DNA from: a virus
Direction: 5' to 3' (one strand)
IMG/VR virus record: IMGVR_UViG_3300036886_000363
Location: 1 to 64,000 of that record
Length of the DNA stretch: 64,000 nt
A program made the translations under genes and the position numbers. The notes beneath the pieces are model-generated. The model was not told where the DNA came from. It made no database searches and was given only the letters and a program-made list of their open reading frames with translations. Positions 1 through 64,000 of the stretch are shown piece after piece (within the stretch, counting starts at the first letter, position 1; each line of letters begins with the position of its first letter).

Positions 1-356
1 CGTGCTGCTGCCTCTGCTGCCCGTGCTGCCTCTGCTGCTGCCTCTTTATTTTTCACAGAGGGATTCTTAATACACGCCTTGGCAGCGTCTATGGCTTTCC
101 TCGAACTCTTATCATCGGGATATTTTTTCTCGTATAAATCAACGACCTGCTCAGCAGCGTACACAGCATAAGACACATACTGCTTATAGGTCATGTGCCT
201 GACGATAAGCCAGTTGCCCCAATCGCAATGCTTTAACTCGATGCACCGTTTAAGCACCTTAATCAGATCGGGTTCACAACCTTCTTTTTGCCATTGTGCT
301 ACCGCATCACTACAGGCGTTATTATCTTTTAGCCATTTCGCTGTTAGCTTTTTCAT
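1..356 (-). CDS. Imm5-like putative immunity protein (3' end outside window)
   Basis: An open frame starts at ATG 354-356 and runs off the left edge after about 118 codons. It begins MKKLTAKWLKDN and carries the pattern of the Imm5-like putative immunity family of phages: CDWGNWLIVRHM, then a YAVYAAEQVVDLYEKKYPDD stretch and RKAIDAAKACI. The visible end is an alanine-rich repeat (AAAEAARAAEAAA), coded by the GCTGCTGCC-like repeats at the extreme left. Function is unknown; the family name comes from similarity to toxin-immunity domains. The gene is partial, so its C-terminus cannot be judged. Confidence 0.75.
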   Translation of the reverse strand, partial: MKKLTAKWLKDNNACSDAVAQWQKEGCEPDLIKVLKRCIELKHCDWGNWLIVRHMTYKQYVSYAVYAAEQVVDLYEKKYPDDKSSRKAIDAAKACIKNPSVKNKEAAAEAARAAEAAA

Positions 357-372
357 ACTGTGCCTCCTTACC

Positions 373-550
373 CTATCTTTCGTCATGCTGTGTTGCCTCC
401 TTCTTCTTTTTATGCAAAGCAAGAACATGCTTCAAGTCACCGCACAATCTGGCGGCATGGCAATCGGCACAGATTTTATTACGGCTTGACATCGTTTCTC
501 TATCTGGAACTGTTGCCTTCTTTTCATGGCATACAATACAAAGACTCATC
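373..550 (-). pseudogene. Small CxxC zinc-finger gene with an apparent one-base frameshift
   Basis: A good ribosome site (GGAGGGTGAGGG) precedes ATG 548-550, but that frame stops after 8 codons (MSLLYCMP). Dropping one T from the TTTT run at 540-543 gives a convincing small zinc protein starting MSLCIVCHEKKATVPD and continuing to KICADCHAARLCGDL, a CxxC...CxxC pair, about 59 residues, ending at TAG 373-375. This is either an indel in the assembly, a decaying gene or a +1 frameshift. An internal ATG (MSSRNKICADCH) could make a 39-residue product without the first CxxC. Confidence 0.45.
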
Positions 551-579
551 CCTCACCCTCCTTCCTCATTTATTGCCCT

Positions 580-723
580 TACTCGCTTACCTTGTTCCCC
601 AGCATCTATCACTTCGTGGGGAATGCCGTGATAAAGCAAAACATCACCAATCCTTAATAAACTATCAAGGGCTTCTCGAAGTTCATCACCATTCTTAAAT
701 ATCCTTATAGTTTTACCTGGCAT
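580..723 (-). CDS. Hypothetical protein, 47 aa
   Basis: ATG at 721-723 lies inside the 3' end of the preceding minus-strand gene (19-nt overlap). The product starts MPGKTIRIFKNGDELREALD and includes IGDVLLYHGIPHEVIDAG. It is soluble, has no recognised domain and ends at TAA 580-582. One extra base near the end would prolong it to overlap the next gene, so its C-terminus may be affected by the same indel problem as its neighbour. Confidence 0.55.
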
Positions 724-881
724 CTGCCACCCTCCTTACCCCCAAGGGGCTTCTGCTTATTTCTCCACGATTCAAATTCCTCTAACTCATCGGGGTTTTC
801 AGAAAACCATAATAATACGTCATCAAGGAGTTCCGCCGTTTCAGCATCTGAAAATCTTCGGTCTACATCTGCCTGATTCAT
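705..881 (-). CDS. Hypothetical acidic protein, 58 aa
   Basis: Starts MNQADVDRRFSDAETAELLD at ATG 879-881, which overlaps the stop of the upstream gene as ATGA. It is acidic and probably helical (LLWFSENPDELEEFESWR) with a basic C-terminus. No domain is recognised. The ATGA junction and ordinary composition support a real gene. Confidence 0.6.
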   Translation of the reverse strand: MNQADVDRRFSDAETAELLDDVLLWFSENPDELEEFESWRNKQKPLGGKEGGRCQVKL

Positions 882-1249
882 CTCCCCTCCTCCTTTCCAA
901 TCTCGCTTGCCAACGTCAGGATAGCCCTTGCGTAGCCTTGTGGGTATTTACCTTCTTTAATGTACAGGTCTCTCAGGACAGACATCTCGCCAAAACCACA
1001 AGTATTGACGATTTCAAATCTTGGCGGGTCTTCTATCAAGATTAAGATTTTCACTTTATTAACTGGTAATCTCACCACCACCTTATCCAGATCGTCCCTT
1101 CTGCTCAGCGGATTAAAGTAAAACACTGCACCATCATATTTGCAGAGAATCCCTATGATTGCTCCCATGCCATCTGGAAAAGGGAATATCTCAAACCCGC
1201 AGAACTTCGCCGCCGCAATCGTCAAGTCAAGGTCGCTGTGCTTAGTCAT
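878..1249 (-). CDS. Hypothetical protein, 123 aa
   Basis: Starts MTKHSDLDLTIAAAKFCGFE and contains GMGAIIGILCKYDGAVFYFN, a core typical of small alpha/beta phage proteins. No motif gives a function. It overlaps both neighbours by 4 nt (ATGA on each side), which fixes its start and shows it belongs to the left-end accessory operon. Confidence 0.7.
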   Translation of the reverse strand: MTKHSDLDLTIAAAKFCGFEIFPFPDGMGAIIGILCKYDGAVFYFNPLSRRDDLDKVVVRLPVNKVKILILIEDPPRFEIVNTCGFGEMSVLRDLYIKEGKYPQGYARAILTLASEIGKEEGR

Positions 1250-1473
1250 GGTTGCTCCTTTGGCTTCTTTAATGTAAGAAAAACATTTCCATTGTCCATC
1301 GTATTATAAACAACGAAGACAAGACCATTGATACTTACCTCTTGACCCTTGGCGGGCATTTTGCCGATTACTGCATGAGTTACTTTGTCGCCAAGTTCAT
1401 CAAACCTTTTTGTTAATTCTTCCGCCTTTCCATAGAAAGCATCTACCAATTCTTTTTCATGATATGATTGCAT
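1246..1473 (-). CDS. Hypothetical protein, 75 aa
   Basis: Starts MQSYHEKELVDAFYGKAEEL. The N-terminal half is probably helical; the second half (GQEVSINGLVFVVYNTMDNG) looks like a small beta sheet. No family is recognised. Its stop overlaps the next start as ATGA. Confidence 0.65.
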   Translation of the reverse strand: MQSYHEKELVDAFYGKAEELTKRFDELGDKVTHAVIGKMPAKGQEVSINGLVFVVYNTMDNGNVFLTLKKPKEQP

Positions 1474-1491
1474 CTCCCCCTCCGTAAAAGG

Positions 1492-1713
1492 TTAGTCCCC
1501 CTTTATACAATTTCTCTTGATTGCTTCCACATAACAATGATTTGAAAAAAAATCGTGTGTGTTCATCTTACAATACATCATTTCTTTGGATACCCTGTCG
1601 GACTGCTCCAATGTGCAATAATAATTTTTTATTTCATGTGCCTCCTTCAAATCGGTAATGGGATTGCAGGACTGCAAGCTGAGTCCAATTATTAAAATTA
1701 TTAGTCGCTTCAT
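1492..1713 (-). CDS. Small predicted lipoprotein, 73 aa
   Basis: The N-terminus MKRLIILIIGLSLQSC is a lipoprotein signal peptide with a lipobox (SLQSC), predicting lipidation at Cys16 and envelope anchoring. The mature part is short and holds four further cysteines (YYCTLE, MYCKMN, NHCYV, KRNCI), so disulphides are likely. No family is recognised. It lies among early accessory genes, far from the lysis genes, so a host-envelope role such as exclusion or receptor masking is possible; that is inference. Confidence 0.65.
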   Translation of the reverse strand: MKRLIILIIGLSLQSCNPITDLKEAHEIKNYYCTLEQSDRVSKEMMYCKMNTHDFFSNHCYVEAIKRNCIKGD

Positions 1714-2072
1714 TCTCCTCCCTTAAAATAGTCATATAGTAATGTAGCGAATCGGGGTTGCTGGATGAGCCACGCGATATTTCCCGATTCCGAGAGCCGC
1801 AATTCCCAGTGCCTTTGTCTCAACGCAAACTCCACAAAATTCCCAAACTCCCCCAATTCCACCAGCCTTGCAATGATGTCCTCCGCCTGACCCTTGGCGA
1901 AGTAGTCGGGGTTTCTGTGGGGAATGTCCCTACTATCAGTCCGTTCTCCACAGGAGCAGATAGACGGACAAGCAGCAGGATTATACAAATAAGGTGGATT
2001 CTCTTTCATCTCGTGCCACGGTTCTGGCATTTTCAACTTCTCGTGCAGAAATCTATTCCGTTCGTTATCCAT
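1710..2072 (-). CDS. Hypothetical protein, 120 aa
   Basis: The frame is open to 2108, but ATG 2070-2072 follows AGGAGG by seven bases, so MDNERNRFLHEKLKMPEPWH is taken as the N-terminus. The opening resembles many phage proteins made of a short alpha-beta module (ABA-sandwich type). A cysteine cluster (AACPSICSCGERTDS) suggests metal binding, and NIAWLIQQPRFATLLYDYF closes the protein. Function is unknown. Confidence 0.7.
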   Translation of the reverse strand: MDNERNRFLHEKLKMPEPWHEMKENPPYLYNPAACPSICSCGERTDSRDIPHRNPDYFAKGQAEDIIARLVELGEFGNFVEFALRQRHWELRLSESGNIAWLIQQPRFATLLYDYFKGGE

Positions 2073-2089
2073 CGTGTCCTCCTGTGGGG

Positions 2090-2251
2090 CTAAGCAACTT
2101 CTATGCACAAATCTTCATGGTCTAATTCCATATCGGGTTCCTCTTGAACCATTTCTTTGATTGTTTCGATAGGCGATTTTCCGCTATTTGATGCTGACCA
2201 AATTCTTGTAATCCCATCTTTTTTACTCGTGGCCGCAATGATTATCTTCAT
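2090..2251 (-). CDS. Hypothetical protein, 53 aa
   Basis: Starts MKIIIAATSKKDGITRIWSA behind a GGAGGGGAG ribosome site and ends at TAG 2090-2092. The middle (SPIETIKEMVQEEPDMELDH) is an acidic helix. No domain is recognised. The short gene fills the space between two well-supported neighbours. Confidence 0.6.
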   Translation of the reverse strand: MKIIIAATSKKDGITRIWSASNSGKSPIETIKEMVQEEPDMELDHEDLCIEVA

Positions 2252-2272
2252 TCTCCCCTCCTCTTTTAAATT

Positions 2273-2749
2273 TTAAAATTGAATTGATCTCTTATATGGC
2301 TTCTCATCTTTTTTCTTTGCCGATTCTTTCTCTTGTTTTCCTGCTGATCCTTTTTTTAGATCATTTATTTTGTCATACATTTTTCTGGTTTCTTCTTCTT
2401 TATCTGGAGTCAATCCTTGCTCTGTTGGAGGATTGGCGCTGCCTATATATCCTGGGAGGATCGGCCATGGTTTTTGAGAAGGGGGAGGAGAATCCGGCTG
2501 TTTAGGAAATCTCATTGGTTTGAATGGTTCATATTCCTCATCCAACCATCTTTCACGTTTTTCCTCCTCTTCCTGCCTTTGTTTTCTTGCTATCTCTTCC
2601 CTTCTTTTCTCCAAATCTTTTTGTCTTTTGGCTTCCTGTTCTAATCTTCTCCTCTCACTTTCATAAAGAGGATCCGTTGGTGGACGCCTCTTGCTCCAAA
2701 GGTCTTTGTTTCTTCTATTAAGGTCTGCGATGTATTCATTGATCTTCAT
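2273..2749 (-). CDS. Charged coiled-coil protein with KRSIQF C-terminal tip
   Basis: A 158-residue protein starting MKINEYIADLNRRNKDLWSK. Residues about 30-70 are a highly charged helix rich in Arg, Lys and Glu. A proline-rich linker follows (PKQPDSPPPSQKPWPILPG), then a second lysine-rich helix. The last six residues are KRSIQF, a tip shared in form by several unrelated proteins in this window (see findings). Its start overlaps the upstream stop as TAATG. No enzymatic motif; a scaffold or adaptor role is inference. Confidence 0.7.
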   Translation of the reverse strand: MKINEYIADLNRRNKDLWSKRRPPTDPLYESERRRLEQEAKRQKDLEKRREEIARKQRQEEEEKRERWLDEEYEPFKPMRFPKQPDSPPPSQKPWPILPGYIGSANPPTEQGLTPDKEEETRKMYDKINDLKKGSAGKQEKESAKKKDEKPYKRSIQF

Positions 2750-3033
2750 TATTTTGCGATTGGAGGCTCTGGCTTTTTATCAGCCAGTTTCTCAAACTCG
2801 TATTTGCCTTTTATAAAGAGGGCAAAAAAGTGGCCCTTTGAATCTGCCTTCAGGAATCCCTCTACGATTGTCAAAGGGACTTTCTTATATTTATATCTTG
2901 TCCCATTGGAAAATTCAATAATCAAATCTTCCGCAAGATCGTAATCCATTGTCTTGATATTTGAAGATTGGATTTTGACGTTTTTGTAAACCCGGACTCT
3001 TTCTGTTTTGTTTTCAGATTTTGTTTCAGTCAT
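2749..3033 (-). CDS. KTSC-domain protein
   Basis: A 94-residue protein with the KTSC pattern at residues about 20-80: IQSSNIKTMDYDLAEDLIIE, then FSNGTRYKYKKVPLTIVEGF, then SKGHFFALFIKGKYEF. The domain is named after a lysyl-tRNA-synthetase C-terminal segment and is common as a stand-alone phage protein of unknown role. It overlaps the upstream gene by 8 nt and the downstream start by TAATG. Confidence 0.85.
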   Translation of the reverse strand: MTETKSENKTERVRVYKNVKIQSSNIKTMDYDLAEDLIIEFSNGTRYKYKKVPLTIVEGFLKADSKGHFFALFIKGKYEFEKLADKKPEPPIAK

Positions 3034-3391
3034 TCTTTTTCACCACCTTTCCGACATAATTTAAATACTTCGAAACCCTTTCACTGATATATTTTTTCTT
3101 TGCCTCTTCGCCTATGGGAGGTTCATCCTTGACAACAATCTGCCCATCTTTGACGAGGATATCCTCCATTTCACCGCTTGCCGCCCATTGCTGCAATTTA
3201 TGGAGAATGGAAATTTGTGTCTCGATCACGATTTTTTTATTATCAGGAATCTTCGTCCGGATGCAACCTCCCAGTTGCATGACGAGAAGAACATCGGGAG
3301 AAGTCATACCATACTTCTCGAAGATCGGAGCCATCTCTTCAAGAGCTTGATCCATCTTTTGACAAAAGAGACAATTAATTTCTTCTTTCAT
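3026..3391 (-). CDS. Hypothetical protein, 121 aa
   Basis: Starts MKEEINCLFCQKMDQALEEM after an AAAGGAG ribosome site. It has an N-terminal CxxC (CLFC) and is largely helical. No family is recognised. The small zinc-finger gene just upstream overlaps its start by 17 nt, so the two are translated together. Confidence 0.7.
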   Translation of the reverse strand: MKEEINCLFCQKMDQALEEMAPIFEKYGMTSPDVLLVMQLGGCIRTKIPDNKKIVIETQISILHKLQQWAASGEMEDILVKDGQIVVKDEPPIGEEAKKKYISERVSKYLNYVGKVVKKND

Positions 3392-3518
3392 CTTTCTGAG
3401 GCTCCTTTAAGTTTCTATGAAGAGGACAATACTTCTCAGTCTTGTGTTTTTTCTGTATCATAAAGGGTTTATTACATCCCGGTTCCTCACAATATCGAAT
3501 TCTGCTTTTCTTAGACAT
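3375..3518 (-). CDS. Small zinc-finger protein, 47 aa
   Basis: Starts MSKKSRIRYCEEPGCNKPFM and continues through HKTEKYCPLHRNLKEPQ. The pattern C-x4-C...C-x2-H is a compact zinc knuckle typical of small phage proteins. It overlaps the 3' end of the upstream gene by 8 nt and the 5' end of the downstream gene by 17 nt. Nucleic-acid or protein binding is likely but unproven. Confidence 0.65.
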   Translation of the reverse strand: MSKKSRIRYCEEPGCNKPFMIQKKHKTEKYCPLHRNLKEPQKDERRN

Positions 3519-3777
3519 GGATATATTCCTTCTTTACAATTTCGAGCTGCTCTTCGGCGGTAGTCCTCTGGATCCTCTCATTAATATCAAATGTAATTTT
3601 CCCATCTCTACGAAGAGCTTTGAGTATTTCTTTCTCTGTCTTCAGAAGATTTCCAACGAGACTATAATGTTTGACACCGTTAATGAGAGCTGCTCGGGTG
3701 CTGGCAAGCAAGATATATGCATTCTCCAGAATCTTGCCGGATCTTCTACTTCTCATGGTGATTGTTTTTGTCGTCAT
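3511..3777 (-). CDS. Hypothetical basic protein, 88 aa
   Basis: Starts MTTKTITMRSRRSGKILENA. The body is helical and basic (KTEKEILKALRRDGKITFD). No recognised domain. Its ATG overlaps as ATGA with the stop of a remnant resembling the end of a DUF488 protein, showing that the remnant was once a normal operon member. Confidence 0.65.
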   Translation of the reverse strand: MTTKTITMRSRRSGKILENAYILLASTRAALINGVKHYSLVGNLLKTEKEILKALRRDGKITFDINERIQRTTAEEQLEIVKKEYIHV

Positions 3778-3872
3778 AATTCCTTAACCTCGATCCCTAA
3801 TTTTTCTTTGAACCAGCTCGCGACGATAAATCTGTGACAACGATCGCCGGGCGATTTTATTATTGAAGGTAA
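3774..3872 (-). pseudogene. C-terminal remnant resembling a DUF488-family protein
   Basis: Between the HNH gene and the next gene lies a 32-codon open stretch with no start codon. It includes SPGDRCHRFIVASWFKEKLG and ends IEVKEL before TGA. DUF488 proteins end with a conserved CHR motif followed by a short helix like this. The piece is in the same frame as the HNH gene upstream, separated only by its TGA, and ends in an ATGA junction. I read it as the tail of a gene whose front was replaced by the HNH endonuclease. Confidence 0.45.
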
Positions 3873-4184
3873 TCAAAATGGGATCTTATCCTTATCCTTT
3901 CTTTTCTCGTCATCTGTCAAAGGATTTTCATTATCGTATTTGGTGTGGCAAGGACGGCAGAGCAATCTGAATTGTTCTGGATTTCTTTTGACAGCCATTA
4001 TTCTTTGATTCTTTCCCCGGTTGCCTCCAATTCTAACACGAAATCCTGCTTTATGCGCAAACTCTAATTTCTGGGGATCATCTTCTTCGCATTCCTCACA
4101 TTTGCTTCCAAATTGTTCTACAAGTTTCCACTTCCATTTCCAGATCCAGAGATTTTGTGGCTTCATTCCCCGAGGAGGGATCAT
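3873..4184 (-). CDS. HNH endonuclease
   Basis: About 103 residues from the TAATG start at 4184 (MIPPRGMKPQNLWIWKWKWK). The zinc-bound HNH fold is visible: SKCEECEEDD (first CxxC), KLEFAHK (catalytic His region), then FRLLCRPCHTKYDNENP (second CxxC with the final His). The protein ends KDKDKIPF, close to the DDDIPF tip of bacterial SSB proteins. The frame stays open upstream to 4277, but those codons lie inside a membrane-protein gene. Probably a free-standing homing or packaging-type nuclease that displaced a DUF488-like gene. Confidence 0.8.
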   Translation of the reverse strand: MIPPRGMKPQNLWIWKWKWKLVEQFGSKCEECEEDDPQKLEFAHKAGFRVRIGGNRGKNQRIMAVKRNPEQFRLLCRPCHTKYDNENPLTDDEKRKDKDKIPF

Positions 4185-4339
4185 TATTTCCATGAGAAAT
4201 GACCAATCAATAAGAATGTGATTGCAACTCCAGCAATTGTCAGCCAGTAGATTATGAGTCTCTTGAAGGGACTCCAATTCTCCTCTTTGAGATCATCAAG
4301 ATTAATATAGTAGGGGCCGATTTTATAATAGTGTTTCAT
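4184..4339 (-). CDS. Small single-span membrane protein, 51 aa
   Basis: Starts MKHYYKIGPYYINLDDLKEE at ATG 4337-4339 and ends at TAA 4184-4186, which overlaps the HNH start as TAATG. Residues about 29-46 (LIIYWLTIAGVAITFLLIG) form one hydrophobic membrane segment, with a short soluble N-terminus. No family is recognised. Confidence 0.6.
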   Translation of the reverse strand: MKHYYKIGPYYINLDDLKEENWSPFKRLIIYWLTIAGVAITFLLIGHFSWK

Positions 4340-4341
4340 GT

Positions 4342-4518
4342 TCACCCCTCTTTGCTGGCAATCTCAATCCCCGCCCATGCCAAAGCGACATATCCAAGTT
4401 CTTTATGTTCCGTTTCATTGACAGCCGTCTCGATCTTTTTATAGACAGCTTCTACTTCTTTCTTGTCATCAGGGGAAAGACTTGCAACTATACCGCGGAT
4501 TATAAGTAGGTCTTGCAT
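4342..4518 (-). CDS. Hypothetical helical protein, 58 aa
   Basis: Starts MQDLLIIRGIVASLSPDDKK at ATG 4516-4518, which shares ATGA with the exonuclease stop upstream. It is predicted to be all helical (EVEAVYKKIETAVNETEHKE, then ALAWAGIEIASKEG). Short helical proteins like this are common in phage early regions. Function unknown. Confidence 0.65.
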   Translation of the reverse strand: MQDLLIIRGIVASLSPDDKKEVEAVYKKIETAVNETEHKELGYVALAWAGIEIASKEG

Positions 4519-5174
4519 TAGTATCGCCTCCTTCTTCCACTATTCTCCAGATTATAGACACCTTTGTTAGTTATCTCTTGAGCATTTGCATTTGCCCTGT
4601 CGATTCCAAAACTCATGCCTGTTTTATTATAAATTTGCATTGCAAGCCATGCATCGTAGAGGGCAGTATGGAGCTTCTCGGGATTGACTGAGATCCCCAG
4701 AGTCTTAGCAACAGTGGCAAGCTGGAAATTCTCCATGTCTGCCCTCTTGTCTTTCAGAGCTTCCATTGCAAGAGTTTGGACTTCAATCGGAGGATGCCAG
4801 AACCAGCTGCCATAGTACTGATCTCCATTTGACTCAAACCATCTCCTGAGAAACTTGGAGTCAAACTCAGCCCCGAAGTTTATGAAAACAAATTTATCTT
4901 TCTTATCGTATTTAACAACATGCCTTTCGATCAGGGCAATGAATTGTTGATAAGTCAGATAAGGATCTGGATATCCCCGCAGGTCTTCCGGCTTTACAGA
5001 TGTTTTTGTAAAGGCCTCGGGATTGATCTCGTCTTCCTCATAGATGTCACATTTGAATTCGAACTCTTCGTAGACTCTTTCATATCGTATGATCCCGCCG
5101 ATCTGATAGATTCCATGTTTCATGACCTCATTCCCGGTCGTCTCAAGATCGAGGAAGATTTGTTTGACGATCAT
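4518..5174 (-). CDS. DnaQ-like DEDDh 3'-5' exonuclease
   Basis: A 218-residue protein with all three exonuclease motifs of the DEDDh class: Exo I FLDLETTG (Asp9, Glu11), Exo II NFGAEFDSKFL (Asp105) and Exo III LHTALYDAWLA (His169, Asp174). These bind two metals and remove 3' nucleotides. It is likely the proofreading partner of the phage DnaE polymerase, whose own gene shows no such domain, but RNA trimming cannot be excluded. It ends RRRRY, a basic tip also found on the SSB and the Rad50 C-half. Overlaps both neighbours by ATGA. Confidence 0.9.
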   Translation of the reverse strand: MIVKQIFLDLETTGNEVMKHGIYQIGGIIRYERVYEEFEFKCDIYEEDEINPEAFTKTSVKPEDLRGYPDPYLTYQQFIALIERHVVKYDKKDKFVFINFGAEFDSKFLRRWFESNGDQYYGSWFWHPPIEVQTLAMEALKDKRADMENFQLATVAKTLGISVNPEKLHTALYDAWLAMQIYNKTGMSFGIDRANANAQEITNKGVYNLENSGRRRRY

Positions 5175-5596
5175 TGTTGTTGTATCTCCTCTCTGATTTT
5201 CATTAAAGTGACACCCAGCATATTCAATCCTTTCCCTGTTCTCAAATTTATTCCCCAGTACTCATCTCCCCACCAATTCCCTTCTTGGAGTTCTTGATTG
5301 CCTGTGTTAAGTAGCAATTGTTTGAGAATAGGATTCTTAAACTTGACAATCAGTATTCCTGTCATGATGCCCAGTTTTACAGATTCCCAGTCTGGCCTGC
5401 ATCGGATCTTTTGTCCAAATTTCTTAGCTTGCCCGGGATCGATGAGCAGAGAGATCACTACCTTTGTTGCTTCATCTGGAGCTTTGGCAGCTTGATAAGC
5501 ATGCTCTGAAGAAGGATATGTTATTCCTTCATATTCAATGAGGCAAGGATAGAAGTTGCTCAGGAATCGATTCTCATTTTTGAATTCAGTTATCAT
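5171..5596 (-). CDS. NADAR-family protein (YbiA-like)
   Basis: Taken from the TGATG start at 5596; 141 residues. It opens MITEFKNENRFLSNFYPCLI and has the NADAR signature: YPSSEHAYQAAKA near residues 28-40, then DWESVKLGIMTGILIVKF and GNWWGDEYWGINLRTGKGLN. NADAR proteins cleave N-glycosidic bonds; some remove ADP-ribose from guanine and counter DarT-type toxins, others act on riboflavin intermediates. Here an anti-defence role is plausible but inferred from the phage context only. Confidence 0.88.
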   Translation of the reverse strand: MITEFKNENRFLSNFYPCLIEYEGITYPSSEHAYQAAKAPDEATKVVISLLIDPGQAKKFGQKIRCRPDWESVKLGIMTGILIVKFKNPILKQLLLNTGNQELQEGNWWGDEYWGINLRTGKGLNMLGVTLMKIREEIQQQ

Positions 5597-5937
5597 CACA
5601 GACTCCAAATCAAAATTGATGTATGTAGGAATTGATCGAATCCCAATAAGACAAAGAACCAATGTCTCTCTCCATCTTTCCAGAGTCTTGCATATAGTCT
5701 GCTTGTTACAAAATCTATTGCAAAATGAGAAACAAAATTAATCAAGAAAATATTCTTGTACTCTGCTCCCCAGATTGTTCCTATTTCCAGTCCTATAAAG
5801 AGGATCATGAAATAAAAGAATGTATGCAAAAGCACTATCTCTACTTGCTTGCTCTTGTTCAGAGTCATCCAATCTGGCTGACAGACAAAATCGGCGATCC
5901 AATGGACGAGCAGCATCCAAATTATAAGATTTCTCAT
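5596..5937 (-). CDS. DUF3307 membrane protein
   Basis: A 113-residue protein with three or four hydrophobic helices. It has the DUF3307 landmarks: VHWIADFVCQPDWM (H...DF..Q) at residues 11-24, NFVSHFAIDFVTSRLY in the middle and LLGFDQFLHTSILIW at the end. It is an inner-membrane protein found in many phages and bacteria with no known activity. TGATG overlap with the NADAR gene. Confidence 0.88.
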   Translation of the reverse strand: MRNLIIWMLLVHWIADFVCQPDWMTLNKSKQVEIVLLHTFFYFMILFIGLEIGTIWGAEYKNIFLINFVSHFAIDFVTSRLYARLWKDGERHWFFVLLGFDQFLHTSILIWSL

Positions 5938-6179
5938 TTCAGTCCTGTCTCCTTGAGATCGATGTAGATAAATCTCCGGCCGCAGTTGATGCAGTTGTCA
6001 TTTCTCAATAGTCTCCCAGATAAGTTTCTTCTCATGAGGAGAACTCCCTCTTTGCATTTAGGACATTTGCTTTTATATAGAGATTCTTTGTTGTATCTCT
6101 TTAATCTTTTATGTCTGACTTTTATGGCGGGCAGCTTAAAGTTTTTGAGCGCCCATTCATTGAATTCTTTGTCGTTCAT
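5934..6179 (-). CDS. Zinc-ribbon protein, 81 aa
   Basis: Starts MNDKEFNEWALKNFKLPAIK. A zinc ribbon occupies residues about 38-70: SKCPKCKEGVLLMRRN and NDNCINCGRRFIYID (CPxC...CxNC). The first 35 residues are basic. Likely nucleic-acid binding; the target is unknown. ATGA overlaps on both sides. Confidence 0.75.
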   Translation of the reverse strand: MNDKEFNEWALKNFKLPAIKVRHKRLKRYNKESLYKSKCPKCKEGVLLMRRNLSGRLLRNDNCINCGRRFIYIDLKETGLK

Positions 6180-6415
6180 ATCTCTGGAGTCTCCTCAATA
6201 GAAGAATGGATCAACTGAGCTTCTACCAATGCAAATGCCTGTTCCCATGTCGGGGCATTTGTTGAAATCCCATGACCTATTTTTTCAGTCCCGAGGTAAA
6301 TACTACAGCTTGTTTCAATTTCACCGCTGCTGTCTTCAGTAAGTGAGAAAGCAAGATTATGGTACTTCCCTTTTGCCAACTCTTTCAACTTGTCTTTTGC
6401 CTCTTGAAATTTCAT
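6176..6415 (-). CDS. Hypothetical protein, 79 aa
   Basis: Starts MKFQEAKDKLKELAKGKYHN, an amphipathic helix followed by a beta-rich middle (AFSLTEDSSGEIETSCSIYL) and a closing helix (TWEQAFALVEAQLIHS). This layout is common in small phage proteins of unknown function. ATGA overlaps with both neighbours fix its ends. Confidence 0.7.
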   Translation of the reverse strand: MKFQEAKDKLKELAKGKYHNLAFSLTEDSSGEIETSCSIYLGTEKIGHGISTNAPTWEQAFALVEAQLIHSSIEETPEI

Positions 6416-6912
6416 GCTGCTCTCCTCTTTCTCTGCTCTTTGGCAGGTTTCTCCGCCTTCTCTTTCTCTTGCTCGTAGATATAGAAAACAAGCTCTGCAA
6501 CCCGTTTAGCCCAGCCAATATCATCTTTATTTAGCTCGACCTCGACCTCGAAATCTTCGATGTCATGTGGCTCGATCTGCCATGGATTTTTGGCGAAGGG
6601 ATTGTATTTGCAATGGCGCAGCTCATGTCTGACAAGACGGATTTTCTCTTTCTCTTTCATATTGAGCCATGCGATCTTATCAATGAAGAGAACATAATCG
6701 CAGCCTTCAGGAGAGAAGTTTTCTGTCAGGCGGCGGATCAGATCGTTTGCTTTCATCATCCTTCCCAGCACGACCTTGCTTCCCTTGAGTCTGATTTTTG
6801 TATCGAAGAGGATCATGATTTTTGCATTGGCAAGCTCTTCAAAACTCTTTTCCCTGATCTTCTCCATCATATCATAAGCATCTTGAGTTGCATGTTCAAA
6901 TCTTGAGTCCAT
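6412..6912 (-). CDS. Putative phage metallopeptidase (HELRH)
   Basis: A 166-residue protein. It contains the zinc site IRLVRHELRHCKYN (HELRH at residues 96-100) followed by EPHDIEDFEVEVE, the pattern of the phage metallopeptidase family PhageMetallopep. The N-terminal half has the expected FSPEGCDYVLFIDKIAWLNM strand-helix unit. The substrate is unknown; some relatives may act on host regulators. It is the first gene after a promoter at 6940-6945, with the ribosome site AAAAGGAGG. It ends in a basic tail (RKRRAA). Confidence 0.85.
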   Translation of the reverse strand: MDSRFEHATQDAYDMMEKIREKSFEELANAKIMILFDTKIRLKGSKVVLGRMMKANDLIRRLTENFSPEGCDYVLFIDKIAWLNMKEKEKIRLVRHELRHCKYNPFAKNPWQIEPHDIEDFEVEVELNKDDIGWAKRVAELVFYIYEQEKEKAEKPAKEQRKRRAA

Positions 6913-6939
6913 AAGCTCCTCCTTTTAGTTTATATCTAT

Positions 6940-6968
6940 ATTATATCATGGATTTGGATTGTTCATTA
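6940..6968 (-). promoter_or_regulatory. Leftward promoter for the left-end operon
   Basis: On the minus strand CATGATATAATATAG gives a perfect TATAAT (6940-6945) about 30 bp upstream of the metallopeptidase ATG. It shares the CATGATATAATATA core with the promoters at 15.7, 27.9, 28.7 and 32.8 kb, but the CACAG box of the best copies is degenerate here. It overlaps the last codons of the upstream gene. Confidence 0.6.
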
Positions 6969-7135
6969 TTTTTTATATCTTGTGCTACAGGACAAATACT
7001 TTCTCTACAATTTCCTTCTGTATCTTCTGGATTGTCAGGGCAATTACAAAAAGTCAAAACAGGCAAAGAGTTTCTATCACTATCTTCCCATTTATTCTTC
7101 TGATGTATACATCCTTTCCCAAACCAATTGCTCAT
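6941..7135 (-). CDS. Cysteine-rich hypothetical protein, 64 aa
   Basis: Starts MSNWFGKGCIHQKNKWEDSD and has five cysteines (GCIH, FCNCPDN, NCRESICPV), suggesting a small metal-binding fold. No family is recognised. Its start overlaps the Rad50 C-half stop as ATGA, and its 3' end is shared with the next promoter. Confidence 0.6.
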   Translation of the reverse strand: MSNWFGKGCIHQKNKWEDSDRNSLPVLTFCNCPDNPEDTEGNCRESICPVAQDIKNNEQSKSMI

Positions 7136-7887
7136 TGTCTTCGTCTCCTGACGGGAGTTGGTGTGATTTCAACTTTGACCTCTGGAGATTTGCGCTTTTT
7201 CTTGTTTTCCTTTGATATTTGATTTACAGGTTGGACATCGATCTTGACCTGTTGCTCTGCTTCCAACAAAGTGACATGAGATTCCCGGCCATCGTGATCT
7301 ACAGACCATGATCTGTCGGAAATTTCTATTAGAGCATCTTCATGAGTGATTATGATGAGCTGAAGCCCGAGTTCATGAGAGACTTCCCGGAGCATCTGTC
7401 CGAAAAGTGTGATGAGCTGCCCTAAGTTTTTCCCGGGTTCATCGAGTATGAATACATTTCTACTTCTTGGTTTTTCTAATGTAAACAGAACTATTCTCAA
7501 GGCAAAAGAGCAGATGTCAACAATCCCACCACCGAGTTCATTTTCGGCATCGTCGTAGTATTCCTTCTCTCCGCCGACGATTTCATAGATCACAGGCCGA
7601 CACTCCATCTTATCTCGCTTGCGCTCGAAGATTAGCTCGAACCCGAATGGGCGATCATAGACAGATTTGATTGCCATTGTTACAAGAGATTCAATCTTCT
7701 CTTTGAATCTCTCTTGAGTAAGTTTCTGAGCTTCTGTAAGAAGCCATTGTGCCTGAGTCAGATCATCGATGAGAAGATTTGTCTTGTCAATCTTATCTTC
7801 TTTAGCATCAAAGTCTGCTTGGAGGGATTTAATCCTGCCGGAGAGTTCATGGAATCTGCTTGTGATAGAGGGAAGATCAGTAGACAT
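7132..7887 (-). CDS. Rad50/SbcC-like ATPase, C-terminal half as a separate protein
   Basis: Taken from ATG 7885-7887 (MSTDLPSITSRFHEL) behind AGAGGT; 251 residues. Residues 1-70 are coiled coil. The ABC C-terminal lobe follows, with a signature-like ELGGGIVDICSFALR (about 117-131), Walker B FILDEPGKN (about 146-154) and the H-loop LIIITHED. There is no Walker A; that lies in the separate gene at 9687-10787. Together they would form one SbcC/Rad50 ATPase head working with the Mre11-like nuclease encoded between them. It ends PVRRRRQ. Confidence 0.85.
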   Translation of the reverse strand: MSTDLPSITSRFHELSGRIKSLQADFDAKEDKIDKTNLLIDDLTQAQWLLTEAQKLTQERFKEKIESLVTMAIKSVYDRPFGFELIFERKRDKMECRPVIYEIVGGEKEYYDDAENELGGGIVDICSFALRIVLFTLEKPRSRNVFILDEPGKNLGQLITLFGQMLREVSHELGLQLIIITHEDALIEISDRSWSVDHDGRESHVTLLEAEQQVKIDVQPVNQISKENKKKRKSPEVKVEITPTPVRRRRQ

Positions 7888-7888
7888 A

Positions 7889-8041
7889 TTATTTAACCTC
7901 TTTTGCAGCTGGACCTTTATAGCATGCTGGCTCAAGACAGCATGGATTCTTTTCCCCAATATAATCTCCATGCTGATAGTAACAAACTTGCAGACATCCA
8001 CAATCTTTGCACCATTTAAACATATACTTATCAATACCCAT
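7889..8041 (-). CDS. Cysteine-rich small protein, 50 aa
   Basis: Starts MGIDKYMFKWCKDCGCLQVC at ATG 8039-8041 and ends at TAA one base before the Rad50 C-half start. Seven cysteines (WCKDCGC, VC, PCCLEPAC) suggest zinc binding, perhaps two sites. It sits between two coiled-coil genes of the Rad50 system and overlaps the upstream one by 11 nt. A Rad50-hook substitute is conceivable but untested. Confidence 0.6.
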   Translation of the reverse strand: MGIDKYMFKWCKDCGCLQVCYYQHGDYIGEKNPCCLEPACYKGPAAKEVK

Positions 8042-8264
8042 ACTCTTTTAGTCTCCCTTCAACCCTCGTCATTAGTTTGTCTTTATCTGCCTTCTTGTCT
8101 TTGATCTGCTTTTCGAGACCTTCATATTTATTGTATGCCTCGTCGAGAGACTTGATCTTGAACTCTTTCTCAAGATCAGACATGACAGCTGTTTTCTCGC
8201 CCTCTTGCCGGGCAATATCTGTCTTAATTTTCTCCATTTTAGTTCTTAGTTGTTGTAGGTCCAT
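8031..8264 (-). CDS. Coiled-coil protein, 77 aa, within the split Rad50 cluster
   Basis: Starts MDLQQLRTKMEKIKTDIARQ and is almost entirely a charged heptad-type helix to its end (RVEGRLKEYGY). Its position between the Mre11-like gene and the Rad50 C-half suggests it supplies part of the coiled-coil arm that is continuous in ordinary Rad50. It overlaps the Mre11-like gene by 26 nt. Confidence 0.7.
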   Translation of the reverse strand: MDLQQLRTKMEKIKTDIARQEGEKTAVMSDLEKEFKIKSLDEAYNKYEGLEKQIKDKKADKDKLMTRVEGRLKEYGY

Positions 8265-9183
8265 TCCCTGTCACCTCACTCAAACTGTCTATAACACTCT
8301 GTTTTATATTATTTGCCCTTACCAGACTCCACAGTATTTCTATGAAGTCTGCTTCTTCTTTGATATCTGGATTATTGATCGATGAGATAAAGTCTTTCAG
8401 TACCGCATCTCCCTCTTTCTCATAATCCAAATGAGCCCGGGACAAAACTTCTTCCGCAGGGCGATGAGGAATTTCAACCCATTTAGGATCTTCATTCTTT
8501 GTTGTATCAAAAATATAGAAACCGGGCTTATGGGTAAAATTATAAACGGTGGATTCCTTGCGGATCAGAGGGCCCGTGTTGACAATCCATTTTGCCCCTC
8601 GATCCCATTTGATACAAAACCGACGATGGATATCTCCGCAGAGGATTAAATCATATTCTGGATGACTGGTTGCAAAGGTTTCTGCATCCATATAATTCTG
8701 CCCTGGCCACTCGGCATGCTCGGCAATCGGGGCATGGATAACAAGAACCGTAAAAAATTCCCGGAAGGGAGGTTCAATTTTTGGGATTTCCTGCCCATAA
8801 GAACAACCATAAATTGCCGCGGATAATTGCTCTGCGGTATAGAAGGGCTTGTCACTTAGGATATTGACCATGTCTGCGGCCTCGAGGATCCCCAAAGAGG
8901 TTGCCCTTCTCGTCTTCTCGCTATACATATAAGTATCATGTTGACCGAAAACACAATAGATCGGGACTTTATATTCCTTCAAAAGATACATGACTTCTGG
9001 GAGAAGATACCAGCTCCGAGGACGATTGAAGAAATCTCCTGCCTGTAATATAATCGCATTCTCAAGGGCAGCTGTCTGGAGGATAAATCTCCATTTATCA
9101 AACTGGGTTTCCCTGACATCATCGATCCTGCCTTGAGGTTTGTCCCAGAGCAGATGTCCATCACTGAGTAGTAGTAATTTCAT
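8239..9183 (-). CDS. Mre11/SbcD-like nuclease subunit
   Basis: Start at ATG 9181-9183 (ATGA with the upstream stop), 314 residues, MKLLLLSDGHLLWD. Metallophosphoesterase motifs are in order: SDGH (Asp8, His10), LQAGDFFNRP (Asp50), VFGQHDTY (a GNHD variant, His82), LVIHAP and CGDIHRRF. This family binds two manganese ions and cuts DNA ends and hairpins together with a Rad50 ATPase. T4 gp47 and bacterial SbcD are relatives. It lies between genes for the two halves of the ATPase. Confidence 0.92.
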   Translation of the reverse strand: MKLLLLSDGHLLWDKPQGRIDDVRETQFDKWRFILQTAALENAIILQAGDFFNRPRSWYLLPEVMYLLKEYKVPIYCVFGQHDTYMYSEKTRRATSLGILEAADMVNILSDKPFYTAEQLSAAIYGCSYGQEIPKIEPPFREFFTVLVIHAPIAEHAEWPGQNYMDAETFATSHPEYDLILCGDIHRRFCIKWDRGAKWIVNTGPLIRKESTVYNFTHKPGFYIFDTTKNEDPKWVEIPHRPAEEVLSRAHLDYEKEGDAVLKDFISSINNPDIKEEADFIEILWSLVRANNIKQSVIDSLSEVTGNGPTTTKN

Positions 9184-9563
9184 TTTGTCCTCTGTATCTC
9201 TTCGACTGCAGACCTGAGTTTGGTATATTTTCTGAGTTCCGTTTTGCATTCTATAAGCTCTTCTTCGAGGCAGACAAAATATCTTGCCAATTCCTCGAAG
9301 ATGGCTTTCCCCCTTGGACTCATTTTTCTGACTTCTGCTTTGACAGTGACTTTTCTTGGATGATTGGAATTGGAAGGAGTAACATAACTGACAGATTTTG
9401 CTCCGAGTCTCCTGAGTTTTTCAGCGATGGCTCCAATGGTTCTATTTTCTGTAAATAGAATATTGAATTCTTCGGCGATCTGCAAAAGCTTTTCTGTTTC
9501 TATTTTCTCCGTCACCTGCTCTTTTAAATGATTGTCCTGTTCTTTACTATATGACTTTCCCAT
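9180..9563 (-). CDS. Hypothetical protein with helical C-terminus, 127 aa
   Basis: Starts MGKSYSKEQDNHLKEQVTEK. The middle (TENRTIGAIAEKLRRLGAKS) looks like a helix-turn-helix, and the end (CLEEELIECKTELRKYTKLR) is coiled coil. It is cotranscribed with the Mre11-Rad50 genes, so an accessory role there is possible. Overlaps the upstream gene by 17 nt. Confidence 0.65.
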   Translation of the reverse strand: MGKSYSKEQDNHLKEQVTEKIETEKLLQIAEEFNILFTENRTIGAIAEKLRRLGAKSVSYVTPSNSNHPRKVTVKAEVRKMSPRGKAIFEELARYFVCLEEELIECKTELRKYTKLRSAVEEIQRTK

Positions 9564-9690
9564 CTTCTTTCCTCCTTTTCAAGACTCTCTTTTTAAATGC
9601 CAAAAGAGTTCTATACAAGTCTTTCCAATCATCAACAGAAAAGACGATGTCTTTTGGAAGTTCTATCCTTTCAGCAACTTTTCTTTTCAC
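9547..9690 (-). CDS. Small basic protein started by GTG, 47 aa
   Basis: The frame is open from 9759, but GTG at 9688-9690 overlaps the Rad50 N-half stop as GTGA and is preceded by GGAGAAGGGA, so that start is chosen. The product is VKRKVAERIELPKDIVFSVD followed by DWKDLYRTLLAFKKRVLKRR, basic and helical. No domain is recognised. Confidence 0.6.
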   Translation of the reverse strand: MKRKVAERIELPKDIVFSVDDWKDLYRTLLAFKKRVLKRRKEDGKVI

Positions 9691-10787
9691 TGCAGTCCCT
9701 TCTCCACTTTTTCTGTCATCTCTTTTACAACGGGACAGGGAAGACTGAAGATCGGACAAGTCTTCGTTCCCTTGAGCATCTTCAAATATGCTTCCTTACT
9801 TATATTATACTCTGCATTTGAGTTGTCGATCAATTTATTTATATATTCAATCCTACCGATATATGACTTCAGCAGATTAACCTCTGCTTCAGCCTCGAGG
9901 ATTTTCTCCAGCTCTTGTAAATCGCTCACAATCGATTGCATCCCCTTGATCTTCTCGTCTATCGCTTTGGCTTTTTGCGTGAGTGTTAGCTGCCTTTGCG
10001 TTGATGTGATTTCTATTTCCAGCTCTGCGATCTTCTTTATATCCTCTTCAATTGATAGTGCCGGCTTTATTTTGGCGAGATTGTCTTGTATGTTTTCCAT
10101 TTTGGCGAGCAGCTTGTCAAGACTGTCGAATTCCCTTTGCAGAATATCTAATTCAGCACATGCCCCCTGCAACTGCTCGAATTCGGTTTCGAGTGTTTCA
10201 AAGCCCTTATACTTGGCAAGCTCAATCTCGTATTGTTTTAGATCAGCTTCCCAGACCTCGACCTCATTCTTTGCCTTGTTGATTTTCTTTTTATAATCTG
10301 AAACCCACTCGTCCACCTGATCGAGTTTGGTGACACGATTGATTGTCCGGGCAACCTCTCCCGGGGATGCAAAGATCATAAATGGTGTGTCAAATTGTTT
10401 TTGGATATTCAGCTCTGTCAAATTGAGTGCTGCCTTGATCTGATCCGGGACTGATTTTTCGACAGATGAGAATTCAAGATCGCCCATCTTGTATGTTGTG
10501 TCGATGAGCTTCTTGGATTTATCAGCTTTCCTCTGGACTGTCCTCTCCATTATGATTAACGGGATCCCTGATGCCTTTAACTCGATCTCTGTCTTTCCTT
10601 CATCGGCTGCAAAATTAGAATACGACTTTGCTCCGAGAGGACGATTGTTTGCAAGCAAGTAAATTGCCCGGGCGAGAGCTGTCTTGCCATGGAGGGAAAC
10701 ACCAAAGATGACATTGACACCTTTGACAAATTCAAGGAAGGTATCTCGATGCGATTGGTAATTTTTTGCTCTGAGAGATTCAAACAT
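9687..10787 (-). CDS. Rad50/SbcC-like ATPase, N-terminal half as a separate protein
   Basis: 366 residues starting MFESLRAKNYQSHRDTFLEF. Walker A is GVSLHGKTALARAI (about 29-42), a variant of the usual N-G-S-G-K-S loop. The N-lobe continues to about 145, then a long coiled coil runs to about 335. A Cys pair in TKTCPIFSLPCPVV (Cys344, Cys351) sits where a zinc hook would lie, and the protein ends just after it. The gene thus stops at the hook, and the returning coil and C-lobe are encoded separately. Confidence 0.88.
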   Translation of the reverse strand: MFESLRAKNYQSHRDTFLEFVKGVNVIFGVSLHGKTALARAIYLLANNRPLGAKSYSNFAADEGKTEIELKASGIPLIIMERTVQRKADKSKKLIDTTYKMGDLEFSSVEKSVPDQIKAALNLTELNIQKQFDTPFMIFASPGEVARTINRVTKLDQVDEWVSDYKKKINKAKNEVEVWEADLKQYEIELAKYKGFETLETEFEQLQGACAELDILQREFDSLDKLLAKMENIQDNLAKIKPALSIEEDIKKIAELEIEITSTQRQLTLTQKAKAIDEKIKGMQSIVSDLQELEKILEAEAEVNLLKSYIGRIEYINKLIDNSNAEYNISKEAYLKMLKGTKTCPIFSLPCPVVKEMTEKVEKGLQ

Positions 10788-10788
10788 T

Positions 10789-11058
10789 TTAGACTTCCTT
10801 GTTGTAATTCAATTCAAAGTGTTTAGCTTCTTCTCCACAGCGGTCGCCCGGAACAATCATGCTTCTCATAAGATTGGCAGGCCAATGTTTTATCCTTATT
10901 GGTCTTCGGGTATAAACATTTCTGAAATTATTTTTATATTGATTGGCACCATAAGCTGCAGAAGGATGTAAACAAACTTCTTCATTTCTATGAATTAAAC
11001 CGAAGAATTTTTCTTCTACTTCGATTCCAAAAAACTTGCAGTCTTCACAGTATTTCAT
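10789..11058 (-). CDS. Cysteine-rich small protein (MKYCEDCKFF type), 89 aa
   Basis: Start at ATG 11056-11058 behind AAAGGA gives MKYCEDCKFFGIEVEEKFFG. Further landmarks are EEVCLHPSAAYG and GDRCGEEAKHFELN. This C-x2-C...C-x-H-P...CG-eak pattern recurs in many short phage proteins and suggests a zinc site. It may interact with the adjacent Rad50 subunit, but nothing in the sequence shows it. Confidence 0.72.
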   Translation of the reverse strand: MKYCEDCKFFGIEVEEKFFGLIHRNEEVCLHPSAAYGANQYKNNFRNVYTRRPIRIKHWPANLMRSMIVPGDRCGEEAKHFELNYNKEV

Positions 11059-11059
11059 T

Positions 11060-11713
11060 TTACTTTTCCTTTCTTGAATGGACAAATTTTATAGTCTCAG
11101 GTTTGAGCCAATTGAAAAAATTGTCATGCCTATAGAGATCAAGATGGAGATGTTGAGAATTATCTATTAACTCAATTCTTCGTGATCGTATATCCCCAAG
11201 TTTATCGACAATCCCTGCTTTTTGAAAAGTAGGATATTCTATACAGACTACAGGATCGTGAAAATCTCTTTTGAAGATCAAGAGAGGGATTCTCTGACTC
11301 AACCGAGCATCTTCATCGCATTGCTTCCAGAATTTTAGGATAGCGAGATTGTCATCAATTTTGTCACTATCGATGACATCTAAAAGATCCCATTGTGAAT
11401 TGCTGACAGCTGTCAGGGCAGGGGGCTTTCCTTTTCGTGCTCTCTCTGCATTTCTCTGGGCAAGCATCTTCTTGGCTCGATTAACGGTCACTCTCGCATA
11501 CCCTGATTTAAGTTCAAGATTAAATGTTTCAATAAATGGGAGGCCAATCGAATGAGTGCAGGTTATATCTCCCATTTGTTTTTCGGCATGGGGCGTTTTG
11601 CTCGTGATTTTGACCCGGTTACGCCAGAAAATGTCGTCCATCCTCTTCTCTGTCCACCAGAGAGATAAGAACCTGCATTCCTGCCTCTCAAATTTTCCGC
11701 CCTTGTCAGCCAT
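11060..11713 (-). CDS. PD-(D/E)XK-type endonuclease-like protein
   Basis: 217 residues starting MADKGGKFERQECRFLSLWW. The N-terminal helix RxECRxLSLWWT and the core MGDITCTHSIGLPFIE...ELKSGYARV give the D...E-x-K motif of a PD-(D/E)XK nuclease, with the helix glutamate upstream. Related phage proteins sit in replication modules and may be resolvases or recombination nucleases. Exact substrate unknown. A 12-nt gap with an AAAGGA site separates it from the flap nuclease gene. Confidence 0.72.
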   Translation of the reverse strand: MADKGGKFERQECRFLSLWWTEKRMDDIFWRNRVKITSKTPHAEKQMGDITCTHSIGLPFIETFNLELKSGYARVTVNRAKKMLAQRNAERARKGKPPALTAVSNSQWDLLDVIDSDKIDDNLAILKFWKQCDEDARLSQRIPLLIFKRDFHDPVVCIEYPTFQKAGIVDKLGDIRSRRIELIDNSQHLHLDLYRHDNFFNWLKPETIKFVHSRKEK

Positions 11714-11725
11714 GATTATTCCTTT

Positions 11726-12598
11726 TTACTTCCTCCCTGTCTGTAAATTGAATGCCTTTCTCCATCGATCAAAATTCTCTGGAGAAACAAATGAATTGCA
11801 TCCCCATTTTTTGAACATATCGATAAAGTCAAGAGACCATAATTCATCTTCAATGATCTCAGGGACGACAATGGGGCGATCTCCATTGTATGGTAGGGCA
11901 ACAAGATTGCGGCATTCCTCTTTCAATCTCTTGCCCTCTTCAGATTCAATCTTGTTTTTGATTGATCCATCTTTGAGAGATTTATGAAGATACTTGATCG
12001 CAGATTCAGGGCCGACTCCCGGAATCCCTTTAACTTTGTCAGATGTACAACCACCTATTGCTTTGACTTCGATCCAATCGATAGGTCTGAGTCCATATTT
12101 ATTTGTGAAATAATCTGCAGTGATGATCTTCTTTTTTGACAGGTTATATATCTGGACAGGACAATATTTATCATCCCAGAGGAGTTGTAGCAGATCGTCA
12201 TCCCCAGTAACGATTGTATATTCATCCGGCTGCCGGGCGACGACCCATGCTATCAGATCGTCAGCCTCATATCCGGATTGCATGAAGACATTTTTAAAAC
12301 CCATTGCCGGGAGTATCTCTTTTCTCAGAAGATCGAATTGTGTGTGAGCTTGCTCGATCAGCTCTTGCTTCTCCGGATCATGATCTCTCTTTTTGTATCC
12401 CGGATAATCCATCTTGCGGAAAGACTGGCGGCTATCCCAAATGAATATAAACTGATTTGTCCCGAATTTTTCAGCGATGGACAGGAGTTGCGAGAGGAAG
12501 CCAAAAATCACTCCGGTTTTGTTGCCACCACTGTGAAGGGTGTCAAGATTATAAACAGTCCGGTAGGCCATACCGTTGCTATCTATCATTAGTTTCAT
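11726..12598 (-). CDS. FEN1-like 5'-3' exonuclease / flap endonuclease
   Basis: 290 residues. Family motifs are in order: MIDSNGMAYR (first metal ligand), FIWDSRQSFRK, the GYEADDLIAW acidic pair, IVTGDDDLLQLL and the helix-hairpin-helix KVKGIPGVGPESAIKYL. This is the T5/T4 RNase H-like nuclease used to remove RNA primers and process flaps during lagging-strand synthesis. It overlaps the RecA-like gene as ATGA. Confidence 0.92.
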   Translation of the reverse strand: MKLMIDSNGMAYRTVYNLDTLHSGGNKTGVIFGFLSQLLSIAEKFGTNQFIFIWDSRQSFRKMDYPGYKKRDHDPEKQELIEQAHTQFDLLRKEILPAMGFKNVFMQSGYEADDLIAWVVARQPDEYTIVTGDDDLLQLLWDDKYCPVQIYNLSKKKIITADYFTNKYGLRPIDWIEVKAIGGCTSDKVKGIPGVGPESAIKYLHKSLKDGSIKNKIESEEGKRLKEECRNLVALPYNGDRPIVVPEIIEDELWSLDFIDMFKKWGCNSFVSPENFDRWRKAFNLQTGRK

Positions 12599-13671
12599 TC
12601 AAATCTCTTCTTCCGATCTTTGGGAGATATTTCGTTTTCAATTTCTTTCCATTCCTTCTCGCACATATCAGATAAGGTGTCTTCCAATCCCTCATCTTCG
12701 ATGTATTTGATAAGCTCAGCCCGGGAGAAGTCTTCATCTTCAAACTTTATTTTCTGAGCTTTCGGCCCCCAGTACCAGTCGATCATGGAACTGATATTAT
12801 CGAGTCCGTAATCATATAGGATTGTGAACTCAGCTTCTCTGAAAGGCTTTGCGACTTTGTTCCTTTCAAACTTGGCTTTGGATCGTATCGCATAGACTCT
12901 CTTTTCCTGTCTGAAAACCCTGCTCAACTTTTCGATCTCTGCGAGCCAGACTACTTGATGGGTGTAGAAGTCAAGGGCTTTCCCTCCTCCCCGATAATGT
13001 TTCTTGCCGAACATGGCGTTGATCTTTTCCCTGATCTGAGAAACGATAATCAGTGTAGCATCTTTCCCGCTGGAGATATCACAGATGTTTGAAAAGAATG
13101 AAGCGCTGCCATACTTAGCTTTTTCTGTTCCATAACTTGCCTCTTCTTCATTGTCTTTTTCGGCAGCTTTTTCAAATCTCTCTTTGCCTCTCTCCGATGT
13201 CAGGGCATCCCATGAATCAACAATATAGAGGAGAAACTCGCCGGGCTTGAGAGCCATTACCCTTCTTGCATAATCTCTGCTCATCGCTTCGATTGTCCCC
13301 GTCCTGATCCACTCGACTCCATCAACAAAAGCTTTCCCGTACATCGTCTCTATCGGGAAGTCCATAACGTCTTCGACATTGTTGAAAACGATATAGACTT
13401 TCTTGACTTTGGGAAATAGTTCAGATTCAACCTTCATGATGTTGTAGAATGTCCATGCAGCTGTTTCGAGGACGAGCAAAGTTTTTCCGGAAGATCCATC
13501 ACCGACGGCATTGCCGATTCTCCCCCTTGCCCATCCTCCCCGTCTGCCTTTGCCAGAACCAGCCAGATTTACCATGGTCGAGCCAGTTGAGATAAATTCT
13601 ACTCTCTCATCCTCTTCGACCATGGATCCTGTTCTGATGACCTCGGCTTGTTCTTCAATTGATTTGGACAT
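12595..13671 (-). CDS. RecA/UvsX-like recombinase
   Basis: 358 residues with a RecA-fold ATPase: Walker A VGDGSSGKTLLVLETAA (residues 57-64 for the loop), Walker B EFLLYIVDSWDALTSE, and a motif-3-like TLIIVSQIREKINAMFG. The GKKHYRGGGKALDFYTHQVV segment resembles the DNA-binding loop region before the conserved late strands. It likely forms filaments on ssDNA coated by the SSB gene just upstream. C-terminus is acidic then basic (DRKKRFE). Confidence 0.88.
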   Translation of the reverse strand: MSKSIEEQAEVIRTGSMVEEDERVEFISTGSTMVNLAGSGKGRRGGWARGRIGNAVGDGSSGKTLLVLETAAWTFYNIMKVESELFPKVKKVYIVFNNVEDVMDFPIETMYGKAFVDGVEWIRTGTIEAMSRDYARRVMALKPGEFLLYIVDSWDALTSERGKERFEKAAEKDNEEEASYGTEKAKYGSASFFSNICDISSGKDATLIIVSQIREKINAMFGKKHYRGGGKALDFYTHQVVWLAEIEKLSRVFRQEKRVYAIRSKAKFERNKVAKPFREAEFTILYDYGLDNISSMIDWYWGPKAQKIKFEDEDFSRAELIKYIEDEGLEDTLSDMCEKEWKEIENEISPKDRKKRFE

Positions 13672-13673
13672 GA

Positions 13674-14822
13674 TTATTCCCTTCTTCGTCTGCGCCCACC
13701 TGCCGGTGCTCCTTCAGTCGAGGCTTCTGGAGCTGCCGATCCTCGTGTTCTCGATCTGCTTGTGTCTGCCGCCGATTCCTCTTTCTTTGGCTCTTCTTTC
13801 TTTTCCGGAGGATATTGATCTGCCTCTGTCAATTTGCGTGCCTCTCGTGAGCAATCTTTGTAAACCGTGCAGGGTTCACAATCTTCGGGAAATTTGTCAA
13901 TCTCTTTTCCAAAGACATGCCCTTTCGGGCAGGGATTTACCGAAGCGGACTTCTCAACCGGCGCTGCAGATTTTTTCTCTGCCTCTGCCGCCAATTCTGC
14001 CCGACTTCTCACGGGAGCAGCTACTTCTTCCTGTCCTTGACGAAGGGTTCTCTCTGAGGGCATGGCCTGACCTTTGCCATAATACCAGATCCCGATTTCC
14101 TCATAACTGGGAATATAAATCAGCTCATCGAGGACAAAAACCTTCTCCAAGATAGAGTCTGGGATCACATATCCCGGAGGAATCCTGTCGACGAATTGAT
14201 GAAGGACATATCTTGTATTTACAGATTCTCCTTCTCTTTTGTACTTGACAGATTTCCCGGTTTCCGGATCGCAGAAGTTAAAGATCGGATCGATCTTGCC
14301 TTCCATACCCGGCCTGATAATCACCTTCGCCATTTCCCGCAGGTAATCTGTCAACAGATAAGAACTGGTGTGAAGGACTTGGACACCTTTCTTTTCTTCT
14401 GCTTCTGTATCAAGGCAGATCACATTGAAAAGAGCCCGGGGACTTGGAGGATCCATTTTTGCAATGAGTTTTTTGTCAGCTCCTTGCGCTCTTTTCTTTG
14501 CCAAATCTTCAGATACCGGATCGGGAGTTCCGAATGTCTTTGCAAGAGAAAGTATTACACCGCTTGCTCCTGCTCCGATCTCTTTGGGATAGACATAAAA
14601 TTCAAAAACGAAAGCCACCTTGCCGGGCTTAGGATCATTCGCGCCGGCGATGTAATCAAGAATATCTATAGTGTGATATCCCTCTCCGTTTTTCATGAAA
14701 GGAATCTGGATATCTTTTCGAAAGAGATTTGAATAAAATCCTCCCTCTTTCCGATCCTGATCTTCCTTCATCCTGTCATGAAACCCTGCCCTCATTTCTT
14801 CTCGCGATCTTCGTTGTGACAT
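13674..14822 (-). CDS. Single-stranded DNA-binding protein (phage gp32-like)
   Basis: 382 residues. The N-terminal half matches phage SSBs of the gp32-like type: GGFYSNLFRKDIQIPFMKNG, GYHTIDILDYIAG, a long OB-like region and ALFNVICLDTEAEEKKGVQV. The C-terminal third is low complexity (Ala, Glu, Lys, Pro) with a cysteine cluster (NPCPKGHVFG, DCEPCTVYKDCSREA). Unlike most SSBs it ends in arginines (GGRRRRRE), not an acidic tip. Next to the RecA-like gene, which fits a role in recombination and replication. Confidence 0.78.
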   Translation of the reverse strand: MSQRRSREEMRAGFHDRMKEDQDRKEGGFYSNLFRKDIQIPFMKNGEGYHTIDILDYIAGANDPKPGKVAFVFEFYVYPKEIGAGASGVILSLAKTFGTPDPVSEDLAKKRAQGADKKLIAKMDPPSPRALFNVICLDTEAEEKKGVQVLHTSSYLLTDYLREMAKVIIRPGMEGKIDPIFNFCDPETGKSVKYKREGESVNTRYVLHQFVDRIPPGYVIPDSILEKVFVLDELIYIPSYEEIGIWYYGKGQAMPSERTLRQGQEEVAAPVRSRAELAAEAEKKSAAPVEKSASVNPCPKGHVFGKEIDKFPEDCEPCTVYKDCSREARKLTEADQYPPEKKEEPKKEESAADTSRSRTRGSAAPEASTEGAPAGGRRRRRE

Positions 14823-14983
14823 AACAATTCTCCTTTTAATTTTTTATAGTAATCTCTTCTTGCTTGAAAATAGCTTCGGACAGCTCCGTAAGCCATTGCC
14901 CTTACCGCGATATAACAAATACATAGGCCGAGAATAATCAGTCCTATAATTTTTAAAGGGTCGTTGATAATTTGTTCAAACAT
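14792..14983 (-). CDS. Small membrane protein, 63 aa
   Basis: Starts MFEQIINDPLKIIGLIILGL. Residues about 10-33 form one membrane helix (IIGLIILGLCICYIAVRAMA), followed by a basic cytosolic tail. It overlaps the SSB start by 31 nt. No family is recognised. Confidence 0.6.
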   Translation of the reverse strand: MFEQIINDPLKIIGLIILGLCICYIAVRAMAYGAVRSYFQARRDYYKKLKGELLCHNEDREKK

Positions 14984-14985
14984 GC

Positions 14986-15474
14986 CTATGCCCTCTTTCT
15001 ACGACTATGTTCGCTTATATGATCTCTGAGCCGATCATCTTTTGTTTCTTCCTTTTCTATTTGCCCTGCACTTCGGGGATCAGCAAACAATCCTTTGATA
15101 ATTCCTTCCTGTATTTTCTCCATTGAGAATTTTCTCGATATGAATTCCCACTGAGCTGAATTCATGATTGAGGCTCTTTCCTTTGCATTGATCCATTCAT
15201 CTGTGATCTGCTCATACTCTGGATCTGTTCTGACCTCTGCTTCGATCATAACATCTGTCACCCTGAGTTCTGTTCTCATGAGTATCTTGCGATGTTTTTT
15301 GTACAACTCTGCCTTCTTTATTTTACGCCGCATCTCGATCTTGTCGAATTCTTTTTGGGCAATGGCAGCTTGCTTTCCCCAGTACATCGATTTCTCTGCC
15401 TGTTCATCCCACTCTCTGTCGAGGGAATTTTTGTTAATCTTTAATTCATCGAAGTAATTTCTATCTTCAGACAC
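14986..15474 (-). CDS. Conserved-type helical phage protein, 162 aa
   Basis: Starts MSEDRNYFDELKINKNSLDR and has EWDEQAEKSMYWGKQAAIAQ, a pattern seen in many phage proteins encoded next to SSB or RecA genes. It is nearly all helix and highly charged. Function unknown; the location suggests a recombination accessory. The end is basic (HSRRKRA). Confidence 0.7.
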   Translation of the reverse strand: MSEDRNYFDELKINKNSLDREWDEQAEKSMYWGKQAAIAQKEFDKIEMRRKIKKAELYKKHRKILMRTELRVTDVMIEAEVRTDPEYEQITDEWINAKERASIMNSAQWEFISRKFSMEKIQEGIIKGLFADPRSAGQIEKEETKDDRLRDHISEHSRRKRA

Positions 15475-15652
15475 TGGGAACTCCTTGCTCTGTTAATGCC
15501 CTCCAGAATTTCATTCTCATTTCTGTTTGCTTGAATGGTTCATCTTTCAATTCACAGCCGATAGCATTCTGAACCATGCCCTTCAACCATCTTGCTTCAT
15601 CTTCTGTAAGTTGCATGGTGAATGTGACTGACTGATTTTTGATTACTTTCAT
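15467..15652 (-). CDS. Hypothetical protein, 61 aa
   Basis: Starts MKVIKNQSVTFTMQLTEDEA after TAGGAGGCAGGG. It is one strand followed by helices (RWLKGMVQNAIGCELKDEPF). First gene after the promoter at 15672-15695, leaving a leader of only about a dozen bases. No domain recognised. Confidence 0.65.
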   Translation of the reverse strand: MKVIKNQSVTFTMQLTEDEARWLKGMVQNAIGCELKDEPFKQTEMRMKFWRALTEQGVPSV

Positions 15653-15671
15653 TTCCCTGCCTCCTAATCTA

Positions 15672-15695
15672 TATTATATCATAGATTTTTACTGT
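15672..15695 (-). promoter_or_regulatory. Leftward promoter, TATAAT with CACAG box 13 bp upstream
   Basis: On the minus strand CACAG (15691-15695) is followed after exactly 13 bp by TATAAT (15672-15677) in the context CTATGATATAATATAG. The same spacing occurs at 27.95, 32.79 and 37.35 kb. No TTGACA-like -35 is present. It would drive the SSB-RecA-Mre11/Rad50 operon. Confidence 0.7.
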
Positions 15696-16597
15696 GTAGC
15701 TTTAAAACAAGCGACGGTCAATCCCGGTCGCTTTGAATACATAAATGACTCCGAGAACCAATCTATGACCATTGCCGCCTGCTTGTCAGGTTTGTTGAGA
15801 AGGACGGCATTCATATATCCCATGACTGCATATCTCACGCTTTCCGGTTCATCTGTGATCTGTTTGAGGACAGCCGCGATCTCTGACCATGCTGCTTTCT
15901 TTATCAGTAAACGACAAAGGTCGATGATCTGAGCATTGCCTCTTGAGGAGAGAATGAGAGCGATTGCATCTTCATCTTTTGTCATGGCCTTGACCATATC
16001 GAGCGCAACGATCATTTCTCTGGGGATTCTCTCACATTGATCGATAATTGCCTGTTTGACGGGATCGGAGACATTCAGTTTTTCTTCTTGACAAATCCAG
16101 TCCAATAAATTCTTTGATTCAGATTGAGTCAGGGGTTTGACTTCATACTTAGCCGCCCGGCTCTGGATCGTCGTCTGCACCTTTGCAAGATCGGTAGTGC
16201 AGAGAACAAAATAACAATGAAGAGGAGGCTCTTCAAGAGTTTTGAGAAGGGCATCCATAGCGTTGCCCGTCAATCGATGACACTCATCGATTATGTATAT
16301 TTTGTTCTTCCCTTTGAGAGGCATGAATCCGGCATTTCTTTTGATCTCTCTTGCATCGTCGACCCCTGTATTGGTCGCCGCATCAATCTCTTTTATATCG
16401 ACATCGTCAATTCCTGCCTTATAGGCGATCAGTCTGCCGATGGTTGTCTTGCCGCATCCCCGTGGGCCATGCAGCAGATAAGTTCTTTTTGTCACAATCA
16501 GAGAGATAAGTGATTCCTTCTCTTTTGACCATCCTCTGAGTTCATCAAAATTCAAAGGTCGATATTTTAACTCAAGTTCCTTACGATCTTCTGACAT
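15689..16597 (-). CDS. AAA+ clamp loader ATPase (DnaX/RFC-like)
   Basis: 302 residues: KYRPLNFDELRGWSKEKESL, then Walker A LLHGPRGCGKTTIGRL (44-52), DVDIKEIDAATNTGVDDARE, Walker B IYIIDECHRLTGNAMDALLK (DECH 104-107) and the SRC-like IQSRAAKYEVKPL sensor. These define a sliding-clamp loader subunit. It should load the phage clamp onto primed DNA for the DnaE polymerase. Only one loader gene is visible, so it may form a homo-oligomer or borrow host subunits. Confidence 0.9.
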   Translation of the reverse strand: MSEDRKELELKYRPLNFDELRGWSKEKESLISLIVTKRTYLLHGPRGCGKTTIGRLIAYKAGIDDVDIKEIDAATNTGVDDAREIKRNAGFMPLKGKNKIYIIDECHRLTGNAMDALLKTLEEPPLHCYFVLCTTDLAKVQTTIQSRAAKYEVKPLTQSESKNLLDWICQEEKLNVSDPVKQAIIDQCERIPREMIVALDMVKAMTKDEDAIALILSSRGNAQIIDLCRLLIKKAAWSEIAAVLKQITDEPESVRYAVMGYMNAVLLNKPDKQAAMVIDWFSESFMYSKRPGLTVACFKATQ

Positions 16598-16613
16598 TCT
16601 TATTTCCTCCTAT

Positions 16614-18890
16614 TTATTGTTCTTCTGAAAATCTCGGAATTCTTTTTTTAAAAGCTAACTTTTGCATATTTTTAATGGATTGTTTATAATAGCTTTTTTT
16701 TAATTCCATTCCTATTGCATACCTATCCATTTCTACTGCACAATATGTAACCGTTCCTATCCCATTAAATGGGTCAAGAACGATATCTCCTTTTGTACTC
16801 CATAATTCTAAACACCGCTCCACAGTATCTAATTGGAGAGGGCAAACATGCTTCTCATCTTTCTCATCACGAGATAAATCTGAATTTAGAACTCTTGTTT
16901 GCCGAATATCAAACCACACAGGAGAAGCATATCTCTGCCATATTTCATGAGATAATTTATTCTTTTTTTGATTATCACTATATATTCCTGTCGGAGCATC
17001 GCTTTCTCCCACAAATTCTGAAAATCCGTTCTCTCTTGATATAGGAATAAGATTCTCCCCCGGCTTTCTCATCACAATAATATAATCTGGCAATCCTTGA
17101 CCGCAGCGAGATGAATCCTTAATTACTTGTTTGTGGGCGAGGGCCAATGCTTTTGTCCTGACTGCTTGTATAAGAGGATCTTTCCAGATACAAACTTCAG
17201 AATGAAATATAAATTTTTCTTGTTGAAACATCCAAATTAAATCTCCTCTGAAATCATGCAGCCCCATATATCCATCATGTGTGATTGTTGCCGGTAGATT
17301 CATGCAATGAACTGCAATGAGTCGACCAGGACACATTACCCTATATAATTCCTTAATTAAAAATCTAAAATGGTCAAGAAAAGTATTTATATCTTTACAA
17401 TTTCCCATGTCTCTTATTGAATTCGTATATGTGAATAGAGAGGCGAATGGGGGAGAAAACATAGAAAATCCGACATAGTTATCGGGCAAGGTTTTAATTA
17501 TTTCTATATTGTCTCCTAAATATAGTTCATATTTATTTGCTTCTTCATAATTGTCAATCTCGTAAATCTCTTCCAAATGAGATTGCTCTTTTAATTCTTG
17601 TTTGCTTATGTCTTTCATATTGGAAATCATCTCCCTTCTCATTTTTATTGCATCAGCTTCTTTTCTTTTTATATTATCTGCTACATTTCCTTCAACATCT
17701 GTTGTTATTATATAACAGTTTACTGGATTTTTCTGTCCAAATCTCCAACATCTTCGTATTGCCTGATAAAAAGCCTCATAGCTATCTGACAATCCACAAA
17801 AGATAATATTATGGCAATGTTGCCAATTCAATCCAAAGCCTGCAATTTTTGGCTTTGTAACAAGTATTTTTATTTCTTCATTTGAAAATTTGATCATATT
17901 ATTTTCTTTTATTTCATCTTTTTGCGATCCTGTTACTTCAACCGCTCCTTTTATTTCTCTTGATACTTCTTCACTTTCTTTATTTAAATCACACCAGATT
18001 AACCATGATTTATCAGATCCTAAAATTAAATCATTAATAATTTTTATCTTTTCACTTATTGATTCCCGTCTTGCATTTCTTCTTTCTCCCAATGTTTCTG
18101 CCTTTTGTATAGAAAAATGTCCTGGTTTGGGGGTTCCAAATGGAATAACTCTTTCTATTATATTTAAAGGTGGCAAAATAAATTTGTTGTCATCAAATCC
18201 TAATTCTGAAGGAAAAGAAAACATGATCGCCCATGAGCAAACCCACTCCCAAAATTTTTCTTGTCCATGTTTTTTTAATCTCCATGTTCCAACATTTGAT
18301 GTATCATTTATAAAAAATAATGATAGCATTTCTGGCCTTGATAAGACATTAAGGAATTCTGAATGATTGCCCAGTTCAATAAAATCATTGGGAGAAGGAG
18401 TTGCAGTACAACATAATTTATATGGTGTTCTTTGAAAAGAATCAATAATGTAATTTCTAAATTTTCCTGTATAAGATTTTAAAATTGAGGATTCATCCAG
18501 AACTATCCCTGCAAAAGAATCAGCATGAAATTTATGAAGTTTTTCATAGTTTGTGATATTGATCCCATTGACAATATCATTCTGTGATTCACAGATATTA
18601 ATGGGGATTTTGAATTTATCTCCTTCTCTTTTTGTCTGTTTAGAAACTGCTAAAGGGGCAAGAATTAAAACTGGTTTGTTGGTATATTTGCATACTTGTC
18701 TTGACCATTCAATTTGTATAGGAGTTTTGCCAAGTCCACAATCGGCAAAAACAGCAGCTCTTCCTTTTTTAATTGCCCATTTTACAATGGCTTCTTGAAA
18801 ATCATAAAGCATAGGGTTTACATTTTCAGGAAGAAATCCGGTCTGTCTATTTATAATATCCTTCTTTTTTAAAAAATCTTGATATCTCAT
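16614..18890 (-). CDS. SNF2-like helicase fused to a DNA methyltransferase
   Basis: 758 residues. Residues about 25-430 are an SF2/SNF2-type ATPase: AAVFADCGLGKTPIQIEW (motif I, 48-62), GIVLDESSILKSY (motif II, DESS 132-135), CCTATPSPNDF (III) and YEAFYQAIRRCWRFGQKNPV (VI). Residues about 455-750 are a beta-class amino-methyltransferase: ELYLGDNIEIIKTLP, FSMFSPPFASLF (catalytic SPPF, 479-482) and VLDPFNGIGTVTYCAV (SAM motif, 706-713). SPPF favours N4-cytosine but does not exclude N6-adenine. Base composition is more AT-rich than the neighbours, suggesting recent acquisition. Likely protects phage DNA from restriction. Confidence 0.88.
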   Translation of the reverse strand: MRYQDFLKKKDIINRQTGFLPENVNPMLYDFQEAIVKWAIKKGRAAVFADCGLGKTPIQIEWSRQVCKYTNKPVLILAPLAVSKQTKREGDKFKIPINICESQNDIVNGINITNYEKLHKFHADSFAGIVLDESSILKSYTGKFRNYIIDSFQRTPYKLCCTATPSPNDFIELGNHSEFLNVLSRPEMLSLFFINDTSNVGTWRLKKHGQEKFWEWVCSWAIMFSFPSELGFDDNKFILPPLNIIERVIPFGTPKPGHFSIQKAETLGERRNARRESISEKIKIINDLILGSDKSWLIWCDLNKESEEVSREIKGAVEVTGSQKDEIKENNMIKFSNEEIKILVTKPKIAGFGLNWQHCHNIIFCGLSDSYEAFYQAIRRCWRFGQKNPVNCYIITTDVEGNVADNIKRKEADAIKMRREMISNMKDISKQELKEQSHLEEIYEIDNYEEANKYELYLGDNIEIIKTLPDNYVGFSMFSPPFASLFTYTNSIRDMGNCKDINTFLDHFRFLIKELYRVMCPGRLIAVHCMNLPATITHDGYMGLHDFRGDLIWMFQQEKFIFHSEVCIWKDPLIQAVRTKALALAHKQVIKDSSRCGQGLPDYIIVMRKPGENLIPISRENGFSEFVGESDAPTGIYSDNQKKNKLSHEIWQRYASPVWFDIRQTRVLNSDLSRDEKDEKHVCPLQLDTVERCLELWSTKGDIVLDPFNGIGTVTYCAVEMDRYAIGMELKKSYYKQSIKNMQKLAFKKRIPRFSEEQ

Positions 18891-18891
18891 A

Positions 18892-21800
18892 TTACTTTAC
18901 ATCTCCCAATAGTTTGATCTTGTCTGAAAAGTTTTTAATTCCTGCTTCGAAATCTTTTCTATTATTGGGATTGTGAAGAACTGCTGCAGGATGGATGCAC
19001 CAACAAATCCAGCAGCCGACCTTCTCGTTCCATTCTGTTTTGCCGCTTATTGATATTATACCCCCGTCTCGATCTGTTAATGCTTTTATTGCAGTGTTGC
19101 CAAATGCGAGTATCAGACAGGGATTGACAATCTTGATTTCTTGTTCAAGCCATTTCCAGCATGCTTTGATCTGAGTTTTATTCGGAGTTCGGCTTTTTGC
19201 AGGAAAACATTTTGCAATATTTGTAACATGAAAATCTTCCCGATATAATTCATACTTGAGAAGCTCTGGCCATAATATGTCTTTCCCTGCCCTGCCAATG
19301 AATCCATCTCCTTCTCTGTCTTCATCTGGCCCGGGAGCTTCTCCCAACGCCATGAGGTTATATTTTCCGGGAGAGGGAAGGACAGGGCCGAACTCACATT
19401 CTTTGCCGAGTTCGCAGGAACAACAATCTATTAAACCCCAGTCTACAGGGAAGAAGAATGTTTTCTCCTCTATATAATTCAGATGAGAAGCAGGGATATC
19501 CAGAGCCAGTAGTTTGTCTATATCGGGAAACATGAGATCAAGATTTCCCCTGAGCAATTTTGGATACATGAGTTTCTTATCAGTGAATACTCTGAAGGAA
19601 AAATACTTCCCGACATCTTTTGCAGGCTCATCCCCGAAGGCGCCGATCTCCGTTAACATTTTTTCCAGCTTGCTCATATTCTCTGTTCCCGTCCGGACAT
19701 TAAAGAAGCCCTGTAGTTGGTTATTGCTCCTTTTTCTTGCAGTCATACATTCAACAGCTGTCACTTCTCCAATTCCCTTGATCTCTTTGAAAGGGATATA
19801 AAGAGTATGATTTTTGGCAATCCATTTATCAGCATCGGAAACACCGACCTTTGGCAGGACAATCTTTAGTCCCAGACGATAAGCCTCTTCGATCAGCTCT
19901 ATTTTTTTTCTTGCATCTGAAGATCCATATGTCAAATTTGCACAAATAAATTCTGTCGGGTAATGATATTTAATAAAAGCAGTCCAATATCCGATCATTG
20001 CATATTCAACAGAGTGAGACCTGTTGAAAGAATAGTTGGCATGCTTTTGTAATGCAGTCCAGAATTCTTCTGCCTCTCGATCCGAGAAGGTCTTCAATTT
20101 TCGACAGCCTTCTATAAACGAATCTTTGAAGGGTTTGAACTCTTTTGCATCTCGTTTCTTGCCTATGATCTTGCGGATCTTATCGGCCGTTGCATAGGAT
20201 AGGCCGGCAACCTTATGAATGACTTCCATGATCTGCTCTTGATATGTTATGATTCCGTAGGTGTTTGCAGTGATCTCTTCATATATGGGATGTTTCTTTT
20301 CCCACCTCTCCCCTCTTTTTCTCTTGATGAAATCATCTGTCATGTGGGAATCAAATGGCCCGGGCCGGACAAGTGCAATGATATCTCCCAGAAGACTAAA
20401 ATTATCTGCTCCAATATCTTTTGCAAGTTTTGATGTCGCCCATGCACTAAATTGAAAGACACCAACATTGTTGCCCGCAGATATCTGAGCAAGGACATTT
20501 TTATCATCGAGGGGGATCTTCTCAAAAATGATATCTATACCATGATTCTGTTTGATAAGGTGTTTTGCCTCACTCAATATTGATAATGTATTCAGTCCGA
20601 GGATATCCAGTTTCATCAGCCCGACATATTCGGAGTCTTCCATATCCCAATTTGAAACAACATTTCCTGATCTCATAACGAGAGTGCATCGGGTTCCCTG
20701 AGTCAGATCATCCGCAGAGACAACAACAGCTGCGGCGTGCTGACCTGTTCCCATAACCTGCCTTTCCAGTTTGATTGCATGCTTGATGACATCTGGATAC
20801 TTGCGGGCAAATGCCTTGCCTTCCTCTGTATCTCTTATCGCTGATTCAATGATATCTTCATCTGGAGTTGTCTGGGCTGCGTTGTCTATAACTTTTGCAA
20901 ATCCGTCAACTTCTTTATTCTCGATGTCAAAGACCCGTGCGACATTTCTAATCGCTGCCCGGCCTTTCATTGTCAGGAAGGTGGATAGAGACGACACATT
21001 TTTTCTGCCATATAATTCTTCAAGGTGATCTCTGATTAAATGTCTCTTGCGATCTTCAAAATCCAGATCGATATCCGGAAGATCAATTCGTTCATCTGAT
21101 ATGAAGCGAGAAAACAAAAGGTTGAATTTAATCGGGTCGACGGTAGTGATTCCCAGCAGATAAGCAATCAGTGATCCGCCTACACTACCGCGACCCGGGC
21201 CAACCATGATATCATTCTTTCTGCACCACTCTGTTAATTCCCAGACAATCATGAAATACGGTGCGAACTTTTTGTCATGAATAATTTGCCATTCTTCAAT
21301 CAGTCGATCTTGATATTCCCTTTTTCCTTCTGGGAAAATCTCAAAGAGTTTTTCCCTACAAATATCCATGAGGAATTCTTCCGGATCAGCATTTTTATAT
21401 GCCGGAACCTTTGGCAAATAGATGTCTTGTTTCTTGATTGAGAATCCTTTGCATTTTTCTGCTATCTCTATTGTTGACTCAAGAGATTCTTGAATATCGT
21501 AATCGCTGAGGATTTCTTGTTGCCTGAAAGCATCGATCATTTCCTTTTCTGATCTCAGATGTAATCCATTGATTTCAAATTTATATCGATTTGTATCTGT
21601 CCATTTCGCCTTTGTCTGTATGGCAAGCAGTACTTCATGAGTCTGATCGTCATCGGCATTTATATAATGACAATCATTTGTAGCCACCAAACGGATATTC
21701 CAATTGTCTGCCGTCGAGACACAGAAAAGATTTGTCTGTTTTTGCCCGGCGAAATTGTGAGGCATTACTTCAAGGTAAAGATCATCTCGAAGCTTCTTAT

Positions 21801-22257
21801 TTAGATCACGGAGAAGATCGATTCCTCCCGGGAGATTGACAAAGGAGCTGTGACAGCCGGTCATGATAACCATCCCCTCACAAAATTCATAAAGCAGATC
21901 GAAGTCAATCCGGGGACGATGATAGAATCCTTCAAGATTGGCAATGGTCAGCATCTTGCACAGATTCTGGAATCCCTGCTCATTCTTTACAAGCAGGGTT
22001 ACATGCCCTCTGACCTCTTTTTCTTTGATTTCCAGCTTCTCGACGATATAGGCTTCGCATCCGAGGATTGGAATGATGTTTTGCTTTTTACAAGCTTTTT
22101 GGAATTTGATAAGACCGTCAATATTTCCATGATTTGTTAGTCCAAGATATCTCTGGTCAAGTTCTTTGGCTCTCTTGACATATCCTTCAGCCGTTCCAAA
22201 TCCATCAAGCAAACTGTATTCATCATGCACATGCAGATGACAAAAGTTATCGCTCAT
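18892..22257 (-). CDS. dnaE: DNA polymerase III alpha (DnaE-like) fused to a family-4-type uracil-DNA glycosylase
   Basis: 1121 residues. PHP domain at the start (HLHVHDEYSLLDG; VATNDCHYINADDDQTHEVL), then the C-family polymerase core: GPGRGSVGGSLIAYLLG (353-369), LPDIDLDFEDRKR (catalytic Asp395/397), MGTGQHAAAVVVS and KHANYSFNRSHSVEYAMIGY. The normal C-terminal tau-binding region appears replaced, from about 939, by a uracil-DNA glycosylase: LGEAPGPDEDREGDGFIGRAG, HVTNIAKCFPAKSRTP and CIHPAAVLHN. Its cysteines (945, 948, 1017, 1033) match the 4Fe-4S spacing of family 4. It probably couples synthesis to removal or sensing of uracil. Intact start to stop. Confidence 0.92.
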   Translation of the reverse strand: MSDNFCHLHVHDEYSLLDGFGTAEGYVKRAKELDQRYLGLTNHGNIDGLIKFQKACKKQNIIPILGCEAYIVEKLEIKEKEVRGHVTLLVKNEQGFQNLCKMLTIANLEGFYHRPRIDFDLLYEFCEGMVIMTGCHSSFVNLPGGIDLLRDLNKKLRDDLYLEVMPHNFAGQKQTNLFCVSTADNWNIRLVATNDCHYINADDDQTHEVLLAIQTKAKWTDTNRYKFEINGLHLRSEKEMIDAFRQQEILSDYDIQESLESTIEIAEKCKGFSIKKQDIYLPKVPAYKNADPEEFLMDICREKLFEIFPEGKREYQDRLIEEWQIIHDKKFAPYFMIVWELTEWCRKNDIMVGPGRGSVGGSLIAYLLGITTVDPIKFNLLFSRFISDERIDLPDIDLDFEDRKRHLIRDHLEELYGRKNVSSLSTFLTMKGRAAIRNVARVFDIENKEVDGFAKVIDNAAQTTPDEDIIESAIRDTEEGKAFARKYPDVIKHAIKLERQVMGTGQHAAAVVVSADDLTQGTRCTLVMRSGNVVSNWDMEDSEYVGLMKLDILGLNTLSILSEAKHLIKQNHGIDIIFEKIPLDDKNVLAQISAGNNVGVFQFSAWATSKLAKDIGADNFSLLGDIIALVRPGPFDSHMTDDFIKRKRGERWEKKHPIYEEITANTYGIITYQEQIMEVIHKVAGLSYATADKIRKIIGKKRDAKEFKPFKDSFIEGCRKLKTFSDREAEEFWTALQKHANYSFNRSHSVEYAMIGYWTAFIKYHYPTEFICANLTYGSSDARKKIELIEEAYRLGLKIVLPKVGVSDADKWIAKNHTLYIPFKEIKGIGEVTAVECMTARKRSNNQLQGFFNVRTGTENMSKLEKMLTEIGAFGDEPAKDVGKYFSFRVFTDKKLMYPKLLRGNLDLMFPDIDKLLALDIPASHLNYIEEKTFFFPVDWGLIDCCSCELGKECEFGPVLPSPGKYNLMALGEAPGPDEDREGDGFIGRAGKDILWPELLKYELYREDFHVTNIAKCFPAKSRTPNKTQIKACWKWLEQEIKIVNPCLILAFGNTAIKALTDRDGGIISISGKTEWNEKVGCWICWCIHPAAVLHNPNNRKDFEAGIKNFSDKIKLLGDVK

Positions 22258-22281
22258 CGATTCTCTCTTTCTTGATTTGTT

Positions 22282-22416
22282 CTAATCGATATTTGAATTC
22301 ATCTTGGAATTCTCCACCGATGCAAGAATAATGAAGGTGTAAAGGCGGTCAGCCTGATAACCCATAAGTGTCTTCTCACGAGGAACGGTTATATTTCCTG
22401 CCAAGTAGATTTTCAT
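22282..22416 (-). CDS. Short DpdA-N-terminus-like protein (copy 4), probably frameshifted
   Basis: ATG 22414-22416 overlaps the upstream stop as ATGA. The 44-residue frame reads MKIYLAGNITVPREKTLMGY then QADRLYTFIILASVE. MKIYxAG...RLY matches the beginnings of the DpdA gene and of two mini-genes at 24.7-25.0 kb. Shifting by one base near the CTTTAC run continues with HYSCIGGEFQDEFKYRLEQI and ends inside the dnaE start, as normal spacing here would predict. So the true protein is probably about 55 residues. Confidence 0.5.
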   Translation of the reverse strand: MKIYLAGNITVPREKTLMGYQADRLYTFIILASVENSKMNSNID

Positions 22417-22580
22417 TGTTTACTACATCCCAGAGCATAGAAGGCTCCAACCGATGATATGATTATTCCAAGAACGTACTTGCCGGGAAATTCAGGAGCA
22501 AAACTAACCAAAGTTAATCCTGCAAACATAGCTATCGTTCCGAGTGCTTCTTTTTGATATGGAGATATTTTTGTTTTCAT
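22413..22580 (-). CDS. Small two-span membrane protein, 55 aa
   Basis: Starts MKTKISPYQKEALGTIAMFA. Two hydrophobic stretches (LGTIAMFAGLTLVSFA and KYVLGIIISSVGAFYALG) flank a short loop, a holin-like hairpin, but it lies among replication genes. Stop overlaps the next start as ATGA. Function unknown. Confidence 0.55.
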   Translation of the reverse strand: MKTKISPYQKEALGTIAMFAGLTLVSFAPEFPGKYVLGIIISSVGAFYALGCSKQ

Positions 22581-22864
22581 AATTTTCTGGAGGAGACGGG
22601 CATCTTCGGAAGCCTTTCACAATCAGGATATAACCGGCATCTGACTGCTCTTTGAAGCGCATACTATTTTGGAGCATAGACATAGCCTTATTAGTCGCTC
22701 CCCGGTCACTATTAGATGTTTTCAGACCGTCTCGCTATCGCTCCCACTCAAAGTAGTTTTTCTTGTCCCGTCTCCATCTGTCTGGAGGCGGTGAAGGAGG
22801 GTCACAGTTTTCCTCCTGCTGTAACAGGATTTGCTCCGCATCTCCCTCCCACCGCCATAAAATT
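22581..22864 (-). other. 284-bp region without a confident gene; GC-rich hairpins
   Basis: This is the largest gap inside the minus-strand replication operon. It holds an inverted repeat, GGCGGT-GGAGGG (22787-22801) pairing with CCCTCC-ACCGCC (22844-22856), and two GGGAGCGA copies on the minus strand around 22705-22750. A weak open frame (MSMLQNSMRFKEQSDAGYIL, 22504-22683) overlaps the membrane-protein gene out of frame and is not called. A structured RNA or intercistronic processing site is possible. Confidence 0.4.
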
Positions 22865-23884
22865 TTAACCCGGTTTGAGAGCCATTAGGTGCTGGAAATT
22901 CCCGGCATCAAATAAGGCTCGATTGTCTTTGTAGATCATCTTGGAGCTGTGTTCAAGTATCTTCAAGAGGAACATTGGATTAATCGAGAAGATGATCTTG
23001 TCATGAGAGGATATGATGTCTGTTTCATTTTCGATCTCGCCGACCTCACTCTTGCCGCGACACCTGATTTTATTCTTCTCAATCTCGATCTCCACAAGTT
23101 TATCAGTATCAAATTCCCCTTCTGTAAGAATCGCAGCTGTCTCAATCATTGCCCCGATATCTTTTGGCAGATCAATCTGAAGCCCCTCAAAGTTTTCAAA
23201 ATACTTTGAGTAGTCATTGAATTTGCCTTCGACCATCCGGCAACAAAAGAGGACATCATCTTTTGTTGCGAAGAATGCCCATCCTCCGGTGACACAATAA
23301 TCGACTACCGGAAATTTGATAAGCTCTGTGATCGCAGTTGCCGGGATCAGGATCGAACAATTCATTGCCTTCTTCATCTTGTATTGGCTGATCCTGAGAT
23401 CATCGGAAGACATTATATAATCGTCTTCAATGAGCAGACAGGTCAATGATGGGTGGCTCATGTCTTTGGAAGCCGAGAAGGAACACAGCTCCGCGCCGGC
23501 GACAAAATCTTCCGGCAATGGTTCCAGTTTCTTCATGATCGCTCCCAGCTCCAGAGTCTTTATCATATCGAGGACCTTCTCTCCAGATGAAGTGGCAAGG
23601 CTCGCTTTTGTCTTCGCACTCTTGATCTTCAATTTGTCCTCTTCAAGGGTTAGTTCGACATCCTCAGCCGACATCCCTGCCATGATCTTATAGAATTCAT
23701 TGGCAGAGATCGAGCATTTAAAATCTGAATCGAAGGGGTGGATAATACAAATCTGATCGTTGTATGTCATAACATCCTGGCCAGTAAAAATGAAATGTGT
23801 TGCCGCCTCGACGATCTCACGGCGGGCTAATCCGGGTTTTATTGCTGTTAGAGCTTTTACTAATTCTCCCCTTTTTACTTTCAT
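22865..23884 (-). CDS. dnaN: Sliding clamp (DNA polymerase III beta-like)
   Basis: Start at ATG 23882-23884 (MKVKRGELVKALTAIKPGLA) behind GGGAGGAG; 339 residues. The sequence has the repeating beta-clamp layout: AATHFIFTGQDVMTYNDQIC, SANEFYKIMAGMSAEDVELT, CSFSASKDMSHPSLTCLLIE and the end FDAGNFQHLMALKPG. Identity to bacterial DnaN is low, so the call rests on architecture and on context with DnaE and a clamp loader. It would tether the polymerase and could bind the peptide tips discussed in findings. Confidence 0.8.
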   Translation of the reverse strand: MKVKRGELVKALTAIKPGLARREIVEAATHFIFTGQDVMTYNDQICIIHPFDSDFKCSISANEFYKIMAGMSAEDVELTLEEDKLKIKSAKTKASLATSSGEKVLDMIKTLELGAIMKKLEPLPEDFVAGAELCSFSASKDMSHPSLTCLLIEDDYIMSSDDLRISQYKMKKAMNCSILIPATAITELIKFPVVDYCVTGGWAFFATKDDVLFCCRMVEGKFNDYSKYFENFEGLQIDLPKDIGAMIETAAILTEGEFDTDKLVEIEIEKNKIRCRGKSEVGEIENETDIISSHDKIIFSINPMFLLKILEHSSKMIYKDNRALFDAGNFQHLMALKPG

Positions 23885-23901
23885 AACTCCTCCCTTTATT
23901 A

Positions 23902-24708
23902 TTATTGGCTGGCAAAAACCGATTGCCATCCTTCCCTATCTTTATTTGTTCTACCATGACATGGATGACACAATGTAATAAAATTATCAAAACAGTCGTT
24001 TTTCTTATCATAATCTATATGATGAATGACCAATCCTTGTTTCAAAAGCATCCCTTCTAATTCATTTTCATGAACAAAACATAACTGACATGCATTCCCA
24101 TCCCTATCTTTTATTATTTTTTTTAAGTTTCTTGACCAATTTTGAGAATATGGTTCTTTTGAAATGCCTCCTTGCCAATTAGAATTATTTTCTCCAGTAT
24201 GTTTTTTCTTAACTTCAGGTTTGTTTTGAGCTATTTTCATGTTTGCTTTTGCTTCTTCTGATTTTGGTTTCCTCATGTTTTGTTTTGCTTCTTCTGATTT
24301 TGGTTTCCTCATGTTTTGTTTTGCTTCTTCTGACCGCCTTTGCCCAAAATTACCTTCTTTTATTTTATTCCTCGTTTCCTTAGAACAACGTTTAATTCTC
24401 GCATCAGTTTCAGCGGTTAATCCCTTTTTTGAAGAAATTAATCCTTTTCTTGATTTTCCACTATTTTTACCATATGCAGCAACTCTTTTGTCCGTCTCTT
24501 TTGTAAATCCTTTATTCCAAGGTATTTGAGATCCTTTCATTCCTTTATTCCAAGGAGTCCGTCCCAAATTATGAGAATTTCCTTTTGTGTGATGATTATG
24601 AATATATATGTTCCAATTATAAGGAGGAATTTTACTTCTCTCAACAGGATATCCACAATTACATTTACATAAAGGAGGTATATTTTGAGACTCTCGCTTG
24701 ACTTTCAT
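23902..24708 (-). CDS. HNH homing-type endonuclease with NUMOD3 repeats
   Basis: 268 residues. Residues about 45-165 hold tandem NUMOD3-like DNA-binding units (LGRTPWNKGMKGSQIPWNKG, RRSEEAKQNMRKPKSEEAKQ). The C-terminal HNH domain shows NACQLCFVHENELEG, LVIHHIDYDKKNDCFDNFIT and LCHPCHGRTNKD. This is a free-standing homing endonuclease. It starts by ATGA overlap with mini-gene B, lies just before the clamp gene and is AT-richer than its neighbours, as expected for a mobile gene. Confidence 0.88.
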   Translation of the reverse strand: MKVKRESQNIPPLCKCNCGYPVERSKIPPYNWNIYIHNHHTKGNSHNLGRTPWNKGMKGSQIPWNKGFTKETDKRVAAYGKNSGKSRKGLISSKKGLTAETDARIKRCSKETRNKIKEGNFGQRRSEEAKQNMRKPKSEEAKQNMRKPKSEEAKANMKIAQNKPEVKKKHTGENNSNWQGGISKEPYSQNWSRNLKKIIKDRDGNACQLCFVHENELEGMLLKQGLVIHHIDYDKKNDCFDNFITLCHPCHGRTNKDREGWQSVFASQ

Positions 24709-24878
24709 TTCTTCCTCCTTAGTTTTGATGATGCGATTCCTGTTGTAACATATTCCGGCAGATATTCCTTCTGCAGGTCTTTCAAATGGAAATAGGAATA
24801 GAGCCTGCTCTTGACTGATTGTTTGGTGAGGACGACCGCTTGATTATCCTCCATCCATGTTGCGAAGTAGACTTTCAC
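24705..24878 (-). CDS. Short DpdA-N-terminus-like protein B (GTG start), 57 aa
   Basis: GTG 24876-24878 overlaps the stop of mini-gene A as GTGA. The product reads VKVYFATWMEDNQAVVLTKQ then SVKSRLYSYFHLKDLQKEYL. It has the same K-[IV]-Y-[FL]-A...RLYSY pattern as the N-terminus of the DpdA gene. The frame is open further up to an ATG at 24935, but that region belongs to gene A. Function unknown; possibly a partner or decoy of DpdA. Confidence 0.6.
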   Translation of the reverse strand: MKVYFATWMEDNQAVVLTKQSVKSRLYSYFHLKDLQKEYLPEYVTTGIASSKLRRKK

Positions 24879-25042
24879 TTCTTCTTCCTTTTTATCTTCT
24901 TTATCTTCTTCCAGATATGGAGAACCCGGCGACATTGATTCTTTGGATCGAGGGCATAGGAAAACATACGATATAACACTCCTGATTTTCTCAGTTGATT
25001 TGAATATTTTGGCTCGCCGCCTCCGACAAAGTAGATTTTCAT
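24875..25042 (-). CDS. Short DpdA-N-terminus-like protein A, 55 aa
   Basis: Starts MKIYFVGGGEPKYSNQLRKS then GVLYRMFSYALDPKN, and ends in a lysine-rich tail (IKKIKRKKK). The MKIYFxG...RMFSYA pattern matches its neighbours and DpdA. It lacks all later DpdA motifs, so it is an N-terminal-domain-only paralogue. Confidence 0.6.
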   Translation of the reverse strand: MKIYFVGGGEPKYSNQLRKSGVLYRMFSYALDPKNQCRRVLHIWKKIKKIKRKKK

Positions 25043-25192
25043 TTATACCTTTTTATAAGATGTTCCCATTCAGCTTTGCCATCTCCAGTTTGGATTTCAA
25101 AAAAGCTGACGAGTTTTGGTTATATACTTCATCCAAATTTCAAGTCTTCCAATATTTTGAATTCCTGACATCCCCGCAAAGTAGATTTTCAT
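25039..25192 (-). pseudogene. Short DpdA-N-terminus-like gene C with an apparent one-base frameshift
   Basis: ATG 25190-25192 overlaps the dpdA stop as ATGA and reads MKIYFAGMSGIQNIGRLEIW, but stops at codon 32 just after a T6 run (25101-25106 area). Removing one T continues FEIQTGDGKAEWEHLIKRYK and ends in ATGA with gene A, so operon spacing supports the longer version. Indel error or true decay cannot be told apart here. Confidence 0.5.
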
Positions 25193-26320
25193 TTGAAGCC
25201 GAAGCCTTCCACCTTCTTGATCTTGAAAGCCCATGGCCATGGAGGCAGATTGTCCTGGAGATCGAGAAAGTATATGATATTCAGTTCATCTCTGAGACGA
25301 TAGTCATTGCTCAATCCGGCTGTCTTAATTAATTCTATGATCCCGTCTTCTTTCCAAGCCGTGATCGGTTTATATCCCATGCCCATCTCGACATATTCTC
25401 TCTGGGCGTCTGCAAGCTCTTTCCCATACCAGCGCTCGCCTTCTTTAGGTTTGTAAGTTTTGGGATCTTCCTGCCGGAACTCACTTTCACCCATCTCAAA
25501 TCCTTTGGCCATAAAGTACTCGAGGATTTCTTTCTGCTCCATCTGAGAATATGTCGAGAAGTGCTGTCCTTCCTCTTTGTCTTTAGGAGATCGATTGGAG
25601 ACATTGATCGTCATCGAGTTCTGCATATAATCATACTTGCCCATTTTTTTCTTTGGGACATAGACAGCTCCGAAGCGCCCGGTCAAAACCCAACTTGTCG
25701 AATCAACAGAATACCATGGAAATCTGAGCATGAGATCAAGAGAGGTCATACCAAAGCCATGGATTTTGACTTTTGGCATTCCCTTGTCGTCACAGATAAA
25801 TTTGGAGAAGAGATTGTCGAGCCATTCTATTAATGAGACATTAGGGATCGGGACCATGCCTCCCAGAGAGACATAATCATAATTGTCCAGGTAATTTGTG
25901 AGGTAGTTTAAAGGCTCGCCATAGTGAAAGCAGGGAATCGGCTTCAATCCGGCATCCTCCATGATCTTCTGATTCTTTAATGTCTGGACGGGATCACCGA
26001 TTGCATCAAGGACAGAATAGTGATCGAGATAATCAATGTGATCCTTGATGAATTGGATATACTCTTGAATATTGATCTCGATCTTTTTTGACCATGCAGA
26101 GTATGCACCCGAGTCTAAAAACAATTCCACCTTTTTCATTTTGCCTCTTTCGTAGACCTCCCAAAGTTTTGTCGCTGGTTGGAGCTTACCTACTTCAATG
26201 CTATAATATGACATAAGTCTTGATGTCATACCGACACTTGCCATCCATCTTTCTTTCAAGCAAATCGATTTCGGCAACTCCACCCGGACGATCTGCATAT
26301 GAAGCAAGATAGAGTTTCAT
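25189..26320 (-). CDS. dpdA: DpdA-like 7-deazaguanine DNA transglycosylase, apparent N-terminal frameshift
   Basis: The main frame (about 370 codons) has phage DpdA/TgtA5 hallmarks: ELFLDSGAYSAWSKK, VLDAIGDPVQTLKNQKIMED, PIPCFHYGEPLNYL, YVSLGGMVPIPNVSL, KVKIHGFGMTSLDLM and RFPWYSVDSTSW. The family swaps guanine in DNA for preQ0-type bases. The natural start is ATG 26318-26320 (ATGA with folE; MKLYLASYADRPGG), which is in another frame. A +1 shift before SVGMTSRLMSYYSIE joins them. It follows queC and folE directly, fitting one modification pathway. Confidence 0.85.
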
Positions 26321-27234
26321 CTTTGTATCCTTGCCATGAATTCATCTTTGCAACCGTTCCGATTTTCCGCAAAGTATCCCCGAACGGCGATGGGTTCATA
26401 AGGGGAATTCCACTTTTTGACTCCTCTCATCTCTTTGCAAAGATGCCGGGCCTTCATGACCAGTACTTGCCCGAGTGGCTTTGTCACTTCTTCAAAATAG
26501 TCAACAACATTATTTATCAATCTCTCTGCAATTTGAAGTCTCCCAGAATAATAGTCAATGACCCGCGCGATCTTGCTTGTTCCCATGATCCATTTATCTG
26601 GAATGTAAGCATAATAATATTCTCCGAAGAAAGGAATCATGTGATGTTCACAATAAGAAAAGAAGTATCCTGAGTCAATGAGCATCTCATTATAAATGAC
26701 TCCATCGATGCCATTTTCAAAAAGAGTTACTTTTGGCATGCGGGCAGGATCATAAGCGCAGAAGAATTCATTATACATCTTTGCGATTCTCTGGGGAGTA
26801 TCTTTGAGCCCGGGCCGATCAGGATCTTCTCCGATAAATTCGAGGATGCGGACAATGTTATCTTCGATGGTGGAATCTGCATCACTGACTTCCCAGAAGT
26901 ATTGAATCCAACCATCAACTTGATTTGCATGATAGGTTGGCAAGGAATCTATAGGAGTTGTTGATTTGATATGCAGGCAGGCAAAATCGTGTTGTGAATA
27001 TCTCTTTCTTGTCTGCCCACTATCAACAACATCATCGACAACAAGAGTCTCTCCCACCCATGCGATTTCTGTCATTGGAATTTGTAATAGATGAGACAGA
27101 TCTATCGCCAATGGGATTCCTCCCCGTGGAACACCATAGATATTTTTGTATGTTCCCCCTGCCTGCATGATTTGCTGTGCAAGCTTTGCCGCATCTCTAT
27201 AAAAGTCGTCCAGACTATAGATAATGTCTATCAT
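26317..27234 (-). CDS. folE: Phosphoribosyltransferase-like domain fused to GTP cyclohydrolase I
   Basis: 305 residues. Residues 1 to about 115 look like a type I phosphoribosyltransferase: YGVPRGGIPLAIDLS and the PRPP loop TLVVDDVVDSGQT (64-75). Residues about 120-305 are FolE: EDPDRPGLKDTPQRIAKMY, FFSYCEHHMIPFFGEYY (zinc Cys195, His198) and KARHLCKEMRGVKK (Cys266). FolE makes dihydroneopterin triphosphate from GTP, the first step to preQ0. The added PRTase domain is unusual and may salvage purine to feed GTP; that is inference. Confidence 0.9.
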   Translation of the reverse strand: MIDIIYSLDDFYRDAAKLAQQIMQAGGTYKNIYGVPRGGIPLAIDLSHLLQIPMTEIAWVGETLVVDDVVDSGQTRKRYSQHDFACLHIKSTTPIDSLPTYHANQVDGWIQYFWEVSDADSTIEDNIVRILEFIGEDPDRPGLKDTPQRIAKMYNEFFCAYDPARMPKVTLFENGIDGVIYNEMLIDSGYFFSYCEHHMIPFFGEYYYAYIPDKWIMGTSKIARVIDYYSGRLQIAERLINNVVDYFEEVTKPLGQVLVMKARHLCKEMRGVKKWNSPYEPIAVRGYFAENRNGCKDEFMARIQR

Positions 27235-27908
27235 TTCTTCACCGGGCTTTCATATTGAATAGGGTCGGTTCTTCCGATATTTGCAAAAGCCTCAAGTCTT
27301 TCCTGACAAGAGCCGCATTTCCCGCAGCTTAGAAATTGATCTTTGTAACAAGTTCTGGTCAGCTCGTAGGGAACAGCAGGAGAGATTCGATATCCCAATT
27401 TTAAGATTGAAGTTTTGTTATCGTAAAGAAAGGGAGCTGAGAGCTGCACCCTTGCTCCGGATCCATCGACGACTGCTTTCTGCATCGAGAAGATAAACTC
27501 TGGTCTGCAATCTTCATAAATGGCATGATCGCCTGCATGAACTCCAACTGCAACAATATCGGCTCCAATCGACCATGCATATCCCATCATGATTGCGACG
27601 AAGATAGTGTTTCTGCCGGGGACGACTGTCTGAGACATCGATGCATCGTTATAATGACCTTCGGGGATATCTCCGCCTGTCTTGAGAAGATTGGATTTGA
27701 AGAGCTGGCCGATGAAGGGGAGATCGATGTTGACAATTTCAGGCAGCTCATAAAACTTCGCGATCTTTTCAGCTGCCTCTGTCTCGTATTTGTTGTGCTT
27801 GCTCCCATAATTAAAATTGACAGGGTGTATCTCCGCTCCGAGATGTCTAAAATACCCACAAAGAGTAGCACTGTCCATACCGCCGGATAGACCTAACACT
27901 ACTTTCAT
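27231..27908 (-). CDS. queC: QueC, 7-cyano-7-deazaguanine (preQ0) synthase
   Basis: 225 residues. PP-loop ATPase motif VLGLSGGMDSATL at residues 4-16, TVVPGRNTIFVAIMMGYA in the middle and the C-terminal zinc site RTCYKDQFLSCGKCGSCQER. It converts carboxy-deazaguanine to preQ0 with ATP and ammonia. Ribosome site ATAGGAGGCAG; first gene after the promoter at 27946. Confidence 0.95.
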   Translation of the reverse strand: MKVVLGLSGGMDSATLCGYFRHLGAEIHPVNFNYGSKHNKYETEAAEKIAKFYELPEIVNIDLPFIGQLFKSNLLKTGGDIPEGHYNDASMSQTVVPGRNTIFVAIMMGYAWSIGADIVAVGVHAGDHAIYEDCRPEFIFSMQKAVVDGSGARVQLSAPFLYDNKTSILKLGYRISPAVPYELTRTCYKDQFLSCGKCGSCQERLEAFANIGRTDPIQYESPVKK

Positions 27909-27945
27909 ATCTCTGCCTCCTATATAATGTTTGATATTTGATTAT

Positions 27946-27969
27946 ATTATATCATGATTTTTTGCTGTG
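27946..27969 (-). promoter_or_regulatory. Leftward promoter, TATAAT with CACAG box 13 bp upstream
   Basis: On the minus strand CACAG (27965-27969), 13 bp, TATAAT (27946-27951), then ATAATC. It drives queC-folE-dpdA and possibly the whole clamp-polymerase operon. Same arrangement as at 15.68, 32.79 and 37.35 kb. Confidence 0.75.
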
Positions 27970-27972
27970 CGA

Positions 27973-28006
27973 TAAAATAAAAAGGGGGAGCATCAATGTG
28001 CTCCCC
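27973..28006 (-). terminator. Intrinsic terminator after the 28.0-28.6 kb gene
   Basis: Minus-strand hairpin: GGGGAGCA (27999-28006) pairs with TGCTCCCC (27985-27992) around a six-base loop, followed by CTTTTTATTTTATC. It ends the short transcript from the 28.68-kb promoter just before the queC promoter. Confidence 0.85.
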
Positions 28007-28037
28007 TCTCTTCAGATAGAGGCACAATCACGAATAT

Positions 28038-28610
28038 TTACTTTATGCTGTATTCACCCTTCTCACTCTTGACGAATTTGACCTTCTTTTCCTTTTCCAT
28101 GCGGGTCTGTTTCTTGCCGCCGATCTGGACTTGAACCGTCTTTGCCATCTTCGCCTCTTCCCTGTCAGGAAACTTCTTGACAAGCGCGGCCAGGATCTTC
28201 TCTTTGGTGATCGGACCTTTCTCTTTGATGATCTCAAGAATTGATTCGATGACTCCCGGGCCTTTGTCAGCTTTCTTCTCGCCCTTCTTGCCTGCTGCCT
28301 TTTTCTTTCCCTTTGTCTTGCCGTCGCCTGCTTCGGGTGTGCCTGCTTCAGCTGCCTTTGCGGCTTTCTCTTCCATCTCGAGAACGAGGTTGTTGAATGC
28401 CAGAGCTTCTTTCGGGCCGGGGAACTTGCCTTCGACATCGGGGATAACTCCCATCGCGTCCATGAACTTTTTGAGGATGACTTCTTTCTCTGCTCCAACG
28501 AGTTCGATCAAGGCCAACTTATTGGCTTCGAGGATCCCACTTTTGTTGAGGGCGGTTACTGCCACTCTCAAATCCTTAAACTTTACATCAACCACTGCTG
28601 TCTTTCCCAT
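28038..28610 (-). CDS. Hypothetical basic protein with winged-helix-like C-terminus
   Basis: Start at ATG 28608-28610 (MGKTAVVDVKFKDLRVAVTA) behind AAAGGAG; 190 residues. An acidic/helical N-domain is joined by a lysine-alanine linker (KTKGKKKAAGKKGEKKADKG) to ILEIIKEKGPITKEKILAAL, which reads like a winged-helix module, ending in VKFVKSEKGEYSIK. It has its own promoter and terminator, suggesting high expression. A nucleoid-like or DNA-binding role is likely but not proven. Confidence 0.72.
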   Translation of the reverse strand: MGKTAVVDVKFKDLRVAVTALNKSGILEANKLALIELVGAEKEVILKKFMDAMGVIPDVEGKFPGPKEALAFNNLVLEMEEKAAKAAEAGTPEAGDGKTKGKKKAAGKKGEKKADKGPGVIESILEIIKEKGPITKEKILAALVKKFPDREEAKMAKTVQVQIGGKKQTRMEKEKKVKFVKSEKGEYSIK

Positions 28611-28681
28611 AATCTTTTCTCCTTTCATCTTTTGTCTGGTTTGAATTTCTGTATCGCCTGTACCTCTCTGATCTTGAATAT

Positions 28682-28705
28682 ATTATATCATGCGGTTTGG
28701 CCAAT
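28682..28705 (-). promoter_or_regulatory. Leftward promoter of the single-gene unit at 28 kb
   Basis: Minus strand GCATGATATAATATATTC with TATAAT at 28682-28687. The CACAG box is replaced by CATTG at about the same distance, so this is a variant of the class. It lies 72 bp upstream of the gene start. Confidence 0.6.
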
Positions 28706-28736
28706 GCGATATTTTTGTTTGGTGTCGGTTTGTACT

Positions 28737-30299
28737 CTACAAAACATCAAGAAATTTATGTAGTTGTAGAGAAATTACCACTCCTTTTTTCTTGAGCATG
28801 TTCACTTTGTCCATCCATCCTACAAGGATTTTTGGATCGAGCTTGTCATGAGAGGGTGAAAAGGCAAATCGACAGCCTTGATGTCTGAAAAGATGGACAA
28901 TATAAAGAGCATCTTCGAAGTCAGCCCAATCTGCAATAACAAATTTAATGAAAGATTCTCTGCCTAAGTTTTCAAAGTTTTTAACCCACTTATAATGACT
29001 CATTCCGCTTGATGGACCTTTCCAATCTGCGACATAATGGATCCCCGGATATGGATGCATATAGATCGAGCCATTGGTTTCAATCGAGACTTGAAATTTA
29101 TCCATGAAAAGTTCTTTAGCAACCATGATAATATCTGATTGCAGAAGGGGCTCGCCTCCTGTGATAGTAATGTTTGTATTCCCGAAGGAGACAGTCTTTT
29201 TGAGAACATCATCGATTGACATCTCTTGCCCGGCGGTCTCATCTTGAGCATAAGGGGTATCGCAATTATGAACCCACATATAATCAAGCAAAAAACTATT
29301 ATAAGGAGAACAAGACAAATTATACACTTTCAATAGATTTGGCCTCAGAGAAGGAGGATAATTATTCCTATTAATTTCCTTGATTGAAAGGATTTTAAGT
29401 CCATTTATTGCAGATAATTTTTTGCCGTCTTTTCTATTATTTTTCCAAAAGTTATATCCTATTTCATGGGTAGAATAATGACAAGATTCACATTCAACTT
29501 TTAGATTTTCTGAAGAATCATTTTTTCTATTGCTGTCTTTATGATGAACATCTAAAGACTTCTTTCTTTTGCAAATAGAACATTCTTTTATTTTTCCTTC
29601 TTTTATATCTTGTTTTAATTTATCATAATTGGGTGTTTTTGATCCTCCACTCCAATTAGGATTTTTGTCTCCCATTTTTGGTAAGGATTGTTTTTTTCTT
29701 AATTCTTCTTTTTGTTTTTTTGAAAGAGAATTATAAGGAGAAATATAAGTTCCTTCTTCTTGTTTCTTTTTAATTGTGTTGCTAATTTTTTTTCCAGAGA
29801 TACTATAGTTAGTGTTTTCAATAGATTTTTTCTTAATATCATTGTCTTTCATCGGATTTTTAATTCCTGTTATTCTAAATGATAATTTATCCTTGAAATT
29901 AGAATGATAGATTTCGTTCCCTATTTGTAAATCTTTAGCTTTCTTTATTCCTTGAGTTGTAAAAAAGGGATGCTCTTCAGTTACATAATACTCGTGTTTT
30001 TCTATTTTTATTCTTAACCAAGAATTAACCTCTCTAACAATGATATTTGTAATTTCTGTTTCTACCAAATTCTTTTCTTTATCAAAGGTCAATAATTTAT
30101 CTCCAACTTCAACATTATATATTTTTTTGTTGGGTTTGGAAGACAGAATGACTTTAGGGACATGGCGTCCTGGCATAACCCCAAAACAGTAACTACATTT
30201 CAGATTGCAGCCCGCGAGACGGATGAAGGTACAAAGACTCCCTTGATGTGAGGCAGAGATTTCCCCATTGATGCTACTAAAAATACTATGAACTTTCAT
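28737..30299 (-). CDS. queE: QueE (7-carboxy-7-deazaguanine synthase) interrupted by an intein
   Basis: 520 codons. The exteins form a 212-residue radical-SAM enzyme: KVHSIFSSINGEISASHQGS, the 4Fe-4S motif CNLKCSY then CDTPYAQDE after splicing, and NTNITITGGEPLLQSD. QueE converts carboxytetrahydropterin to carboxy-deazaguanine. The intein (residues 38-345) splits the CxxxCxxC motif before its third cysteine, so no active enzyme can form until splicing. First cysteines are Cys31 and Cys35; the third is Cys346. Confidence 0.93.
   Translation of the reverse strand: MKVHSIFSSINGEISASHQGSLCTFIRLAGCNLKCSYCFGVMPGRHVPKVILSSKPNKKIYNVEVGDKLLTFDKEKNLVETEITNIIVREVNSWLRIKIEKHEYYVTEEHPFFTTQGIKKAKDLQIGNEIYHSNFKDKLSFRITGIKNPMKDNDIKKKSIENTNYSISGKKISNTIKKKQEEGTYISPYNSLSKKQKEELRKKQSLPKMGDKNPNWSGGSKTPNYDKLKQDIKEGKIKECSICKRKKSLDVHHKDSNRKNDSSENLKVECESCHYSTHEIGYNFWKNNRKDGKKLSAINGLKILSIKEINRNNYPPSLRPNLLKVYNLSCSPYNSFLLDYMWVHNCDTPYAQDETAGQEMSIDDVLKKTVSFGNTNITITGGEPLLQSDIIMVAKELFMDKFQVSIETNGSIYMHPYPGIHYVADWKGPSSGMSHYKWVKNFENLGRESFIKFVIADWADFEDALYIVHLFRHQGCRFAFSPSHDKLDPKILVGWMDKVNMLKKKGVVISLQLHKFLDVL
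29265..30188 (-). mobile_element. Intein with HNH homing endonuclease in QueE
   Basis: About 308 residues. It begins CFGVMPGRHVPKVILSSKP (block A with Cys1), has block B VTEEHPFFTTQGIKKAKDLQ, an HNH domain (CSICKRKKSLDVHHKDSNRK ... VECESCHYSTHE) and ends DYMWVHN followed by Cys+1, the standard His-Asn/Cys splice junction. Also AT-richer than the exteins. All residues needed for splicing are present, so it is probably active. Confidence 0.93.
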
Positions 30300-30300
30300 T

Positions 30301-30477
30301 TTATGCTCTCCCTATTATTTGCTTTTCTACTCCCTTTTGTACTCTTTTAATATACTCCATAGTTTTTACTTGATTTGCCAGTATGTCTAACCAAGGCTTT
30401 AGTTCACAATTGTCCTTGTGTTTTTCTAACATTTCTTTTGATTCTCTAATGGCATCTTCTATCGACTCATTTTTCAT
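30301..30477 (-). CDS. Hypothetical helical protein, 58 aa
   Basis: Starts MKNESIEDAIRESKEMLEKH at ATG 30475-30477 and ends at TAA 30301-30303 right before queE. All helix, charged (MEYIKRVQKGVEKQIIGRA at the end). Overlaps the zinc-protein gene by 11 nt. No family recognised. Confidence 0.65.
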   Translation of the reverse strand: MKNESIEDAIRESKEMLEKHKDNCELKPWLDILANQVKTMEYIKRVQKGVEKQIIGRA

Positions 30478-30670
30478 TTTTGTGTCCTCTCCTCAGACAA
30501 TCTTTCGTGATACAATTGCCCTCTGGATCAACCTGAATATGACCGCATCCTTCGCAAATTACACACGCAGCCATATCCTTTGCCCAGTCCTCAGGTTTGG
30601 TTATTCCTTTCATATCTCCAAAATCTTGCCTGAAAATTTTCTCAGAACATTGCTTGCAATAATCGCTCAT
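30467..30670 (-). CDS. Zinc-finger protein, 67 aa
   Basis: Start by ATGA overlap at 30670: MSDYCKQCSEKIFRQDFGDM. Cysteine pairs YCKQC, CVICEGCGHIQV and NCITKDC would bind one or two zincs. The middle (GITKPEDWAKDMAACVICEG) is typical of phage CxxC proteins with a treble-clef-like end. Function unknown. Confidence 0.7.
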   Translation of the reverse strand: MSDYCKQCSEKIFRQDFGDMKGITKPEDWAKDMAACVICEGCGHIQVDPEGNCITKDCLRRGHKNEK

Positions 30671-30876
30671 GATTTGTGACTCCTGATTCCCCTGACTTGT
30701 TGAATGGCAAACCATACTGAGACAAAAAGCATTCCCCATTGCTCGGCTGTCCACTCTGCATATAACCAAAATGGTGCCCCGCAAAGTCCGCAGATGAATC
30801 CTTGCCTATATCTCTTCCCTGCCAGAAGCCAGATCGAGAGACAAGAACAAATTACAATCCCTGTCTGACAGATCAT
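30667..30876 (-). CDS. Small membrane protein (two or three spans), 69 aa
   Basis: Starts MICQTGIVICSCLSIWLLAG and continues RYRQGFICGLCGAPFWLYAE then MLFVSVWFAIQQVRGIRS. The layout (helix, RxxGF loop, W-rich helix, helix, NxRG-like end) recalls half-size PnuC-like proteins common in phages, but this is a weak resemblance. ATGA overlap with queD. Confidence 0.6.
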   Translation of the reverse strand: MICQTGIVICSCLSIWLLAGKRYRQGFICGLCGAPFWLYAEWTAEQWGMLFVSVWFAIQQVRGIRSHKS

Positions 30877-31235
30877 GGGATTACCTCGCAGAAACTATTC
30901 TCTGTTTCCTTGAGAATAATCTTTTGGATATAAACACCCTGATTCATGAAAGGGCCAATCAACATATTAACAATATGGTTGGCCAGCAATTCGGATGTTG
31001 GAATAAAATGGACAACCTCATTGAGAACCTTATGATCGAATTGATCGATGACATTCTCTTCAACAATCTTTTTCAGATCGGCATAATCCATTACCATCCC
31101 ATTTTGAAGCATACCTGCAATTTCAACGATCAACTCCCAGCGATGGCCATGGAGATTCTTGCATTTGCCCGGGTGATCCGGCAGGAAATGTGCCGCCTCA
31201 AAAGTAAACCTTCTACTTATTTTTGTTTTTGACAT
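30873..31235 (-). CDS. queD: QueD, 6-carboxytetrahydropterin synthase
   Basis: 120 residues. FTFEAAHFLPDHPGKCKNLH followed by GHRWELIVE carries the zinc histidines and catalytic cysteine; VMDYADLKKIVEENVIDQFD with HKVLNE and a late Glu (LKETENSF) complete the fold. It converts dihydroneopterin triphosphate to carboxytetrahydropterin, the substrate of QueE encoded nearby. Confidence 0.94.
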   Translation of the reverse strand: MSKTKISRRFTFEAAHFLPDHPGKCKNLHGHRWELIVEIAGMLQNGMVMDYADLKKIVEENVIDQFDHKVLNEVVHFIPTSELLANHIVNMLIGPFMNQGVYIQKIILKETENSFCEVIP

Positions 31236-32764
31236 TAATCCTCCTCCTTTCTATTCCACTCTGAATCGAGAAATGGCTGGCCAAGTTTTAATTGTTGCAA
31301 GACGATGACCTGCCCTTTCTCTATTCCCTCATCATGACGATGAACGAGAATTTCAAACCTTATCATCCCCCGTTTTTTCTCTTGCTCTGTCTGGTTAAGA
31401 GTTATGTCCATATCAACATGCTGGAGCTTCTTGATATTTCCACCAGTATGTTTTTGCTTCATGTTTTTACTTTCTTCTGATCCTCTATTTCCTTGATTGC
31501 AATTAACAAAGAGAAGATGCAATAATCCTGCCAGACCTTTTGATCTCTTCCATTTACGATTCTCATCTTCAAGCTCATTTGCTACTTCTGCAGCTGTGAT
31601 ATCGAGATAATCAAAGAGGACGACATCGGCATCAAATCCTTGTCGTCTTAAATTCTCAAGCTCTGCAATCGCTTCATCTAATCCGGCAGTGAAAGCCGGA
31701 AAGCAACGAAGGCGAAGATTGTCTCCAAAAAGTTTCTTGAATGTTTTGACCTTCTTTTTAATTGCCTCCGGAGATAGATTTTCCTTTTGGTATTGTGTTT
31801 GCCACCATGATGTCGGTTGATAATCTTTTGTTTTTAATTTGCGACATGCAGTGCATGGCTTGTAATCCATATCTTTTGTATAGGTAGGAAGTTCATCTGC
31901 ACTATTCAAGAGAGTGATTTTGTTTTCTCTTTCTGTTTTAGTGCAGGTTCCTTTTTGATTTCTCTTGCAGTCAAAGACAGGGAAGGCATATTCTCCTCCG
32001 TTCTCTGCCATTGCCGTCATTTTTTTGTAGACTCTTTTTTTATAAACAGTTTTATTCATCTCAAATGAGAAAATAGCAACCTTGAGACCAGCGCAAAGAG
32101 CATGGAACCCGATTTCCCATTCATAGAAAGACTTCCCCTTTTTTGCGGAACCCATGATTGAGACAAACCAGCCTCTCTGCAACCATCCTATCAGATCGCC
32201 CAGAGGCCCGGGCAGCTTGAACAATTTGTTTTCTTCATCTTCATCAAAAGTTTTATCTATCTCCGACTCATCAAGAGGATTTATCCATTGACTCACATTC
32301 TGGGCAACTTTGCCATAATTAAAAAGTGTCTCCTCTGCTTTTGTAAAATTGCCTTCGAGTCTGTATCCCTCAATTGTCTTTTGTAAAATTTCCAGACTTC
32401 GATCTCTGCAGAAAGTAACGGTCTCATCAAATCGCAACTCTTTATTAAAAGGGTAAGAATCTTGATTGTCAGAAATATATTGGTCAGAAAGACTTTGAAG
32501 GAAAGACTCCATGATCTCCAGTTCTGCTGCTTTGAGCTTTGCCGTCTTCGCATAAAAGATCGACTCAAAATCTTTCCCGGGAGCAGCTTTATATTTTTTA
32601 TAATACTCGAGGATCCATTGTGAGATTTTTCGAATATAATCTACCTTGAAATGTTTGGGATCGATCATTAAGTGAGTATCTCTGAGATAGTCAGAGCTGA
32701 CAATCATTGCTGTCAGAATGCGTTTCTCGATATCAGAATTTACTTCGATGCGGCTGTATTCCAT
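31235..32764 (-). CDS. DnaB-like replicative helicase
   Basis: 509 residues. N-terminal helical domain to about 165, then a RecA-type motor: FVSIMGSAKKGKSFYEWEIG (Walker A 205-212), KVAIFSFEMNKTVYKKRVYK, ADVVLFDYLDITAAE (Walker B) and FVNCNQGNRGSEE. A cysteine-bearing insert (DCKRNQKGTCTKTE and KPCTACRKLK) between strands suggests an extra zinc module, seen in some phage DnaB proteins. It would unwind the fork ahead of DnaE. First gene after a 32.79-kb promoter. Confidence 0.85.
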   Translation of the reverse strand: MEYSRIEVNSDIEKRILTAMIVSSDYLRDTHLMIDPKHFKVDYIRKISQWILEYYKKYKAAPGKDFESIFYAKTAKLKAAELEIMESFLQSLSDQYISDNQDSYPFNKELRFDETVTFCRDRSLEILQKTIEGYRLEGNFTKAEETLFNYGKVAQNVSQWINPLDESEIDKTFDEDEENKLFKLPGPLGDLIGWLQRGWFVSIMGSAKKGKSFYEWEIGFHALCAGLKVAIFSFEMNKTVYKKRVYKKMTAMAENGGEYAFPVFDCKRNQKGTCTKTERENKITLLNSADELPTYTKDMDYKPCTACRKLKTKDYQPTSWWQTQYQKENLSPEAIKKKVKTFKKLFGDNLRLRCFPAFTAGLDEAIAELENLRRQGFDADVVLFDYLDITAAEVANELEDENRKWKRSKGLAGLLHLLFVNCNQGNRGSEESKNMKQKHTGGNIKKLQHVDMDITLNQTEQEKKRGMIRFEILVHRHDEGIEKGQVIVLQQLKLGQPFLDSEWNRKEED

Positions 32765-32782
32765 ATCTCTCCTTTTGCTTAT

Positions 32783-32806
32783 ATTATATCATGGAGATGG
32801 TCTGTG
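32783..32806 (-). promoter_or_regulatory. Leftward promoter, TATAAT with CACAG box 13 bp upstream
   Basis: Minus strand CCACAG (CACAG 32802-32806), 13 bp, TATAAT (32783-32788), in CATGATATAATATAAGC. It drives the helicase-queD-queE operon, with the ribosome site AAAAGGAGAG just downstream. Confidence 0.75.
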
Positions 32807-32813
32807 GATTATT

Positions 32814-34127
32814 TTAATTCTCTCTGTCAAGAATGTCGTGGTGTTTGAGATAGCGGGGGAGATTGCTTTCAAACATTGATGGGTGACAGAGCCATCCCGG
32901 TGTGACATTGAAATCATTCTCTCGTCCTTCTATTCTAAATAGGATTGCATCAACGAGATATTTGACCAGTGAACTCGGTTCATTTATACTTTCAGTGGAA
33001 TCTGTACTTATCTTCCTGCCATTCTTCTTTAGATAATCAACAAAGAGACCAGAAGCCTTTATGAAACAGTTTTCGTCTTGAGGTCTTGAATTGGTAAAGC
33101 CTTTTTGTTTCCAGATTGATTTGAGACGGGCAGTCACATTCGGATATGGATCTTCAAGGGCAGCAGGTTTGAGTCCATAAGCTCCGAGAAGATATTCTTT
33201 GCCCTGCACGCATTCCCAAAACCATGAATCGATGTTCTTTGCGATGTTTTGTGTTTTTAAAGCTTCTTTTTCTATCCTGTCTTGTTTCATAAATCTGGAA
33301 ATGCTGACCCGATGCCCTATATAATTTATTCGTAGTTTGTATAAATCCGGATTGTCGAGCATTTCATGATATAAGTCCATTGCCTCTGCTATCTCTGCTT
33401 TTGTATATCCTCTTTCAAGCTCGCCTTTAATTCGAGAGATAGCTGTCTCAAATAACTTTGTTGGTTTGCCTTTTATTTCTTTAACATGAGAAAGGAGGGG
33501 TTCTCCAATCATATTCCAATAATCGAAAAGATCCTCTGCTGTTTTATAAAGAGGCTCTGGAATGGCAACAGCGCTATCGGCGCTGATCCCTACTGGGATA
33601 TACTTATTTAAATCTATATTTATATTCGTGGACGAAATTGTCCTGCCCTCTGGACTTGTTTGTCCTGCCTCATTTTCCGCTGGACTTGTTTGTCCTGGGG
33701 CATGGACTTCCACGATTTTATTTATCATTGTTGATAGCAACTCATAAAGGGGTGTTGCCTCTAATTCATTTGCATATTCAAAATATGTATTGACGAGGGG
33801 CTTATAAATAATAGTATATTCGGGATTGATTGCGATTACTCTTGAAGTGCCTTGACGGGAAGGAATTAATTCGATGGTTATGTAGGAGTAATTTTGAAGA
33901 TTTTTTAGAGCCCTTGAAATTACTCGGGGGACAACCCCTCCGACCAGCTTCCCCAAATACTCGTTTGATGCCCAGCAGTGCTTTGATGTCCGATCTAAGT
34001 TTTGTAAATATCCAAAGAGGATTTTTTCTGTCTGAGTAAGGAAACAATTATATGCGACTTCTCCCGGGATTCCTATTCCTCCCGGTCTTTGCTCATGTTG
34101 TTCTATTTTTGGATTTTCCTGTTCCAT
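32814..34127 (-). CDS. Probable replication initiation protein
   Basis: 437 residues. An N-terminal winged-helix part (LTQTEKILFGYLQNLDRTSK, NEYLGKLVGGVVPRVISRAL, NYSYITIELIPSRQGTSRVI) looks like the DNA-binding half of phage O- or RepA-like initiators. A middle linker leads to helical YTKAEIAEAMDLYHEMLDNP and a C-terminal domain. The location between primase and DnaB-like helicase genes fits a helicase-loading or initiator role. Preceded by a long structured leader. Confidence 0.65.
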   Translation of the reverse strand: MEQENPKIEQHEQRPGGIGIPGEVAYNCFLTQTEKILFGYLQNLDRTSKHCWASNEYLGKLVGGVVPRVISRALKNLQNYSYITIELIPSRQGTSRVIAINPEYTIIYKPLVNTYFEYANELEATPLYELLSTMINKIVEVHAPGQTSPAENEAGQTSPEGRTISSTNINIDLNKYIPVGISADSAVAIPEPLYKTAEDLFDYWNMIGEPLLSHVKEIKGKPTKLFETAISRIKGELERGYTKAEIAEAMDLYHEMLDNPDLYKLRINYIGHRVSISRFMKQDRIEKEALKTQNIAKNIDSWFWECVQGKEYLLGAYGLKPAALEDPYPNVTARLKSIWKQKGFTNSRPQDENCFIKASGLFVDYLKKNGRKISTDSTESINEPSSLVKYLVDAILFRIEGRENDFNVTPGWLCHPSMFESNLPRYLKHHDILDREN

Positions 34128-34149
34128 ATTTCTCCTTTCGGTTAAAAAT

Positions 34150-34336
34150 AAAAACCCCTTAGAAGAGGAATCAAGATCGATGAGAATCAGCCAAGACTTT
34201 CAACGATCCTGCCTTGGGAGCGAGGACTCGTTTTAGCATCGAATCCCGATCCCTCTTCTAAAGGGTTTTTGCAAAACATTACTTGGCTGATTCCTTTCTA
34301 AGAACAATCAATAGGGTTGCCCAGACTTCTATTGAT
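34150..34336 (-). ncRNA. Structured leader with interleaved inverted repeats
   Basis: Between the 34.34-kb promoter and the initiator gene. In transcript order: a hairpin of CTATTGAT/ATCAATAG (34307-34336), segment A GAATCAGCCAAG (34282-34293), B CCCTTTAGAAGAGG (34252-34265), A' CTTGGCTGATTC (34184-34195) and B' CCTCTTCTAAGGGG (34155-34168), then TTTTTATTTTT. A-B-A'-B' order allows a pseudoknot or mutually exclusive stems. B/B' plus the T-run would make an intrinsic terminator ahead of the gene, hence possible attenuation. Confidence 0.55.
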
Positions 34337-34343
34337 CTTTATC

Positions 34344-34372
34344 TATATAAACGATTTTGAGGCAGTTGTAAA
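34344..34372 (-). promoter_or_regulatory. Leftward promoter TTTACA-17-TATATA
   Basis: On the minus strand TTTACA (34367-34372), 17 bp, TATATA (34344-34349). The block AAAATCGTTTATATAGATA is identical to that of the rightward late promoter at 44.38 kb, and the upstream AATAAATTTACA is shared too. It would drive the initiator leader. Confidence 0.8.
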
Positions 34373-34385
34373 TTTATTATTTTTT

Positions 34386-35303
34386 TTAGAAGCCTATGTC
34401 CTTCTTTAACTTCCTGATTGTGTCGGGATTCATGTCTTTGGGATCTCCTTCTTTGAAAGAGATTTGCTCGACATAGGGTATGATACCGGAGAGCTGAGTT
34501 GCCATGTCCTTACCTTTGCTTTCCGCATCTGGATCAAAGAGAACGAAAGCCCTCCTGATCTTCTTGCGGGCAATCATTGCAATCTGCTCCTTTGTCAGAT
34601 GGGAAGTAAAAGAAGCAACAGATTCATCTCCAAATCGCCAAACCCCGGTGCAGCCTTCAAACATCAGCATCTTGTCCTTGACGGTATCGATATTATATAT
34701 GCAATGCTTGACCGGGATGATCGCCCGCTCCGGAGGGCAATCGAGATATGGAGGACGTTTGTCTTGACGTAAAATATCCATCCCCGTAAAGCTTACAATC
34801 TGCCGATTGATAATGATCGGGATAATGACTCTAAATCGATATTGCCCGAGTTGCCAGACTGGGTGGAGATGGTATTTCTTAATGAGAGAATGTGGTTCGA
34901 AGCCCCTTGATCTGAGGTAGTCAAGGTGGATTTGTGGCCAAGTTTTCTCGATCTCGTTTTCCGGGAGTAGACTTTGCCATGTCCTTTTAGGGGGAGCAGG
35001 ATCTTCCCATGGTGATTCGTTTGTTATATCCAGAGGGAATTCCCGGGCAATCTTTCTTGCCTGTTCATAATTGCAGTTTTCAATCAACTCGATGAGATGA
35101 TAGACATGACCGGGCGGATTGTCGCACATCCAGCATTTGTATTGGAGGCTCTTGAGATTGATGCCTAAGTGCTCGCTGTGATCGACGCAGCCCGGGAGAA
35201 TGCAATTTATCTCTATCCAGCCTCGTGTAACATTCTTTCCGCCTGTCTTGATCTTGATATCCCGGGAAGTCAGATAGGCTTTTATGTCAAAGTTGTTTTT
35301 CAT
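34386..35303 (-). CDS. DnaG-type primase
   Basis: 305 residues. N-terminal zinc site (Cys34, Cys39, Cys57, Cys60: EINCILPGCVDHSEHLGINL, YKCWMC), a short RNA-polymerase-like region, and a TOPRIM domain: MLMFEGCTGVWRFGDESVAS, FVLFDPDAESKGKDMATQL, FKEGDPKDMNPD. It would make RNA primers with the DnaB-like helicase. It ends KLKKDIGF, one of the recurring K-K/R-x-I-x-F tips. Confidence 0.88.
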   Translation of the reverse strand: MKNNFDIKAYLTSRDIKIKTGGKNVTRGWIEINCILPGCVDHSEHLGINLKSLQYKCWMCDNPPGHVYHLIELIENCNYEQARKIAREFPLDITNESPWEDPAPPKRTWQSLLPENEIEKTWPQIHLDYLRSRGFEPHSLIKKYHLHPVWQLGQYRFRVIIPIIINRQIVSFTGMDILRQDKRPPYLDCPPERAIIPVKHCIYNIDTVKDKMLMFEGCTGVWRFGDESVASFTSHLTKEQIAMIARKKIRRAFVLFDPDAESKGKDMATQLSGIIPYVEQISFKEGDPKDMNPDTIRKLKKDIGF

Positions 35304-35328
35304 TTTTTAAACTTCAAATACACTCTTC

Positions 35329-35502
35329 TCATTTGAATTCATGAATGTCTGTTGGTCCCCATTTTTGCCAACTCCAATTTGTTAAATTATCAAGAGACTG
35401 TCCGATGAATCTTTTTATGATAGGAGCAGCGTCTATAATTATTTTATTCTTATCTGTCTGGACATAACAAGTAAATTTTTTATTCGATATTTGGAGTTCC
35501 AT
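35329..35502 (-). CDS. Hypothetical protein, 57 aa
   Basis: Starts MELQISNKKFTCYVQTDKNK at ATG 35500-35502, overlapping the helicase 3' end by 23 nt. Contains IIIDAAPIIKRFIGQSLDNL and ends WGPTDIHEFK. No domain recognised; small alpha/beta protein between helicase and primase genes. Confidence 0.65.
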   Translation of the reverse strand: MELQISNKKFTCYVQTDKNKIIIDAAPIIKRFIGQSLDNLTNWSWQKWGPTDIHEFK

Positions 35503-36889
35503 AATTTAGCCACCCCTCCTCAGCATAGACAATCAGCCGGGCAACAGTATGCCGGGCGACGTATTCATAAGGATCCAAAAAGTCAGTGATCTTGATTACC
35601 TTCTTGTCAGCTGTCGCCCGGGATCCTCTGCCGATCTTTTGAAGAGTTGTTCTTTCTTTTAATCCCCCTGCCGCATTGATGACATGATTGAGTGAAGGGA
35701 TATTGATGCCCTCCTTCCAAACGACGTTGGAAATCACTGCCTTGATCTCTTTTGATTCAAGCATATCTTGCAGCTCTTGCCGGGACTGCTTATCTGTTTT
35801 GCCATAGACAAAAGGGATATCCAGATCGAAGAGATCCATCGCCATTTCTTTTAAGATATGTCCGTGATCTGTATCGGCAGATGTTAAGATCAAAACAGAT
35901 TCACCTGCTAAGATAGACTTATGAGCCTCTGTTAAGATCATACGATTGCGGGCGCGGTTTTCCATGATCCCTTTTTGATAGATGTCTTTGAATCTCTGAA
36001 GTTCTCCGATAGTCGGAGAATAGGGAACAGCCAGTAAGTTTATTAGTGGTCGTGCCAAAATTCCTGCCTCCATTCCTTCTTGATAGGAGAAGTCTCCTAT
36101 GATCGGGCCTAAGTATCCTTCAAGAGTTAATAGTTCTTTCCTTTCTTTGATTTTGTGAGAAGGAGGGGTTGCTGTCAATCCGATTCTGATAGGGGCCAAA
36201 GTGTCTTCGAGGACTTTTGCAAACATTCCATTTTTATCTGAAAGATGGTGACATTCATCAAGTATGATGATATCTGCCCAGTCACAATGTTTTCTCAAAT
36301 CTAAGTTTTTGTAAGTCTGGATTGTTGATATGAGGATTGTTGGTTCCTCAGGCCAATCAAAATAATTCTCTCCTCCTCCCAGTACCCAAACATTATTGAA
36401 CTTGAATTGTTGCCTGAATACACGTTCTGCCTGACTTAGCAGATCGAGAGTGTGGCAGAGAAAGGAGATATGCCGACTGGGCCAGATAGAGCATATCCCT
36501 CCGGCGAGGATAGTCTTGCCCGTTCCTGTCGCACTTTTAATGACTCCTCTTTGGTTATCTATAATCGATTCAAGTATACTGATTTGATCTTCTCTGAATG
36601 TGATCCCGGGAAGCCGGGGAAGTTGTTCTGGCAGGAGTTCTTCGGGGAGATAGGGAATTGTCAAGGAGATGCCATTTTCATGACAATGTTTTTGAATACG
36701 AGGGAGGAGGCCTGAGAGAAATTTGCCTCCTCCCCTATGGATCATGCTTGCTTCATATTTGTTTTTTGTTTTCCCGTAAACCCCTCTCCTCCAATGTTCA
36801 TGGGGATAAGACAAGCAGGGAATAACCAGCTCTAAGTCTTCGAGGGGTTTTAATCGGGAATAAGTTTGATCGATGACTTCAACTTCCAT
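35480..36889 (-). CDS. SF2 DNA helicase (UvsW/DEAD-type)
   Basis: Start at ATG 36887-36889 (MEVEVIDQTYSRL), overlapping the upstream gene by 11 nt; 469 residues. Motifs: FREDQISILESIIDNQRGVI (Q-motif-like), KSATGTGKTILAGG (I, about 120-126), IIILDECHHLSDK (II, DECHH), RIGLTATPPSHK (III) and LQKIGRGSRATADKK (VI). Similar phage helicases remodel forks or regress recombination intermediates, as T4 UvsW does. Confidence 0.9.
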   Translation of the reverse strand: MEVEVIDQTYSRLKPLEDLELVIPCLSYPHEHWRRGVYGKTKNKYEASMIHRGGGKFLSGLLPRIQKHCHENGISLTIPYLPEELLPEQLPRLPGITFREDQISILESIIDNQRGVIKSATGTGKTILAGGICSIWPSRHISFLCHTLDLLSQAERVFRQQFKFNNVWVLGGGENYFDWPEEPTILISTIQTYKNLDLRKHCDWADIIILDECHHLSDKNGMFAKVLEDTLAPIRIGLTATPPSHKIKERKELLTLEGYLGPIIGDFSYQEGMEAGILARPLINLLAVPYSPTIGELQRFKDIYQKGIMENRARNRMILTEAHKSILAGESVLILTSADTDHGHILKEMAMDLFDLDIPFVYGKTDKQSRQELQDMLESKEIKAVISNVVWKEGINIPSLNHVINAAGGLKERTTLQKIGRGSRATADKKVIKITDFLDPYEYVARHTVARLIVYAEEGWLNYGTPNIE

Positions 36890-37322
36890 TATTGAGAGCC
36901 TCAATCTTTGCTGCAAAGTTGAATATCTCGTTGAACATTTGCTTGACAGGGCGAGCCTCGCCCCACTGCTTTTTTATAAGTTTCATGAGTCTTTTTATGT
37001 TGACCTGATCCAGCTGATCCCTGACACAGATTCTTATCATTTCAGCCGGGCAGTCAGCAATGATTGCGATTGCCTGTTTGGCTTCCTCTGATAAAGAAGC
37101 GAACAGTTTTTTCTTCTTCTCTGCGATCTCTTTCATCATATAGAGAGATTCCGGAGTATGAGCATTGGTGGAATCTGCGATCTCTTTTTCTATCTGAGAG
37201 ATCATATTTCTTTCCAGAGTTGCAAGATGATCGAGATGAATATAATTGTTAAGATTGAGAACAGCCAGCGCCGCATCAAGAGCAAAAGAAGATTGAGGAT
37301 CTTTTTGCTTTTTCTTTTTCAT
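36879..37322 (-). CDS. Hypothetical helical protein, 147 aa
   Basis: Starts MKKKKQKDPQSSFALDAALA behind GAGGAGGAG. Nearly all helix; KQAIAIIADCPAEMIRICVR in the middle. First gene after the 37.35-kb promoter and cotranscribed with helicase and primase, suggesting a replication accessory. No family recognised. Confidence 0.7.
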   Translation of the reverse strand: MKKKKQKDPQSSFALDAALAVLNLNNYIHLDHLATLERNMISQIEKEIADSTNAHTPESLYMMKEIAEKKKKLFASLSEEAKQAIAIIADCPAEMIRICVRDQLDQVNIKRLMKLIKKQWGEARPVKQMFNEIFNFAAKIEALNNGS

Positions 37323-37693
37323 GATTTCTCCTCCTCCTCAGTGATATTATATATCAGATTTTCGCTGTGGATAGATTTATTTTTCTTCTTGCCGCAGAGT
37401 GCATGTTGCCTTCTGAATTGATCGAGATATTCTTTTTCCAGATAAGACGGATGGATATCCTCGAAACACCATCTCTTTGCCCCGCACCAACATTCTGCGA
37501 GGAGCCTAAATTCAACTTCCTCTTCGACAATTGTTTCTACCCTTCCTCCCGGAATGACTCTTTTGACAATCCAGTTTTCAATCACATGATCCCAAACGAT
37601 AAAGCGATCATCGTCAGGTAGAGTAATAATTAGAGGGCCTTTGTAATCTTTGCCGAAGTCTTCATGATCTTCAAAGTGTCTATGTCTTGCCAT
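37319..37693 (-). CDS. Hypothetical protein, 124 aa
   Basis: TAATG start at 37693: MARHRHFEDHEDFGKDYKGP. Contains a beta-rich DDDRFIVWDHVIENWIVKRV and a cysteine/His patch (CWCGAKRWCFEDIHPSYLEK, HALCGKKK) that could bind zinc. Function unknown. Confidence 0.65.
   Translation of the reverse strand: MARHRHFEDHEDFGKDYKGPLIITLPDDDRFIVWDHVIENWIVKRVIPGGRVETIVEEEVEFRLLAECWCGAKRWCFEDIHPSYLEKEYLDQFRRQHALCGKKKNKSIHSENLIYNITEEEEKS
37346..37369 (-). promoter_or_regulatory. Leftward promoter, TATAAT with CACAG box 13 bp upstream
   Basis: Minus strand CCACAG (CACAG 37365-37369), 13 bp, TATAAT (37346-37351), inside the 3' end of the upstream gene. Drives the helicase-primase operon. Confidence 0.72.
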
Positions 37694-37956
37694 TAGCGCC
37701 TCCTTAGACAATCAATGGCAGCTTGTATTCTGCCAGCAGCCCTTAGTGAGTTAAGTTTTTCTTTTAGTTTGATGAATCCCTTTTTGTCTTCGGAGGCGGC
37801 GAGGAAATAAGTTCCATCTTCTTCTTTGATATAATCAAAGAGATGATAGTCGTAGATTCTTTGCCCTGCAATTGTGTCGTGGATCTGATATCTTTCCGGG
37901 ATTGGATTTCGAACTTCTGCAACGGGGATTTCATTGAGTCCTGTTGTTTTTGTCAT
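37693..37956 (-). CDS. Hypothetical protein, 87 aa
   Basis: Starts MTKTTGLNEIPVAEVRNPIP. A beta-rich middle (GQRIYDYHLFDYIKEEDGTY) is followed by a basic helix (LNSLRAAGRIQAAIDCLRRR). TAATG junction to the next gene. No domain recognised. Confidence 0.65.
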   Translation of the reverse strand: MTKTTGLNEIPVAEVRNPIPERYQIHDTIAGQRIYDYHLFDYIKEEDGTYFLAASEDKKGFIKLKEKLNSLRAAGRIQAAIDCLRRR

Positions 37957-37968
37957 GGTCTGGCCTCC

Positions 37969-38160
37969 TTATCGTGGTGGTAAGTAATGAGTTTCGATAC
38001 CGCACTTTTCCCGCCTGATAATTCTCCGGGCTTCCTTTTCAAGAACTTCAGAAGCGTAGGTGGCAGGCAATATATTATTTCGCTTTGCCTCTCTTTGCAA
38101 GGCTTTTTTTGCATCCACAGAGATATATGATCCCTGCACAACTCGTTTAATCCTTGGCAT
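37969..38160 (-). CDS. Ribbon-helix-helix-like DNA-binding protein, 63 aa
   Basis: MPRIKRVVQGSYISVDAKKA then LQREAKRNNILPATYASEVL: a short strand followed by two helices, as in Arc/CopG-type ribbon-helix-helix proteins. Such phage proteins often act as small transcription regulators. Overlaps the upstream gene by 14 nt. No toxin partner is seen. Confidence 0.6.
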   Translation of the reverse strand: MPRIKRVVQGSYISVDAKKALQREAKRNNILPATYASEVLEKEARRIIRREKCGIETHYLPPR

Positions 38161-38449
38161 TATCTATTCCCTCCTGATCGTAGAATTTTTCCCACTTCTT
38201 TGACTCTCCTTTTTTGCAAGTTTTGTAATGGACGATGAGATCGGGATCATCGTCGGCAAGGGCTCCACAATTGATGCATTCATAGACATCCAGATTATCT
38301 GTGTGATGAATGACTTCAAGCTCATTGCATTTTTCTTTATCAATCAAAGTTTTTGTTTCTTGTTTGTGATCTTCCCATGTTCTTCTAAATTGCCAACCCA
38401 ACCAAAAGGATATTCCGATAAGCAAAATCACTCCTATTGCCAATTCCAT
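38147..38449 (-). CDS. Membrane-anchored protein with cysteine/histidine motif, 100 aa
   Basis: N-terminal membrane helix MELAIGVILLIGISFWLGWQ, then a soluble part with a possible zinc finger (YECINCGALADDDPDLIVHY and KTCKKG). Cytosolic zinc module on a membrane anchor; role unknown. Confidence 0.65.
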   Translation of the reverse strand: MELAIGVILLIGISFWLGWQFRRTWEDHKQETKTLIDKEKCNELEVIHHTDNLDVYECINCGALADDDPDLIVHYKTCKKGESKKWEKFYDQEGIDNAKD

Positions 38450-38460
38450 AATTTACCTCC

Positions 38461-38589
38461 TTATCCTTTTCCTTTATTAATTTTGAGCTTCATTTGATAG
38501 ATGTCTTGTTTGCGGATTACTTTTCCTCCAGTTGCTTTAATCATAGCAAGATGCAAATGCCATGGGGCTTTGATCCATTCAGTTTTCAT
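38461..38589 (-). CDS. Hypothetical basic protein, 42 aa
   Basis: MKTEWIKAPWHLHLAMIKAT then GGKVIRKQDIYQMKLKINKG. Ribosome site GGGAGGCAGAG precedes the ATG at 38589, and it sits directly between two genes. No family recognised. Confidence 0.55.
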   Translation of the reverse strand: MKTEWIKAPWHLHLAMIKATGGKVIRKQDIYQMKLKINKGKG

Positions 38590-38600
38590 CTCTGCCTCCC

Positions 38601-38788
38601 TCAGGTTATTTCCCAGCAGATTAAATCCTCATCGACGCGGACAAGTCTCAACTCTTCACCGTTTTTCTTTGGCTTGTTTTCTCTTGCCTCTTTTAGAGTC
38701 TCGTAGTTTTGCCCTTTTGAAACCAGTTCTCGCCTTTAAGGACTTCCCAGTGATAGCTTGTTTTGGTTAATTGGTAGATTCGTTTCAT
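38601..38788 (-). pseudogene. Small gene with an apparent one-base deletion
   Basis: ATG 38786-38788 (ATGA with the upstream stop) reads MKRIYQLTKTSYHWEVLKGE then NWFQKGKTTRL and stops at codon 32. Adding one A to the AAAA run near 38705 continues ETLKEARENKPKKNGEELRL then VRVDEDLICWEIT, ending at 38601-38603 next to the following gene. The longer form is more plausible; the error type is opposite (deletion) to that at 25.1 kb. Confidence 0.5.
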
Positions 38789-39213
38789 GATTCCAAAGTC
38801 TCCTTTACAAAGTTTTTGAGATTGCGATTCATCTTCATCATTAACTCGATGACCTTCTCTACTCCGGCAGTGCATTTGAATTCCCACTGGATTGGATTGC
38901 CGAGAAAGTCTGTCTCTTCATTCATCATCTCTTTGGCCAATCCTCCCGGGCTGATTGTGTAAGTATACCAGTTGGCTGGATCGATGAATCTTGCCTGACC
39001 GATAGGAGTTATTTTTTGCAAGAAACTTGACCATCTCGCAATTGTTGGTTTCTTGTTGTTGATATAGGCGACAACTCCCGGGTAATCATCACAATGATAG
39101 CAATGATCGTATCGGAGCATATCGCCTATTGGTAGGGTTGCCGGATTGAGTTGATCTTCGACTTCATACATCTCGATCTTTTTCACTATGATTTTTGTTG
39201 ACTTCTTTTTCAT
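38785..39213 (-). CDS. Hypothetical protein, 142 aa
   Basis: MKKKSTKIIVKKIEMYEVED, then YDHCYHCDDYPGVVAYINNK and TPIGQARFIDPANWYTYTIS. A CxxC suggests metal binding. ATGA junctions at both ends. No known family. Confidence 0.65.
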   Translation of the reverse strand: MKKKSTKIIVKKIEMYEVEDQLNPATLPIGDMLRYDHCYHCDDYPGVVAYINNKKPTIARWSSFLQKITPIGQARFIDPANWYTYTISPGGLAKEMMNEETDFLGNPIQWEFKCTAGVEKVIELMMKMNRNLKNFVKETLES

Positions 39214-39434
39214 GATTTCTCTTCCTCCTTTATTTTATGTTTGTTGAGAAGGGCAAGAGCTGTGCCATGCAGTCCTCTTCCCTTCTTGTAATACATCTCA
39301 AACCTGCGGGAAATATATTCCGATTTGAGATGATAGGTATATCTCTTAATATTGTCTGGCTCTTTAACGACAAATAGAGAGATATCAATCACGCCATCTG
39401 GATGTTTTACTGTTGCTTCATGAATCAAATGCAT
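39210..39434 (-). CDS. Hypothetical protein, 74 aa
   Basis: MHLIHEATVKHPDGVIDISL, then RYTYHLKSEYISRRFEMYYK and a glycine-rich turn before a basic helix (GLHGTALALLNKHKIK). The pattern YxxxF...KGxGLHGTALxLLN looks like a conserved small phage protein but no function is known. Confidence 0.65.
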   Translation of the reverse strand: MHLIHEATVKHPDGVIDISLFVVKEPDNIKRYTYHLKSEYISRRFEMYYKKGRGLHGTALALLNKHKIKEEEKS

Positions 39435-39450
39435 TTGTCTTGCCCTCCTT

Positions 39451-39657
39451 TCAGGCTGACCCTTCTGTTCTCAGTGCTTCGGCAAGATCGCCCAGTTCGT
39501 TATATGCCTTGTCAAAAGCGCTTTCTACAAAGGGAATCTTTTCTTCTTTAAAAATAGGCTCCATTATTTTTCGGATTTCGTTTTTTGGGATGTAAAGTGT
39601 TTTCTTTTGATTGGCGATGTCAAGGACAAAATCTGTGTAGTCAATTAATGTTGGCAT
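39451..39657 (-). CDS. Hypothetical protein, 68 aa
   Basis: MPTLIDYTDFVLDIANQKKT then LYIPKNEIRKIMEPIFKEEK; helical with an acidic C-terminus. The leader carries AAACTTAG, one of the recurring leader motifs. No domain recognised. Confidence 0.6.
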   Translation of the reverse strand: MPTLIDYTDFVLDIANQKKTLYIPKNEIRKIMEPIFKEEKIPFVESAFDKAYNELGDLAEALRTEGSA

Positions 39658-39678
39658 GATTGTCTCCTTTCTCTAAGT

Positions 39679-40080
39679 TTAAAAATCGAGGGCTCTTTTT
39701 AGATGCCCTTCCTGTGGTTTCGGTTTGTCTGGTTTCTTTTGAGGTATAAAGGGAGGATATTCACCCGGTCTTAAATCCCTTCGTTTGTTTGCCATGTCTT
39801 GTAAAGTTCGGGAAGTTTTTCGGAGAGGCTTCCCATCCGATAATTTTCTTGCATCATATCGTCTGCGATCTGTATCCAGAGACTCTTTAATAGTTTTATT
39901 TCCCAGTGAAGACAATCTTCTCTCTGCAGCTCTTGCCAATGCAGGGTATCCAAATACTTCAGCTGCTTTTATGAAGCTTCTGAGCTTATCTGTCTTTGTG
40001 ATTTTGTTGAGACGGGTAAGAAGCTGTCCGGTAGTCATTTCTTGAAATCTTTTCCTTTCGTGATCCATCAGGTCTTTCAT
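39679..40080 (-). CDS. Hypothetical protein with LKRALDF tip, 133 aa
   Basis: MKDLMDHERKRFQEMTTGQL; N-terminal helices resembling a repeat pair (LRSFIKAAEVFGYPALARAA) and a proline-rich tail (PPFIPQKKPDKPKPQEG) ending HLKRALDF. The tail acts like a flexible linker presenting the tip. Its leader contains the first hammerhead ribozyme and an ACAAAACTTAG motif. Confidence 0.7.
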   Translation of the reverse strand: MKDLMDHERKRFQEMTTGQLLTRLNKITKTDKLRSFIKAAEVFGYPALARAAERRLSSLGNKTIKESLDTDRRRYDARKLSDGKPLRKTSRTLQDMANKRRDLRPGEYPPFIPQKKPDKPKPQEGHLKRALDF

Positions 40081-40112
40081 ATCTCCTCCTTTCTCTTCTC
40101 TAAGTTTTGTTT

Positions 40113-40170
40113 GATCTCATCAGTGCTGTCATTAACAGCAGACCCGGGCATTCTATCCCGGGTTTCGATC
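40113..40170 (-). ncRNA. Hammerhead ribozyme, type II layout (copy 1)
   Basis: Minus-strand order: GATC (stem II, 5' side), GAA, stem III ACCCGGG/CCCGGGT with an 8-base loop, cleavage triplet GTC, stem I TGCTGT/ACAGCA with loop TAATG, CTGATGA, GATC (stem II, 3' side). All catalytic core positions of the hammerhead (CUGAUGA and GAAA, NUH = GUC) are present and every stem pairs perfectly. Expected cleavage lies between 40141 and 40140. It lies in a 96-nt intercistronic gap, so self-cleavage would cut the polycistronic mRNA. Confidence 0.93.
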
Positions 40171-40176
40171 TTTGAG

Positions 40177-41061
40177 TTAGAATTGGATATCTCTCTTGAG
40201 TGGTGTATCAATGTAAGTATTGATCTGCTCAAGGAGCTTCTCCGCTACTTTGGCGACCTTCGTCTTCGTCTTGTCATTTTGCAGGTCTGTATCAGAGATG
40301 CTTGCCACCTTCAAATTTACCTCGCCCAGAGTTTCCGTGAGGGCTTTGTCTCCGGAGATATTGAGAACCGGGAGCAACGAGATCAAATCGCGCAGGCCTG
40401 ACATGACAGCCTTATCTTCTTGAAATCTCATTCTATCGGCGCTCAGGCGATCAACGATTGTCTTCACCGCCTCTGCCAATCTCTTCCAAAGATCCTTGGA
40501 GATATTGCCGTAACGATCAGAGATCGAGCCGACTAAGTTTTTCCTGACCTCTGCGAGAAGTTTTTTGTTTGCTTCGATTACAAAATGCCCGCTATTAGGA
40601 ACCGGGAAGTAATCAATCTGGATCGACCACTTTGCCGCGAATTCGTCGAAGCTCAGATAATCATTTTCATCCCAGAGATCGCCCAGCGATGCCTTCGCCT
40701 TTACAAAGACCGCCTCTTGATACTTCGGTTTAAAGTCTATCAATTTGTCTTTCAATTCCTGAGAAAGCTCTTCATGGGTTTTGTTAAGTTTCTCCATGTT
40801 GGCGACGGGCAGCATCCGGACTCCTTTTGTCCATGGAACGGTCAGGGAATAAAACATCTTGAGCATTTTTCTTTGAGTATAATGGAGAGGTCCGGCATCT
40901 GTCAAGAGCTTCTTGATTACCCGGGCGCTGGTCTCATCGGCATGCTTTCTCGTTGTAAGTTCATCGGAAGCTTCTTTGTCATGTTTATTGACACCAAACT
41001 CTGTCATGGTAAGGTCAGCCAGTACCGCCACTTTTCCTAAATCTTGAATTTCTTCTTTCAT
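40177..41061 (-). CDS. DUF3150-like protein with LKRDIQF tip
   Basis: 294 residues: VAVLADLTMTEFGVNKHDKE, a long helical part (PVANMEKLNKTHEELSQELK), AVFVKAKASLGDLWDENDYL and IQIDYFPVPNSGHFVIEANK. This matches the arrangement of DUF3150-type proteins that accompany MoxR/AAA ATPases in phages. It ends TPLKRDIQF. Part of the 41-43 kb AAA cluster and likely its partner. Identity by eye only. Confidence 0.65.
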   Translation of the reverse strand: MKEEIQDLGKVAVLADLTMTEFGVNKHDKEASDELTTRKHADETSARVIKKLLTDAGPLHYTQRKMLKMFYSLTVPWTKGVRMLPVANMEKLNKTHEELSQELKDKLIDFKPKYQEAVFVKAKASLGDLWDENDYLSFDEFAAKWSIQIDYFPVPNSGHFVIEANKKLLAEVRKNLVGSISDRYGNISKDLWKRLAEAVKTIVDRLSADRMRFQEDKAVMSGLRDLISLLPVLNISGDKALTETLGEVNLKVASISDTDLQNDKTKTKVAKVAEKLLEQINTYIDTPLKRDIQF

Positions 41062-41098
41062 GATTGTTCTCCTTTTTATATGAGTTGTAAGTTATTGG

Positions 41099-41299
41099 TT
41101 AGTGAGAATGTGCATGATCGTGATCGTGAGCCCCGTGATCGGCATCTGGATCCTCTTCAATAGTGACCTTGCCGCCCATAAGTTTATCCATCTTTGTGAG
41201 AAGCTCGTCAGCCGACATATGATTGCCGCTGCTGATCTCAGATGTCGTGACAACGATCGTTCCGTCTTCCAATATTTTGAATGTGATGCTATCTGCCAT
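41099..41299 (-). CDS. Small protein with histidine-rich tail, 66 aa
   Basis: Start at ATG 41297-41299 (MADSITFKILEDGTIVVTTS) after GGAGGTCAATC. The C-terminus GAHDHDHAHSH is a metal-binding histidine run. Similar short phage proteins with His-rich ends are known, with no assigned function. In operon with the AAA ATPase. Confidence 0.75.
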   Translation of the reverse strand: MADSITFKILEDGTIVVTTSEISSGNHMSADELLTKMDKLMGGKVTIEEDPDADHGAHDHDHAHSH

Positions 41300-41310
41300 G
41301 ATTGACCTCC

Positions 41311-41643
41311 TTAAAATCTTTGGAGCTGGAAAGTATTTTCGTCCAGCTGATTTTTGAACCACTGATCCTCTTCGCTGATCTCATCAATGACACACTCGCT
41401 ATATGTCCTCTTGAGCGAGTTGGAGAAGTCTGCAAGTTCTCTGTCATTCATGCTTGTGCTTTGCAGCATCCCGTTTCGGAGATCGATGACAAAAGAGTTG
41501 TATCCACCGCTATTTGCGACGATTGTATATCCATCGCTTCTCATATAATGTCCGAGTCCTTGTTTCTCCAAAGCCTTTTTCAGGATATCAATATTCTCAA
41601 CTCTGAATTGAACTGTTGCTGTTCTTATCTCGTAGCAAGGCAT
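41311..41643 (-). CDS. DUF1257 (Ycf35-like) protein
   Basis: 110 residues starting MPCYEIRTATVQFRVENIDI. The order of strands and helices, with the DGYTIVANSGGYNSFVIDLR core and a late acidic segment (YSECVIDEISEEDQWFKNQL), matches DUF1257, related to algal/cyanobacterial Ycf35. Next to a Ycf46-like AAA ATPase. Role unknown. It ends LQRF, a weak variant of the aromatic tip. Leader has ACAAAACTTAG. Confidence 0.7.
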   Translation of the reverse strand: MPCYEIRTATVQFRVENIDILKKALEKQGLGHYMRSDGYTIVANSGGYNSFVIDLRNGMLQSTSMNDRELADFSNSLKRTYSECVIDEISEEDQWFKNQLDENTFQLQRF

Positions 41644-41672
41644 ATTCTGTTCCTCCTCTAAGTTTTGTGAAG

Positions 41673-41691
41673 GGGCAGGGATGACCTGCCC
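41673..41691 (-). repeat. Short GC hairpin in the intercistronic gap
   Basis: GGGCAGG and CCTGCCC pair around a five-base loop, 41673-41691, between the AAA ATPase stop and the DUF1257 leader. No T-run follows on the minus strand, so it is an mRNA stabiliser or pause site rather than a clear terminator. Confidence 0.6.
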
Positions 41692-41699
41692 TTGTTTGA

Positions 41700-43256
41700 T
41701 TACATATCAAGTTTGCGACCGGAAGATTTCTTTTCGGCGACGACCATTGCCTTTGATGCCGGGACTGTCCTGCCTTCCTTCCATTGAAGCAACCAATCGA
41801 TATCTTCCTTCATAGTTTTGCTTATGGGAAGAATGAGCTGATCGGCGTCGTTGGCATCTTTGCCTTTTGAAATCTTCTTAGCTGCGAGCTTGCACCAAGT
41901 CTCAAGTTCTGCTCCCGACCACCCTTCTGTATCTACTTTCGGGCATGCCTTTGCAGGCAGACCGTAGACTTTTTTGTGATGATTGAGAATCGCTTCTCTC
42001 TCTGCGATGTTCGGCAGATTGACAAAGATCGGAGCTGTATCCCACCTGCCTGCCCGTAAGTATTCAGCGGGCAGAGAGGAGATATCGTTGCAGGTCGCGA
42101 AGACAATTATTCCCGGGATCCGATTGCTCAGAAATTTAAGGAGCAGTGAATTGCTTCTGTCTGTCGATCCGCTATCTCCACCACCTTGTCTTCCCATCTT
42201 TGATGTTCCGGCTAATCCTTTTTCCAGTTCATCGATGAAGACATAAATCGGATTTAATGGATTTGCATTGGCTGTGATGACTGCGATTGATTTCGCATAG
42301 GCATTCTCTTTCTGCCCGACGAGACCTTCACCTTGCATCTGCGCCAATTCCCACTCGATGCACATTGTATCGTAATGCGCGGCGAGCAGCTGAACGAATC
42401 TTGATTTGCCAGTCCCTGGAGGGCCGACAAAGATCATGCCCTTTGCATTTGGATCATCTCTCCACTCATCGGCTAATTCTTTGGCAATCTCGAAGCCAAT
42501 CAGATCAGTGAGCTTGCCTGTATACTTACCAATCTTTAATCCGGGTGTTGAGTTGATCTCTTCAGCCCTCAATTCCTCGACTGTCTTTGGATCAAAGTAT
42601 CCAGCATTCTTGACGAGGCTGTAAGAGAAAACTTTGATGATCTCTGCGCTGCTCAGACCTTTCGCGCCGGCAATGATCCTCTGCTTATCTTTGGTATCTG
42701 GCTCTTTGAACTGTGGATTTCCCTTTGCCGAGTAAACAATAAACTGATAAAGGGTCTCGATCTCTTTTTCATCGGGCAGGTCGTAGCTGACCTTTGCAAA
42801 TTCCCTCTTGAGAATAGACGGGATCGCTTTATCGAAGCTTTCCTCTCCGACGATGATAAGTATCTTGCGATACTCGGGAGATGAAAACTTCGTCGATCTG
42901 TTTAGCAGCCATGCAACGGTCTCTTTATTTGACTTGCCGTATTGATCGACGACAAACCAGTTATAGTTTTTTGCGATCACGATTTGCCCGGCTTCGATCT
43001 GGTCTCTCTCCTCTCTGATATTTTCGAGGAGGTTAATCATCTCTTTTGGATTGTTGTACTTGCTCTGCCCATTGTCTCCTGTCGACTCATAATCCCAAAC
43101 GGCAACCCGATATTTCGTGCCGTTGGTGTTTGCCTTGAAATATTCTTCGAGGCTGTCTTTGACATCTTGGACTGTCTTGTTTGGTTCTTGAGTCTCAATG
43201 TAAAAATAAGCATATCCGCTCTTGATACCGAATATCAATTCTGATGTTCCTTTCAT
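41700..43256 (-). CDS. Ycf46-like AAA+ ATPase
   Basis: 518 residues. N-terminal part begins MKGTSELIFGIKSGYAYFYI, with IVIAKNYNWFVVDQYGK and ILIIVGEESFDKAIPSILKR as seen in Ycf46-type ATPases. The AAA domain follows: MIFVGPPGTGKSRFVQLLAA (Walker A 278-285), PIYVFIDELEKGLAG (Walker B) and AEYLRAGRWDTAPIFVNLP (arginine finger region). An insertion rich in Gly/Ser (RQGGGDSGSTDRSNS) precedes the sensor strand. Likely remodels a phage or host complex with the DUF1257 and DUF3150-like partners. Confidence 0.82.
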   Translation of the reverse strand: MKGTSELIFGIKSGYAYFYIETQEPNKTVQDVKDSLEEYFKANTNGTKYRVAVWDYESTGDNGQSKYNNPKEMINLLENIREERDQIEAGQIVIAKNYNWFVVDQYGKSNKETVAWLLNRSTKFSSPEYRKILIIVGEESFDKAIPSILKREFAKVSYDLPDEKEIETLYQFIVYSAKGNPQFKEPDTKDKQRIIAGAKGLSSAEIIKVFSYSLVKNAGYFDPKTVEELRAEEINSTPGLKIGKYTGKLTDLIGFEIAKELADEWRDDPNAKGMIFVGPPGTGKSRFVQLLAAHYDTMCIEWELAQMQGEGLVGQKENAYAKSIAVITANANPLNPIYVFIDELEKGLAGTSKMGRQGGGDSGSTDRSNSLLLKFLSNRIPGIIVFATCNDISSLPAEYLRAGRWDTAPIFVNLPNIAEREAILNHHKKVYGLPAKACPKVDTEGWSGAELETWCKLAAKKISKGKDANDADQLILPISKTMKEDIDWLLQWKEGRTVPASKAMVVAEKKSSGRKLDM

Positions 43257-43298
43257 GGCTTTTCTCCCTTTAAGTTTTGTCTGAGTTATTTGTTCATT

Positions 43299-43649
43299 TT
43301 ATAGTTTTTCATGTATCTTCTGGATCTCTCTCCATGAGAGACTATTGAAACATTCTTCGCTGCAAAAATCTCCCTTATTTGTTTTTTTGTAGGCTTCATT
43401 GTGGAATAAGAATTGACCGCATACAACACAGGAATTTTCATAATCTTCTTTTTTATTGATTTCTTTGTCCATCAGATTTTTCAGCTCGGTGTAAATCAGG
43501 CTCTTGCATGTCTGGTGGCTAAGCTTATCCAGATCATAATTGTAATCCATCAAAAGTTCTGTGATGTCATCTGTCCATGAATCTTCGAGTTTGTCGAAGA
43601 GATATGCCGCTAATTGATCGATCGTCTTTTTTGTAAGTTTTGTCTTCAT
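43299..43649 (-). CDS. Zinc-finger protein, 116 aa
   Basis: Start at ATG 43647-43649 (MKTKLTKKTIDQLAAYLFDK) behind GAGGGAGGAAG. Helical N-domain, then a zinc finger ENSCVVCGQFLFHNEAYKKT / KGDFCSEECFNSLSWREI (CxxC...CxxxC). The first codons themselves contain ACAAAACTTAC. Function unknown. Confidence 0.7.
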   Translation of the reverse strand: MKTKLTKKTIDQLAAYLFDKLEDSWTDDITELLMDYNYDLDKLSHQTCKSLIYTELKNLMDKEINKKEDYENSCVVCGQFLFHNEAYKKTNKGDFCSEECFNSLSWREIQKIHEKL

Positions 43650-43651
43650 GA

Positions 43652-43738
43652 TTATCTTCCTCCCTCTCTTAAACAAGCGTGCATGAAAATGATTATCCAA
43701 ATAACTAAACCGCCCATCATTGCCGCAAATCCTGTCAT
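43652..43738 (-). CDS. Tiny membrane protein, 28 aa
   Basis: MTGFAAMMGGLVIWIIIFMH then ACLREGGR. One membrane span; ribosome site GGGAGGAAAAT with an AACTTAGG leader motif; ends next to the following gene start. Short but with a complete expression signal. Confidence 0.5.
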   Translation of the reverse strand: MTGFAAMMGGLVIWIIIFMHACLREGGR

Positions 43739-43756
43739 GATATTTTCCTCCCTAAG

Positions 43757-43981
43757 TTATGCTCCGATTGTTAAGTAATAACCGGCGGCTGTTACTCTGA
43801 TTTTGCCGTTTGGCTTGTTGATAAATAATGGACATGATCCGGTAAAATGGATGATTGCCTCTGCAATCAGGTCCAGATTCTCTTTTGAAGAAATTGTTGA
43901 GTTTATCCGGTTTTTCCAGTTCTTTTTATTGCTGACTTTGTTAAACGCTTCTTTCAATTGTTCCTGAGAATATTTTTTCAT
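43757..43981 (-). CDS. Hypothetical protein, 74 aa
   Basis: Start at ATG 43979-43981 (MKKYSQEQLKEAFNKVSNKK) behind TTTTGGAGG. Helical first half, then GSCPLFINKPNGKIRVTAAG strand region. First gene of the leftward transcript from 44.2 kb, directly after a hammerhead ribozyme. No family recognised. Confidence 0.65.
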   Translation of the reverse strand: MKKYSQEQLKEAFNKVSNKKNWKNRINSTISSKENLDLIAEAIIHFTGSCPLFINKPNGKIRVTAAGYYLTIGA

Positions 43982-44006
43982 GATCTTTTCCTCCAAAATT
44001 TATTTT

Positions 44007-44060
44007 GATCTCATCAGTGCTGTCATTAACAGCAGACCCGGATTTAACCGGGTTTCGATC
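44007..44060 (-). ncRNA. Hammerhead ribozyme, type II layout (copy 2)
   Basis: Minus-strand order: GATC, GAA, stem III ACCCGG/CCGGGT with loop TTAAAT, GTC cleavage site, stem I TGCTGT/ACAGCA with loop TAATG, CTGATGA, GATC. Core, stem I and stem II are identical to copy 1; stem III is one pair shorter with a different loop but remains perfectly paired, which is compensated variation. It lies in the 5' leader of the first leftward gene; cleavage would remove the leader about 50 nt before the start codon. Confidence 0.93.
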
Positions 44061-44207
44061 TAATAACCTCATGGGAGATTTCCAGTCATCCCTCAGATCA
44101 AGACTTGATGTTGCCCTGCCAACCTTCTGGCAGGATCGGCGTTGGATCGCCTCTCTCTGATTATGTGCATGTTGTTTTTTTCTTGATCCCTCTGTCTTGT
44201 TGACCTA

Positions 44208-44236
44208 AATATATGATATTGAGATGTTCATGTCAA
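44208..44236 (-). promoter_or_regulatory. Leftward sigma70-type promoter TTGACA-17-TATATT
   Basis: On the minus strand TTGACA (44231-44236), 17 bp, TATATT (44208-44213). This is the only near-consensus host-type promoter seen on the minus strand. It should fire early by host RNA polymerase and produce the leader containing hammerhead copy 2. Confidence 0.85.
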
Positions 44237-44377
44237 CATAATTCTGCATCCCAAACGAAAAAAGATTGTATATAATATCACATAGTTAGCTCAATATATT
44301 TTAAAAATCCTTTAAAAAACAGCTGTTTCCGGCGAAAACAGAGGAAAAATCAGGTTTCTGCCATACCAAATAATAAA

Positions 44378-44406
44378 TTTACAGACGAGGGAAAATCGTT
44401 TATATA
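44378..44406 (+). promoter_or_regulatory. Rightward late-module promoter TTTACA-17-TATATA
   Basis: TTTACA (44378-44383), 17 bp, TATATA (44401-44406), in a block AAAATCGTTTATATAGATA identical to the leftward promoter at 34.34 kb. The terminase small subunit ATG follows 16 bp later with AGGGAGAC as ribosome site, so the leader is very short. Confidence 0.82.
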
Positions 44407-44421
44407 GATAGGGAGACAATC

Positions 44422-45018
44422 ATGAGTAGCACAGATATCGAAGTAGTTTATAATTTCATCGATGAGGAAGAGGATCCTCAAATCAAAAAGAAAACCAAGA
44501 AAGAATCCAAAACCAAAACAGAGGAGAAAAAGAAAAATGGCAGACCTTCCCTATACTCAGAGGAGCTTGCAAACAAGATATGTCAATGGCTGAGTGAAGG
44601 GAAATCTCTTACAAGTCTGTGCAAACAAGACGACATGCCGACATACGCAACTGTGATGAATTGGTTGTGGAAGGAATCTGATTTCAAGAAGGGGTTTTTA
44701 GAGAGATACGAGACAGCCCGTGAGCAGCAGGCAGAATGCCTGGCTGACGAGTTGATAGACATAGCGGATGACGGGACAAATGATTACATGGAAAAGACCA
44801 GAAAGGACGGATCCAAATTTATCGTTGTTGATGGGGAGAATATACAGAGGAGCAGATTGCGGGCTGATACGAGGAAATGGATTGCAGCCAAGCTGAGGCC
44901 CAAGAAGTATGGAGACTCTTCCCAGTTGAAACTGACAGATGGAGAAGGGACGGGCTCTGCCATTTTCAAAGTTATTTATGAGAATCGCCCGATACCAAAG
45001 AGAGAGGACGGATTATGA
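44422..45018 (+). CDS. terS: Terminase small subunit-like protein
   Basis: 198 residues. After a lysine-rich start, NGRPSLYSEELANKICQWLS, LTSLCKQDDMPTYATVMNWL, FKKGFLERYETAREQQAECL and ELIDIADDGTNDY follow the standard order of small-terminase HTH proteins, and RLRADTRKWIAAKLRPKKYG closes it. It would recognise the packaging site. Unusually, the large subunit lies 5.4 kb away. Confidence 0.88.
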   Translation: MSSTDIEVVYNFIDEEEDPQIKKKTKKESKTKTEEKKKNGRPSLYSEELANKICQWLSEGKSLTSLCKQDDMPTYATVMNWLWKESDFKKGFLERYETAREQQAECLADELIDIADDGTNDYMEKTRKDGSKFIVVDGENIQRSRLRADTRKWIAAKLRPKKYGDSSQLKLTDGEGTGSAIFKVIYENRPIPKREDGL

Positions 45019-45419
45019 AATATATCGTAGAGAAGAGGAGAGATAAGGATTTATGGTTGGTGATTCCTTTTCAAGAAATGGCTGAAGGAGATATTGTCAG
45101 ATTCCGTTTCCCCGACACCCTTGAATTAGTTTCTCTCCTTGATGAAACGATATTTAGAGTGGCTTCTAAACCGGAACCATTCAGCGATCCAAATAATCCA
45201 GATGTGGAATGGATGGTCGAGATTGATGTCGGGAATCTTACTGTCTTGCAATCAAATGACAGGATCGTAGATCCGAGAGATGTCCCCGAAAATTATGTTT
45301 ATTTTGGGACTGCGGCAATCCCAGCCTTTAAAGGAGGAAGGGAATACGACGAAGAAGAGATTTCAGAACCTGTCAATCGTTTCAGAGAATCAATAATAAA
45401 AGGAGAACCCAGGCAATGA
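45015..45419 (+). CDS. Hypothetical protein, 134 aa
   Basis: MKYIVEKRRDKDLWLVIPFQ; beta-rich centre (AEGDIVRFRFPDTLELVSLL) and an acidic C-terminus. ATGA overlaps on both sides. No family recognised. Confidence 0.65.
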   Translation: MKYIVEKRRDKDLWLVIPFQEMAEGDIVRFRFPDTLELVSLLDETIFRVASKPEPFSDPNNPDVEWMVEIDVGNLTVLQSNDRIVDPRDVPENYVYFGTAAIPAFKGGREYDEEEISEPVNRFRESIIKGEPRQ

Positions 45420-45958
45420 AAATCCAGATAATAAAAGAATTGGCGGAGAAGGTGGAGAGGATTGATACTCTTATTGGAAGGAGGCAGTCTCTTCAGAAGG
45501 GGGTAAAAGAGATAGGATTGGCAGGATTTAAAAGAGATAGTATTGAATGCGTGATGGTTCCGGCTGAAATATTTATGAGTGTCACAAAAGAAATCCTCTA
45601 CTATTATGATAGAGAGATAGAGAGACAGAAAAAAGAGATCGAGGATTATCACGAAAAGCCTATCACTTATGGAAGACTTAGAGCAGAAGAAGGAGGGTCT
45701 CCTCGTCATTGGGATCCGGGTAAGCCTCCTCAGTTTCTTGCTGGGGTTGATCGCGGCCAGGAAAGGGATCAGGTAGTTGTTGCTCTTTGGGGAAGTGATC
45801 CTGCCGGGAATTTTAAATTACTCAGAATGAAGACAACGGTTTATTTTTCGCAGGATCGCCCTTCAAGCAGAGAGATAGAAGAGCAAATCAGGGAAATGTG
45901 TATGGCAGAAAGTTTGTCAACAAAAGAAACAGAAGATGTACTCAGATCCTTGAGGTAG
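45416..45958 (+). CDS. Hypothetical protein, 180 aa
   Basis: MKIQIIKELAEKVERIDTLI; helical start, KRDSIECVMVPAEIFMSVTK, then FLAGVDRGQERDQVVVALWG. The last strand-turn resembles the first strand of RNase H-like nuclease domains but no other ligands are clear. Function unknown. Confidence 0.6.
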   Translation: MKIQIIKELAEKVERIDTLIGRRQSLQKGVKEIGLAGFKRDSIECVMVPAEIFMSVTKEILYYYDREIERQKKEIEDYHEKPITYGRLRAEEGGSPRHWDPGKPPQFLAGVDRGQERDQVVVALWGSDPAGNFKLLRMKTTVYFSQDRPSSREIEEQIREMCMAESLSTKETEDVLRSLR

Positions 45959-45961
45959 GAA

Positions 45962-46153
45962 ATGAAAAAGCAACAATTGACAATCGCAGAACTTGAAGCC
46001 CTTCTCGATCAGGATGAAGAGACGGCAATTGTTCTCTCTGCCGGAAAAGTTGATGATTATATCCGCTGCGATATAAAAATTACCAACGAAGAATTATGGG
46101 AAAGAGCAATGATGCAAGGAAGGCCATTACAAGTGAGGGTGGGGTATAAATGA
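45962..46153 (+). CDS. Hypothetical protein, 63 aa
   Basis: MKKQQLTIAELEALLDQDEE then VDDYIRCDIKITNEELWERA. Acidic; starts 3 nt after the previous stop and ends in ATGA with the next gene. No known domain. Confidence 0.6.
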   Translation: MKKQQLTIAELEALLDQDEETAIVLSAGKVDDYIRCDIKITNEELWERAMMQGRPLQVRVGYK

Positions 46154-46776
46154 ACTCTCAAGAGATAGAAAAGATATATAGAGACGAACCAAGATTCCAG
46201 AGAGTCTTCCAGCTCAAGCATGTCCAGAAATACTCGACATATGCAGTCGCCTCAATTATAAACTGGCTGGTCGAAAAGATGAATCCGCAATATTGTTATC
46301 TTGATGTTGGTGTGTGGCATGGTTTCTCCCTCCTCGCCGGTGCAATAGGCAATCCTCAAAAGCGTTGCATCGGCGTTGATAATTTCTCCCAGACTGACGG
46401 GATCGATGATCTGGAGCGTAATATCGAGCCATTCGAGAATGTCGAATTCTTCAAGATGGGGTATCAAAAATATCTTCAGCAGATTCACAAACAATCAATA
46501 GGGGTGTATCATTATGACGCAGACCACAGAGAGGATAGCCAGTATTATGGGCTTACCCTTGCAAAACGCTTCCTTCGAGAAGGCTCAATTATTATTATTG
46601 ACGATTGGTCTTGGCTCCATGTCCAGACTGCGACGAGATGGTTCCTTAAAGACAATCCCGAATATCATATCATCTTTGAAGAGACCTATAACAAGCCGAT
46701 AGAGGAATGTAATCTCTGGAATGGAATCTGCCTAATCAAAAAAGGCAAAGAAGGAAGGGCATATTATGGGTATTAG
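46150..46776 (+). CDS. SAM-dependent methyltransferase, TylF/Methyltransf_24-like
   Basis: 208 residues. SAM motif CYLDVGVWHGFSLLAGAIG (about 49-67) and RCIGVDNFSQTDG, then a metal-site-like GVYHYDADHREDS and SIIIIDDWSWLH. This order matches class I methyltransferases that act on small molecules or sugars. In a phage late region it may modify a virion or cell-surface glycan; the target is not shown. Confidence 0.75.
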   Translation: MNSQEIEKIYRDEPRFQRVFQLKHVQKYSTYAVASIINWLVEKMNPQYCYLDVGVWHGFSLLAGAIGNPQKRCIGVDNFSQTDGIDDLERNIEPFENVEFFKMGYQKYLQQIHKQSIGVYHYDADHREDSQYYGLTLAKRFLREGSIIIIDDWSWLHVQTATRWFLKDNPEYHIIFEETYNKPIEECNLWNGICLIKKGKEGRAYYGY

Positions 46777-46966
46777 TCCGCAATATACATGGGGCGAGTT
46801 TGTCGAATATTTTAAGAAAGATGACTTGGTGCAATTTTTTACTCAGCCTCAGCCTGGAGGGAATGTTTTCCTTTATAGATCAAAGGATCCATCAGTTCCG
46901 ATGGAGATTCAAGAGAAGCAGCCTGAGGAAAAGAATATTGTGTTGAAAAGAGCTTTGGAGTTTTAA
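46766..46966 (+). CDS. Hypothetical protein with LKRALEF tip, 66 aa
   Basis: MGISPQYTWGEFVEYFKKDD, FFTQPQPGGNVFLYRSKDPS, then an acidic linker and the end NIVLKRALEF. The C-terminal tip is the same type as on several minus-strand proteins, here in the late module. Starts inside the end of the methyltransferase gene. Confidence 0.65.
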   Translation: MGISPQYTWGEFVEYFKKDDLVQFFTQPQPGGNVFLYRSKDPSVPMEIQEKQPEEKNIVLKRALEF

Positions 46967-46968
46967 TT

Positions 46969-47145
46969 ATGCAAGAATGGCAACAAGGGCATGATCGATT
47001 TACAAAGGCAAAACAAAAGCAGCTTGCCGCCAATAGGGAAAGGCTTATAAGGGAAAGGATCGGCAGGAAGTGCTCAAAGGTCGCTAACGACAACTATCTA
47101 AATCATTATGACGAGACATTCGGGAAGAAGGAGGAGAGATCATGA
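46969..47145 (+). CDS. Hypothetical basic protein, 58 aa
   Basis: MQEWQQGHDRFTKAKQKQLA then LIRERIGRKCSKVANDNYLN. Basic helix; TGA overlaps the next start as ATGA. No family recognised. Confidence 0.6.
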   Translation: MQEWQQGHDRFTKAKQKQLAANRERLIRERIGRKCSKVANDNYLNHYDETFGKKEERS

Positions 47146-47564
47146 AGAAAAGATTTGGGACAATGTTGTGGATAATTTTGATTTGCCTTTTGGTTTCATA
47201 TGGGATTGTTCATGCCGGCGCTCTGACTTCGATGAAAGCGGTCAAGGCTGTCCCAGATGGAGCGCAAGTATTTCTTGATGGATATGTCTCTCCGGGATTT
47301 GTTGATGCGGAAGTCCTGACAGGCGGAGCAGCGGTAGTTCATTATGTTCCATATCAGGGAACGACGACTCTTGTAAAAATAAAATGTACTGGCGATGTCT
47401 GGGTGAATGTGGGAGCAGCCGCCGCTGTCCCCGGAGCTGCCATAACAGATGGCTCCAGTTCAATATTGAATCCACCCGGCTTCTTATCTATCGGATCGGC
47501 GACATATATAGGATTGATCGCAGCGGCGAATAATAAGTGTTCTCTTGAGTGGTTCAAGCCATAG
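47142..47564 (+). CDS. Exported protein with signal peptide, 140 aa
   Basis: MKKRFGTMLWIILICLLVSY GIVHAG is a cleavable signal peptide (split here for clarity). The mature part is small-residue and beta-rich (GYVSPGFVDAEVLTGGAAVV, GSSSILNPPGFLSIGSATYI) with one late cysteine. Secreted or virion surface protein; function unknown. Confidence 0.65.
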   Translation: MKKRFGTMLWIILICLLVSYGIVHAGALTSMKAVKAVPDGAQVFLDGYVSPGFVDAEVLTGGAAVVHYVPYQGTTTLVKIKCTGDVWVNVGAAAAVPGAAITDGSSSILNPPGFLSIGSATYIGLIAAANNKCSLEWFKP

Positions 47565-47720
47565 ATGAAAATCATATATGTCTATACTGACCAGACATAT
47601 TGCAAGAAGACAGGCGAGCCCTGTAAAGAGCCAGATAAACCTTGTCCTCATAAAGTGAGGAAGGAAGATATGGAGAGAGAAGATGAAGGGAGAGGATTTG
47701 CACGGAGGCGAGATACTTAG
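47565..47720 (+). CDS. Cysteine-containing small protein, 51 aa
   Basis: MKIIYVYTDQTYCKKTGEPC then KEPDKPCPHKVRKEDMERED. Four Cys/His ligands in a C...C...CxH arrangement suggest zinc. Overlaps the next gene by 38 nt. Confidence 0.55.
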   Translation: MKIIYVYTDQTYCKKTGEPCKEPDKPCPHKVRKEDMEREDEGRGFARRRDT

Positions 47721-47859
47721 TAAGGAGGAATATCCGGAGTTGTATGCAGCCATCTGTTCTTCATATAGGTTTGTTCCAGAAAAATTTACTCTGCCGGATT
47801 TGAGAGGCAGATTTATGAGAGGATGGACTGAAGACTTTTCAGATGGAGGAGGAATATAA
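47683..47859 (+). CDS. Mini tail-collar-domain protein, 58 aa
   Basis: MKGEDLHGGEILSKEEYPEL then YAAICSSYRFVPEKFTLPDL and RGRFMRGWTEDFSDGGG. The LSxEEYPELYAAI...FxLPDLRGRFxRG pattern is the phage tail collar domain, normally part of a long fibre. Here it stands alone, so it may bind a fibre as a small accessory. Confidence 0.7.
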   Translation: MKGEDLHGGEILSKEEYPELYAAICSSYRFVPEKFTLPDLRGRFMRGWTEDFSDGGGI

Positions 47860-47860
47860 A

Positions 47861-48361
47861 ATGTCAAGATCACAGACAGGAAATAGAAATGCCTTCTTAG
47901 ACATGATTGCAGATTCGGAATTAGGCCAGAGGATACTCGCCGGATCTGATGATGGATATAATGTCGAGGTCGGCAGTACCCCGGATAACATTATCCTGAT
48001 CGCGAACTACGACGATCATCCCCATATTGTTGAGCATATTCATCGCAGAGACGGGACGGATATTCCCTCAAGTGCTGCCGGGCGTTATCAGGCGCTTGGA
48101 CATATTTTCGATTCTTATCGGAAGAGCCTCAATCTGCAAGCTCCTTATTTTTCTCCTGAAAATCAAGATGCAGTCACAATCCAGCAAATAAGAGAATGTC
48201 ATGCACTGCCGGATATCGATGCAGGCAATATCGAATCTGCTATTCCAAAGGTCGCGCATCTCTGGGCAAGTTTCCCGGGTGCAGGATATAAAGATCAGCA
48301 CATGAATAAGATCACTCAACTACTCGCAGCATTTACAGCTGCTGGTGGAATATTGGCATAG
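47861..48361 (+). CDS. Endolysin, lambda R-like lytic transglycosylase
   Basis: Start at ATG 47861 behind GGAGGAGGA; 166 residues. NRNAFLDMIADSELGQRILA (Glu20 at the lambda R catalytic position), DHPHIVEHIHRRDGTDIPSS, SSAAGRYQALGHIFDSYRKS, FSPENQDAVTIQQIRE and VAHLWASFPGAGYKDQHMNK match the family in order. It cuts peptidoglycan glycan strands; needs a holin to reach it. Confidence 0.9.
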   Translation: MSRSQTGNRNAFLDMIADSELGQRILAGSDDGYNVEVGSTPDNIILIANYDDHPHIVEHIHRRDGTDIPSSAAGRYQALGHIFDSYRKSLNLQAPYFSPENQDAVTIQQIRECHALPDIDAGNIESAIPKVAHLWASFPGAGYKDQHMNKITQLLAAFTAAGGILA

Positions 48362-48373
48362 GGAGGTGAATAT

Positions 48374-48562
48374 ATGGTAACATTGAAGGTCATCATTGCA
48401 ATTGTGATTGTTCTTTTGATTCTCGCCGTTGTTGGAGTTTTTGTCTATCGAAATAACAAGGCGAAGATTCTCGCAGCAGCCGACAAGGCGACAGCAGTAG
48501 CAGACAAGGTGGTTGATGCAGAACAGAAAGCAAAAGATATTGCGGCGACATTAAAGAAGTAA
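48374..48562 (+). CDS. Single-span holin-like or spanin-like protein, 62 aa
   Basis: MVTLKVIIAIVIVLLILAVV GVFVYRNN is one strong membrane helix, followed by an alanine-rich amphipathic helix (AADKATAVADKVVDAEQKAK). Directly after the endolysin gene. Could be a class III-type holin or lysis regulator; the fold does not decide. Confidence 0.6.
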   Translation: MVTLKVIIAIVIVLLILAVVGVFVYRNNKAKILAAADKATAVADKVVDAEQKAKDIAATLKK

Positions 48563-48593
48563 CGGCGCAAAGAAAAGTGATGACAAGCTAACG

Positions 48594-48671
48594 AAAAAGG
48601 AGAGGGTGTGAAACAAACTAAACTATCGTCCGCAACGAGGGTTAGGTCACGACATTCCCTCTCCATTTTTT
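48594..48671 (+). ncRNA. Candidate structured RNA with nested helices and terminal T-run
   Basis: Four nested complementary pairs: AAAAAGGAGAGGG (48594-48606) with CCCTCTCCATTTTT (48657-48671, one bulged A), GTGA (48608-48611) with TCAC (48647-48650), CTAA (48618-48621) with TTAG (48642-48645), TCGT (48626-48629) with ACGA (48635-48638) around CCGCA. No gene occupies the 123-nt gap, and TTTTTT follows. Could be a terminator with a long arm or a small RNA. Confidence 0.6.
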
Positions 48672-48685
48672 AAAAAGGAATTATC

Positions 48686-48874
48686 ATGACAACAGCAAAT
48701 ACAATGTCAATAGGCGATATCCAGCAGGCATTAAATGAGTTCAATAATAAAGACCTTGCAGTTTATGTATCGATTGCCGGTGTCGCATATTCGATTTCAT
48801 CGATAGGATTAAATCCGGTGCTGGGGCAAGATGTCCAGATAGTTATCTATTGTCAACCAATGGCAATTTCATAA
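48686..48874 (+). CDS. Hypothetical protein, 62 aa
   Basis: MTTANTMSIGDIQQALNEFN then NKDLAVYVSIAGVAYSISSI. Small alpha/beta, moderately hydrophobic. First gene after the structured RNA. No family recognised. Confidence 0.6.
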   Translation: MTTANTMSIGDIQQALNEFNNKDLAVYVSIAGVAYSISSIGLNPVLGQDVQIVIYCQPMAIS

Positions 48875-48887
48875 AAGGAGGTCAGAG

Positions 48888-49208
48888 ATGCCAAGTCCAG
48901 ATGAGAATAAAAAGGTCAATGAAGGGTTTTTTAGAATGCTCAATTCGGAGCCGAGGAATGGTGCGGGCGCCTTCTTGAATAATTATGAGGAGAGAATGAA
49001 TGTTCAAATCGGCAGTCCTTTCCTCAAAGTTCTTCAGGAAGAAAAGGTGGAGGAAGATACATATTACAATCTTGTTTGCAGAATTGACAAACTTGAAAAG
49101 AAGATCAATAAAATAATGATCCATCTGGGCATCGATGACAAATCAGAAATTTTGGTTGTTGGAAAGGCAATGATAAATCCATATAAGATGAAAGGAGGTC
49201 AGTCATGA
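48888..49208 (+). CDS. Hypothetical protein, 106 aa
   Basis: MPSPDENKKVNEGFFRMLNS; a helical end with YNLVCRIDKLEKKINKIMIH as likely coiled coil. Ribosome site AAAGGAGG. ATGA with the next gene. Function unknown. Confidence 0.6.
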   Translation: MPSPDENKKVNEGFFRMLNSEPRNGAGAFLNNYEERMNVQIGSPFLKVLQEEKVEEDTYYNLVCRIDKLEKKINKIMIHLGIDDKSEILVVGKAMINPYKMKGGQS

Positions 49209-49477
49209 AATTTAGCGAGCAAGCAAAGGTCTGGTTGAAAGGATTTATCTCTGCGGTCATCTCAGGGTTGTCAGGTGGGGTAGGATGTTTAATCGCAGAG
49301 CCTACTACCTTTAATTTTACGGAGACCGGATTTATATCGCTGGCAAAGGTTTGCGGAGTGTCTGCATTGATAGGAGCTGCCAATTATATAAAGCAGTCGC
49401 CATTGCCATCCAGTAATTGTGGGCCTCCGCCTGCAATGCCTGATCCGGCGGCAGCTCCCGGGACACCGACAAAATGA
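49205..49477 (+). CDS. Holin-like protein, 90 aa
   Basis: Two membrane segments, AKVWLKGFISAVISGLSGGV GCL and LAKVCGVSALIGAANYIKQS, followed by a proline-rich cytosolic tail (PPPAMPDPAAAPGTPTK). The WLKGxxSAxIxGxxGG ... SALIGAANYIKQSPLP pattern recurs in phage holins. It probably permeabilises the inner membrane for the endolysin. Confidence 0.75.
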   Translation: MKFSEQAKVWLKGFISAVISGLSGGVGCLIAEPTTFNFTETGFISLAKVCGVSALIGAANYIKQSPLPSSNCGPPPAMPDPAAAPGTPTK

Positions 49478-49501
49478 CGATAAAGGGAAAGGAGACCAGT
49501 C

Positions 49502-49783
49502 ATGAAAAAGGATGAAATAATGTTAACGGCCTTTGCAGATAAATTGATGGCCAAATTTATGGAGTTGAATCCGGACGACAAGCCGATATCATGGTGTATA
49601 AAACTTATTAGCAACGATCAGGAATATAAGAATGCTGCATTGATGAGTCTTTCAAATGATGTTAGTCTTCTTTGTCTTCCTGAGAAGATCCACGATGTCA
49701 TAACAAACGAAGCTGTCTTTGATTTCTTTGAAATGGAAGATAGTTGGTATTTATTCGCTCTCGTACAGAGCAAATTTGCATAA
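49502..49783 (+). CDS. Hypothetical protein, 93 aa
   Basis: MKKDEIMLTAFADKLMAKFM, then LISNDQEYKNAALMSLSNDV. All helical. Between holin-like and i-spanin genes. No domain recognised. Confidence 0.6.
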   Translation: MKKDEIMLTAFADKLMAKFMELNPDDKPISWCIKLISNDQEYKNAALMSLSNDVSLLCLPEKIHDVITNEAVFDFFEMEDSWYLFALVQSKFA

Positions 49784-49794
49784 GGAGAATAATC

Positions 49795-50274
49795 ATGTTA
49801 GGACTACCGCCTTATCTAAATCCGAAAAACATATTGCTGACTCTTCTGGGCATCGCACTGATCTCAACCGGATTCCTCTATCTTACCCAGAGGACGACCC
49901 TCGCGACAACGAAGGCCAATCTCGAAAGTTGCCAGAAAGACCTTTCTATCGAGAAGATTGATCTTGCCGATTGTGAAAAGAATGTCGCAGCTGTGAAGAC
50001 CCAGTACGAGCAGGCAGAGCAGACCAATGCCAATACAAATACCGTGAGAGATAAAATATGGACGATTGTTAATAAACATACAGTCACGGCGCCCGGGCCT
50101 GCCCAAACAAATCCTCAAATAGTAACCGCTGCCCCTGCAGCCCAGCCAAAGGAGATGGTGATCGACAATGAAACACAGAAAAAACTTGATGATCTGTTTG
50201 CTGTTGCCAATAGTACTGTCGTTGCTTTTAATACAAGGGTGCGCGCATCGGCAGGAGTTGGTGGTTCCAAATGA
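49795..50274 (+). CDS. i-spanin (Rz-like)
   Basis: Start at ATG 49795 behind AAGGAGAAT; 159 residues. N-terminal signal-anchor (ILLTLLGIALISTGFLYL, about 13-30) then a periplasmic coiled coil (NLESCQKDLSIEKIDLADCE) and a Pro/Ala linker. The Rz1-like gene is embedded in its 3' end in another frame, the classic Rz/Rz1 arrangement. Joins inner and outer membranes for lysis of a diderm host. Confidence 0.82.
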   Translation: MLGLPPYLNPKNILLTLLGIALISTGFLYLTQRTTLATTKANLESCQKDLSIEKIDLADCEKNVAAVKTQYEQAEQTNANTNTVRDKIWTIVNKHTVTAPGPAQTNPQIVTAAPAAQPKEMVIDNETQKKLDDLFAVANSTVVAFNTRVRASAGVGGSK

Positions 50275-50473
50275 GCCTGTAAAGTGCGGGGATCCCCTTG
50301 CTCCTCAGCTCATAGCAACGAAGCCCTGCATTCCATTGACGACAATGGAAGATTATCTTCAATGTCTTGTCGCCAATACTGGCATCCTCGCAAATGATCT
50401 CAATGAAATGAACGGATATACGGAGAAGCTCGAAGATGCAGTACGCTGCTACAAATCTTCAAACACAAAGTAG
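50168..50473 (+). CDS. o-spanin lipoprotein (Rz1-like), overlapping the i-spanin gene
   Basis: 101 residues: MKHRKNLMICLLLPIVLSLL then LIQGC, a lipobox with Cys25. The mature part carries four cysteines and ends YTEKLEDAVRCYKSSNTK. It starts 107 nt inside the i-spanin gene in another frame and ends inside the large terminase start. Outer-membrane partner for fusion at lysis. Confidence 0.85.
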   Translation: MKHRKNLMICLLLPIVLSLLLIQGCAHRQELVVPNEPVKCGDPLAPQLIATKPCIPLTTMEDYLQCLVANTGILANDLNEMNGYTEKLEDAVRCYKSSNTK

Positions 50474-51785
50474 CACTATTCCGGAGATCATTGTCCGGCT
50501 CCCGATGCCGACTCCGAAGCAGCGGGATTTTATTTACAGTCCTGCCAAACGGAAAATAGTTAAAGCCGGAAGGCGAGGAGGCAAGACTGTTGGTGTCGGT
50601 ATAATGGGGATCGAAGACTTTATGTCTAATTATAGGGTCTTGTATGCAGCGCCGACTCAGGAACAGATTGCGAGATTCTGGTTTACGGTTTGCAAGGCAT
50701 TGGAAGAGCCCCTTGAAAAAGGATATCTCTACAAAAATGAATCGGATCACATTATTGAATGGGAAGATTGGATCCTCAAGAAATGGCAGGAACAGGGAAT
50801 CGACCGATCTGAAAATAGGATACGGGCAAAGACAGCATGGAATGCAGATACCCTTCGAGGAGATTATGCAGACAAGCTGCTTCTCGATGAGTGGCAGTTA
50901 ATGAATGAGGATGCATGGGGATATGTCGGAGCGCCCATGCTCATGGATACAAATGGAGATGTCGTTTTTATTTACACCCCTCCGAGTCTCCAATCAAGAT
51001 CGGTAAGCAAAGCGCGGGATCCCCAGCATGCCGCAAAGCTCTTTAAAAAGATATCAGCGCTACAGAAGGTAAGGCCAGACAGATATGCTGCATTCCATTT
51101 TACATCTCGTGACAATCCTCATCTCAGTGAAGAGGCTCTAAACGAGATCGCAGATGATATGACATCTGAAGCTTATAGAATGGAAATTCTCGCAGAGGAT
51201 CTTGATGAAGCGCTCGGCTCTCTCTGGAAGCGTGCGACAATCGAGAAGTATCGAATCCAGACATGGGATACAGAAAAGCTTCCCCGCGAGTATGAACTTA
51301 TTATGGTTGGTGTCGATCCCTCTGCAACAAGTACGGGTGATGAGGCGGGGATAATTGCAGCAGGCAAGAAAGGGAAAGAAGGATTTACACTTAAAGATGC
51401 GTCTGTCCAAGGATCTCCTCTCACATGGGCAAAGGCCGCTGTTGCTTTGTACCACGATCTCAAGGCGAATAAGATCGTGGCAGAAGCTAACAATGGAGGA
51501 GAGATGGTTTCGACGGTTATTGCTCAGGTTGATCCCAATGTCCCCGTCACTCTTGTCCATGCGTCAAGAGGCAAGCAGACAAGGGCTGAACCTGTTTCTG
51601 CTCTTGCCGAGAAGGGGAAGGATCATCATGTAGGCAATTTCCCATATCTCGAAGATGAAATGTGTTTATGGGTGCCCGGAAGGCCATCTCCGAATAGGAT
51701 GGATGCAAAGGTCTGGGCTTATACAGGACTTGGATTGGTCGGTACTGGCGGTACTGATTGGGAGGCAGTTGTCGGAGGAAATTAA
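50436..51785 (+). CDS. terL: Terminase large subunit
   Basis: 449 residues. ATPase: PTPKQRDFIYSPAKRKIVKA, GRRGGKTVGVGIMGIEDF (Walker A 45-51), VLYAAPTQEQIARFWFTV, DKLLLDEWQLMNEDAWGYVG (Walker B 148-153), VVFIYTPPSLQS. Nuclease: LIMVGVDPSATSTGDEAGII (Asp294), IVAEANNGGEMVSTVIAQ and a late Asp in RMDAKVWAYTGLGL. Packs DNA into the portal. Its start overlaps the o-spanin gene, so packaging and lysis genes are interlocked. Confidence 0.95.
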   Translation: MQYAATNLQTQSSTIPEIIVRLPMPTPKQRDFIYSPAKRKIVKAGRRGGKTVGVGIMGIEDFMSNYRVLYAAPTQEQIARFWFTVCKALEEPLEKGYLYKNESDHIIEWEDWILKKWQEQGIDRSENRIRAKTAWNADTLRGDYADKLLLDEWQLMNEDAWGYVGAPMLMDTNGDVVFIYTPPSLQSRSVSKARDPQHAAKLFKKISALQKVRPDRYAAFHFTSRDNPHLSEEALNEIADDMTSEAYRMEILAEDLDEALGSLWKRATIEKYRIQTWDTEKLPREYELIMVGVDPSATSTGDEAGIIAAGKKGKEGFTLKDASVQGSPLTWAKAAVALYHDLKANKIVAEANNGGEMVSTVIAQVDPNVPVTLVHASRGKQTRAEPVSALAEKGKDHHVGNFPYLEDEMCLWVPGRPSPNRMDAKVWAYTGLGLVGTGGTDWEAVVGGN

Positions 51786-51787
51786 AA

Positions 51788-52147
51788 ATGCCAACAATTC
51801 AATTGAGTGATGCAAATGGAGTTAAATATTATTTTCAATGTACTCAGGGAGATGGATCTTTAGCCAACCCATTCATCCCAGATAGTGAAGATACTAATCT
51901 TGAATTTATGCTTCATATTCTGCTTGATCTGCTTTCAAACCCTGTCTGGTTAAATGCAGCTTTGAATGCTCTTCAAGTTTCTCAGGCGACAGCTGCAAAC
52001 TTGAACTGCACGGCTTCAATCGCCGGCGCTCAAACCCTTGCGACCTTAACAAACGTGGCTCAACATGGAGCAGTTCCTGCGGATCCTCTTGTCCCCGGGA
52101 TGATGGATGCCGCGTGGGGATCAGATATCAGAGCGATTTTGACATAG
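51788..52147 (+). CDS. Hypothetical virion-type protein, 119 aa
   Basis: Start at ATG 51788 behind CGGAGGAAAT. MPTIQLSDANGVKYYFQCTQ, then GAQTLATLTNVAQHGAVPAD. Compact, beta-rich, no charge clusters; its second half resembles tail-associated structural proteins. No family recognised. Confidence 0.6.
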   Translation: MPTIQLSDANGVKYYFQCTQGDGSLANPFIPDSEDTNLEFMLHILLDLLSNPVWLNAALNALQVSQATAANLNCTASIAGAQTLATLTNVAQHGAVPADPLVPGMMDAAWGSDIRAILT

Positions 52148-52156
52148 GAGGATAAA

Positions 52157-53788
52157 ATGCCAATACTTGATAAGGTAAAACCAATAATAGATTACCCGCG
52201 TTGGAGACAACCTGCACCAACCCTTAACGCTCATGCTGCTGGATCTGCGATTTGTTTTGACAAGAGGAATGATAATAGCAGGCATCCCCTTCTATATCAA
52301 CTTGTCTCCGCGGCGGTATTGAATGCCTATGATCCAAGACAGGACGGATGGTCATTCGTTGGCAACCCCGGCCTCTCTGCCTTTGGAGCTGGATCGTGTG
52401 CAGTATTTTGTCCTTCTCAGGGAGTCAGGGGAACACTGGGCAGCGGTTCGACGAGCACTTCAATTGTCGTTGGAAGTGTTCTTACTGCGGTTATCGCAGG
52501 GCAACTTACGGGAAATAGAATCCGCATGATCGGGAATAATAATGCGGGAAGTTGCGGGAGAATAGAAGAGAGAATGATAATTGGCAACTCTGCAGGAACA
52601 AGTCCTACAATTTATCTCGATAGTCCTCTTTCATATTCCTACATAAGTGGCGATGCATTTGAAATTCATTCGGGCAGGGTCTATATGTTGGGCACGACAG
52701 CTGGAGCAACCCAGTTGAGATATTATGATACGATTTATCAGACATTGACAAGTGCAGGCAATACCACCTTGACAATCGCGGTTGATTCTGAAATGGTTTG
52801 TCTCGATGAAGACTATGTCCCTTATGATAGAAAGCCTGGCGAGGGGTTGGTTGTTACATCTTCTTCTCCTGCAATCACTTACGATACTGGAGGGATCGTA
52901 AAGTATTGTTTACAGGCATCTGCGGTGGGAGTTGGAACAGTGACAGGATCTGCAGCGGGGGGAGACAATAATATTCTTGCAAATGAATATCGAAATTTCC
53001 AGATTAGGATTGTCGAAGATACGACAACTCCAACTGCTGTTGGACAAAGGGCTACAATCGCGTCTCATACGGCAGGAGCTGCTTCTCCTCTTATTGTTTA
53101 TACTCTGGGCGCCAACTGGGGAGTGAGGCCTTCAAACAATGCCAAGTATGTCATCGAGAATCCGAATGTCATATTGCTCTTCGCTCAGGCTGCGGGCACA
53201 ACAATTTATACTTATAATCCGACACCTGCGACAATCAATAATGGAACAAATACGATCACAACAGGAGCTTTCTCCACGCCCTATTTCGGAGTGAGGGGTT
53301 CGGCTGTTGGAGCAGGAACTTTTTATCTTCCATCATGGTCTCATGAGCCTGTTCTCAATGCAGACGGAACAAAACAATCTCGTCATAGTTTCATTTACTC
53401 TATCAGGGGAGGAGGCGGCACTCAGATTGATATGCTTGATATTGCCGGAGGTACGACAGGAGCCTGGACAAATGCTCTTGCATATATTGGTCAGCAGACA
53501 GCATTCAATACTGCTTCTTGTGGGAATATGGCTCCATTCGATCAGAATGGAATGTATGGATATTGTATTCTAAATGCAACAAATAATATGTATCGTTTTG
53601 ATATCAAGAATAGAATCATGTGGCCATGGAAGCAGTTGCCTGTTCAGTCCGGAGCCGCGGCAGTGGGAGGAAGAGTTGAAATAATTCCATATATGACTAC
53701 AGGAAATTCTCCGACAGACAAAGTGAGTCTGGTATTTGTAAACAGTCATCTTTCAACGGTCATGTATAGGGCGGAGGTAATATCATGA
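52157..53788 (+). CDS. Large beta-rich structural protein, 543 aa
   Basis: MPILDKVKPIIDYPRWRQPA. Repeating beta segments rich in Gly, Thr and Ser (QGVRGTLGSGSTSTSIVVGS, GRVYMLGTTAGATQLRYYDT, NGMYGYCILNATNNMYRFDI) suggest a beta-propeller or tail-surface protein. No signal or coiled coil. Encoded after terL with the other virion genes. Confidence 0.65.
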   Translation: MPILDKVKPIIDYPRWRQPAPTLNAHAAGSAICFDKRNDNSRHPLLYQLVSAAVLNAYDPRQDGWSFVGNPGLSAFGAGSCAVFCPSQGVRGTLGSGSTSTSIVVGSVLTAVIAGQLTGNRIRMIGNNNAGSCGRIEERMIIGNSAGTSPTIYLDSPLSYSYISGDAFEIHSGRVYMLGTTAGATQLRYYDTIYQTLTSAGNTTLTIAVDSEMVCLDEDYVPYDRKPGEGLVVTSSSPAITYDTGGIVKYCLQASAVGVGTVTGSAAGGDNNILANEYRNFQIRIVEDTTTPTAVGQRATIASHTAGAASPLIVYTLGANWGVRPSNNAKYVIENPNVILLFAQAAGTTIYTYNPTPATINNGTNTITTGAFSTPYFGVRGSAVGAGTFYLPSWSHEPVLNADGTKQSRHSFIYSIRGGGGTQIDMLDIAGGTTGAWTNALAYIGQQTAFNTASCGNMAPFDQNGMYGYCILNATNNMYRFDIKNRIMWPWKQLPVQSGAAAVGGRVEIIPYMTTGNSPTDKVSLVFVNSHLSTVMYRAEVIS

Positions 53789-53988
53789 GGGCTGTAAGAA
53801 AAGCATTGGAAGTAGATGTCCAGATAGTTGCGTTTGCTTGTCTGATTCCTGTAAAGTCTCCAAATGGAGGCCCAGATAAATTGGAACAGGCAAATCCGGG
53901 AGACTATTTAATAACAAATTCTCAGGGAGAAAGTTATCCGATACGGGCAGACCTTTTTCTTGCCCAGTATGATATAGTGGAAGAATAA
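53785..53988 (+). CDS. Small PGDYL-motif protein, 67 aa
   Basis: MRAVRKALEVDVQIVAFACL, then EQANPGDYLITNSQGESYPI and RADLFLAQYDIVEE. The PGDYL-x-t...GE-x-Y-P-i...F-x-x-x-Y pattern recurs in short phage proteins of unknown role. Overlaps the next gene as TAATG. Confidence 0.7.
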   Translation: MRAVRKALEVDVQIVAFACLIPVKSPNGGPDKLEQANPGDYLITNSQGESYPIRADLFLAQYDIVEE

Positions 53989-54647
53989 TGAACGTTACTC
54001 AGGAAATATTGCTGAAACTTCTCAATCCGACTATTGCAAAAAAACAAGTCGCATCTGGAGGATTGTTAGTATCCGGACAAGCTCAGACAATTGAGAAGAT
54101 GAAACAGATCGCATCTGGAGGCCTGACGATATCAGGGAGTCCGAGATATCTTTCAAAGATGGTCTGTTCTGCGACGGGAGGGATCAATGTCGGAGGGGCA
54201 GCGGGATTCCTTGCAAAATTGGCATGTTCTCCTTCTGGAGGACTCTTTATATCCGGACATGCTCTTGCGACTATACTTCAGGATTTTGTTGCTATCGGAC
54301 AGGGAGGATTGCTTGTTTCCGGGCAGGCGAGTTATCGCTTAAAGCCTTCAGCCTTTAATTATATCGGATCCGGAGAGTTAGATATTGCCGGCATTTCTCA
54401 GATTGCATTCATATTGAAACAGATTACCGAAGGAGAGATTGATGTAAGCGGTCATGCTCTCTATGCCCATAATGTCGGCAAGATGAAATTTGGAGTTGTT
54501 GTTGATTGCCCATTTGCAAAAGCTCGTGTGATAACGATGACCGGCAGTGCAAGGGTGGTATCTCCGTCGGCAAAGGGAGAAACAATTGTAACTGAAGCGT
54601 CCTCGGAAGTGCTTGCTCCATCCGGGACAGCAAAAATATTAGATTAG
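53988..54647 (+). CDS. Tandem-repeat virion protein, 219 aa
   Basis: About seven units of 20-24 residues, each with GG[LI]x[IV][SG]G, for example ASGGLLVSGQAQ, ASGGLTISGSPR, ATGGINVGGAAG, PSGGLFISGHAL, GQGGLLVSGQAS, GSGELDIAGIS, EGEIDVSGHAL. The DNA copies share GATCGCATCTGGAGG. Probably forms a beta-roll or fibre-like stack on the virion. The C-terminal domain (VVVDCPFAKARVITMTGSAR) is not repetitive. Confidence 0.7.
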   Translation: MNVTQEILLKLLNPTIAKKQVASGGLLVSGQAQTIEKMKQIASGGLTISGSPRYLSKMVCSATGGINVGGAAGFLAKLACSPSGGLFISGHALATILQDFVAIGQGGLLVSGQASYRLKPSAFNYIGSGELDIAGISQIAFILKQITEGEIDVSGHALYAHNVGKMKFGVVVDCPFAKARVITMTGSARVVSPSAKGETIVTEASSEVLAPSGTAKILD

Positions 54648-54659
54648 GAGGGATTGAAA

Positions 54660-55067
54660 ATGACATTACTTGCTCCCAATGTTGGTGATGCGCAACTTCT
54701 GGGAATCGCATTGAATAAGAATGCTCAGGAGAACCAGATATTGAAGCTATTTACAAATAATAAAGTCCCGGCAAAGGGAGATACCGCCGCCAACTATACA
54801 GAAGCTGCCGGCAATGGATATGCGGCAATCCCTCTCACCGGAGCAAACTGGTCGATTGCCCTTGCCGGATCCCCGTCTGTTGAAACGGCTTCATACGCGA
54901 TGCAGGAATTTGATTTCACCGGGGCGCTCGGAAATGTCTACGGCTATTTTATTGTCGGAGCGATCTCCGGGATACTTCTCTGGGCGGAAGCTTTTACCGG
55001 TGGTCCTTTTAATGTAACCGGATCCCAGACACCGATCCAAGTAACACCGCAGATCACATTGAATTGA
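54660..55067 (+). CDS. Structural-type protein, 135 aa
   Basis: ATG 54660 follows GGAGGGATTGAAA. TLLAPNVGDAQLLGIALNKN, LKLFTNNKVPAKGDTAANYT and ALGNVYGYFIVGAISGILLW resemble short tail or decoration proteins found in many phage genomes. No enzymatic feature. Confidence 0.65.
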   Translation: MTLLAPNVGDAQLLGIALNKNAQENQILKLFTNNKVPAKGDTAANYTEAAGNGYAAIPLTGANWSIALAGSPSVETASYAMQEFDFTGALGNVYGYFIVGAISGILLWAEAFTGGPFNVTGSQTPIQVTPQITLN

Positions 55068-55075
55068 GGTGAACC

Positions 55076-55423
55076 ATGAGCAGCACACAGCTTCTACCAA
55101 ATGCGAGAGAGCAGAGCAGTTATGGGATCGAGGTTTCGAGTTTTGATTCGGCGGGAAATCCCTGCATCCCAAAGACGATGAATTGGTCTCTCATGGATAA
55201 ACAAAAGAATATCATCAACAGCCGACAGAATGTTCCTATCATCCCCACAGGTGTCTTCACGATCATAACTCTTGAAGGGGATGATCTCCAGATCGTAGAT
55301 CCTACGATGATTGTAGAGAATCGGGTTCTTGTTGTACAGGGAACAAATGATGATATCACGCTTGGCCAGGATTCTCCCTTTGAATATAGTTTCTTATTTG
55401 ATGTGGAAAGCATGGTGACATAA
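55076..55423 (+). CDS. Structural-type protein, 115 aa
   Basis: MSSTQLLPNAREQSSYGIEV, MNWSLMDKQKNIINSRQNVP, ITLEGDDLQIVDPTMIVENR. A single beta-sandwich is likely. Ends by TAATG overlap with the zinc-ribbon gene. Confidence 0.62.
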   Translation: MSSTQLLPNAREQSSYGIEVSSFDSAGNPCIPKTMNWSLMDKQKNIINSRQNVPIIPTGVFTIITLEGDDLQIVDPTMIVENRVLVVQGTNDDITLGQDSPFEYSFLFDVESMVT

Positions 55424-55635
55424 TGCAAGAGAGCTGGACTCCCCGTCGGGCAAAATCGACCTCTTGTATTTGTCCTCGTTGTATGGTCAAACATAGGATG
55501 AAATTGTTTTGGACGGGTGAATTGCCAGCTCGCAAGTTTTGCAATAGTTGTAATCAGATCGCGGAGAGAGATTATACTCCAGATTCTCTTTCAATCAGCC
55601 CAGATATACTGGAGGTTATGAATGCTTCTTTATGA
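55423..55635 (+). CDS. Zinc-ribbon protein, 70 aa
   Basis: MQESWTPRRAKSTSCICPRC, KHRMKLFWTGELPARKFCNS, CNQIAERDY: a CxC..C / CNSC zinc ribbon with W-T-G between the knuckles, a common small phage design. Overlaps the metallopeptidase start by 14 nt. Confidence 0.72.
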   Translation: MQESWTPRRAKSTSCICPRCMVKHRMKLFWTGELPARKFCNSCNQIAERDYTPDSLSISPDILEVMNASL

Positions 55636-56662
55636 TTTCTTGAAAGGTCTTCCCGGAAGCAGATATTTGAAAACCAGAGATGCTGGTTTCAAGGAGGAAG
55701 AGCATCCTCGTGGACAGCCGAATAATCCCGGGCAATTTGTTGAAGGGGGAGGATCGAGTTCATCCGGATCCGAGGAGTCTGAATCAAAGAAGGAAGAATC
55801 ACAGTCACAGGAGAAGAGTAACGAAGAGAAACTGAAAGAGGCGAGAAAGGCTCACAAGGAAGCGCGGGAGAAAAATGATTTTGATGAAATGGTAAAACAT
55901 CGAAAGACCATAAATGAACTCGAAAAAGTATTGGCTCCTCCTCCTACAGAGATCGGCAAGACGACATGGGAAGAACAGGCAAAGAGACAGGTCGCGAATA
56001 GATATATCAAGGCCAACTTCAATATTAATAGTGTCTCTGGATCAATCGAGCAGGTCAATGCAACTGGCAGTCATTTATCGAAGCTTTGTAATCAATTCCC
56101 GGAAGTGCATTTCCAGTTAAAGAAACATCGTATGAGTTTTATTAAGTATCAGGGAGAGAATGAAGTTCTTAAATCGAGATATGGACATGAAATGGGAAGA
56201 AGATCTCGGGGAGTTTATGAGGACAAAACGGGAGATGGTGCAATGCCTGCAATTACAATGAAGGCTTTGAAAAGAAGAGATGCACTTAAATTTGATACAG
56301 ATGCTGGCAAGGTTGGATATGTTTTTGGCTCGGAGAATAATGGGCACAGCGATGGAGATGTTTTGAATCATGAATTAGGCCACCACATGATGTTTTGCAT
56401 AGGTAAAAAAGCCCGAAGAGAATGGTATGATGTTTGTGAAAAAATGGGAGGGTCTATTGCTCTGGAAAAGACAGTTTCAAAGTATGCTGGAACAATAATA
56501 AAAGCAACTCCAATGGGAGTTGATAGAAATCCGGAAGATTGGTATCAGGAAGGATTTGCAGAGAGTTTCGCAAAATTTACAAATCCTAATTATAAGAAAG
56601 GCAATCTGCCTCAATCAATTGAAAATTATATGACCAAGTATTTTAAAAAGGACAAATCATGA
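55622..56662 (+). CDS. Zinc metallopeptidase with virion-type N-terminal motif
   Basis: 346 residues. N-terminus MLLYDFLKGLPGSRYLKTRD is nearly identical to that of the pyrophosphatase-fold protein downstream. Residues 23-39 carry EEEHPRGQPNNPGQF, also in the portal. A Ser/Glu-rich coiled part follows to about 105, then the protease: VLNHELGHHMMFCI (HELGH 250-254) and DWYQEGFAESFAKFT (third ligand Glu310 or Glu314). Possibly an internal virion or injected protease; that is inference. Confidence 0.8.
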   Translation: MLLYDFLKGLPGSRYLKTRDAGFKEEEHPRGQPNNPGQFVEGGGSSSSGSEESESKKEESQSQEKSNEEKLKEARKAHKEAREKNDFDEMVKHRKTINELEKVLAPPPTEIGKTTWEEQAKRQVANRYIKANFNINSVSGSIEQVNATGSHLSKLCNQFPEVHFQLKKHRMSFIKYQGENEVLKSRYGHEMGRRSRGVYEDKTGDGAMPAITMKALKRRDALKFDTDAGKVGYVFGSENNGHSDGDVLNHELGHHMMFCIGKKARREWYDVCEKMGGSIALEKTVSKYAGTIIKATPMGVDRNPEDWYQEGFAESFAKFTNPNYKKGNLPQSIENYMTKYFKKDKS

Positions 56663-56862
56663 TCGGAGAACCGAATTGTTATAAGCGTAAATGCAAATGG
56701 CTAAGAGGAGTGATTCAACCAGAGGGGACAGAAAAAGATGAGTCTCCGTCTTGTAAAGCTTTCCCAGAGGGGATCCCCGACGAGATAGCATACGGAGATA
56801 ATAAACATTTGGCTCCGATCAAAGGACAGAAAAACGACATTGTCTACGAGAAGGAGAAGTAA
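56659..56862 (+). CDS. Small conserved protein (CYKRKCK...FPEGIPDEIAYG), 67 aa
   Basis: MIGEPNCYKRKCKWLRGVIQ, SCKAFPEGIPDEIAYGDNKH, KNDIVYEKEK. This pattern recurs in short proteins coded near portal or MuF genes in many phages; three cysteines suggest a metal site. Function unknown. Confidence 0.75.
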   Translation: MIGEPNCYKRKCKWLRGVIQPEGTEKDESPSCKAFPEGIPDEIAYGDNKHLAPIKGQKNDIVYEKEK

Positions 56863-57432
56863 ATGCTTCTCTATGATTTCCTAAAAGGATTGAAGGGCAG
56901 CAAGTATCTCAAGACAAGAGATGCGATGTCGATTCCCTTCACTCCCGAGCATTTTAGTGAAGAGTGGAAAGCAGATCAGAAGAAGGTTTTGAAAGAGACT
57001 TATCCAGATTTGAGTGAGGATGACTCCCTTCACGAGATCAACTTTCAAGGACTGACGATCTCGATAGAGAATCCGGAGGGATCAACCCGGGAAGGCACGA
57101 AGCCTGACGGCTCTCCATGGCAGACAAAATTCTTTCATCCATATGGCTTTATAAAACATACATTAGGAGTTGATGGGGATGAGGTTGATTGTTTCATCGG
57201 CCCGAATCCGACATCACAGAATGTTTATATCATCCATCAGAGGATTAATGGAAAGTATGATGAAGATAAGGTCATGCTGGGCTTCGATGATGAGGAGCAT
57301 GCAAGAGATGCCTATTTGGCGCACTATGACACCCAGCAGAGGTTAGGCCCTATTACATTCATGCCGTTCAGCCAATTCAAGGAAGTTCTTGAAGAGAAGG
57401 GCAAAGCAGGAATCAAACTAAAAGAGGATTAA
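56863..57432 (+). CDS. Phage inorganic-pyrophosphatase-fold (InPase) protein
   Basis: 189 residues. N-terminus MLLYDFLKGLKGSKYLKTRD repeats that of the metallopeptidase. Core: KFFHPYGFIKHTLGVDGDEV, DCFIGPNPTSQNVYIIHQRI, KYDEDKVMLGFDDEEHARDA, LGPITFMPFSQFKEVLEEKG. This domain is a frequent module of phage polyvalent proteins; here it stands alone. Substrate not proven; likely hydrolyses phosphoanhydride or glycan-linked phosphates. Confidence 0.82.
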   Translation: MLLYDFLKGLKGSKYLKTRDAMSIPFTPEHFSEEWKADQKKVLKETYPDLSEDDSLHEINFQGLTISIENPEGSTREGTKPDGSPWQTKFFHPYGFIKHTLGVDGDEVDCFIGPNPTSQNVYIIHQRINGKYDEDKVMLGFDDEEHARDAYLAHYDTQQRLGPITFMPFSQFKEVLEEKGKAGIKLKED

Positions 57433-57435
57433 TCA

Positions 57436-60207
57436 ATGTCAAAAAAGAAGACAAAAGATTCAACGCCGGATTTCAAGAGAGATTTTGTTGAACCAATAAG
57501 AAGAGCAGCAGACAATATCGGAGGAGTATTGCCTCCACAACTTGTCTCTTCAGCTCTCCCTCTCTTGCAGCCTTATCCTGTAATTACTCAACCTCCGGTC
57601 TGGAGAAAAAGATATGGTGTAGATGATTCTGTCCCCAAAGATGCGACATTGAAACAATCATCGATGGCAACAGACAGCTTCGCAAATTTTACTGCTCGTC
57701 TGGGGATCCAGGCCAGCAATATATCTTCTACGGCAGGATATGCACTCGGACCTTTCATCACGAGAAACAGAATCGCTCTTGAAGCAGCTTATCGTGATAG
57801 TTGGGTTGTCGGGAAGGCGATTGATTGCATCGCCGAAGACATGACTCAAGCTGGGATTTCGATGCATTCCAAATTGAAACCAGCGGAGATCAAAGATATG
57901 CAAGTTGCTATCAGCGAATTCAAGATATGGCATGATCTGGGAATGGCGATCAAGTGGGCAAGACTTTATGGAGGTTGTCTTGCTGTCATGATGATAGACG
58001 GACATAATTATGAAGCTCCTCTCGACATTACAAGAGTCGGGAAAGATAAATTCAAGGGGCTTGTTGTCCTTGATAGATGGATGGTTCAACCCAGTATGGG
58101 AGAGTTAATAACCGATCTGGGAACGGATATTGGCATGCCGAAATTCTATCAGGCGATGCCGGGGGTCTCTACTTTCCCATCAAAGAAGATCCACCATACA
58201 CGCTGTCTCCGATTTGACGGGATCGAGCTTCCTTATTATCAGAAATTGTTTGAAAATCTCTGGGGATTGTCTGTCGTCGAAAGATGCCTCGATCGTCTTC
58301 TGGCCTTCGATTCTGCAACTCAGGGTGCTGCCCAGTTGTTGTATAAATCTCATCTCCGGGTTATCAGGGTGAAGGATTTTCGTCTTGCCCTTGCTGCAGG
58401 TGGCAATCAGGAAGAGGCCATGATGAAGATGTTCATGTATATCCGGTCAATGCAGACAAATGAAGGATTGACAGTCCTTGATGCTGAAGACGAATTTGCG
58501 ACTCATTCATATACCTTTGCAGGTGTGTCGGATGCCCTCCAGCAGTTCGGCCAGCAGATCGCCGGTTCTATTGATACTCCTCTCGTCAGGTTATTTGGAC
58601 AGAGTCCTGCCGGATTCAGTACGGGAGATACCGACATAAGAAACTATTATGACGGGATTAAGAAGAGACAGGAGAACGATCTCCGTCCCCGGCTTGATCC
58701 ATTGCTTGCAGTCATAGCGATGTCGAGGTTAGGCCATGCCCTCCCCGATGACTTTGAATTCAAGTTTATCCCATTATGGCAAATGTCTGAGAATGAAAAA
58801 TCAGAGATTGCAGGCAAGGTTGTTGATACGGTTGTCAAGGCAAAGGATGCCGGGTTAATCCCTCTGCATACCGCGATGAAAGAGTTGCAGGAATCTTCCC
58901 GGATAACTGGAGTATTTACAAATATAACCGATGAGGATATTGAAGAAGCCGAGAATAATCCTCCTGAAGCTCCGATGCCGGGAGCACCCGGTGCTGAGGG
59001 CGGGCCAGAAGGAGGAGAGAAGAAGCCAGATGAAACAAAAGGAGCCGAAAAGCCAAATGAGAGACTCGGAGCTGCGGATCCCGATGTTGAAAAGGAGAAG
59101 ATTCCTGAAAAAGAAACTCAAGATGTCGGGAGATCATCTGTTAGAGATATTTTTAATATTTGGAGAGAGAAGAGAAGGAAGATATTAAATTCTCTTGATA
59201 CGATTTTTAAAGAGGAAGAACATCCCAGAGGATCAGGGGAGAAAGGCGGGCAGTTTGTCAGCAAGGGGGAAGGTGGAACATCGGGAAAGAAGGAAGGAGA
59301 AGGTAAAGAATCTAAAGCGGGAACACAGACAGTCAAGCGCACTAAGTCTACCCAGTCTTTTGAAGAGACGAAACGGGATAAAGAAGGCAAGGTCGTATTG
59401 TCATCGGGCAAGCCTCTTCCAAAGCATATGGTTAATACCTATATAGCACCGGCGTGGGAAAATGTCCTTATTAATCCCGATCCCAAAGGAGACTTGTGGG
59501 CTGTTGGTCATAACAAGGAAGGTAAAATTGTTGGCTGGGTCTATAGTGATGAGCATAATAGTGGGAAGGACATTGCTAAGGATAGTATGTACCAAGAGCT
59601 GAGAAAGCAATATACGTCTATCGTTCAACAGCTCAATAACGATTATAAGGATAAGGATAAAAAGGAGTCAGCTTTCGTTACAAAGATAATAGCTAACACT
59701 GGTGCAAGGATAGGCAGTCAGAAAGAAGCTATCGGCATAAAGGGGATAAAAACTTACGGCGCATCGACGCTAGAAGCGAGACATATAGTTGCTGAGAAAG
59801 ACGGTACGGTTAAATTAGATTTTATTGGTAAAGACGCCAAGCGTAATATCTACACTGTTACAGATAAGAAGGTTGCCGATGAGTTGAAGAGTTTGGTAGC
59901 AGGTAAGAAGCCTGCGGATAATTTATTTGCTGCCAATTATAATATGTGTCTTAATTATGTCAAGTCTCTTGATGGTGGAGGATTTACTCCTAAGAGTTTT
60001 AGGCTTAAGATAGCGACGGACTTAGCATTGCAAACAATGAAGACAATGGGAGCGCCAACAGATCCAAAAGATTATAAGAAGAAGGTTTTGGCGGTTGCCA
60101 AAACAGTAGCCGAACAATTAAATAATACTCCAGCAATAGCTTTGAAGCAGTATATAGTCGCAAGTATATGGACTGACTGGAAGACTAAAGCCGGAGTCGG
60201 GGTATAA
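57436..60207 (+). CDS. Portal protein (DUF1073 type) fused to a type IB DNA topoisomerase
   Basis: 923 residues. 1 to about 500 is a DUF1073 portal: SWVVGKAIDCIAEDMTQAGI, WARLYGGCLAVMMIDGHNYE, ENLWGLSVVERCLDRLLAFD, TPLVRLFGQSPAGFSTGDTD. A Pro/Glu linker and FKEEEHPRGSGEKGGQFVSK follow. 655-915 is a complete bacterial-type TopIB: YIAPAWENVLINPDPKGDLW (N-domain), TGARIGSQ (Arg758), DFIGKDAKR (Lys799), TPKSFRLKIATD (Arg856), NNTPAIALKQYI (Asn896, Tyr906). The TopIB could relax or nick DNA at the packaging or ejection channel. Confidence 0.88.
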   Translation: MSKKKTKDSTPDFKRDFVEPIRRAADNIGGVLPPQLVSSALPLLQPYPVITQPPVWRKRYGVDDSVPKDATLKQSSMATDSFANFTARLGIQASNISSTAGYALGPFITRNRIALEAAYRDSWVVGKAIDCIAEDMTQAGISMHSKLKPAEIKDMQVAISEFKIWHDLGMAIKWARLYGGCLAVMMIDGHNYEAPLDITRVGKDKFKGLVVLDRWMVQPSMGELITDLGTDIGMPKFYQAMPGVSTFPSKKIHHTRCLRFDGIELPYYQKLFENLWGLSVVERCLDRLLAFDSATQGAAQLLYKSHLRVIRVKDFRLALAAGGNQEEAMMKMFMYIRSMQTNEGLTVLDAEDEFATHSYTFAGVSDALQQFGQQIAGSIDTPLVRLFGQSPAGFSTGDTDIRNYYDGIKKRQENDLRPRLDPLLAVIAMSRLGHALPDDFEFKFIPLWQMSENEKSEIAGKVVDTVVKAKDAGLIPLHTAMKELQESSRITGVFTNITDEDIEEAENNPPEAPMPGAPGAEGGPEGGEKKPDETKGAEKPNERLGAADPDVEKEKIPEKETQDVGRSSVRDIFNIWREKRRKILNSLDTIFKEEEHPRGSGEKGGQFVSKGEGGTSGKKEGEGKESKAGTQTVKRTKSTQSFEETKRDKEGKVVLSSGKPLPKHMVNTYIAPAWENVLINPDPKGDLWAVGHNKEGKIVGWVYSDEHNSGKDIAKDSMYQELRKQYTSIVQQLNNDYKDKDKKESAFVTKIIANTGARIGSQKEAIGIKGIKTYGASTLEARHIVAEKDGTVKLDFIGKDAKRNIYTVTDKKVADELKSLVAGKKPADNLFAANYNMCLNYVKSLDGGGFTPKSFRLKIATDLALQTMKTMGAPTDPKDYKKKVLAVAKTVAEQLNNTPAIALKQYIVASIWTDWKTKAGVGV

Positions 60208-60216
60208 GGAGGCGTT

Positions 60217-60375
60217 ATGGAAGATTATCCAGAGACACAATACGGAAATATTAGAACAGATAAATTTGATTGGCGCAAGTATAGTAACGATACGGATGAC
60301 GATGTTGATGAACCTGCGTCTGCTATGCTAATTAAAATGTTGGGGTTCAATCCCGACGAGGACGAAGAGGAATAA
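60217..60375 (+). CDS. Hypothetical acidic protein, 52 aa
   Basis: MEDYPETQYGNIRTDKFDWR then ASAMLIKMLGFNPDEDEEE. Ribosome site AAGGAGGCG; TAATG overlap with the orphan topoisomerase segment. No family recognised. Confidence 0.6.
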   Translation: MEDYPETQYGNIRTDKFDWRKYSNDTDDDVDEPASAMLIKMLGFNPDEDEEE

Positions 60376-60545
60376 TGTACACCCTCCCATACAGAACGAC
60401 AGAAGCTCCCAAAGATGAGAAGGCCTATAAAAAAGCGGTTCTCAAGGTTGCAAAAGAGGTCGCAGCCAAACTCGGCAATACTCCTGCAGTTGCTCTGAAG
60501 GCCTATATTAGTCCTGTAGTTTTTGCGCAATGGAGGACAAAGTAA
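60375..60545 (+). pseudogene. Orphan C-terminal segment of a type IB topoisomerase, 56 aa
   Basis: MYTLPYRTTEAPKDEKAYKK, then VAKEVAAKLGNTPAVALKAY and ISPVVFAQWRTK. It aligns by eye with the end of the portal-topoisomerase fusion (PTDPKDYKKKVLAVAKTVAE and NNTPAIALKQYI), including the tyrosine nucleophile, but has none of the other catalytic residues. It may be a leftover after replacement of the fusion 3' end, or a small trans-acting peptide. Stop and the next start form TAATG. Confidence 0.7.
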
Positions 60546-60997
60546 TGTTGCTCACCGATATGAGGATAAGGAAGGGAAGATTCATACAAAAAGATGCTGA
60601 AGAGGTTTACAAAGGAATCGGCTCTTTATTGGGAGAAGCAGGTCATGTTGAATCTGGATTAATCGAATTATTCGCCGATAACAAAAAAGTGAAAGATAGC
60701 GAGATTCATAAAATGGCTGAACAACTGGGTTGGGAGGCTGATAAATTGGAAGAGATGGTTTATTCCCTCCTTCAGTCATTCCTTTCTCAGGGCAAGTTTA
60801 TGAAGGAGGGGCAGGGCAAACAATTCGATGATAAAGAAGTTGAGATGGGAAAGAAAGTCGAGCTTGAACATACAAACAATCCCATTCTCTCATTGAGAAT
60901 AACATTGGATCATTTAACAGAGATACCAGACTACTATACTCGATTGGCGCAGATGGAGAAAGAAGGGAAGGCGGCAATGAAGGGAGGACAAGAATAA
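60545..60997 (+). CDS. DUF5661-like protein, 150 aa
   Basis: TAATG start at 60545 with GGAGGACA upstream: MLLTDMRIRKGRFIQKDAEE. The C-terminal half MGKKVELEHTNNPILSLRIT then LDHLTEIPDYYTRLAQMEKE is the DUF5661 signature found beside phage head genes. Function unknown; it is coupled to the MuF gene. Confidence 0.8.
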   Translation: MLLTDMRIRKGRFIQKDAEEVYKGIGSLLGEAGHVESGLIELFADNKKVKDSEIHKMAEQLGWEADKLEEMVYSLLQSFLSQGKFMKEGQGKQFDDKEVEMGKKVELEHTNNPILSLRITLDHLTEIPDYYTRLAQMEKEGKAAMKGGQE

Positions 60998-61749
60998 TGG
61001 CAGACCTGATTCAAGACTTACCGGAAGCTCCTTTTCAAAAGTCAAAGGCGATCCAGGAGGAGTATGCCCGTGCTCTGAGAGGGGTATCCAGACAAGTTGG
61101 AAATTTAATTAAAGGTTACAACCCGACCGATCCTCTTTCAGCAGAGAGGTTAAGGAAAGCGCTGAGAGCTTATTCAGAACTTATTGGGCCATGGGCAGAG
61201 ACAATCAGCAAAAGGATCCTTGTGGCTGTCAACAATCAAGATTACAATGCTTGGAGGCAGCATAGCCGGGAAATGTCCCTCAAGATGAGGCAAGAGATAT
61301 TGTCGTCAAATGTGGGCGAGACCTTTCAAAGACTCATGAGGGAGAATGTCGAACTCATCAAATCGATACCTTTGAAGGCTGCAGAGAGAGTCCATGAATT
61401 GGTCACAGAGAATCTTATGCAGAGCGCCCGGGCAGATGAGATATCACAGAAGATAATGGAGTCCGAGAAGGTATCCAAAGTGGTCGCAACCCGGATTGCC
61501 CGGACAGAGATTGCAAGAGCATCGAGTACTTTGCTTCAATCAAGGGCTTTGTCTATTGGGAGTACGGGCTACATTTGGAAGACCTCTAAAGATTTGTTAG
61601 TTAGGAAATCACACAAGATAATGGAAGGCAAATTTATTAAGTGGAATGATCCGCCAAAACTAAGTGATGGTACGATAACCCATGCCGGGCAAATTTACAA
61701 TTGCAGATGCTGGCCGGATGTTCAAATTCCTGAAGGAAATTATTCATGA
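60997..61749 (+). CDS. MuF-type head morphogenesis protein
   Basis: 250 residues. A helical N-domain (YARALRGVSRQVGNLIKGYN) precedes the MuF core: RIARTEIARASSTLLQSRAL, GYIWKTSKDLLVRKSHKIME and AGQIYNCRCWPDVQIPEG (the CRC-P end). These proteins assemble with the portal inside the capsid. The final residues overlap the GIY-YIG start. Confidence 0.9.
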   Translation: MADLIQDLPEAPFQKSKAIQEEYARALRGVSRQVGNLIKGYNPTDPLSAERLRKALRAYSELIGPWAETISKRILVAVNNQDYNAWRQHSREMSLKMRQEILSSNVGETFQRLMRENVELIKSIPLKAAERVHELVTENLMQSARADEISQKIMESEKVSKVVATRIARTEIARASSTLLQSRALSIGSTGYIWKTSKDLLVRKSHKIMEGKFIKWNDPPKLSDGTITHAGQIYNCRCWPDVQIPEGNYS

Positions 61750-62411
61750 AATATGAACTTTATAATTTAATCTTTCTGAATGGGAAAAGATACATTGGAA
61801 TTTCTCAGGATTCAAAGAAAAGATTTGTAACCCATAAAGCGCTTGCGAGAAGTGGATATCCTCAAGCTGTTTATAGAGCAATTAGAAAATATGGAGATAA
61901 TTCAGTCAAACTTAAAATTTTGGCTGTTGGAGAAAAGGATTATATTCTTGAAATGGAAAAGAAAGCTATTTTTATTTTTAAAACAATGAATAAGAAGTTT
62001 GGGTATAATATGTCTCCCGGAGGAGAAATAAGTCCTGTTGCTGGCATTGGTCATTCGAAGAAGAGTAAAAGAAAAATGAGCATCTCTCAAAAAAATAGAA
62101 TTCATACTCCAGAAGAAATTGCTAAGATGGCTGCTTCTTTAAAGGGAAGAGTTTTTTCAGAAGAACATAAAGAGAAGTTAAGCTTTGCCGCCTCCAAAAG
62201 AAAGATCCCAGAACAGATAAGAACAAAAATAAGTGCTTCTTTAAAAGGAAATATCCCGTGGAATAAAGGGATCCCTCGTTCTAATGAAGTTAAAAGAAGA
62301 ATATCTGATTCTTTAAAAGGACATTCAGCGACGATTGGTTTTACTGGCAGAAAACATTCTGAAGAAACAAAACAGAGAATGAGAGAATCTCATTTGAAAA
62401 GGGTTGCGTAA
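61746..62411 (+). CDS. GIY-YIG homing endonuclease with NUMOD3 repeats
   Basis: 221 residues. The GIY-YIG core is YNLIFLNGKRYIGISQDSKK, KIYG-like ALARSGYPQAVYRAIRKYGD and an acidic strand YILEMEKKAIFIF. Several NUMOD3 units follow (KRKMSISQKNRIHTPEEIAK, SEEHKEKLSFAASKRK, GRKHSEETKQRMRESHLKR). AT-rich, ATGA overlap with MuF; a mobile free-standing gene. Confidence 0.9.
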   Translation: MKYELYNLIFLNGKRYIGISQDSKKRFVTHKALARSGYPQAVYRAIRKYGDNSVKLKILAVGEKDYILEMEKKAIFIFKTMNKKFGYNMSPGGEISPVAGIGHSKKSKRKMSISQKNRIHTPEEIAKMAASLKGRVFSEEHKEKLSFAASKRKIPEQIRTKISASLKGNIPWNKGIPRSNEVKRRISDSLKGHSATIGFTGRKHSEETKQRMRESHLKRVA

Positions 62412-62426
62412 ATAGGAGGGAGTGAA

Positions 62427-62792
62427 ATGTTGCTCAGTGATTTTTTATCCAAAGGCGTCAAGAACGGGATGTATGCAAAGACAAAAGAGGGGAAGGCTTT
62501 TGCCCGGGATGCCTCAATATTAAAATCAAATAAAGACTCCGACATCATAATCAATATTAATGTTGGAGAAGGAGATCAGCCCGGGCCAGAGATCATAGCG
62601 GCAGAGAATGTTGAAATCCCCGCAGAGACACCGACCAATACAGAGGGCACAGAGTATAAGGGATATACAATCAAGCAAGAGAATGATGGCAGATTTCTTA
62701 TCTACTCGATTGGCGGTGCACTGATAACCGAAGCGGCTTCCCTTGAGCTTGCCATGAATATCATTAATGGAATGGCGATAGATGGAGAATAA
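62427..62792 (+). CDS. Virion-type protein with MLLSDFL N-terminus, 121 aa
   Basis: MLLSDFLSKGVKNGMYAKTK opens like the metallopeptidase and pyrophosphatase genes. The rest is a short linker and a compact domain YKGYTIKQENDGRFLIYSIG. Perhaps delivered into the capsid by the shared N-terminal segment; inference. Confidence 0.65.
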   Translation: MLLSDFLSKGVKNGMYAKTKEGKAFARDASILKSNKDSDIIININVGEGDQPGPEIIAAENVEIPAETPTNTEGTEYKGYTIKQENDGRFLIYSIGGALITEAASLELAMNIINGMAIDGE

Positions 62793-62795
62793 AAT

Positions 62796-63119
62796 ATGAG
62801 CCAGCAAGTTCTACCTCCCGATCCTACAAGGGCGCAGATATATCAGAACTCAAATTTCATAGCAACGAAGGTCTTGCTCCCCGATGGATCGGTTGTTGAT
62901 GGTCTTCCCGTTGATGTTCAGGGGAGTATAATCAATCTTAGTGATCTTGTTCCCTATCCCAAAGATGAGGCTGATTGCAGTTATGATGTGAATATGAATT
63001 TGTCACAGGTAGACTTTTATTATCAGGGAGTAAAAGTGGCAACACTTGTATTGAGTTATGTGTCTGCCGGATCCCCGGTTTCATATTATATTTCTAAGAT
63101 CAAGAGGACATTTCCATAA
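62796..63119 (+). CDS. Structural-type protein, 107 aa
   Basis: MSQQVLPPDPTRAQIYQNSN, LLPDGSVVDGLPVDVQGSII, QVDFYYQGVKVATLVLSYVS. Beta-rich; next to the fibre genes. No family recognised. Confidence 0.6.
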   Translation: MSQQVLPPDPTRAQIYQNSNFIATKVLLPDGSVVDGLPVDVQGSIINLSDLVPYPKDEADCSYDVNMNLSQVDFYYQGVKVATLVLSYVSAGSPVSYYISKIKRTFP

Positions 63120-63346
63120 TGGGAAAATTTATCTTCAACCCTTTTACTTGCAATCTCGACTATACAGAAACTGGTGGAGGAGGCGGAACTCCCGGTCCTC
63201 CTGGCCAAGGTGTCCCAGTTGGTGGGTCTCCTAATCAAGTTTTAGCTAAGAAAACTGCTGCCGATTATGATACTCAATGGCAAGACCAATCTGGTGGCGG
63301 GATAACTGTTCAGCAAGCAATCATGTATTCATTAATAGGTGGATAA
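63119..63346 (+). CDS. Collagen-like/fibre-tip-type protein, 75 aa
   Basis: MGKFIFNPFTCNLDYTETGG, a glycine-proline stretch (GTPGPPGQGVPVGGSPNQVL) and AKKTAADYDTQWQDQ, a segment often found at the start of receptor-binding parts of phage fibres. TAATG overlap with the preceding gene. Confidence 0.65.
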   Translation: MGKFIFNPFTCNLDYTETGGGGGTPGPPGQGVPVGGSPNQVLAKKTAADYDTQWQDQSGGGITVQQAIMYSLIGG

Positions 63347-64000
63347 ATGTTAGCATTAAATAATGGAGATATAATCCAAGGAGATGCTACCAATGCAAAT
63401 CAGGTAGATTATTCCTTTTATGGATATAAAAATAGCGTATTGACAGCTCTCGCAAATGGGCAGCTCCCAGCGGTCAAGGGGATTCTTTATACAGCGGCTT
63501 CTGCTGATGCTGTTTTATCTATCGTCCTTGTTAATACAGGCGCAATGGTAAACAATATCAATCTTTATTATCTTCCAGCGTCTTCTCCTCAAACTTCAAG
63601 AAGGCTTATTGCCCAGAACTTACAGCTGCCGGCTGGATATTCTTTGCATTTTGATGGGCACACTGTAACAGTTCTTAGCAATACTGGAGCTGTTGTTTAT
63701 GTAGGTGCAACAGGTCAGGGATTTAATTGGCGTGGTGCATGGGTCTCGGGCAATAATTATGCAGCTTACGATGTATTGACTAATGCCGGGAATAGTTATC
63801 AGTGTATTCTTGCAATAAATAATTCAATTACAGTTCCGGGATCAGATCCAACTCACTTCTCATTGTTTGTTTCAATAGGCAGCACAGGGTCTCCTGGTTC
63901 TGTCTGGTATAATAGTATTGGTGTTCCAAGTGGAGCAACAGGAATTCTTGGCGATTATGATTTGAATGTTGTGAATGGAGATGTTTACCAGAAGCAGGGC
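63347..64000 (+). CDS. Fibre or host-binding protein with CBM-like segment (3' end outside window)
   Basis: Starts MLALNNGDIIQGDATNANQV one base after the previous stop and is open to the right edge (218 codons seen). The segment GFNWRGAWVSGNNYAAYDVL then TNAGNSYQCI resembles a CBM5/12-type carbohydrate-binding unit. Glycine-rich repeats follow. Likely contacts the host surface. Confidence 0.75.
   Translation, partial: MLALNNGDIIQGDATNANQVDYSFYGYKNSVLTALANGQLPAVKGILYTAASADAVLSIVLVNTGAMVNNINLYYLPASSPQTSRRLIAQNLQLPAGYSLHFDGHTVTVLSNTGAVVYVGATGQGFNWRGAWVSGNNYAAYDVLTNAGNSYQCILAINNSITVPGSDPTHFSLFVSIGSTGSPGSVWYNSIGVPSGATGILGDYDLNVVNGDVYQKQG

What the first reader, a model, noticed from the sequence alone, without database searches (positions are those of the whole stretch)
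40113..40170. Hammerhead ribozyme inside a phage operon
Seen: all invariant core bases, a GTC cleavage site and three perfectly paired stems on the transcribed (minus) strand, in a gap between two genes. Known: hammerheads self-cleave at NUH; type II forms occur in phages and bacteria. Inferred: it cuts the mRNA between the DUF3150-like gene and the next one, uncoupling their stability or translation.
Basis: partly seen in the sequence, partly recalled or inferred. Interest (0 to 1): 0.8.

Follow-up and report, generated by a model that had tools for sequence, protein, structure and literature searches.

The report
Paired self-cutting ribozymes in phage operon
This phage carries two copies of a known self-cutting RNA (a type II hammerhead ribozyme), placed so that they should trim and split one multi-gene messenger RNA; the kind was described in 2011, but this pair shows it clearly and belongs to a short form that the standard RNA library scores below its cut-off.

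Summary
Window 40113-40170 (minus strand) is a complete type II hammerhead ribozyme with predicted cleavage between 40141 and 40140. Rfam scores it below its curated cut-off (30.4 vs 37 bits). A covariance model built only from other phages' ribozymes finds it at E 2.3e-16. Together the two would release a 3,894-nt RNA carrying the AAA-ATPase gene and its neighbours. The upstream gene is not recognisably DUF3150. In 2.9 million viral contigs such ribozymes are common. Of 154 unique examples, 90% start at the stop codon of a same-strand ORF (16% of random positions) and 71% also have a start codon just downstream. All 59 contigs with several ribozymes carry them on one strand. Most likely function: co-transcriptional cutting of a phage polycistronic RNA, leaving a GC-rich 3' hairpin upstream and a flush 5' hairpin with a 5'-OH downstream. 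Perreault et al. (2011) already proposed such processing. This window adds a new member of a short pentaloop form (17-nt stem-loop I, 4-bp stem II, no pseudoknot). Cleavage itself is not shown here.

The parts
40113..40170 (-). HHR2: type II hammerhead ribozyme between two genes; cleavage predicted between C40141 and U40140
   Evidence: Sequence; RF02276 30.4 bits; R1 54.7 bits, E 2.3e-16; fold z -4.28
44007..44060 (-). HHR1: second type II hammerhead in the operon leader; cleavage predicted between C44035 and U44034. Same stem I, core and stem II as HHR2, different stem III
   Evidence: R1 64.4 bits, E 8e-20
40141..44034 (-). 3,894-nt RNA segment expected to be released by the two cuts
   Evidence: Arithmetic on the two cleavage sites; spacing also
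44208..44236 (-). Candidate sigma-70 type promoter TTGACA-17-TATATT (11 of 12), about 150 nt upstream of HHR1
   Evidence: Consensus scan only
43757..43981 (-). First ORF after HHR1 (74 aa), SD GGAGG at 43994-43990, unknown function
41700..43256 (-). AAA-family ATPase gene (518 aa) inside the bracketed segment
   Evidence: PF00004 E 9.4e-15; phrog_8638 E 1.4e-44
40177..41061 (-). 294-aa ORF upstream of HHR2; stop codon 6 nt before the ribozyme; no recognisable family (not DUF3150 by Pfam)
39679..40080 (-). 133-aa ORF downstream of HHR2; SD GGAGG at 40089-40085, ATG at 40080

Best explanation
Two type II hammerhead ribozymes act in cis during transcription of a phage minus-strand operon. HHR1 cuts about 165 nt of leader off. 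HHR2 cuts between the 294-aa gene and the 133-aa gene. Each cut leaves stem III (GC-rich, close behind the stop codon at HHR2) as a hairpin at the 3' end of the upstream RNA, with a 2',3'-cyclic phosphate. It leaves stem I as a flush hairpin at the 5' end of the downstream RNA, with a 5'-OH. The polycistronic transcript thus becomes separate mRNAs with protected ends, so that stability and expression of the units are set independently. In effect this would be a protein-free counterpart of the RNase III processing of T7 early mRNA. Shown: ribozyme sequence, fold, family membership and gene context. Inferred: cleavage in the cell, end protection and the benefit to the phage.
For: Model R1 from 18 other phage ribozymes finds both copies at E 8e-20 and 2.3e-16, next best 0.52. 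Of 154 unique type II hammerheads (the window's two among them, the rest from phage contigs), 138 lie at a same-strand ORF stop (90%, random positions 16%), 125 have a start codon just after (81%, random 43%) and 110 have both (71%, random 8%, opposite strand 4%). All 59 contigs with more than one hammerhead have them all on one strand, median spacing 451 nt. Stem III is 88% G+C in contigs of 53%. An SD-like motif follows in 137 of 155 short-form cases (no random control was run for this). Perreault et al. (PMC3088659) showed tandem hammerheads cutting in vitro, A. tumefaciens ones cutting in E. coli, and an HF1/HF2 viral mRNA 5' end mapped within 3 nt of the ribozyme's cleavage site.
Against: No transcript or cleavage data exist for this phage. 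The short form lacks the loop I-tail pseudoknot that speeds many type II hammerheads, so its rate at cellular Mg2+ is unknown. In Perreault et al. 4 of 18 consensus hammerheads did not cleave in vitro. End protection rests on general knowledge, not on data here. Conservation at this site could not be tested: the only related contig found is 100% identical over the proteins compared.
Confidence: 0.72

Rival explanations
1. The ribozymes are gene-control switches: cleavage (perhaps regulated) changes access to the downstream Shine-Dalgarno sequence, and RNA processing is secondary.
For: For HHR2, predicted unpaired probability of the SD rises from 0.39 to 0.78 and of the start codon from 0.52 to 0.92 after cleavage. 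Ribozymes sit at a typical 15-35 nt before start codons.
Against: HHR1 shows no such change (SD 0.61 to 0.57), the values depend on the stretch folded, and no ligand domain or conserved extension is seen.
Confidence: 0.12
2. The two ribozymes excise the 3.9-kb segment, which is then circularised (5'-OH to 2',3'-cyclic phosphate) by a host RtcB-type ligase.
For: The two cuts leave ends that RtcB joins (established chemistry), and the geometry resembles retrozymes.
Against: No RtcB or RNA_ligase family member in the 83-kb record, which may be incomplete. Perreault et al. looked for circular or spliced products of tandem hammerheads and found none. Most contigs carry one hammerhead or many between single genes.
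Confidence: 0.05
3. The ribozymes are selfish or hitch-hiking RNA elements copied within the phage, cutting but of no use to it.
For: The two copies share stem I, core and stem II exactly; 53 of 59 multi-copy contigs carry only one form.
Against: Strict placement at stop codons, never on both strands, and compensatory variation of all three stems between phages point to selection for position and activity.
Confidence: 0.08

Closest known systems
Type II hammerhead ribozyme, Rfam RF02276 (Perreault et al. 2011, PMC3088659)
   Same: Complete core, stems I and III closed and stem II open, GUC cleavage site, prophage/phage intergenic setting, clusters flanking genes
   Different: Short form: 17-nt stem-loop I with a 5-nt U-N-A-N-G loop and 4-bp stem II, no loop I-tail pseudoknot; scores below the Rfam cut-off
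Tandem hammerheads of Agrobacterium (ardA), Azorhizobium and C. scindens
   Same: Several hammerheads flank single genes or gene blocks on one transcript; cleavage shown in vitro, and for Agrobacterium in E. coli
   Different: Different genes; this pair brackets 3.9 kb with an AAA-ATPase gene, one copy in the leader and one between genes
Halovirus HF1/HF2 leader hammerhead variant
   Same: Hammerhead just upstream of the first gene of a viral operon, as HHR1; a natural mRNA 5' end maps to the cut
   Different: Variant core and archaeal virus; here the core is canonical
RNase III processing sites of phage T7 early mRNA (own knowledge)
   Same: Works alike: a polycistronic phage RNA is cut between genes and upstream products keep a 3' hairpin
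   Different: Protein enzyme of the host and 5'-phosphate ends; not homologous

Membership tests
Hammerhead ribozyme (clan CL00010) | Invariant core CUGANGA, GAAA and NUH cleavage triplet at the three-way junction | tested here: met
   Both copies by direct reading and by R1 alignment
Hammerhead ribozyme (clan CL00010) | Three helices kept by compensatory change | tested here: met
   A1, 18 relatives: 12 of 17 pairs with changes on both sides, 100% paired, 0 of 500 shuffles reach it; the descriptor that collected them required partly paired stems, so this is biased upward. Window copies fit the model
Rfam RF02276 type II | Open stem II, closed stems I and III | tested here: met
Rfam RF02276 type II | Score at or above the curated cut-off of 37 bits | tested here: not met
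   30.4 and 27.9 bits. In eight contigs of the short form only 2 of about 25 copies pass, against about 25 of 28 in five long-form contigs: the model fits this form poorly
Rfam RF02276 type II | Pseudoknot of loop I with the tail after stem II | tested here: not met
   Short form: mean run 2.03 vs 1.83 with random tails; long form: 4.32 vs 3.07. Not required of all hammerheads according to PMC3088659
Hammerhead ribozyme (clan CL00010) | Self-cleavage at the predicted site | not testable with these tools
   Needs a transcription and cleavage assay
DUF3150 (PF11348), upstream gene | Match to the family profile | tested here: not met
   No match in the record at E<=10

The most novel reading that the evidence does not exclude
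The short U-N-A-N-G pentaloop form (4-bp stem II, no pseudoknot) is a separate, largely uncatalogued branch of type II hammerheads with its own tertiary contact. Many phages would use hammerheads, placed flush at stop codons, to cut operons into single-gene mRNAs on a genome-wide scale, so that a terminating ribosome on the stem II strand times the cut.
Probability: 0.25. Interest if true: 0.65.

Novelty: new member of a known kind. Interest (0 to 1): 0.42.

Why it matters
The role of bacterial and phage hammerheads is called an open question in the literature (PMC6155905). This locus gives two near-identical ribozymes in one phage, one in a leader and one between genes, with exact cut sites, so core mutants test the mRNA-processing idea directly. 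The survey adds quantitative support (placement at stop codons, one strand only, GC-rich 3' hairpin) and shows that Rfam's cut-off misses most of one form.

Tried and rejected
Intrinsic terminator: stem III is followed by UCUGCUG, not a U run, and no terminator is predicted there. Chance match: rejected by descriptor and model. CRISPR repeat, CsrB and HOTTIP weak hits and window-wide hits to Xist, mir-84, CRISPR-DR36 and Atu_L1: all below cut-off, chance. Other Rfam ribozymes in the rest of the record: none. Similar DNA in isolated phages: none (weak 18-22-nt chance matches only, none). Same stem I, or the short form with a GATC stem II, in bacterial genomes: none. Relatives of the flanking proteins to test conservation at the site: only one 100% identical contig. 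Searches for papers on 5'-OH and RNase E with hammerheads, and on T7 RNase III, gave nothing usable.

Full report
OBSERVATION. The minus strand at 40170-40113 is a full type II hammerhead ribozyme: GATC (stem II), GAAA, CCCGGG-AUAGAAUG-CCCGGG (stem III), UC with cleavage after C40141, UGCUGU-UAAUG-ACAGCA (stem I), CUGAUGA, GATC. It folds alone into this shape at -23.5 kcal/mol, z -4.28. A strict descriptor gives two sites in the window and 2 in 150 simulated windows. Rfam's type II model scores it 30.4 bits, under the curated 37.

SECOND COPY. The search of the record (83,436 bases, virus) gave a second match at 43999-44060 on the same strand. It reads GATC-GAAA-CCCGG-UUAAAU-CCGGG-UC|UGCUGU-UAAUG-ACAGCA-CUGAUGA-GATC, with the same stem I, core and stem II and a shorter stem III. 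Its cut lies between 44035 and 44034. It sits in a 5' leader: an 11-of-12 promoter match lies at 44236-44208, and the first ATG, with an SD, is at 43981. The two cuts would release 3,894 nt of RNA carrying the AAA ATPase gene (PF00004), the 294-aa gene and small genes. The rest of the record holds no further Rfam match.

INDEPENDENT MODEL. I built a covariance model from 18 hammerheads of other phages that share one stem III length, with none from this phage. It finds the two window copies at 64.4 bits (E 8e-20) and 54.7 bits (E 2.3e-16); the next window hit is E 0.52. E-values from this short calibration are rough, but the gap is wide. In the 18 sequences, 12 of 17 pairs show changes on both sides and every cell is paired; no shuffle reaches this. 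The collecting descriptor required partial pairing, so this figure is biased upward.

CONTEXT IN OTHER PHAGES. A structural descriptor gives 165 hammerheads, 154 unique, in 100 sequences, the window included. Of the 154, 90% have a same-strand ORF stop near the ribozyme start, within 30 nt before and 20 nt after it (random positions 16%, opposite strand 19%). 81% have a start codon just downstream (random 43%), and 71% have both (random 8%, opposite strand 4%). Stop distances cluster at -1 to +2; at -1 the stop is nearly always TAG, whose G is the first base of stem II. With the second collection there are 307 hammerheads. 59 contigs carry two or more and none has them on both strands; median spacing is 451 nt, and stem III is 88% G+C against 53% for the contigs. 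In L033 ten ribozymes separate consecutive genes. ORF calls are mechanical.

TWO FORMS. The long form (mostly 21-24-nt stem-loop I, 2-3-bp stem II) has loop I-tail complementarity beyond random tails (mean run 4.32 vs 3.07). The short form (17-nt stem-loop I, 4-bp stem II, loop mostly U-N-A-N-G) does not (2.03 vs 1.83). The second collection was selected on U-N-A-N-G, but the form already made up 41 of 154 in the first collection, which was not selected on the loop. The window copies are short form, with the common UAAUG loop. Rfam passes 2 of about 25 short-form copies in eight contigs but about 25 of 28 in five long-form contigs. 53 of 59 multi-copy contigs carry one form only, with the caveat that the second collection favours the short form. 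PMC3088659 already says that many hammerheads lack the pseudoknot and may use other contacts, so the form is at most a refinement.

MECHANISM. The cut leaves stem III as a GC-rich 3' hairpin on the upstream RNA and stem I as a hairpin starting at base 1 of the downstream mRNA, with a 5'-OH. From general knowledge both ends resist decay (3' exonucleases stall at hairpins; RppH and the RNase E 5' sensor need 5' phosphates). I therefore favour mRNA processing with end protection. A role in translation is possible for HHR2 but not for HHR1 by predicted SD access. Circularisation is unlikely: no RtcB or RNA ligase family member in the record, and Perreault et al. found no circles.

KNOWN OR NEW. 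Perreault et al. 2011 described type II hammerheads, clusters flanking genes in prophages, cleavage of tandem arrays in vitro and of one in E. coli, and proposed processing of long phage transcripts. They also noted a mapped viral mRNA 5' end at a leader hammerhead cut in HF1/HF2. The finding is thus a new member of a known kind.

Noticed in passing
window 26317-31235, minus: 7-deazaguanine pathway genes: GTP cyclohydrolase I (26317-27234, also a partial phosphoribosyltransferase match at residues 3-57), QueC (27231-27908), a radical SAM protein, possibly QueE (28737-30299), and 6-pyruvoyl tetrahydropterin synthase/QueD-like (30873-31235). Suggests 7-deazaguanine-modified phage DNA.
   Followed up: no
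window 28737-30299, minus: The radical SAM ORF also matches a HINT domain at residues 56-156, below the Pfam cut-off: possible intein inside a QueE-like enzyme.
   Followed up: no
L033 2800-6750 minus; L020 8400-11320 plus; L150 9150-13230 minus: Arrays of 7-11 type II hammerheads, one between nearly every pair of small genes.
   Followed up: partly
phage contigs L013-L132: In about a fifth of cases the upstream stop codon is TAG and its G is the first base of ribozyme stem II, so a terminating ribosome would cover the ribozyme.
   Followed up: partly
L195: One contig mixes short-form and long-form hammerheads (4 and 3 by the descriptor), unlike most multi-copy contigs.
   Followed up: no
window 16614-18890, minus: 758-aa ORF joining SNF2/helicase and N6/N4 DNA methylase domains.
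   Followed up: no
window 18892-22257, minus: DnaE-like DNA polymerase, closest among isolated phages to Streptomyces phages at about 35% identity although the window is about 42% G+C; host unknown.
   Followed up: no

What the first reader, a model, noticed from the sequence alone, without database searches (positions are those of the whole stretch)
57436..60207. Portal protein carrying a complete type IB topoisomerase
Seen: one uninterrupted 923-codon frame joins a DUF1073 portal (1-500) to a TopIB with both N-domain and catalytic domain and the residues Arg758, Lys799, Arg856, Asn896 and Tyr906. Known: TopIB relaxes supercoils through a tyrosine-DNA link; portals form the DNA channel. Inferred: the ring of twelve portals would present twelve topoisomerases at the DNA entrance, relieving torsion during packaging or ejection, or acting on host DNA on entry. 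I do not know of a described portal-topoisomerase fusion.
Basis: partly seen in the sequence, partly recalled or inferred. Interest (0 to 1): 0.88.

Follow-up and report, generated by a model that had tools for sequence, protein, structure and literature searches.

The report
Phage portal proteins carrying a topoisomerase
This uncultivated phage fuses an apparently intact DNA-untwisting enzyme (type IB topoisomerase) to the protein ring through which its DNA enters and leaves the head; the same joining recurs in dozens of other uncultivated phages, on four kinds of portal, which suggests that many phages carry a topoisomerase inside the virion.

Summary
Window 57436-60207 is one open frame of 923 codons: a DUF1073 portal (PF06381, residues 114-466), a flexible linker, and a TopIB (PF01028, 710-902; AlphaFold pLDDT 94.6, best PDB matches all TopIB). 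The catalytic set is R758, K799, R856, N897 (not N896) and Y906. It is not a misassembly: a second contig carries the identical gene, and a sequence-driven scan gave 80 phage TopIB loci, 28 of them fused to portals of four families (DUF1073, lambda, Mu, HK97-like) and 7 to MuF head proteins. None was found in 50,697 named phage records.

TopIB swaps between unrelated head proteins, also stands alone beside them, shares chains with InPase, NUDIX and ADP-ribosyltransferase domains, and was deleted in frame from two portal lineages. This fits the known class of head-protein-fused, virion-packaged enzymes, with TopIB as an undescribed cargo. In the solved relatives E217 and Pa193 the equivalent tail lies beyond a barrel pointing into the head.

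New here: TopIB is nearly always followed by an uncatalogued acidic ~50-residue gene (73 of 80 loci; reciprocally 66 of 68), and often preceded by an HPR...GxF motif.

Packaging, ejection and activity are inferred, not shown.

The parts
57436..58950 (+). Portal part (residues about 1-505), Phage_portal_3/DUF1073; counterpart of the solved portals of Pam3, E217 and Pa193
   Evidence: Pfam PF06381 114-466 E=3e-105; phrog_146 portal E=3e-134; phmmer to 8hds, 8fvh, 9b41
58951..59412 (+). Low-complexity E/G/K/P-rich linker between portal and TopIB (residues about 506-659)
   Evidence: Composition
59206..59256 (+). Tag FKEEEHPRGSGEKGGQF (residues 591-607), the motif [FW]xE..HPRx2-10GxF that is present in 44 of 80 phage TopIB proteins (strict form) and recurs in the neighbouring ORF 55622-56662
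   Evidence: none in shuffled proteins
59413..60207 (+). Type IB topoisomerase (residues 660-923, with stop codon)
   Evidence: PF01028 E=4e-20; AlphaFold pLDDT 94.6; PDB matches 3m4a, 2f4q, 2h7f
59707..59709 (+). Codon of catalytic Arg758
   Evidence: Invariant 82/82
59830..59832 (+). Codon of catalytic Lys799
   Evidence: Invariant 82/82
60001..60003 (+). Codon of catalytic Arg856
   Evidence: Invariant 82/82
60124..60126 (+). Codon of catalytic Asn897 (the His/Asn position of TopIB)
   Evidence: N in 80, H in 2 of 82
60151..60153 (+). Codon of nucleophile Tyr906
   Evidence: Invariant 82/82
60217..60375 (+). Acidic 52-aa protein (net charge -12), ...DWRKYSNDTDDDVDEPASAMLIKMLGFNPDEDEEE; member of the uncatalogued LGFDP family that follows phage TopIBs
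   Evidence: 73 of 80 TopIB loci, reciprocal 66 of 68, 0 of 15 TopIB-less portal loci; no Pfam and no significant PHROG match
60393..60542 (+). Fossil of a second TopIB C-terminus (about 50 aa, ends ...LGNTPAVALKAYISPVVFAQWRTK)
   Evidence: tblastn E=2e-14 to the window TopIB; 75% identical to L065 over 44 aa
56863..57432 (+). Polyvalent-type inorganic pyrophosphatase, separate gene 3 bases upstream; the same domain is the portal C-terminus in Pa193
   Evidence: PF18823 E=4e-42; phmmer to 9b41_L residues 632-732, E=1e-23
55622..56662 (+). Putative cargo ORF with leader MLLYDFLKGLPGSRYLKTRDA, the HPR tag and an HExxH motif (HELGHH)
   Evidence: Sequence; no significant Pfam family
60997..61749 (+). 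MuF-type minor head protein
   Evidence: PF04233 E=1e-14; phrog_324 E=9e-61

Best explanation
The TopIB is a virion-carried enzyme tethered to the C-terminal tails of the portal ring, inside the head. It is one of a set of exchangeable cargo enzymes that phages attach to head-vertex proteins (portal, MuF), here with TopIB as the cargo and an acidic partner protein encoded next to it. Most likely it enters the cell with the phage DNA, or waits for it at the channel, and relaxes it in the first minutes of infection, before phage genes are expressed; TopIB needs no ATP or metal (general knowledge). Shown here: the predicted fold, the intact catalytic set, repeated fusion to unrelated head proteins, natural loss from portals that stay intact, and the gene pair. 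Inferred from solved relatives: the tail lies in the head lumen. Inferred only: presence in virions, cleavage at or near the HPR tag, ejection, and phage DNA as the substrate.
For: (1) TopIB is attached to DUF1073 (25 loci), lambda-type PF05136 (L057), Mu-type PF06074 (L097) and HK97-like phrog_2662 (L023/L029) portals, to MuF proteins (7 loci) and to DUF2213 (L102). (2) A further 25 loci have it as a separate or otherwise fused gene near portal or MuF genes. (3) It shares chains with enzymes of the known packaged-cargo class: InPase (L031, L072), NUDIX (L096), ADP-ribosyltransferase (L084; weakly L034), GATase (L081). (4) The same tail position in DUF1073 portals elsewhere carries InPase, a P-loop-like sequence or nothing, and in Pa193 it is InPase; in E217 the barrel points into the head (PMC10329688), and Pa193 residues 529-765 have no density (PMC11042391). 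(5) Catalytic residues are conserved. (6) Natural in-frame TopIB deletions leave intact portal ORFs (L124, L127-L129). (7) The literature places portal/MuF fusions of this kind in the virion by inference (PMC5512222, PMC9503650, PMC6316719).
Against: No virion proteomics or activity data for any member. In E217/Pa193 the tail has no density, so it could be cleaved off and lost. No protease site was shown. Folded TopIB would probably need unfolding to pass a tail tube of about 40 A. Many of the fusions found are to portals, so a portal-specific role is not excluded. The window TopIB is a long branch in the tree, so its own history is unclear.
Confidence: 0.6

Rival explanations
1. Torsion relief at the portal: TopIB on the inner rim of the portal nicks and swivels DNA as it is packed or ejected, so that twist introduced by the motor or by crowding is released. 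It never leaves the head.
For: Portal fusions recur on four portal families; in solved relatives the tail sits where DNA enters the head (PMC10329688); the linker gives reach; the catalytic set is conserved.
Against: Most DUF1073 portals sampled lack TopIB and two lineages lost it with the portal ORF intact; TopIB also occurs off the portal and on chains with unrelated enzymes; DNA being packaged has a free end, so torsion may dissipate without an enzyme (general knowledge).
Confidence: 0.17
2. Host-directed effector: injected TopIB relaxes or covalently damages the host chromosome, changing host transcription or helping takeover.
For: Shares chains with ADP-ribosyltransferase-type domains; an acidic neighbour could restrain an enzyme that is harmful while the phage is being assembled.
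Against: No evidence of target choice; InPase and NUDIX partners are not obviously toxic; TopIB alone is a mild activity (general knowledge).
Confidence: 0.15
3. Structural or DNA-binding use only: the TopIB fold serves as a basic DNA-binding tail and catalysis is irrelevant.
For: TopIB domains are mostly basic (median net +12).
Against: R, K, R and Y are invariant in 82 of 82 rows, with N or H at the fifth position, over very divergent sequences.
Confidence: 0.05
4. Assembly artefact: two genes joined by mistake.
For: None found.
Against: Identical gene in another contig, identical fusion in three contigs (L052, L053, L091), dozens of divergent fusions.
Confidence: 0.01

Closest known systems
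Portal- and MuF-fused, virion-packaged effectors / polyvalent proteins (Iyer 2017, PMC5512222; PMC9503650)
   Same: Enzyme domain at the C-terminus of a head-vertex protein, head gene cluster, same companion domains (InPase, MuF, ART, NUDIX).
   Different: Topoisomerase appears in PMC5512222 only in a reference title, so TopIB is not among the domains described there. The acidic partner gene and the HPR tag came from this work and were not looked up specifically in the literature.
Pseudomonas phage E217/Pa193 portal gp19 (PDB 8fvh, 9b41)
   Same: DUF1073-type portal with a long tail after the barrel; in Pa193 the tail holds InPase.
   Different: Cargo is InPase, not TopIB; the tail was unresolved, and 'pyrophosphatase' does not occur in the main text of the Pa193 paper.
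Poxvirus virion topoisomerase IB (vaccinia H6R)
   Same: TopIB listed as a known virion enzyme (PMC1540416); fold match to the variola enzyme.
   Different: Free-standing protein in an unrelated eukaryotic virus; not fused to a portal.
Bacterial TopIB (Deinococcus, PDB 2f4q/3m4a)
   Same: Fold, N-domain, catalytic set with Asn.
   Different: Free-standing and cellular. The five free-standing bacterial TopIBs fetched here split from the phage group in the tree (100 support, quick method) and have no acidic LGFDP neighbour.
Stand-alone phage TopIB (Rhizobium phage RHEph12; phage-specific TopIB in some jumbo phages, PMC7824862)
   Same: Phage-encoded TopIB.
   Different: The RHEph12 enzyme is not portal-fused, lies near PAAR and tail-fibre genes, and has no acidic LGFDP gene in the stretch checked.

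Membership tests
Type IB topoisomerase (Topoisom_I, PF01028) | HMM match over the curated cut-off | tested here: met
   72.5 bits against 23.7
Type IB topoisomerase (Topoisom_I, PF01028) | Catalytic R-K-R-(H/N)-Y | tested here: met
   R758 K799 R856 N897 Y906, conserved across 82 rows
Type IB topoisomerase (Topoisom_I, PF01028) | TopIB fold with N-terminal beta domain rather than a recombinase fold | tested here: met
   pLDDT 94.6; top 22 PDB matches are TopIB, Cre and XerH far weaker. Predicted structure only
Type IB topoisomerase (Topoisom_I, PF01028) | ATP-independent relaxation of supercoils | not testable with these tools
   Needs an assay
Phage_portal_3 / DUF1073 portal | HMM match and homology to solved dodecameric portals | tested here: met
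   352 bits; 8hds E=9e-34, 9b41 E=9e-15
Phage_portal_3 / DUF1073 portal | Forms the dodecameric ring at the head vertex | not testable with these tools
   Inferred from homologs
Portal/MuF-fused packaged effector (polyvalent class) | Enzyme domain fused to a head-vertex protein, within a head gene cluster | tested here: met
   Fused to the portal; neighbours include InPase, MuF, DUF2213, major capsid protein and terminase
Portal/MuF-fused packaged effector (polyvalent class) | Same domain recurs on different carriers and with other effector domains | tested here: met
   Four portal families, MuF, DUF2213; InPase, NUDIX and ART companions
Portal/MuF-fused packaged effector (polyvalent class) | Present in the virion and delivered to the host | not testable with these tools
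   Needs virion mass spectrometry and a translocation assay

The most novel reading that the evidence does not exclude
Phages have a dedicated portal-vertex topoisomerase module of two genes: a TopIB held on the portal or MuF inside the head, and a cognate acidic LGFDP protein that binds or restrains it. It would control DNA topology as the genome is packaged, ejected or first transcribed, a virion function for which I found no description in tailed phages.
Probability: 0.35. Interest if true: 0.88.

Novelty: new variant of a known kind. Interest (0 to 1): 0.74.

Why it matters
Whether tailed phages bring their own enzyme for DNA topology into the cell, or need one at the portal, becomes directly testable with one catalytic-tyrosine mutant. 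Recurrence on four portal families points to repeated selection for a topoisomerase in the head. The tight pairing of TopIB with an acidic protein that has no Pfam match and no significant PHROG match gives an obvious hypothesis (partner or restraint of the enzyme), and the HPR...GxF tag may mark cargo in phage heads more widely.

Tried and rejected
Misassembly: rejected. Free TopIB from an internal start: no good ribosome site seen. Tyrosine recombinase instead of TopIB: rejected by fold ranking. Prophage or cellular fusions: two genome-contig scans gave no fusion; the second gave only five free-standing bacterial TopIBs. These scans rest on short peptide patterns and do not exclude prophage fusions. 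Fusion in named phages: none found; 0 of 1,475 records with a match cover 80% of the query, and TopIB queries hit only five Rhizobium phages, a Bacteroides phage and one unannotated uncultured record, none covering 80%. Another topoisomerase in the contig: no gyrase/topo IV A subunit; no integrase match; the contig may be incomplete. Is the acidic protein a docked inhibitor? An AlphaFold model of a natural TopIB-acidic fusion (L092) left residues 265-299 disordered (pLDDT under 50) with a weak C-terminal helix: inconclusive, shallow alignment. One mixed alignment (A7) misplaced the acidic proteins and was dropped. The tree is a quick one with many weak forks; it shows multiple changes of fusion state (at least 4 for DUF1073 fusions by well-supported branches) but cannot place the window TopIB or RHEph12.

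Full report
What is there. Residues 114-466 match Phage_portal_3 at E=3e-105 and residues 710-902 match Topoisom_I at E=4e-20. The portal part aligns with solved portals of Pam3, E217 and Pa193. Between the two lies a low-complexity E/G/K/P-rich linker. AlphaFold on residues 660-923 with 46 aligned phage and bacterial sequences gave pLDDT 94.6 and pTM 0.87, and the 22 PDB matches at E<=0.001 are all type IB topoisomerases (Deinococcus, human, variola/vaccinia, Leishmania and others), with Cre and XerH recombinases far behind.

It is not an accident. Another contig carries the gene without a single difference in 2,772 bases. A portal-driven scan found one independent fusion, L011, about 35% identical in the TopIB. 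Scans driven by the TopIB alone then gave 80 TopIB rows (window included) in uncultivated phage contigs. With portal and MuF profiles and Pfam/PHROG checks on representatives these sort into 28 portal-fused, 7 MuF-fused, 25 not fused to them but near portal or MuF genes, 4 fragments and 16 with neither found. Some rows are duplicates (for example L052, L053 and L091 are identical). The portals belong to four families: DUF1073, lambda-type (L057), Mu-type (L097) and an HK97-like one apparently interrupted by an intein (L023/L029). The TopIBs of L011 and L023 are 65% identical although their portals belong to different families: the TopIB moves as a module. On the TopIB tree, well-supported branches alone force at least 4 changes of the DUF1073-fusion state (13 by parsimony). 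In 50,697 named phage records no fusion was found.

Portal tails as a cargo site. Among portal-driven hits the tail after the portal is nothing, InPase (L005, L014), a P-loop-like sequence (L015/L017) or TopIB. L031 is portal-InPase-TopIB and L072 is portal-TopIB-InPase. The Pa193 portal in the PDB (9b41) carries InPase at residues 632-732, found here with the window's own InPase as query. In E217 a C-terminal barrel projects into the head (PMC10329688), and in Pa193 residues 529-765 had no density (PMC11042391). So the window's TopIB, which begins well beyond the barrel equivalent, is expected in the head lumen on a flexible tether. This is inference by homology. In SPP1, the MuF protein gp7 is brought into the procapsid interior by the portal, and toxins fused to gp7-like proteins are proposed to be delivered at infection (PMC6316719). 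Portal fusions to InPase, PBECR and 2H domains (PMC5512222) and to NUDIX (PMC9503650) have been described; TopIB was not among them in the passages and term searches made here.

TopIB is an accessory. In L124 the portal ends at HPRADDG and continues directly with the acidic tail DNDEELKETPASVIALLGFDP; comparison with L060 shows the TopIB gone between two copies of GACGATGG, in frame. In L127-L129 the TopIB is cut after about 20 residues and joined in frame to the acidic tail. Portal frames thus persist without TopIB. In the window itself a fossil of a second TopIB C-terminus lies at 60393-60542 and is closer to other phages' TopIBs (75% to L065) than to the window's own (56%), so this site has seen replacement, or loss of a second copy.

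Two further regularities. First, a motif [FW]xE..HPRx2-10GxF followed by Gly-rich sequence is present in 44 of 80 TopIB proteins, usually 25-65 residues before the TopIB, and in 20 other ORFs of the same loci, including the window ORF 55622-56662; shuffled proteins give none. It marks domain boundaries; a sorting or cleavage role is a guess. Second, an acidic protein of about 50 residues, consensus LPDxHFG....DWR...DDDEEL..TP.DVV.MLGFDP, follows the TopIB: 73 of 80 loci by a strict test, 59 of them within about 210 bases of the TopIB stop, and several of the misses lack downstream sequence. It is absent from 15 TopIB-less DUF1073 loci and from five bacterial TopIB loci (Fisher p=1.5e-12 for 73/80 against 0/15; the loci are related, so this p is generous). 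A scan driven by the acidic protein alone found 68 contigs, of which 66 hold TopIB sequence; three of these hold only the deleted remnant, and most of the rest have it directly upstream, often within 50 bases or overlapping. It has no Pfam match and only insignificant PHROG scores. It lies on the same chain as the TopIB in L072, L085, L092/L093 and L102. A model of L092 left it largely disordered, so an inhibitor role is only a hypothesis.

Mechanism. I judge most likely (0.6) that the TopIB is head cargo tethered at the portal vertex which acts on the incoming phage DNA at the start of infection. Torsion relief at the portal (0.17) and a host-directed role (0.15) remain open. Nothing here shows that the protein is in virions, is cut, or is active.

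Verdict. Observation confirmed with one residue corrected; interpretation partly supported. The portal-fused effector class is known; TopIB as its cargo, its recurrence on four portal families and its acidic partner were not found in the papers and databases searched. The literature search covered open-access papers only.

Noticed in passing
window 60217-60375; L011, L026-L112, L115-L179: Acidic ~50-aa LGFDP protein family without a Pfam or significant PHROG match, almost always next to phage TopIB.
   Followed up: yes
window 59206-59256 and the N-terminus of ORF 55622-56662; many related loci: Motif [FW]xE..HPRx2-10GxF + Gly-rich stretch in front of cargo domains of phage head genes; candidate sorting, boundary or cleavage signal.
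   Followed up: partly
window 55622, 56863, 62427: Three genes of the head cluster share an N-terminal leader of the type MLLYDFLKGL.GS.YLKTRDA, reminiscent of a capsid-targeting peptide; two end in KTRDA, one in FARDA.
   Followed up: partly
window 60393-60542: Fossil of a second TopIB C-terminus.
   Followed up: yes
L104, L023/L029: Inteins inside a MuF-TopIB protein (Pfam Intein_splicing) and apparently inside a portal-TopIB protein (intein-like profile hits).
   Followed up: no
PDB 9b41 (Pa193 portal) residues 632-732: InPase domain in a solved-virion portal chain; the word pyrophosphatase does not occur in the paper's main text.
   Followed up: yes
L001:4188-5063 against window ORF 55622-56662: The near-identical contig L001 (99.99% over 12.6 kb) has one gap, which shortens this HExxH ORF to 291 aa.
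   Followed up: no
window 57436-57500 and L021:7565-8281 (contig 71565-72281): The peptide PDFKRDF[VE]EPI occurs at the portal N-terminus and in a protein encoded after the major capsid protein; possible interaction motif or shared origin.
   Followed up: no
window 18892-22257 (-): DNA polymerase III alpha homolog with a C-terminal uracil-DNA glycosylase domain in one frame.
   Followed up: no
window 16614-18890 (-): One frame joins an SNF2-type helicase to an N6/N4 DNA methylase.
   Followed up: no
L102:6582-10706: 1375-aa chain with DUF2213, TopIB and the acidic LGFDP stretch, with three HPR tags.
   Followed up: partly
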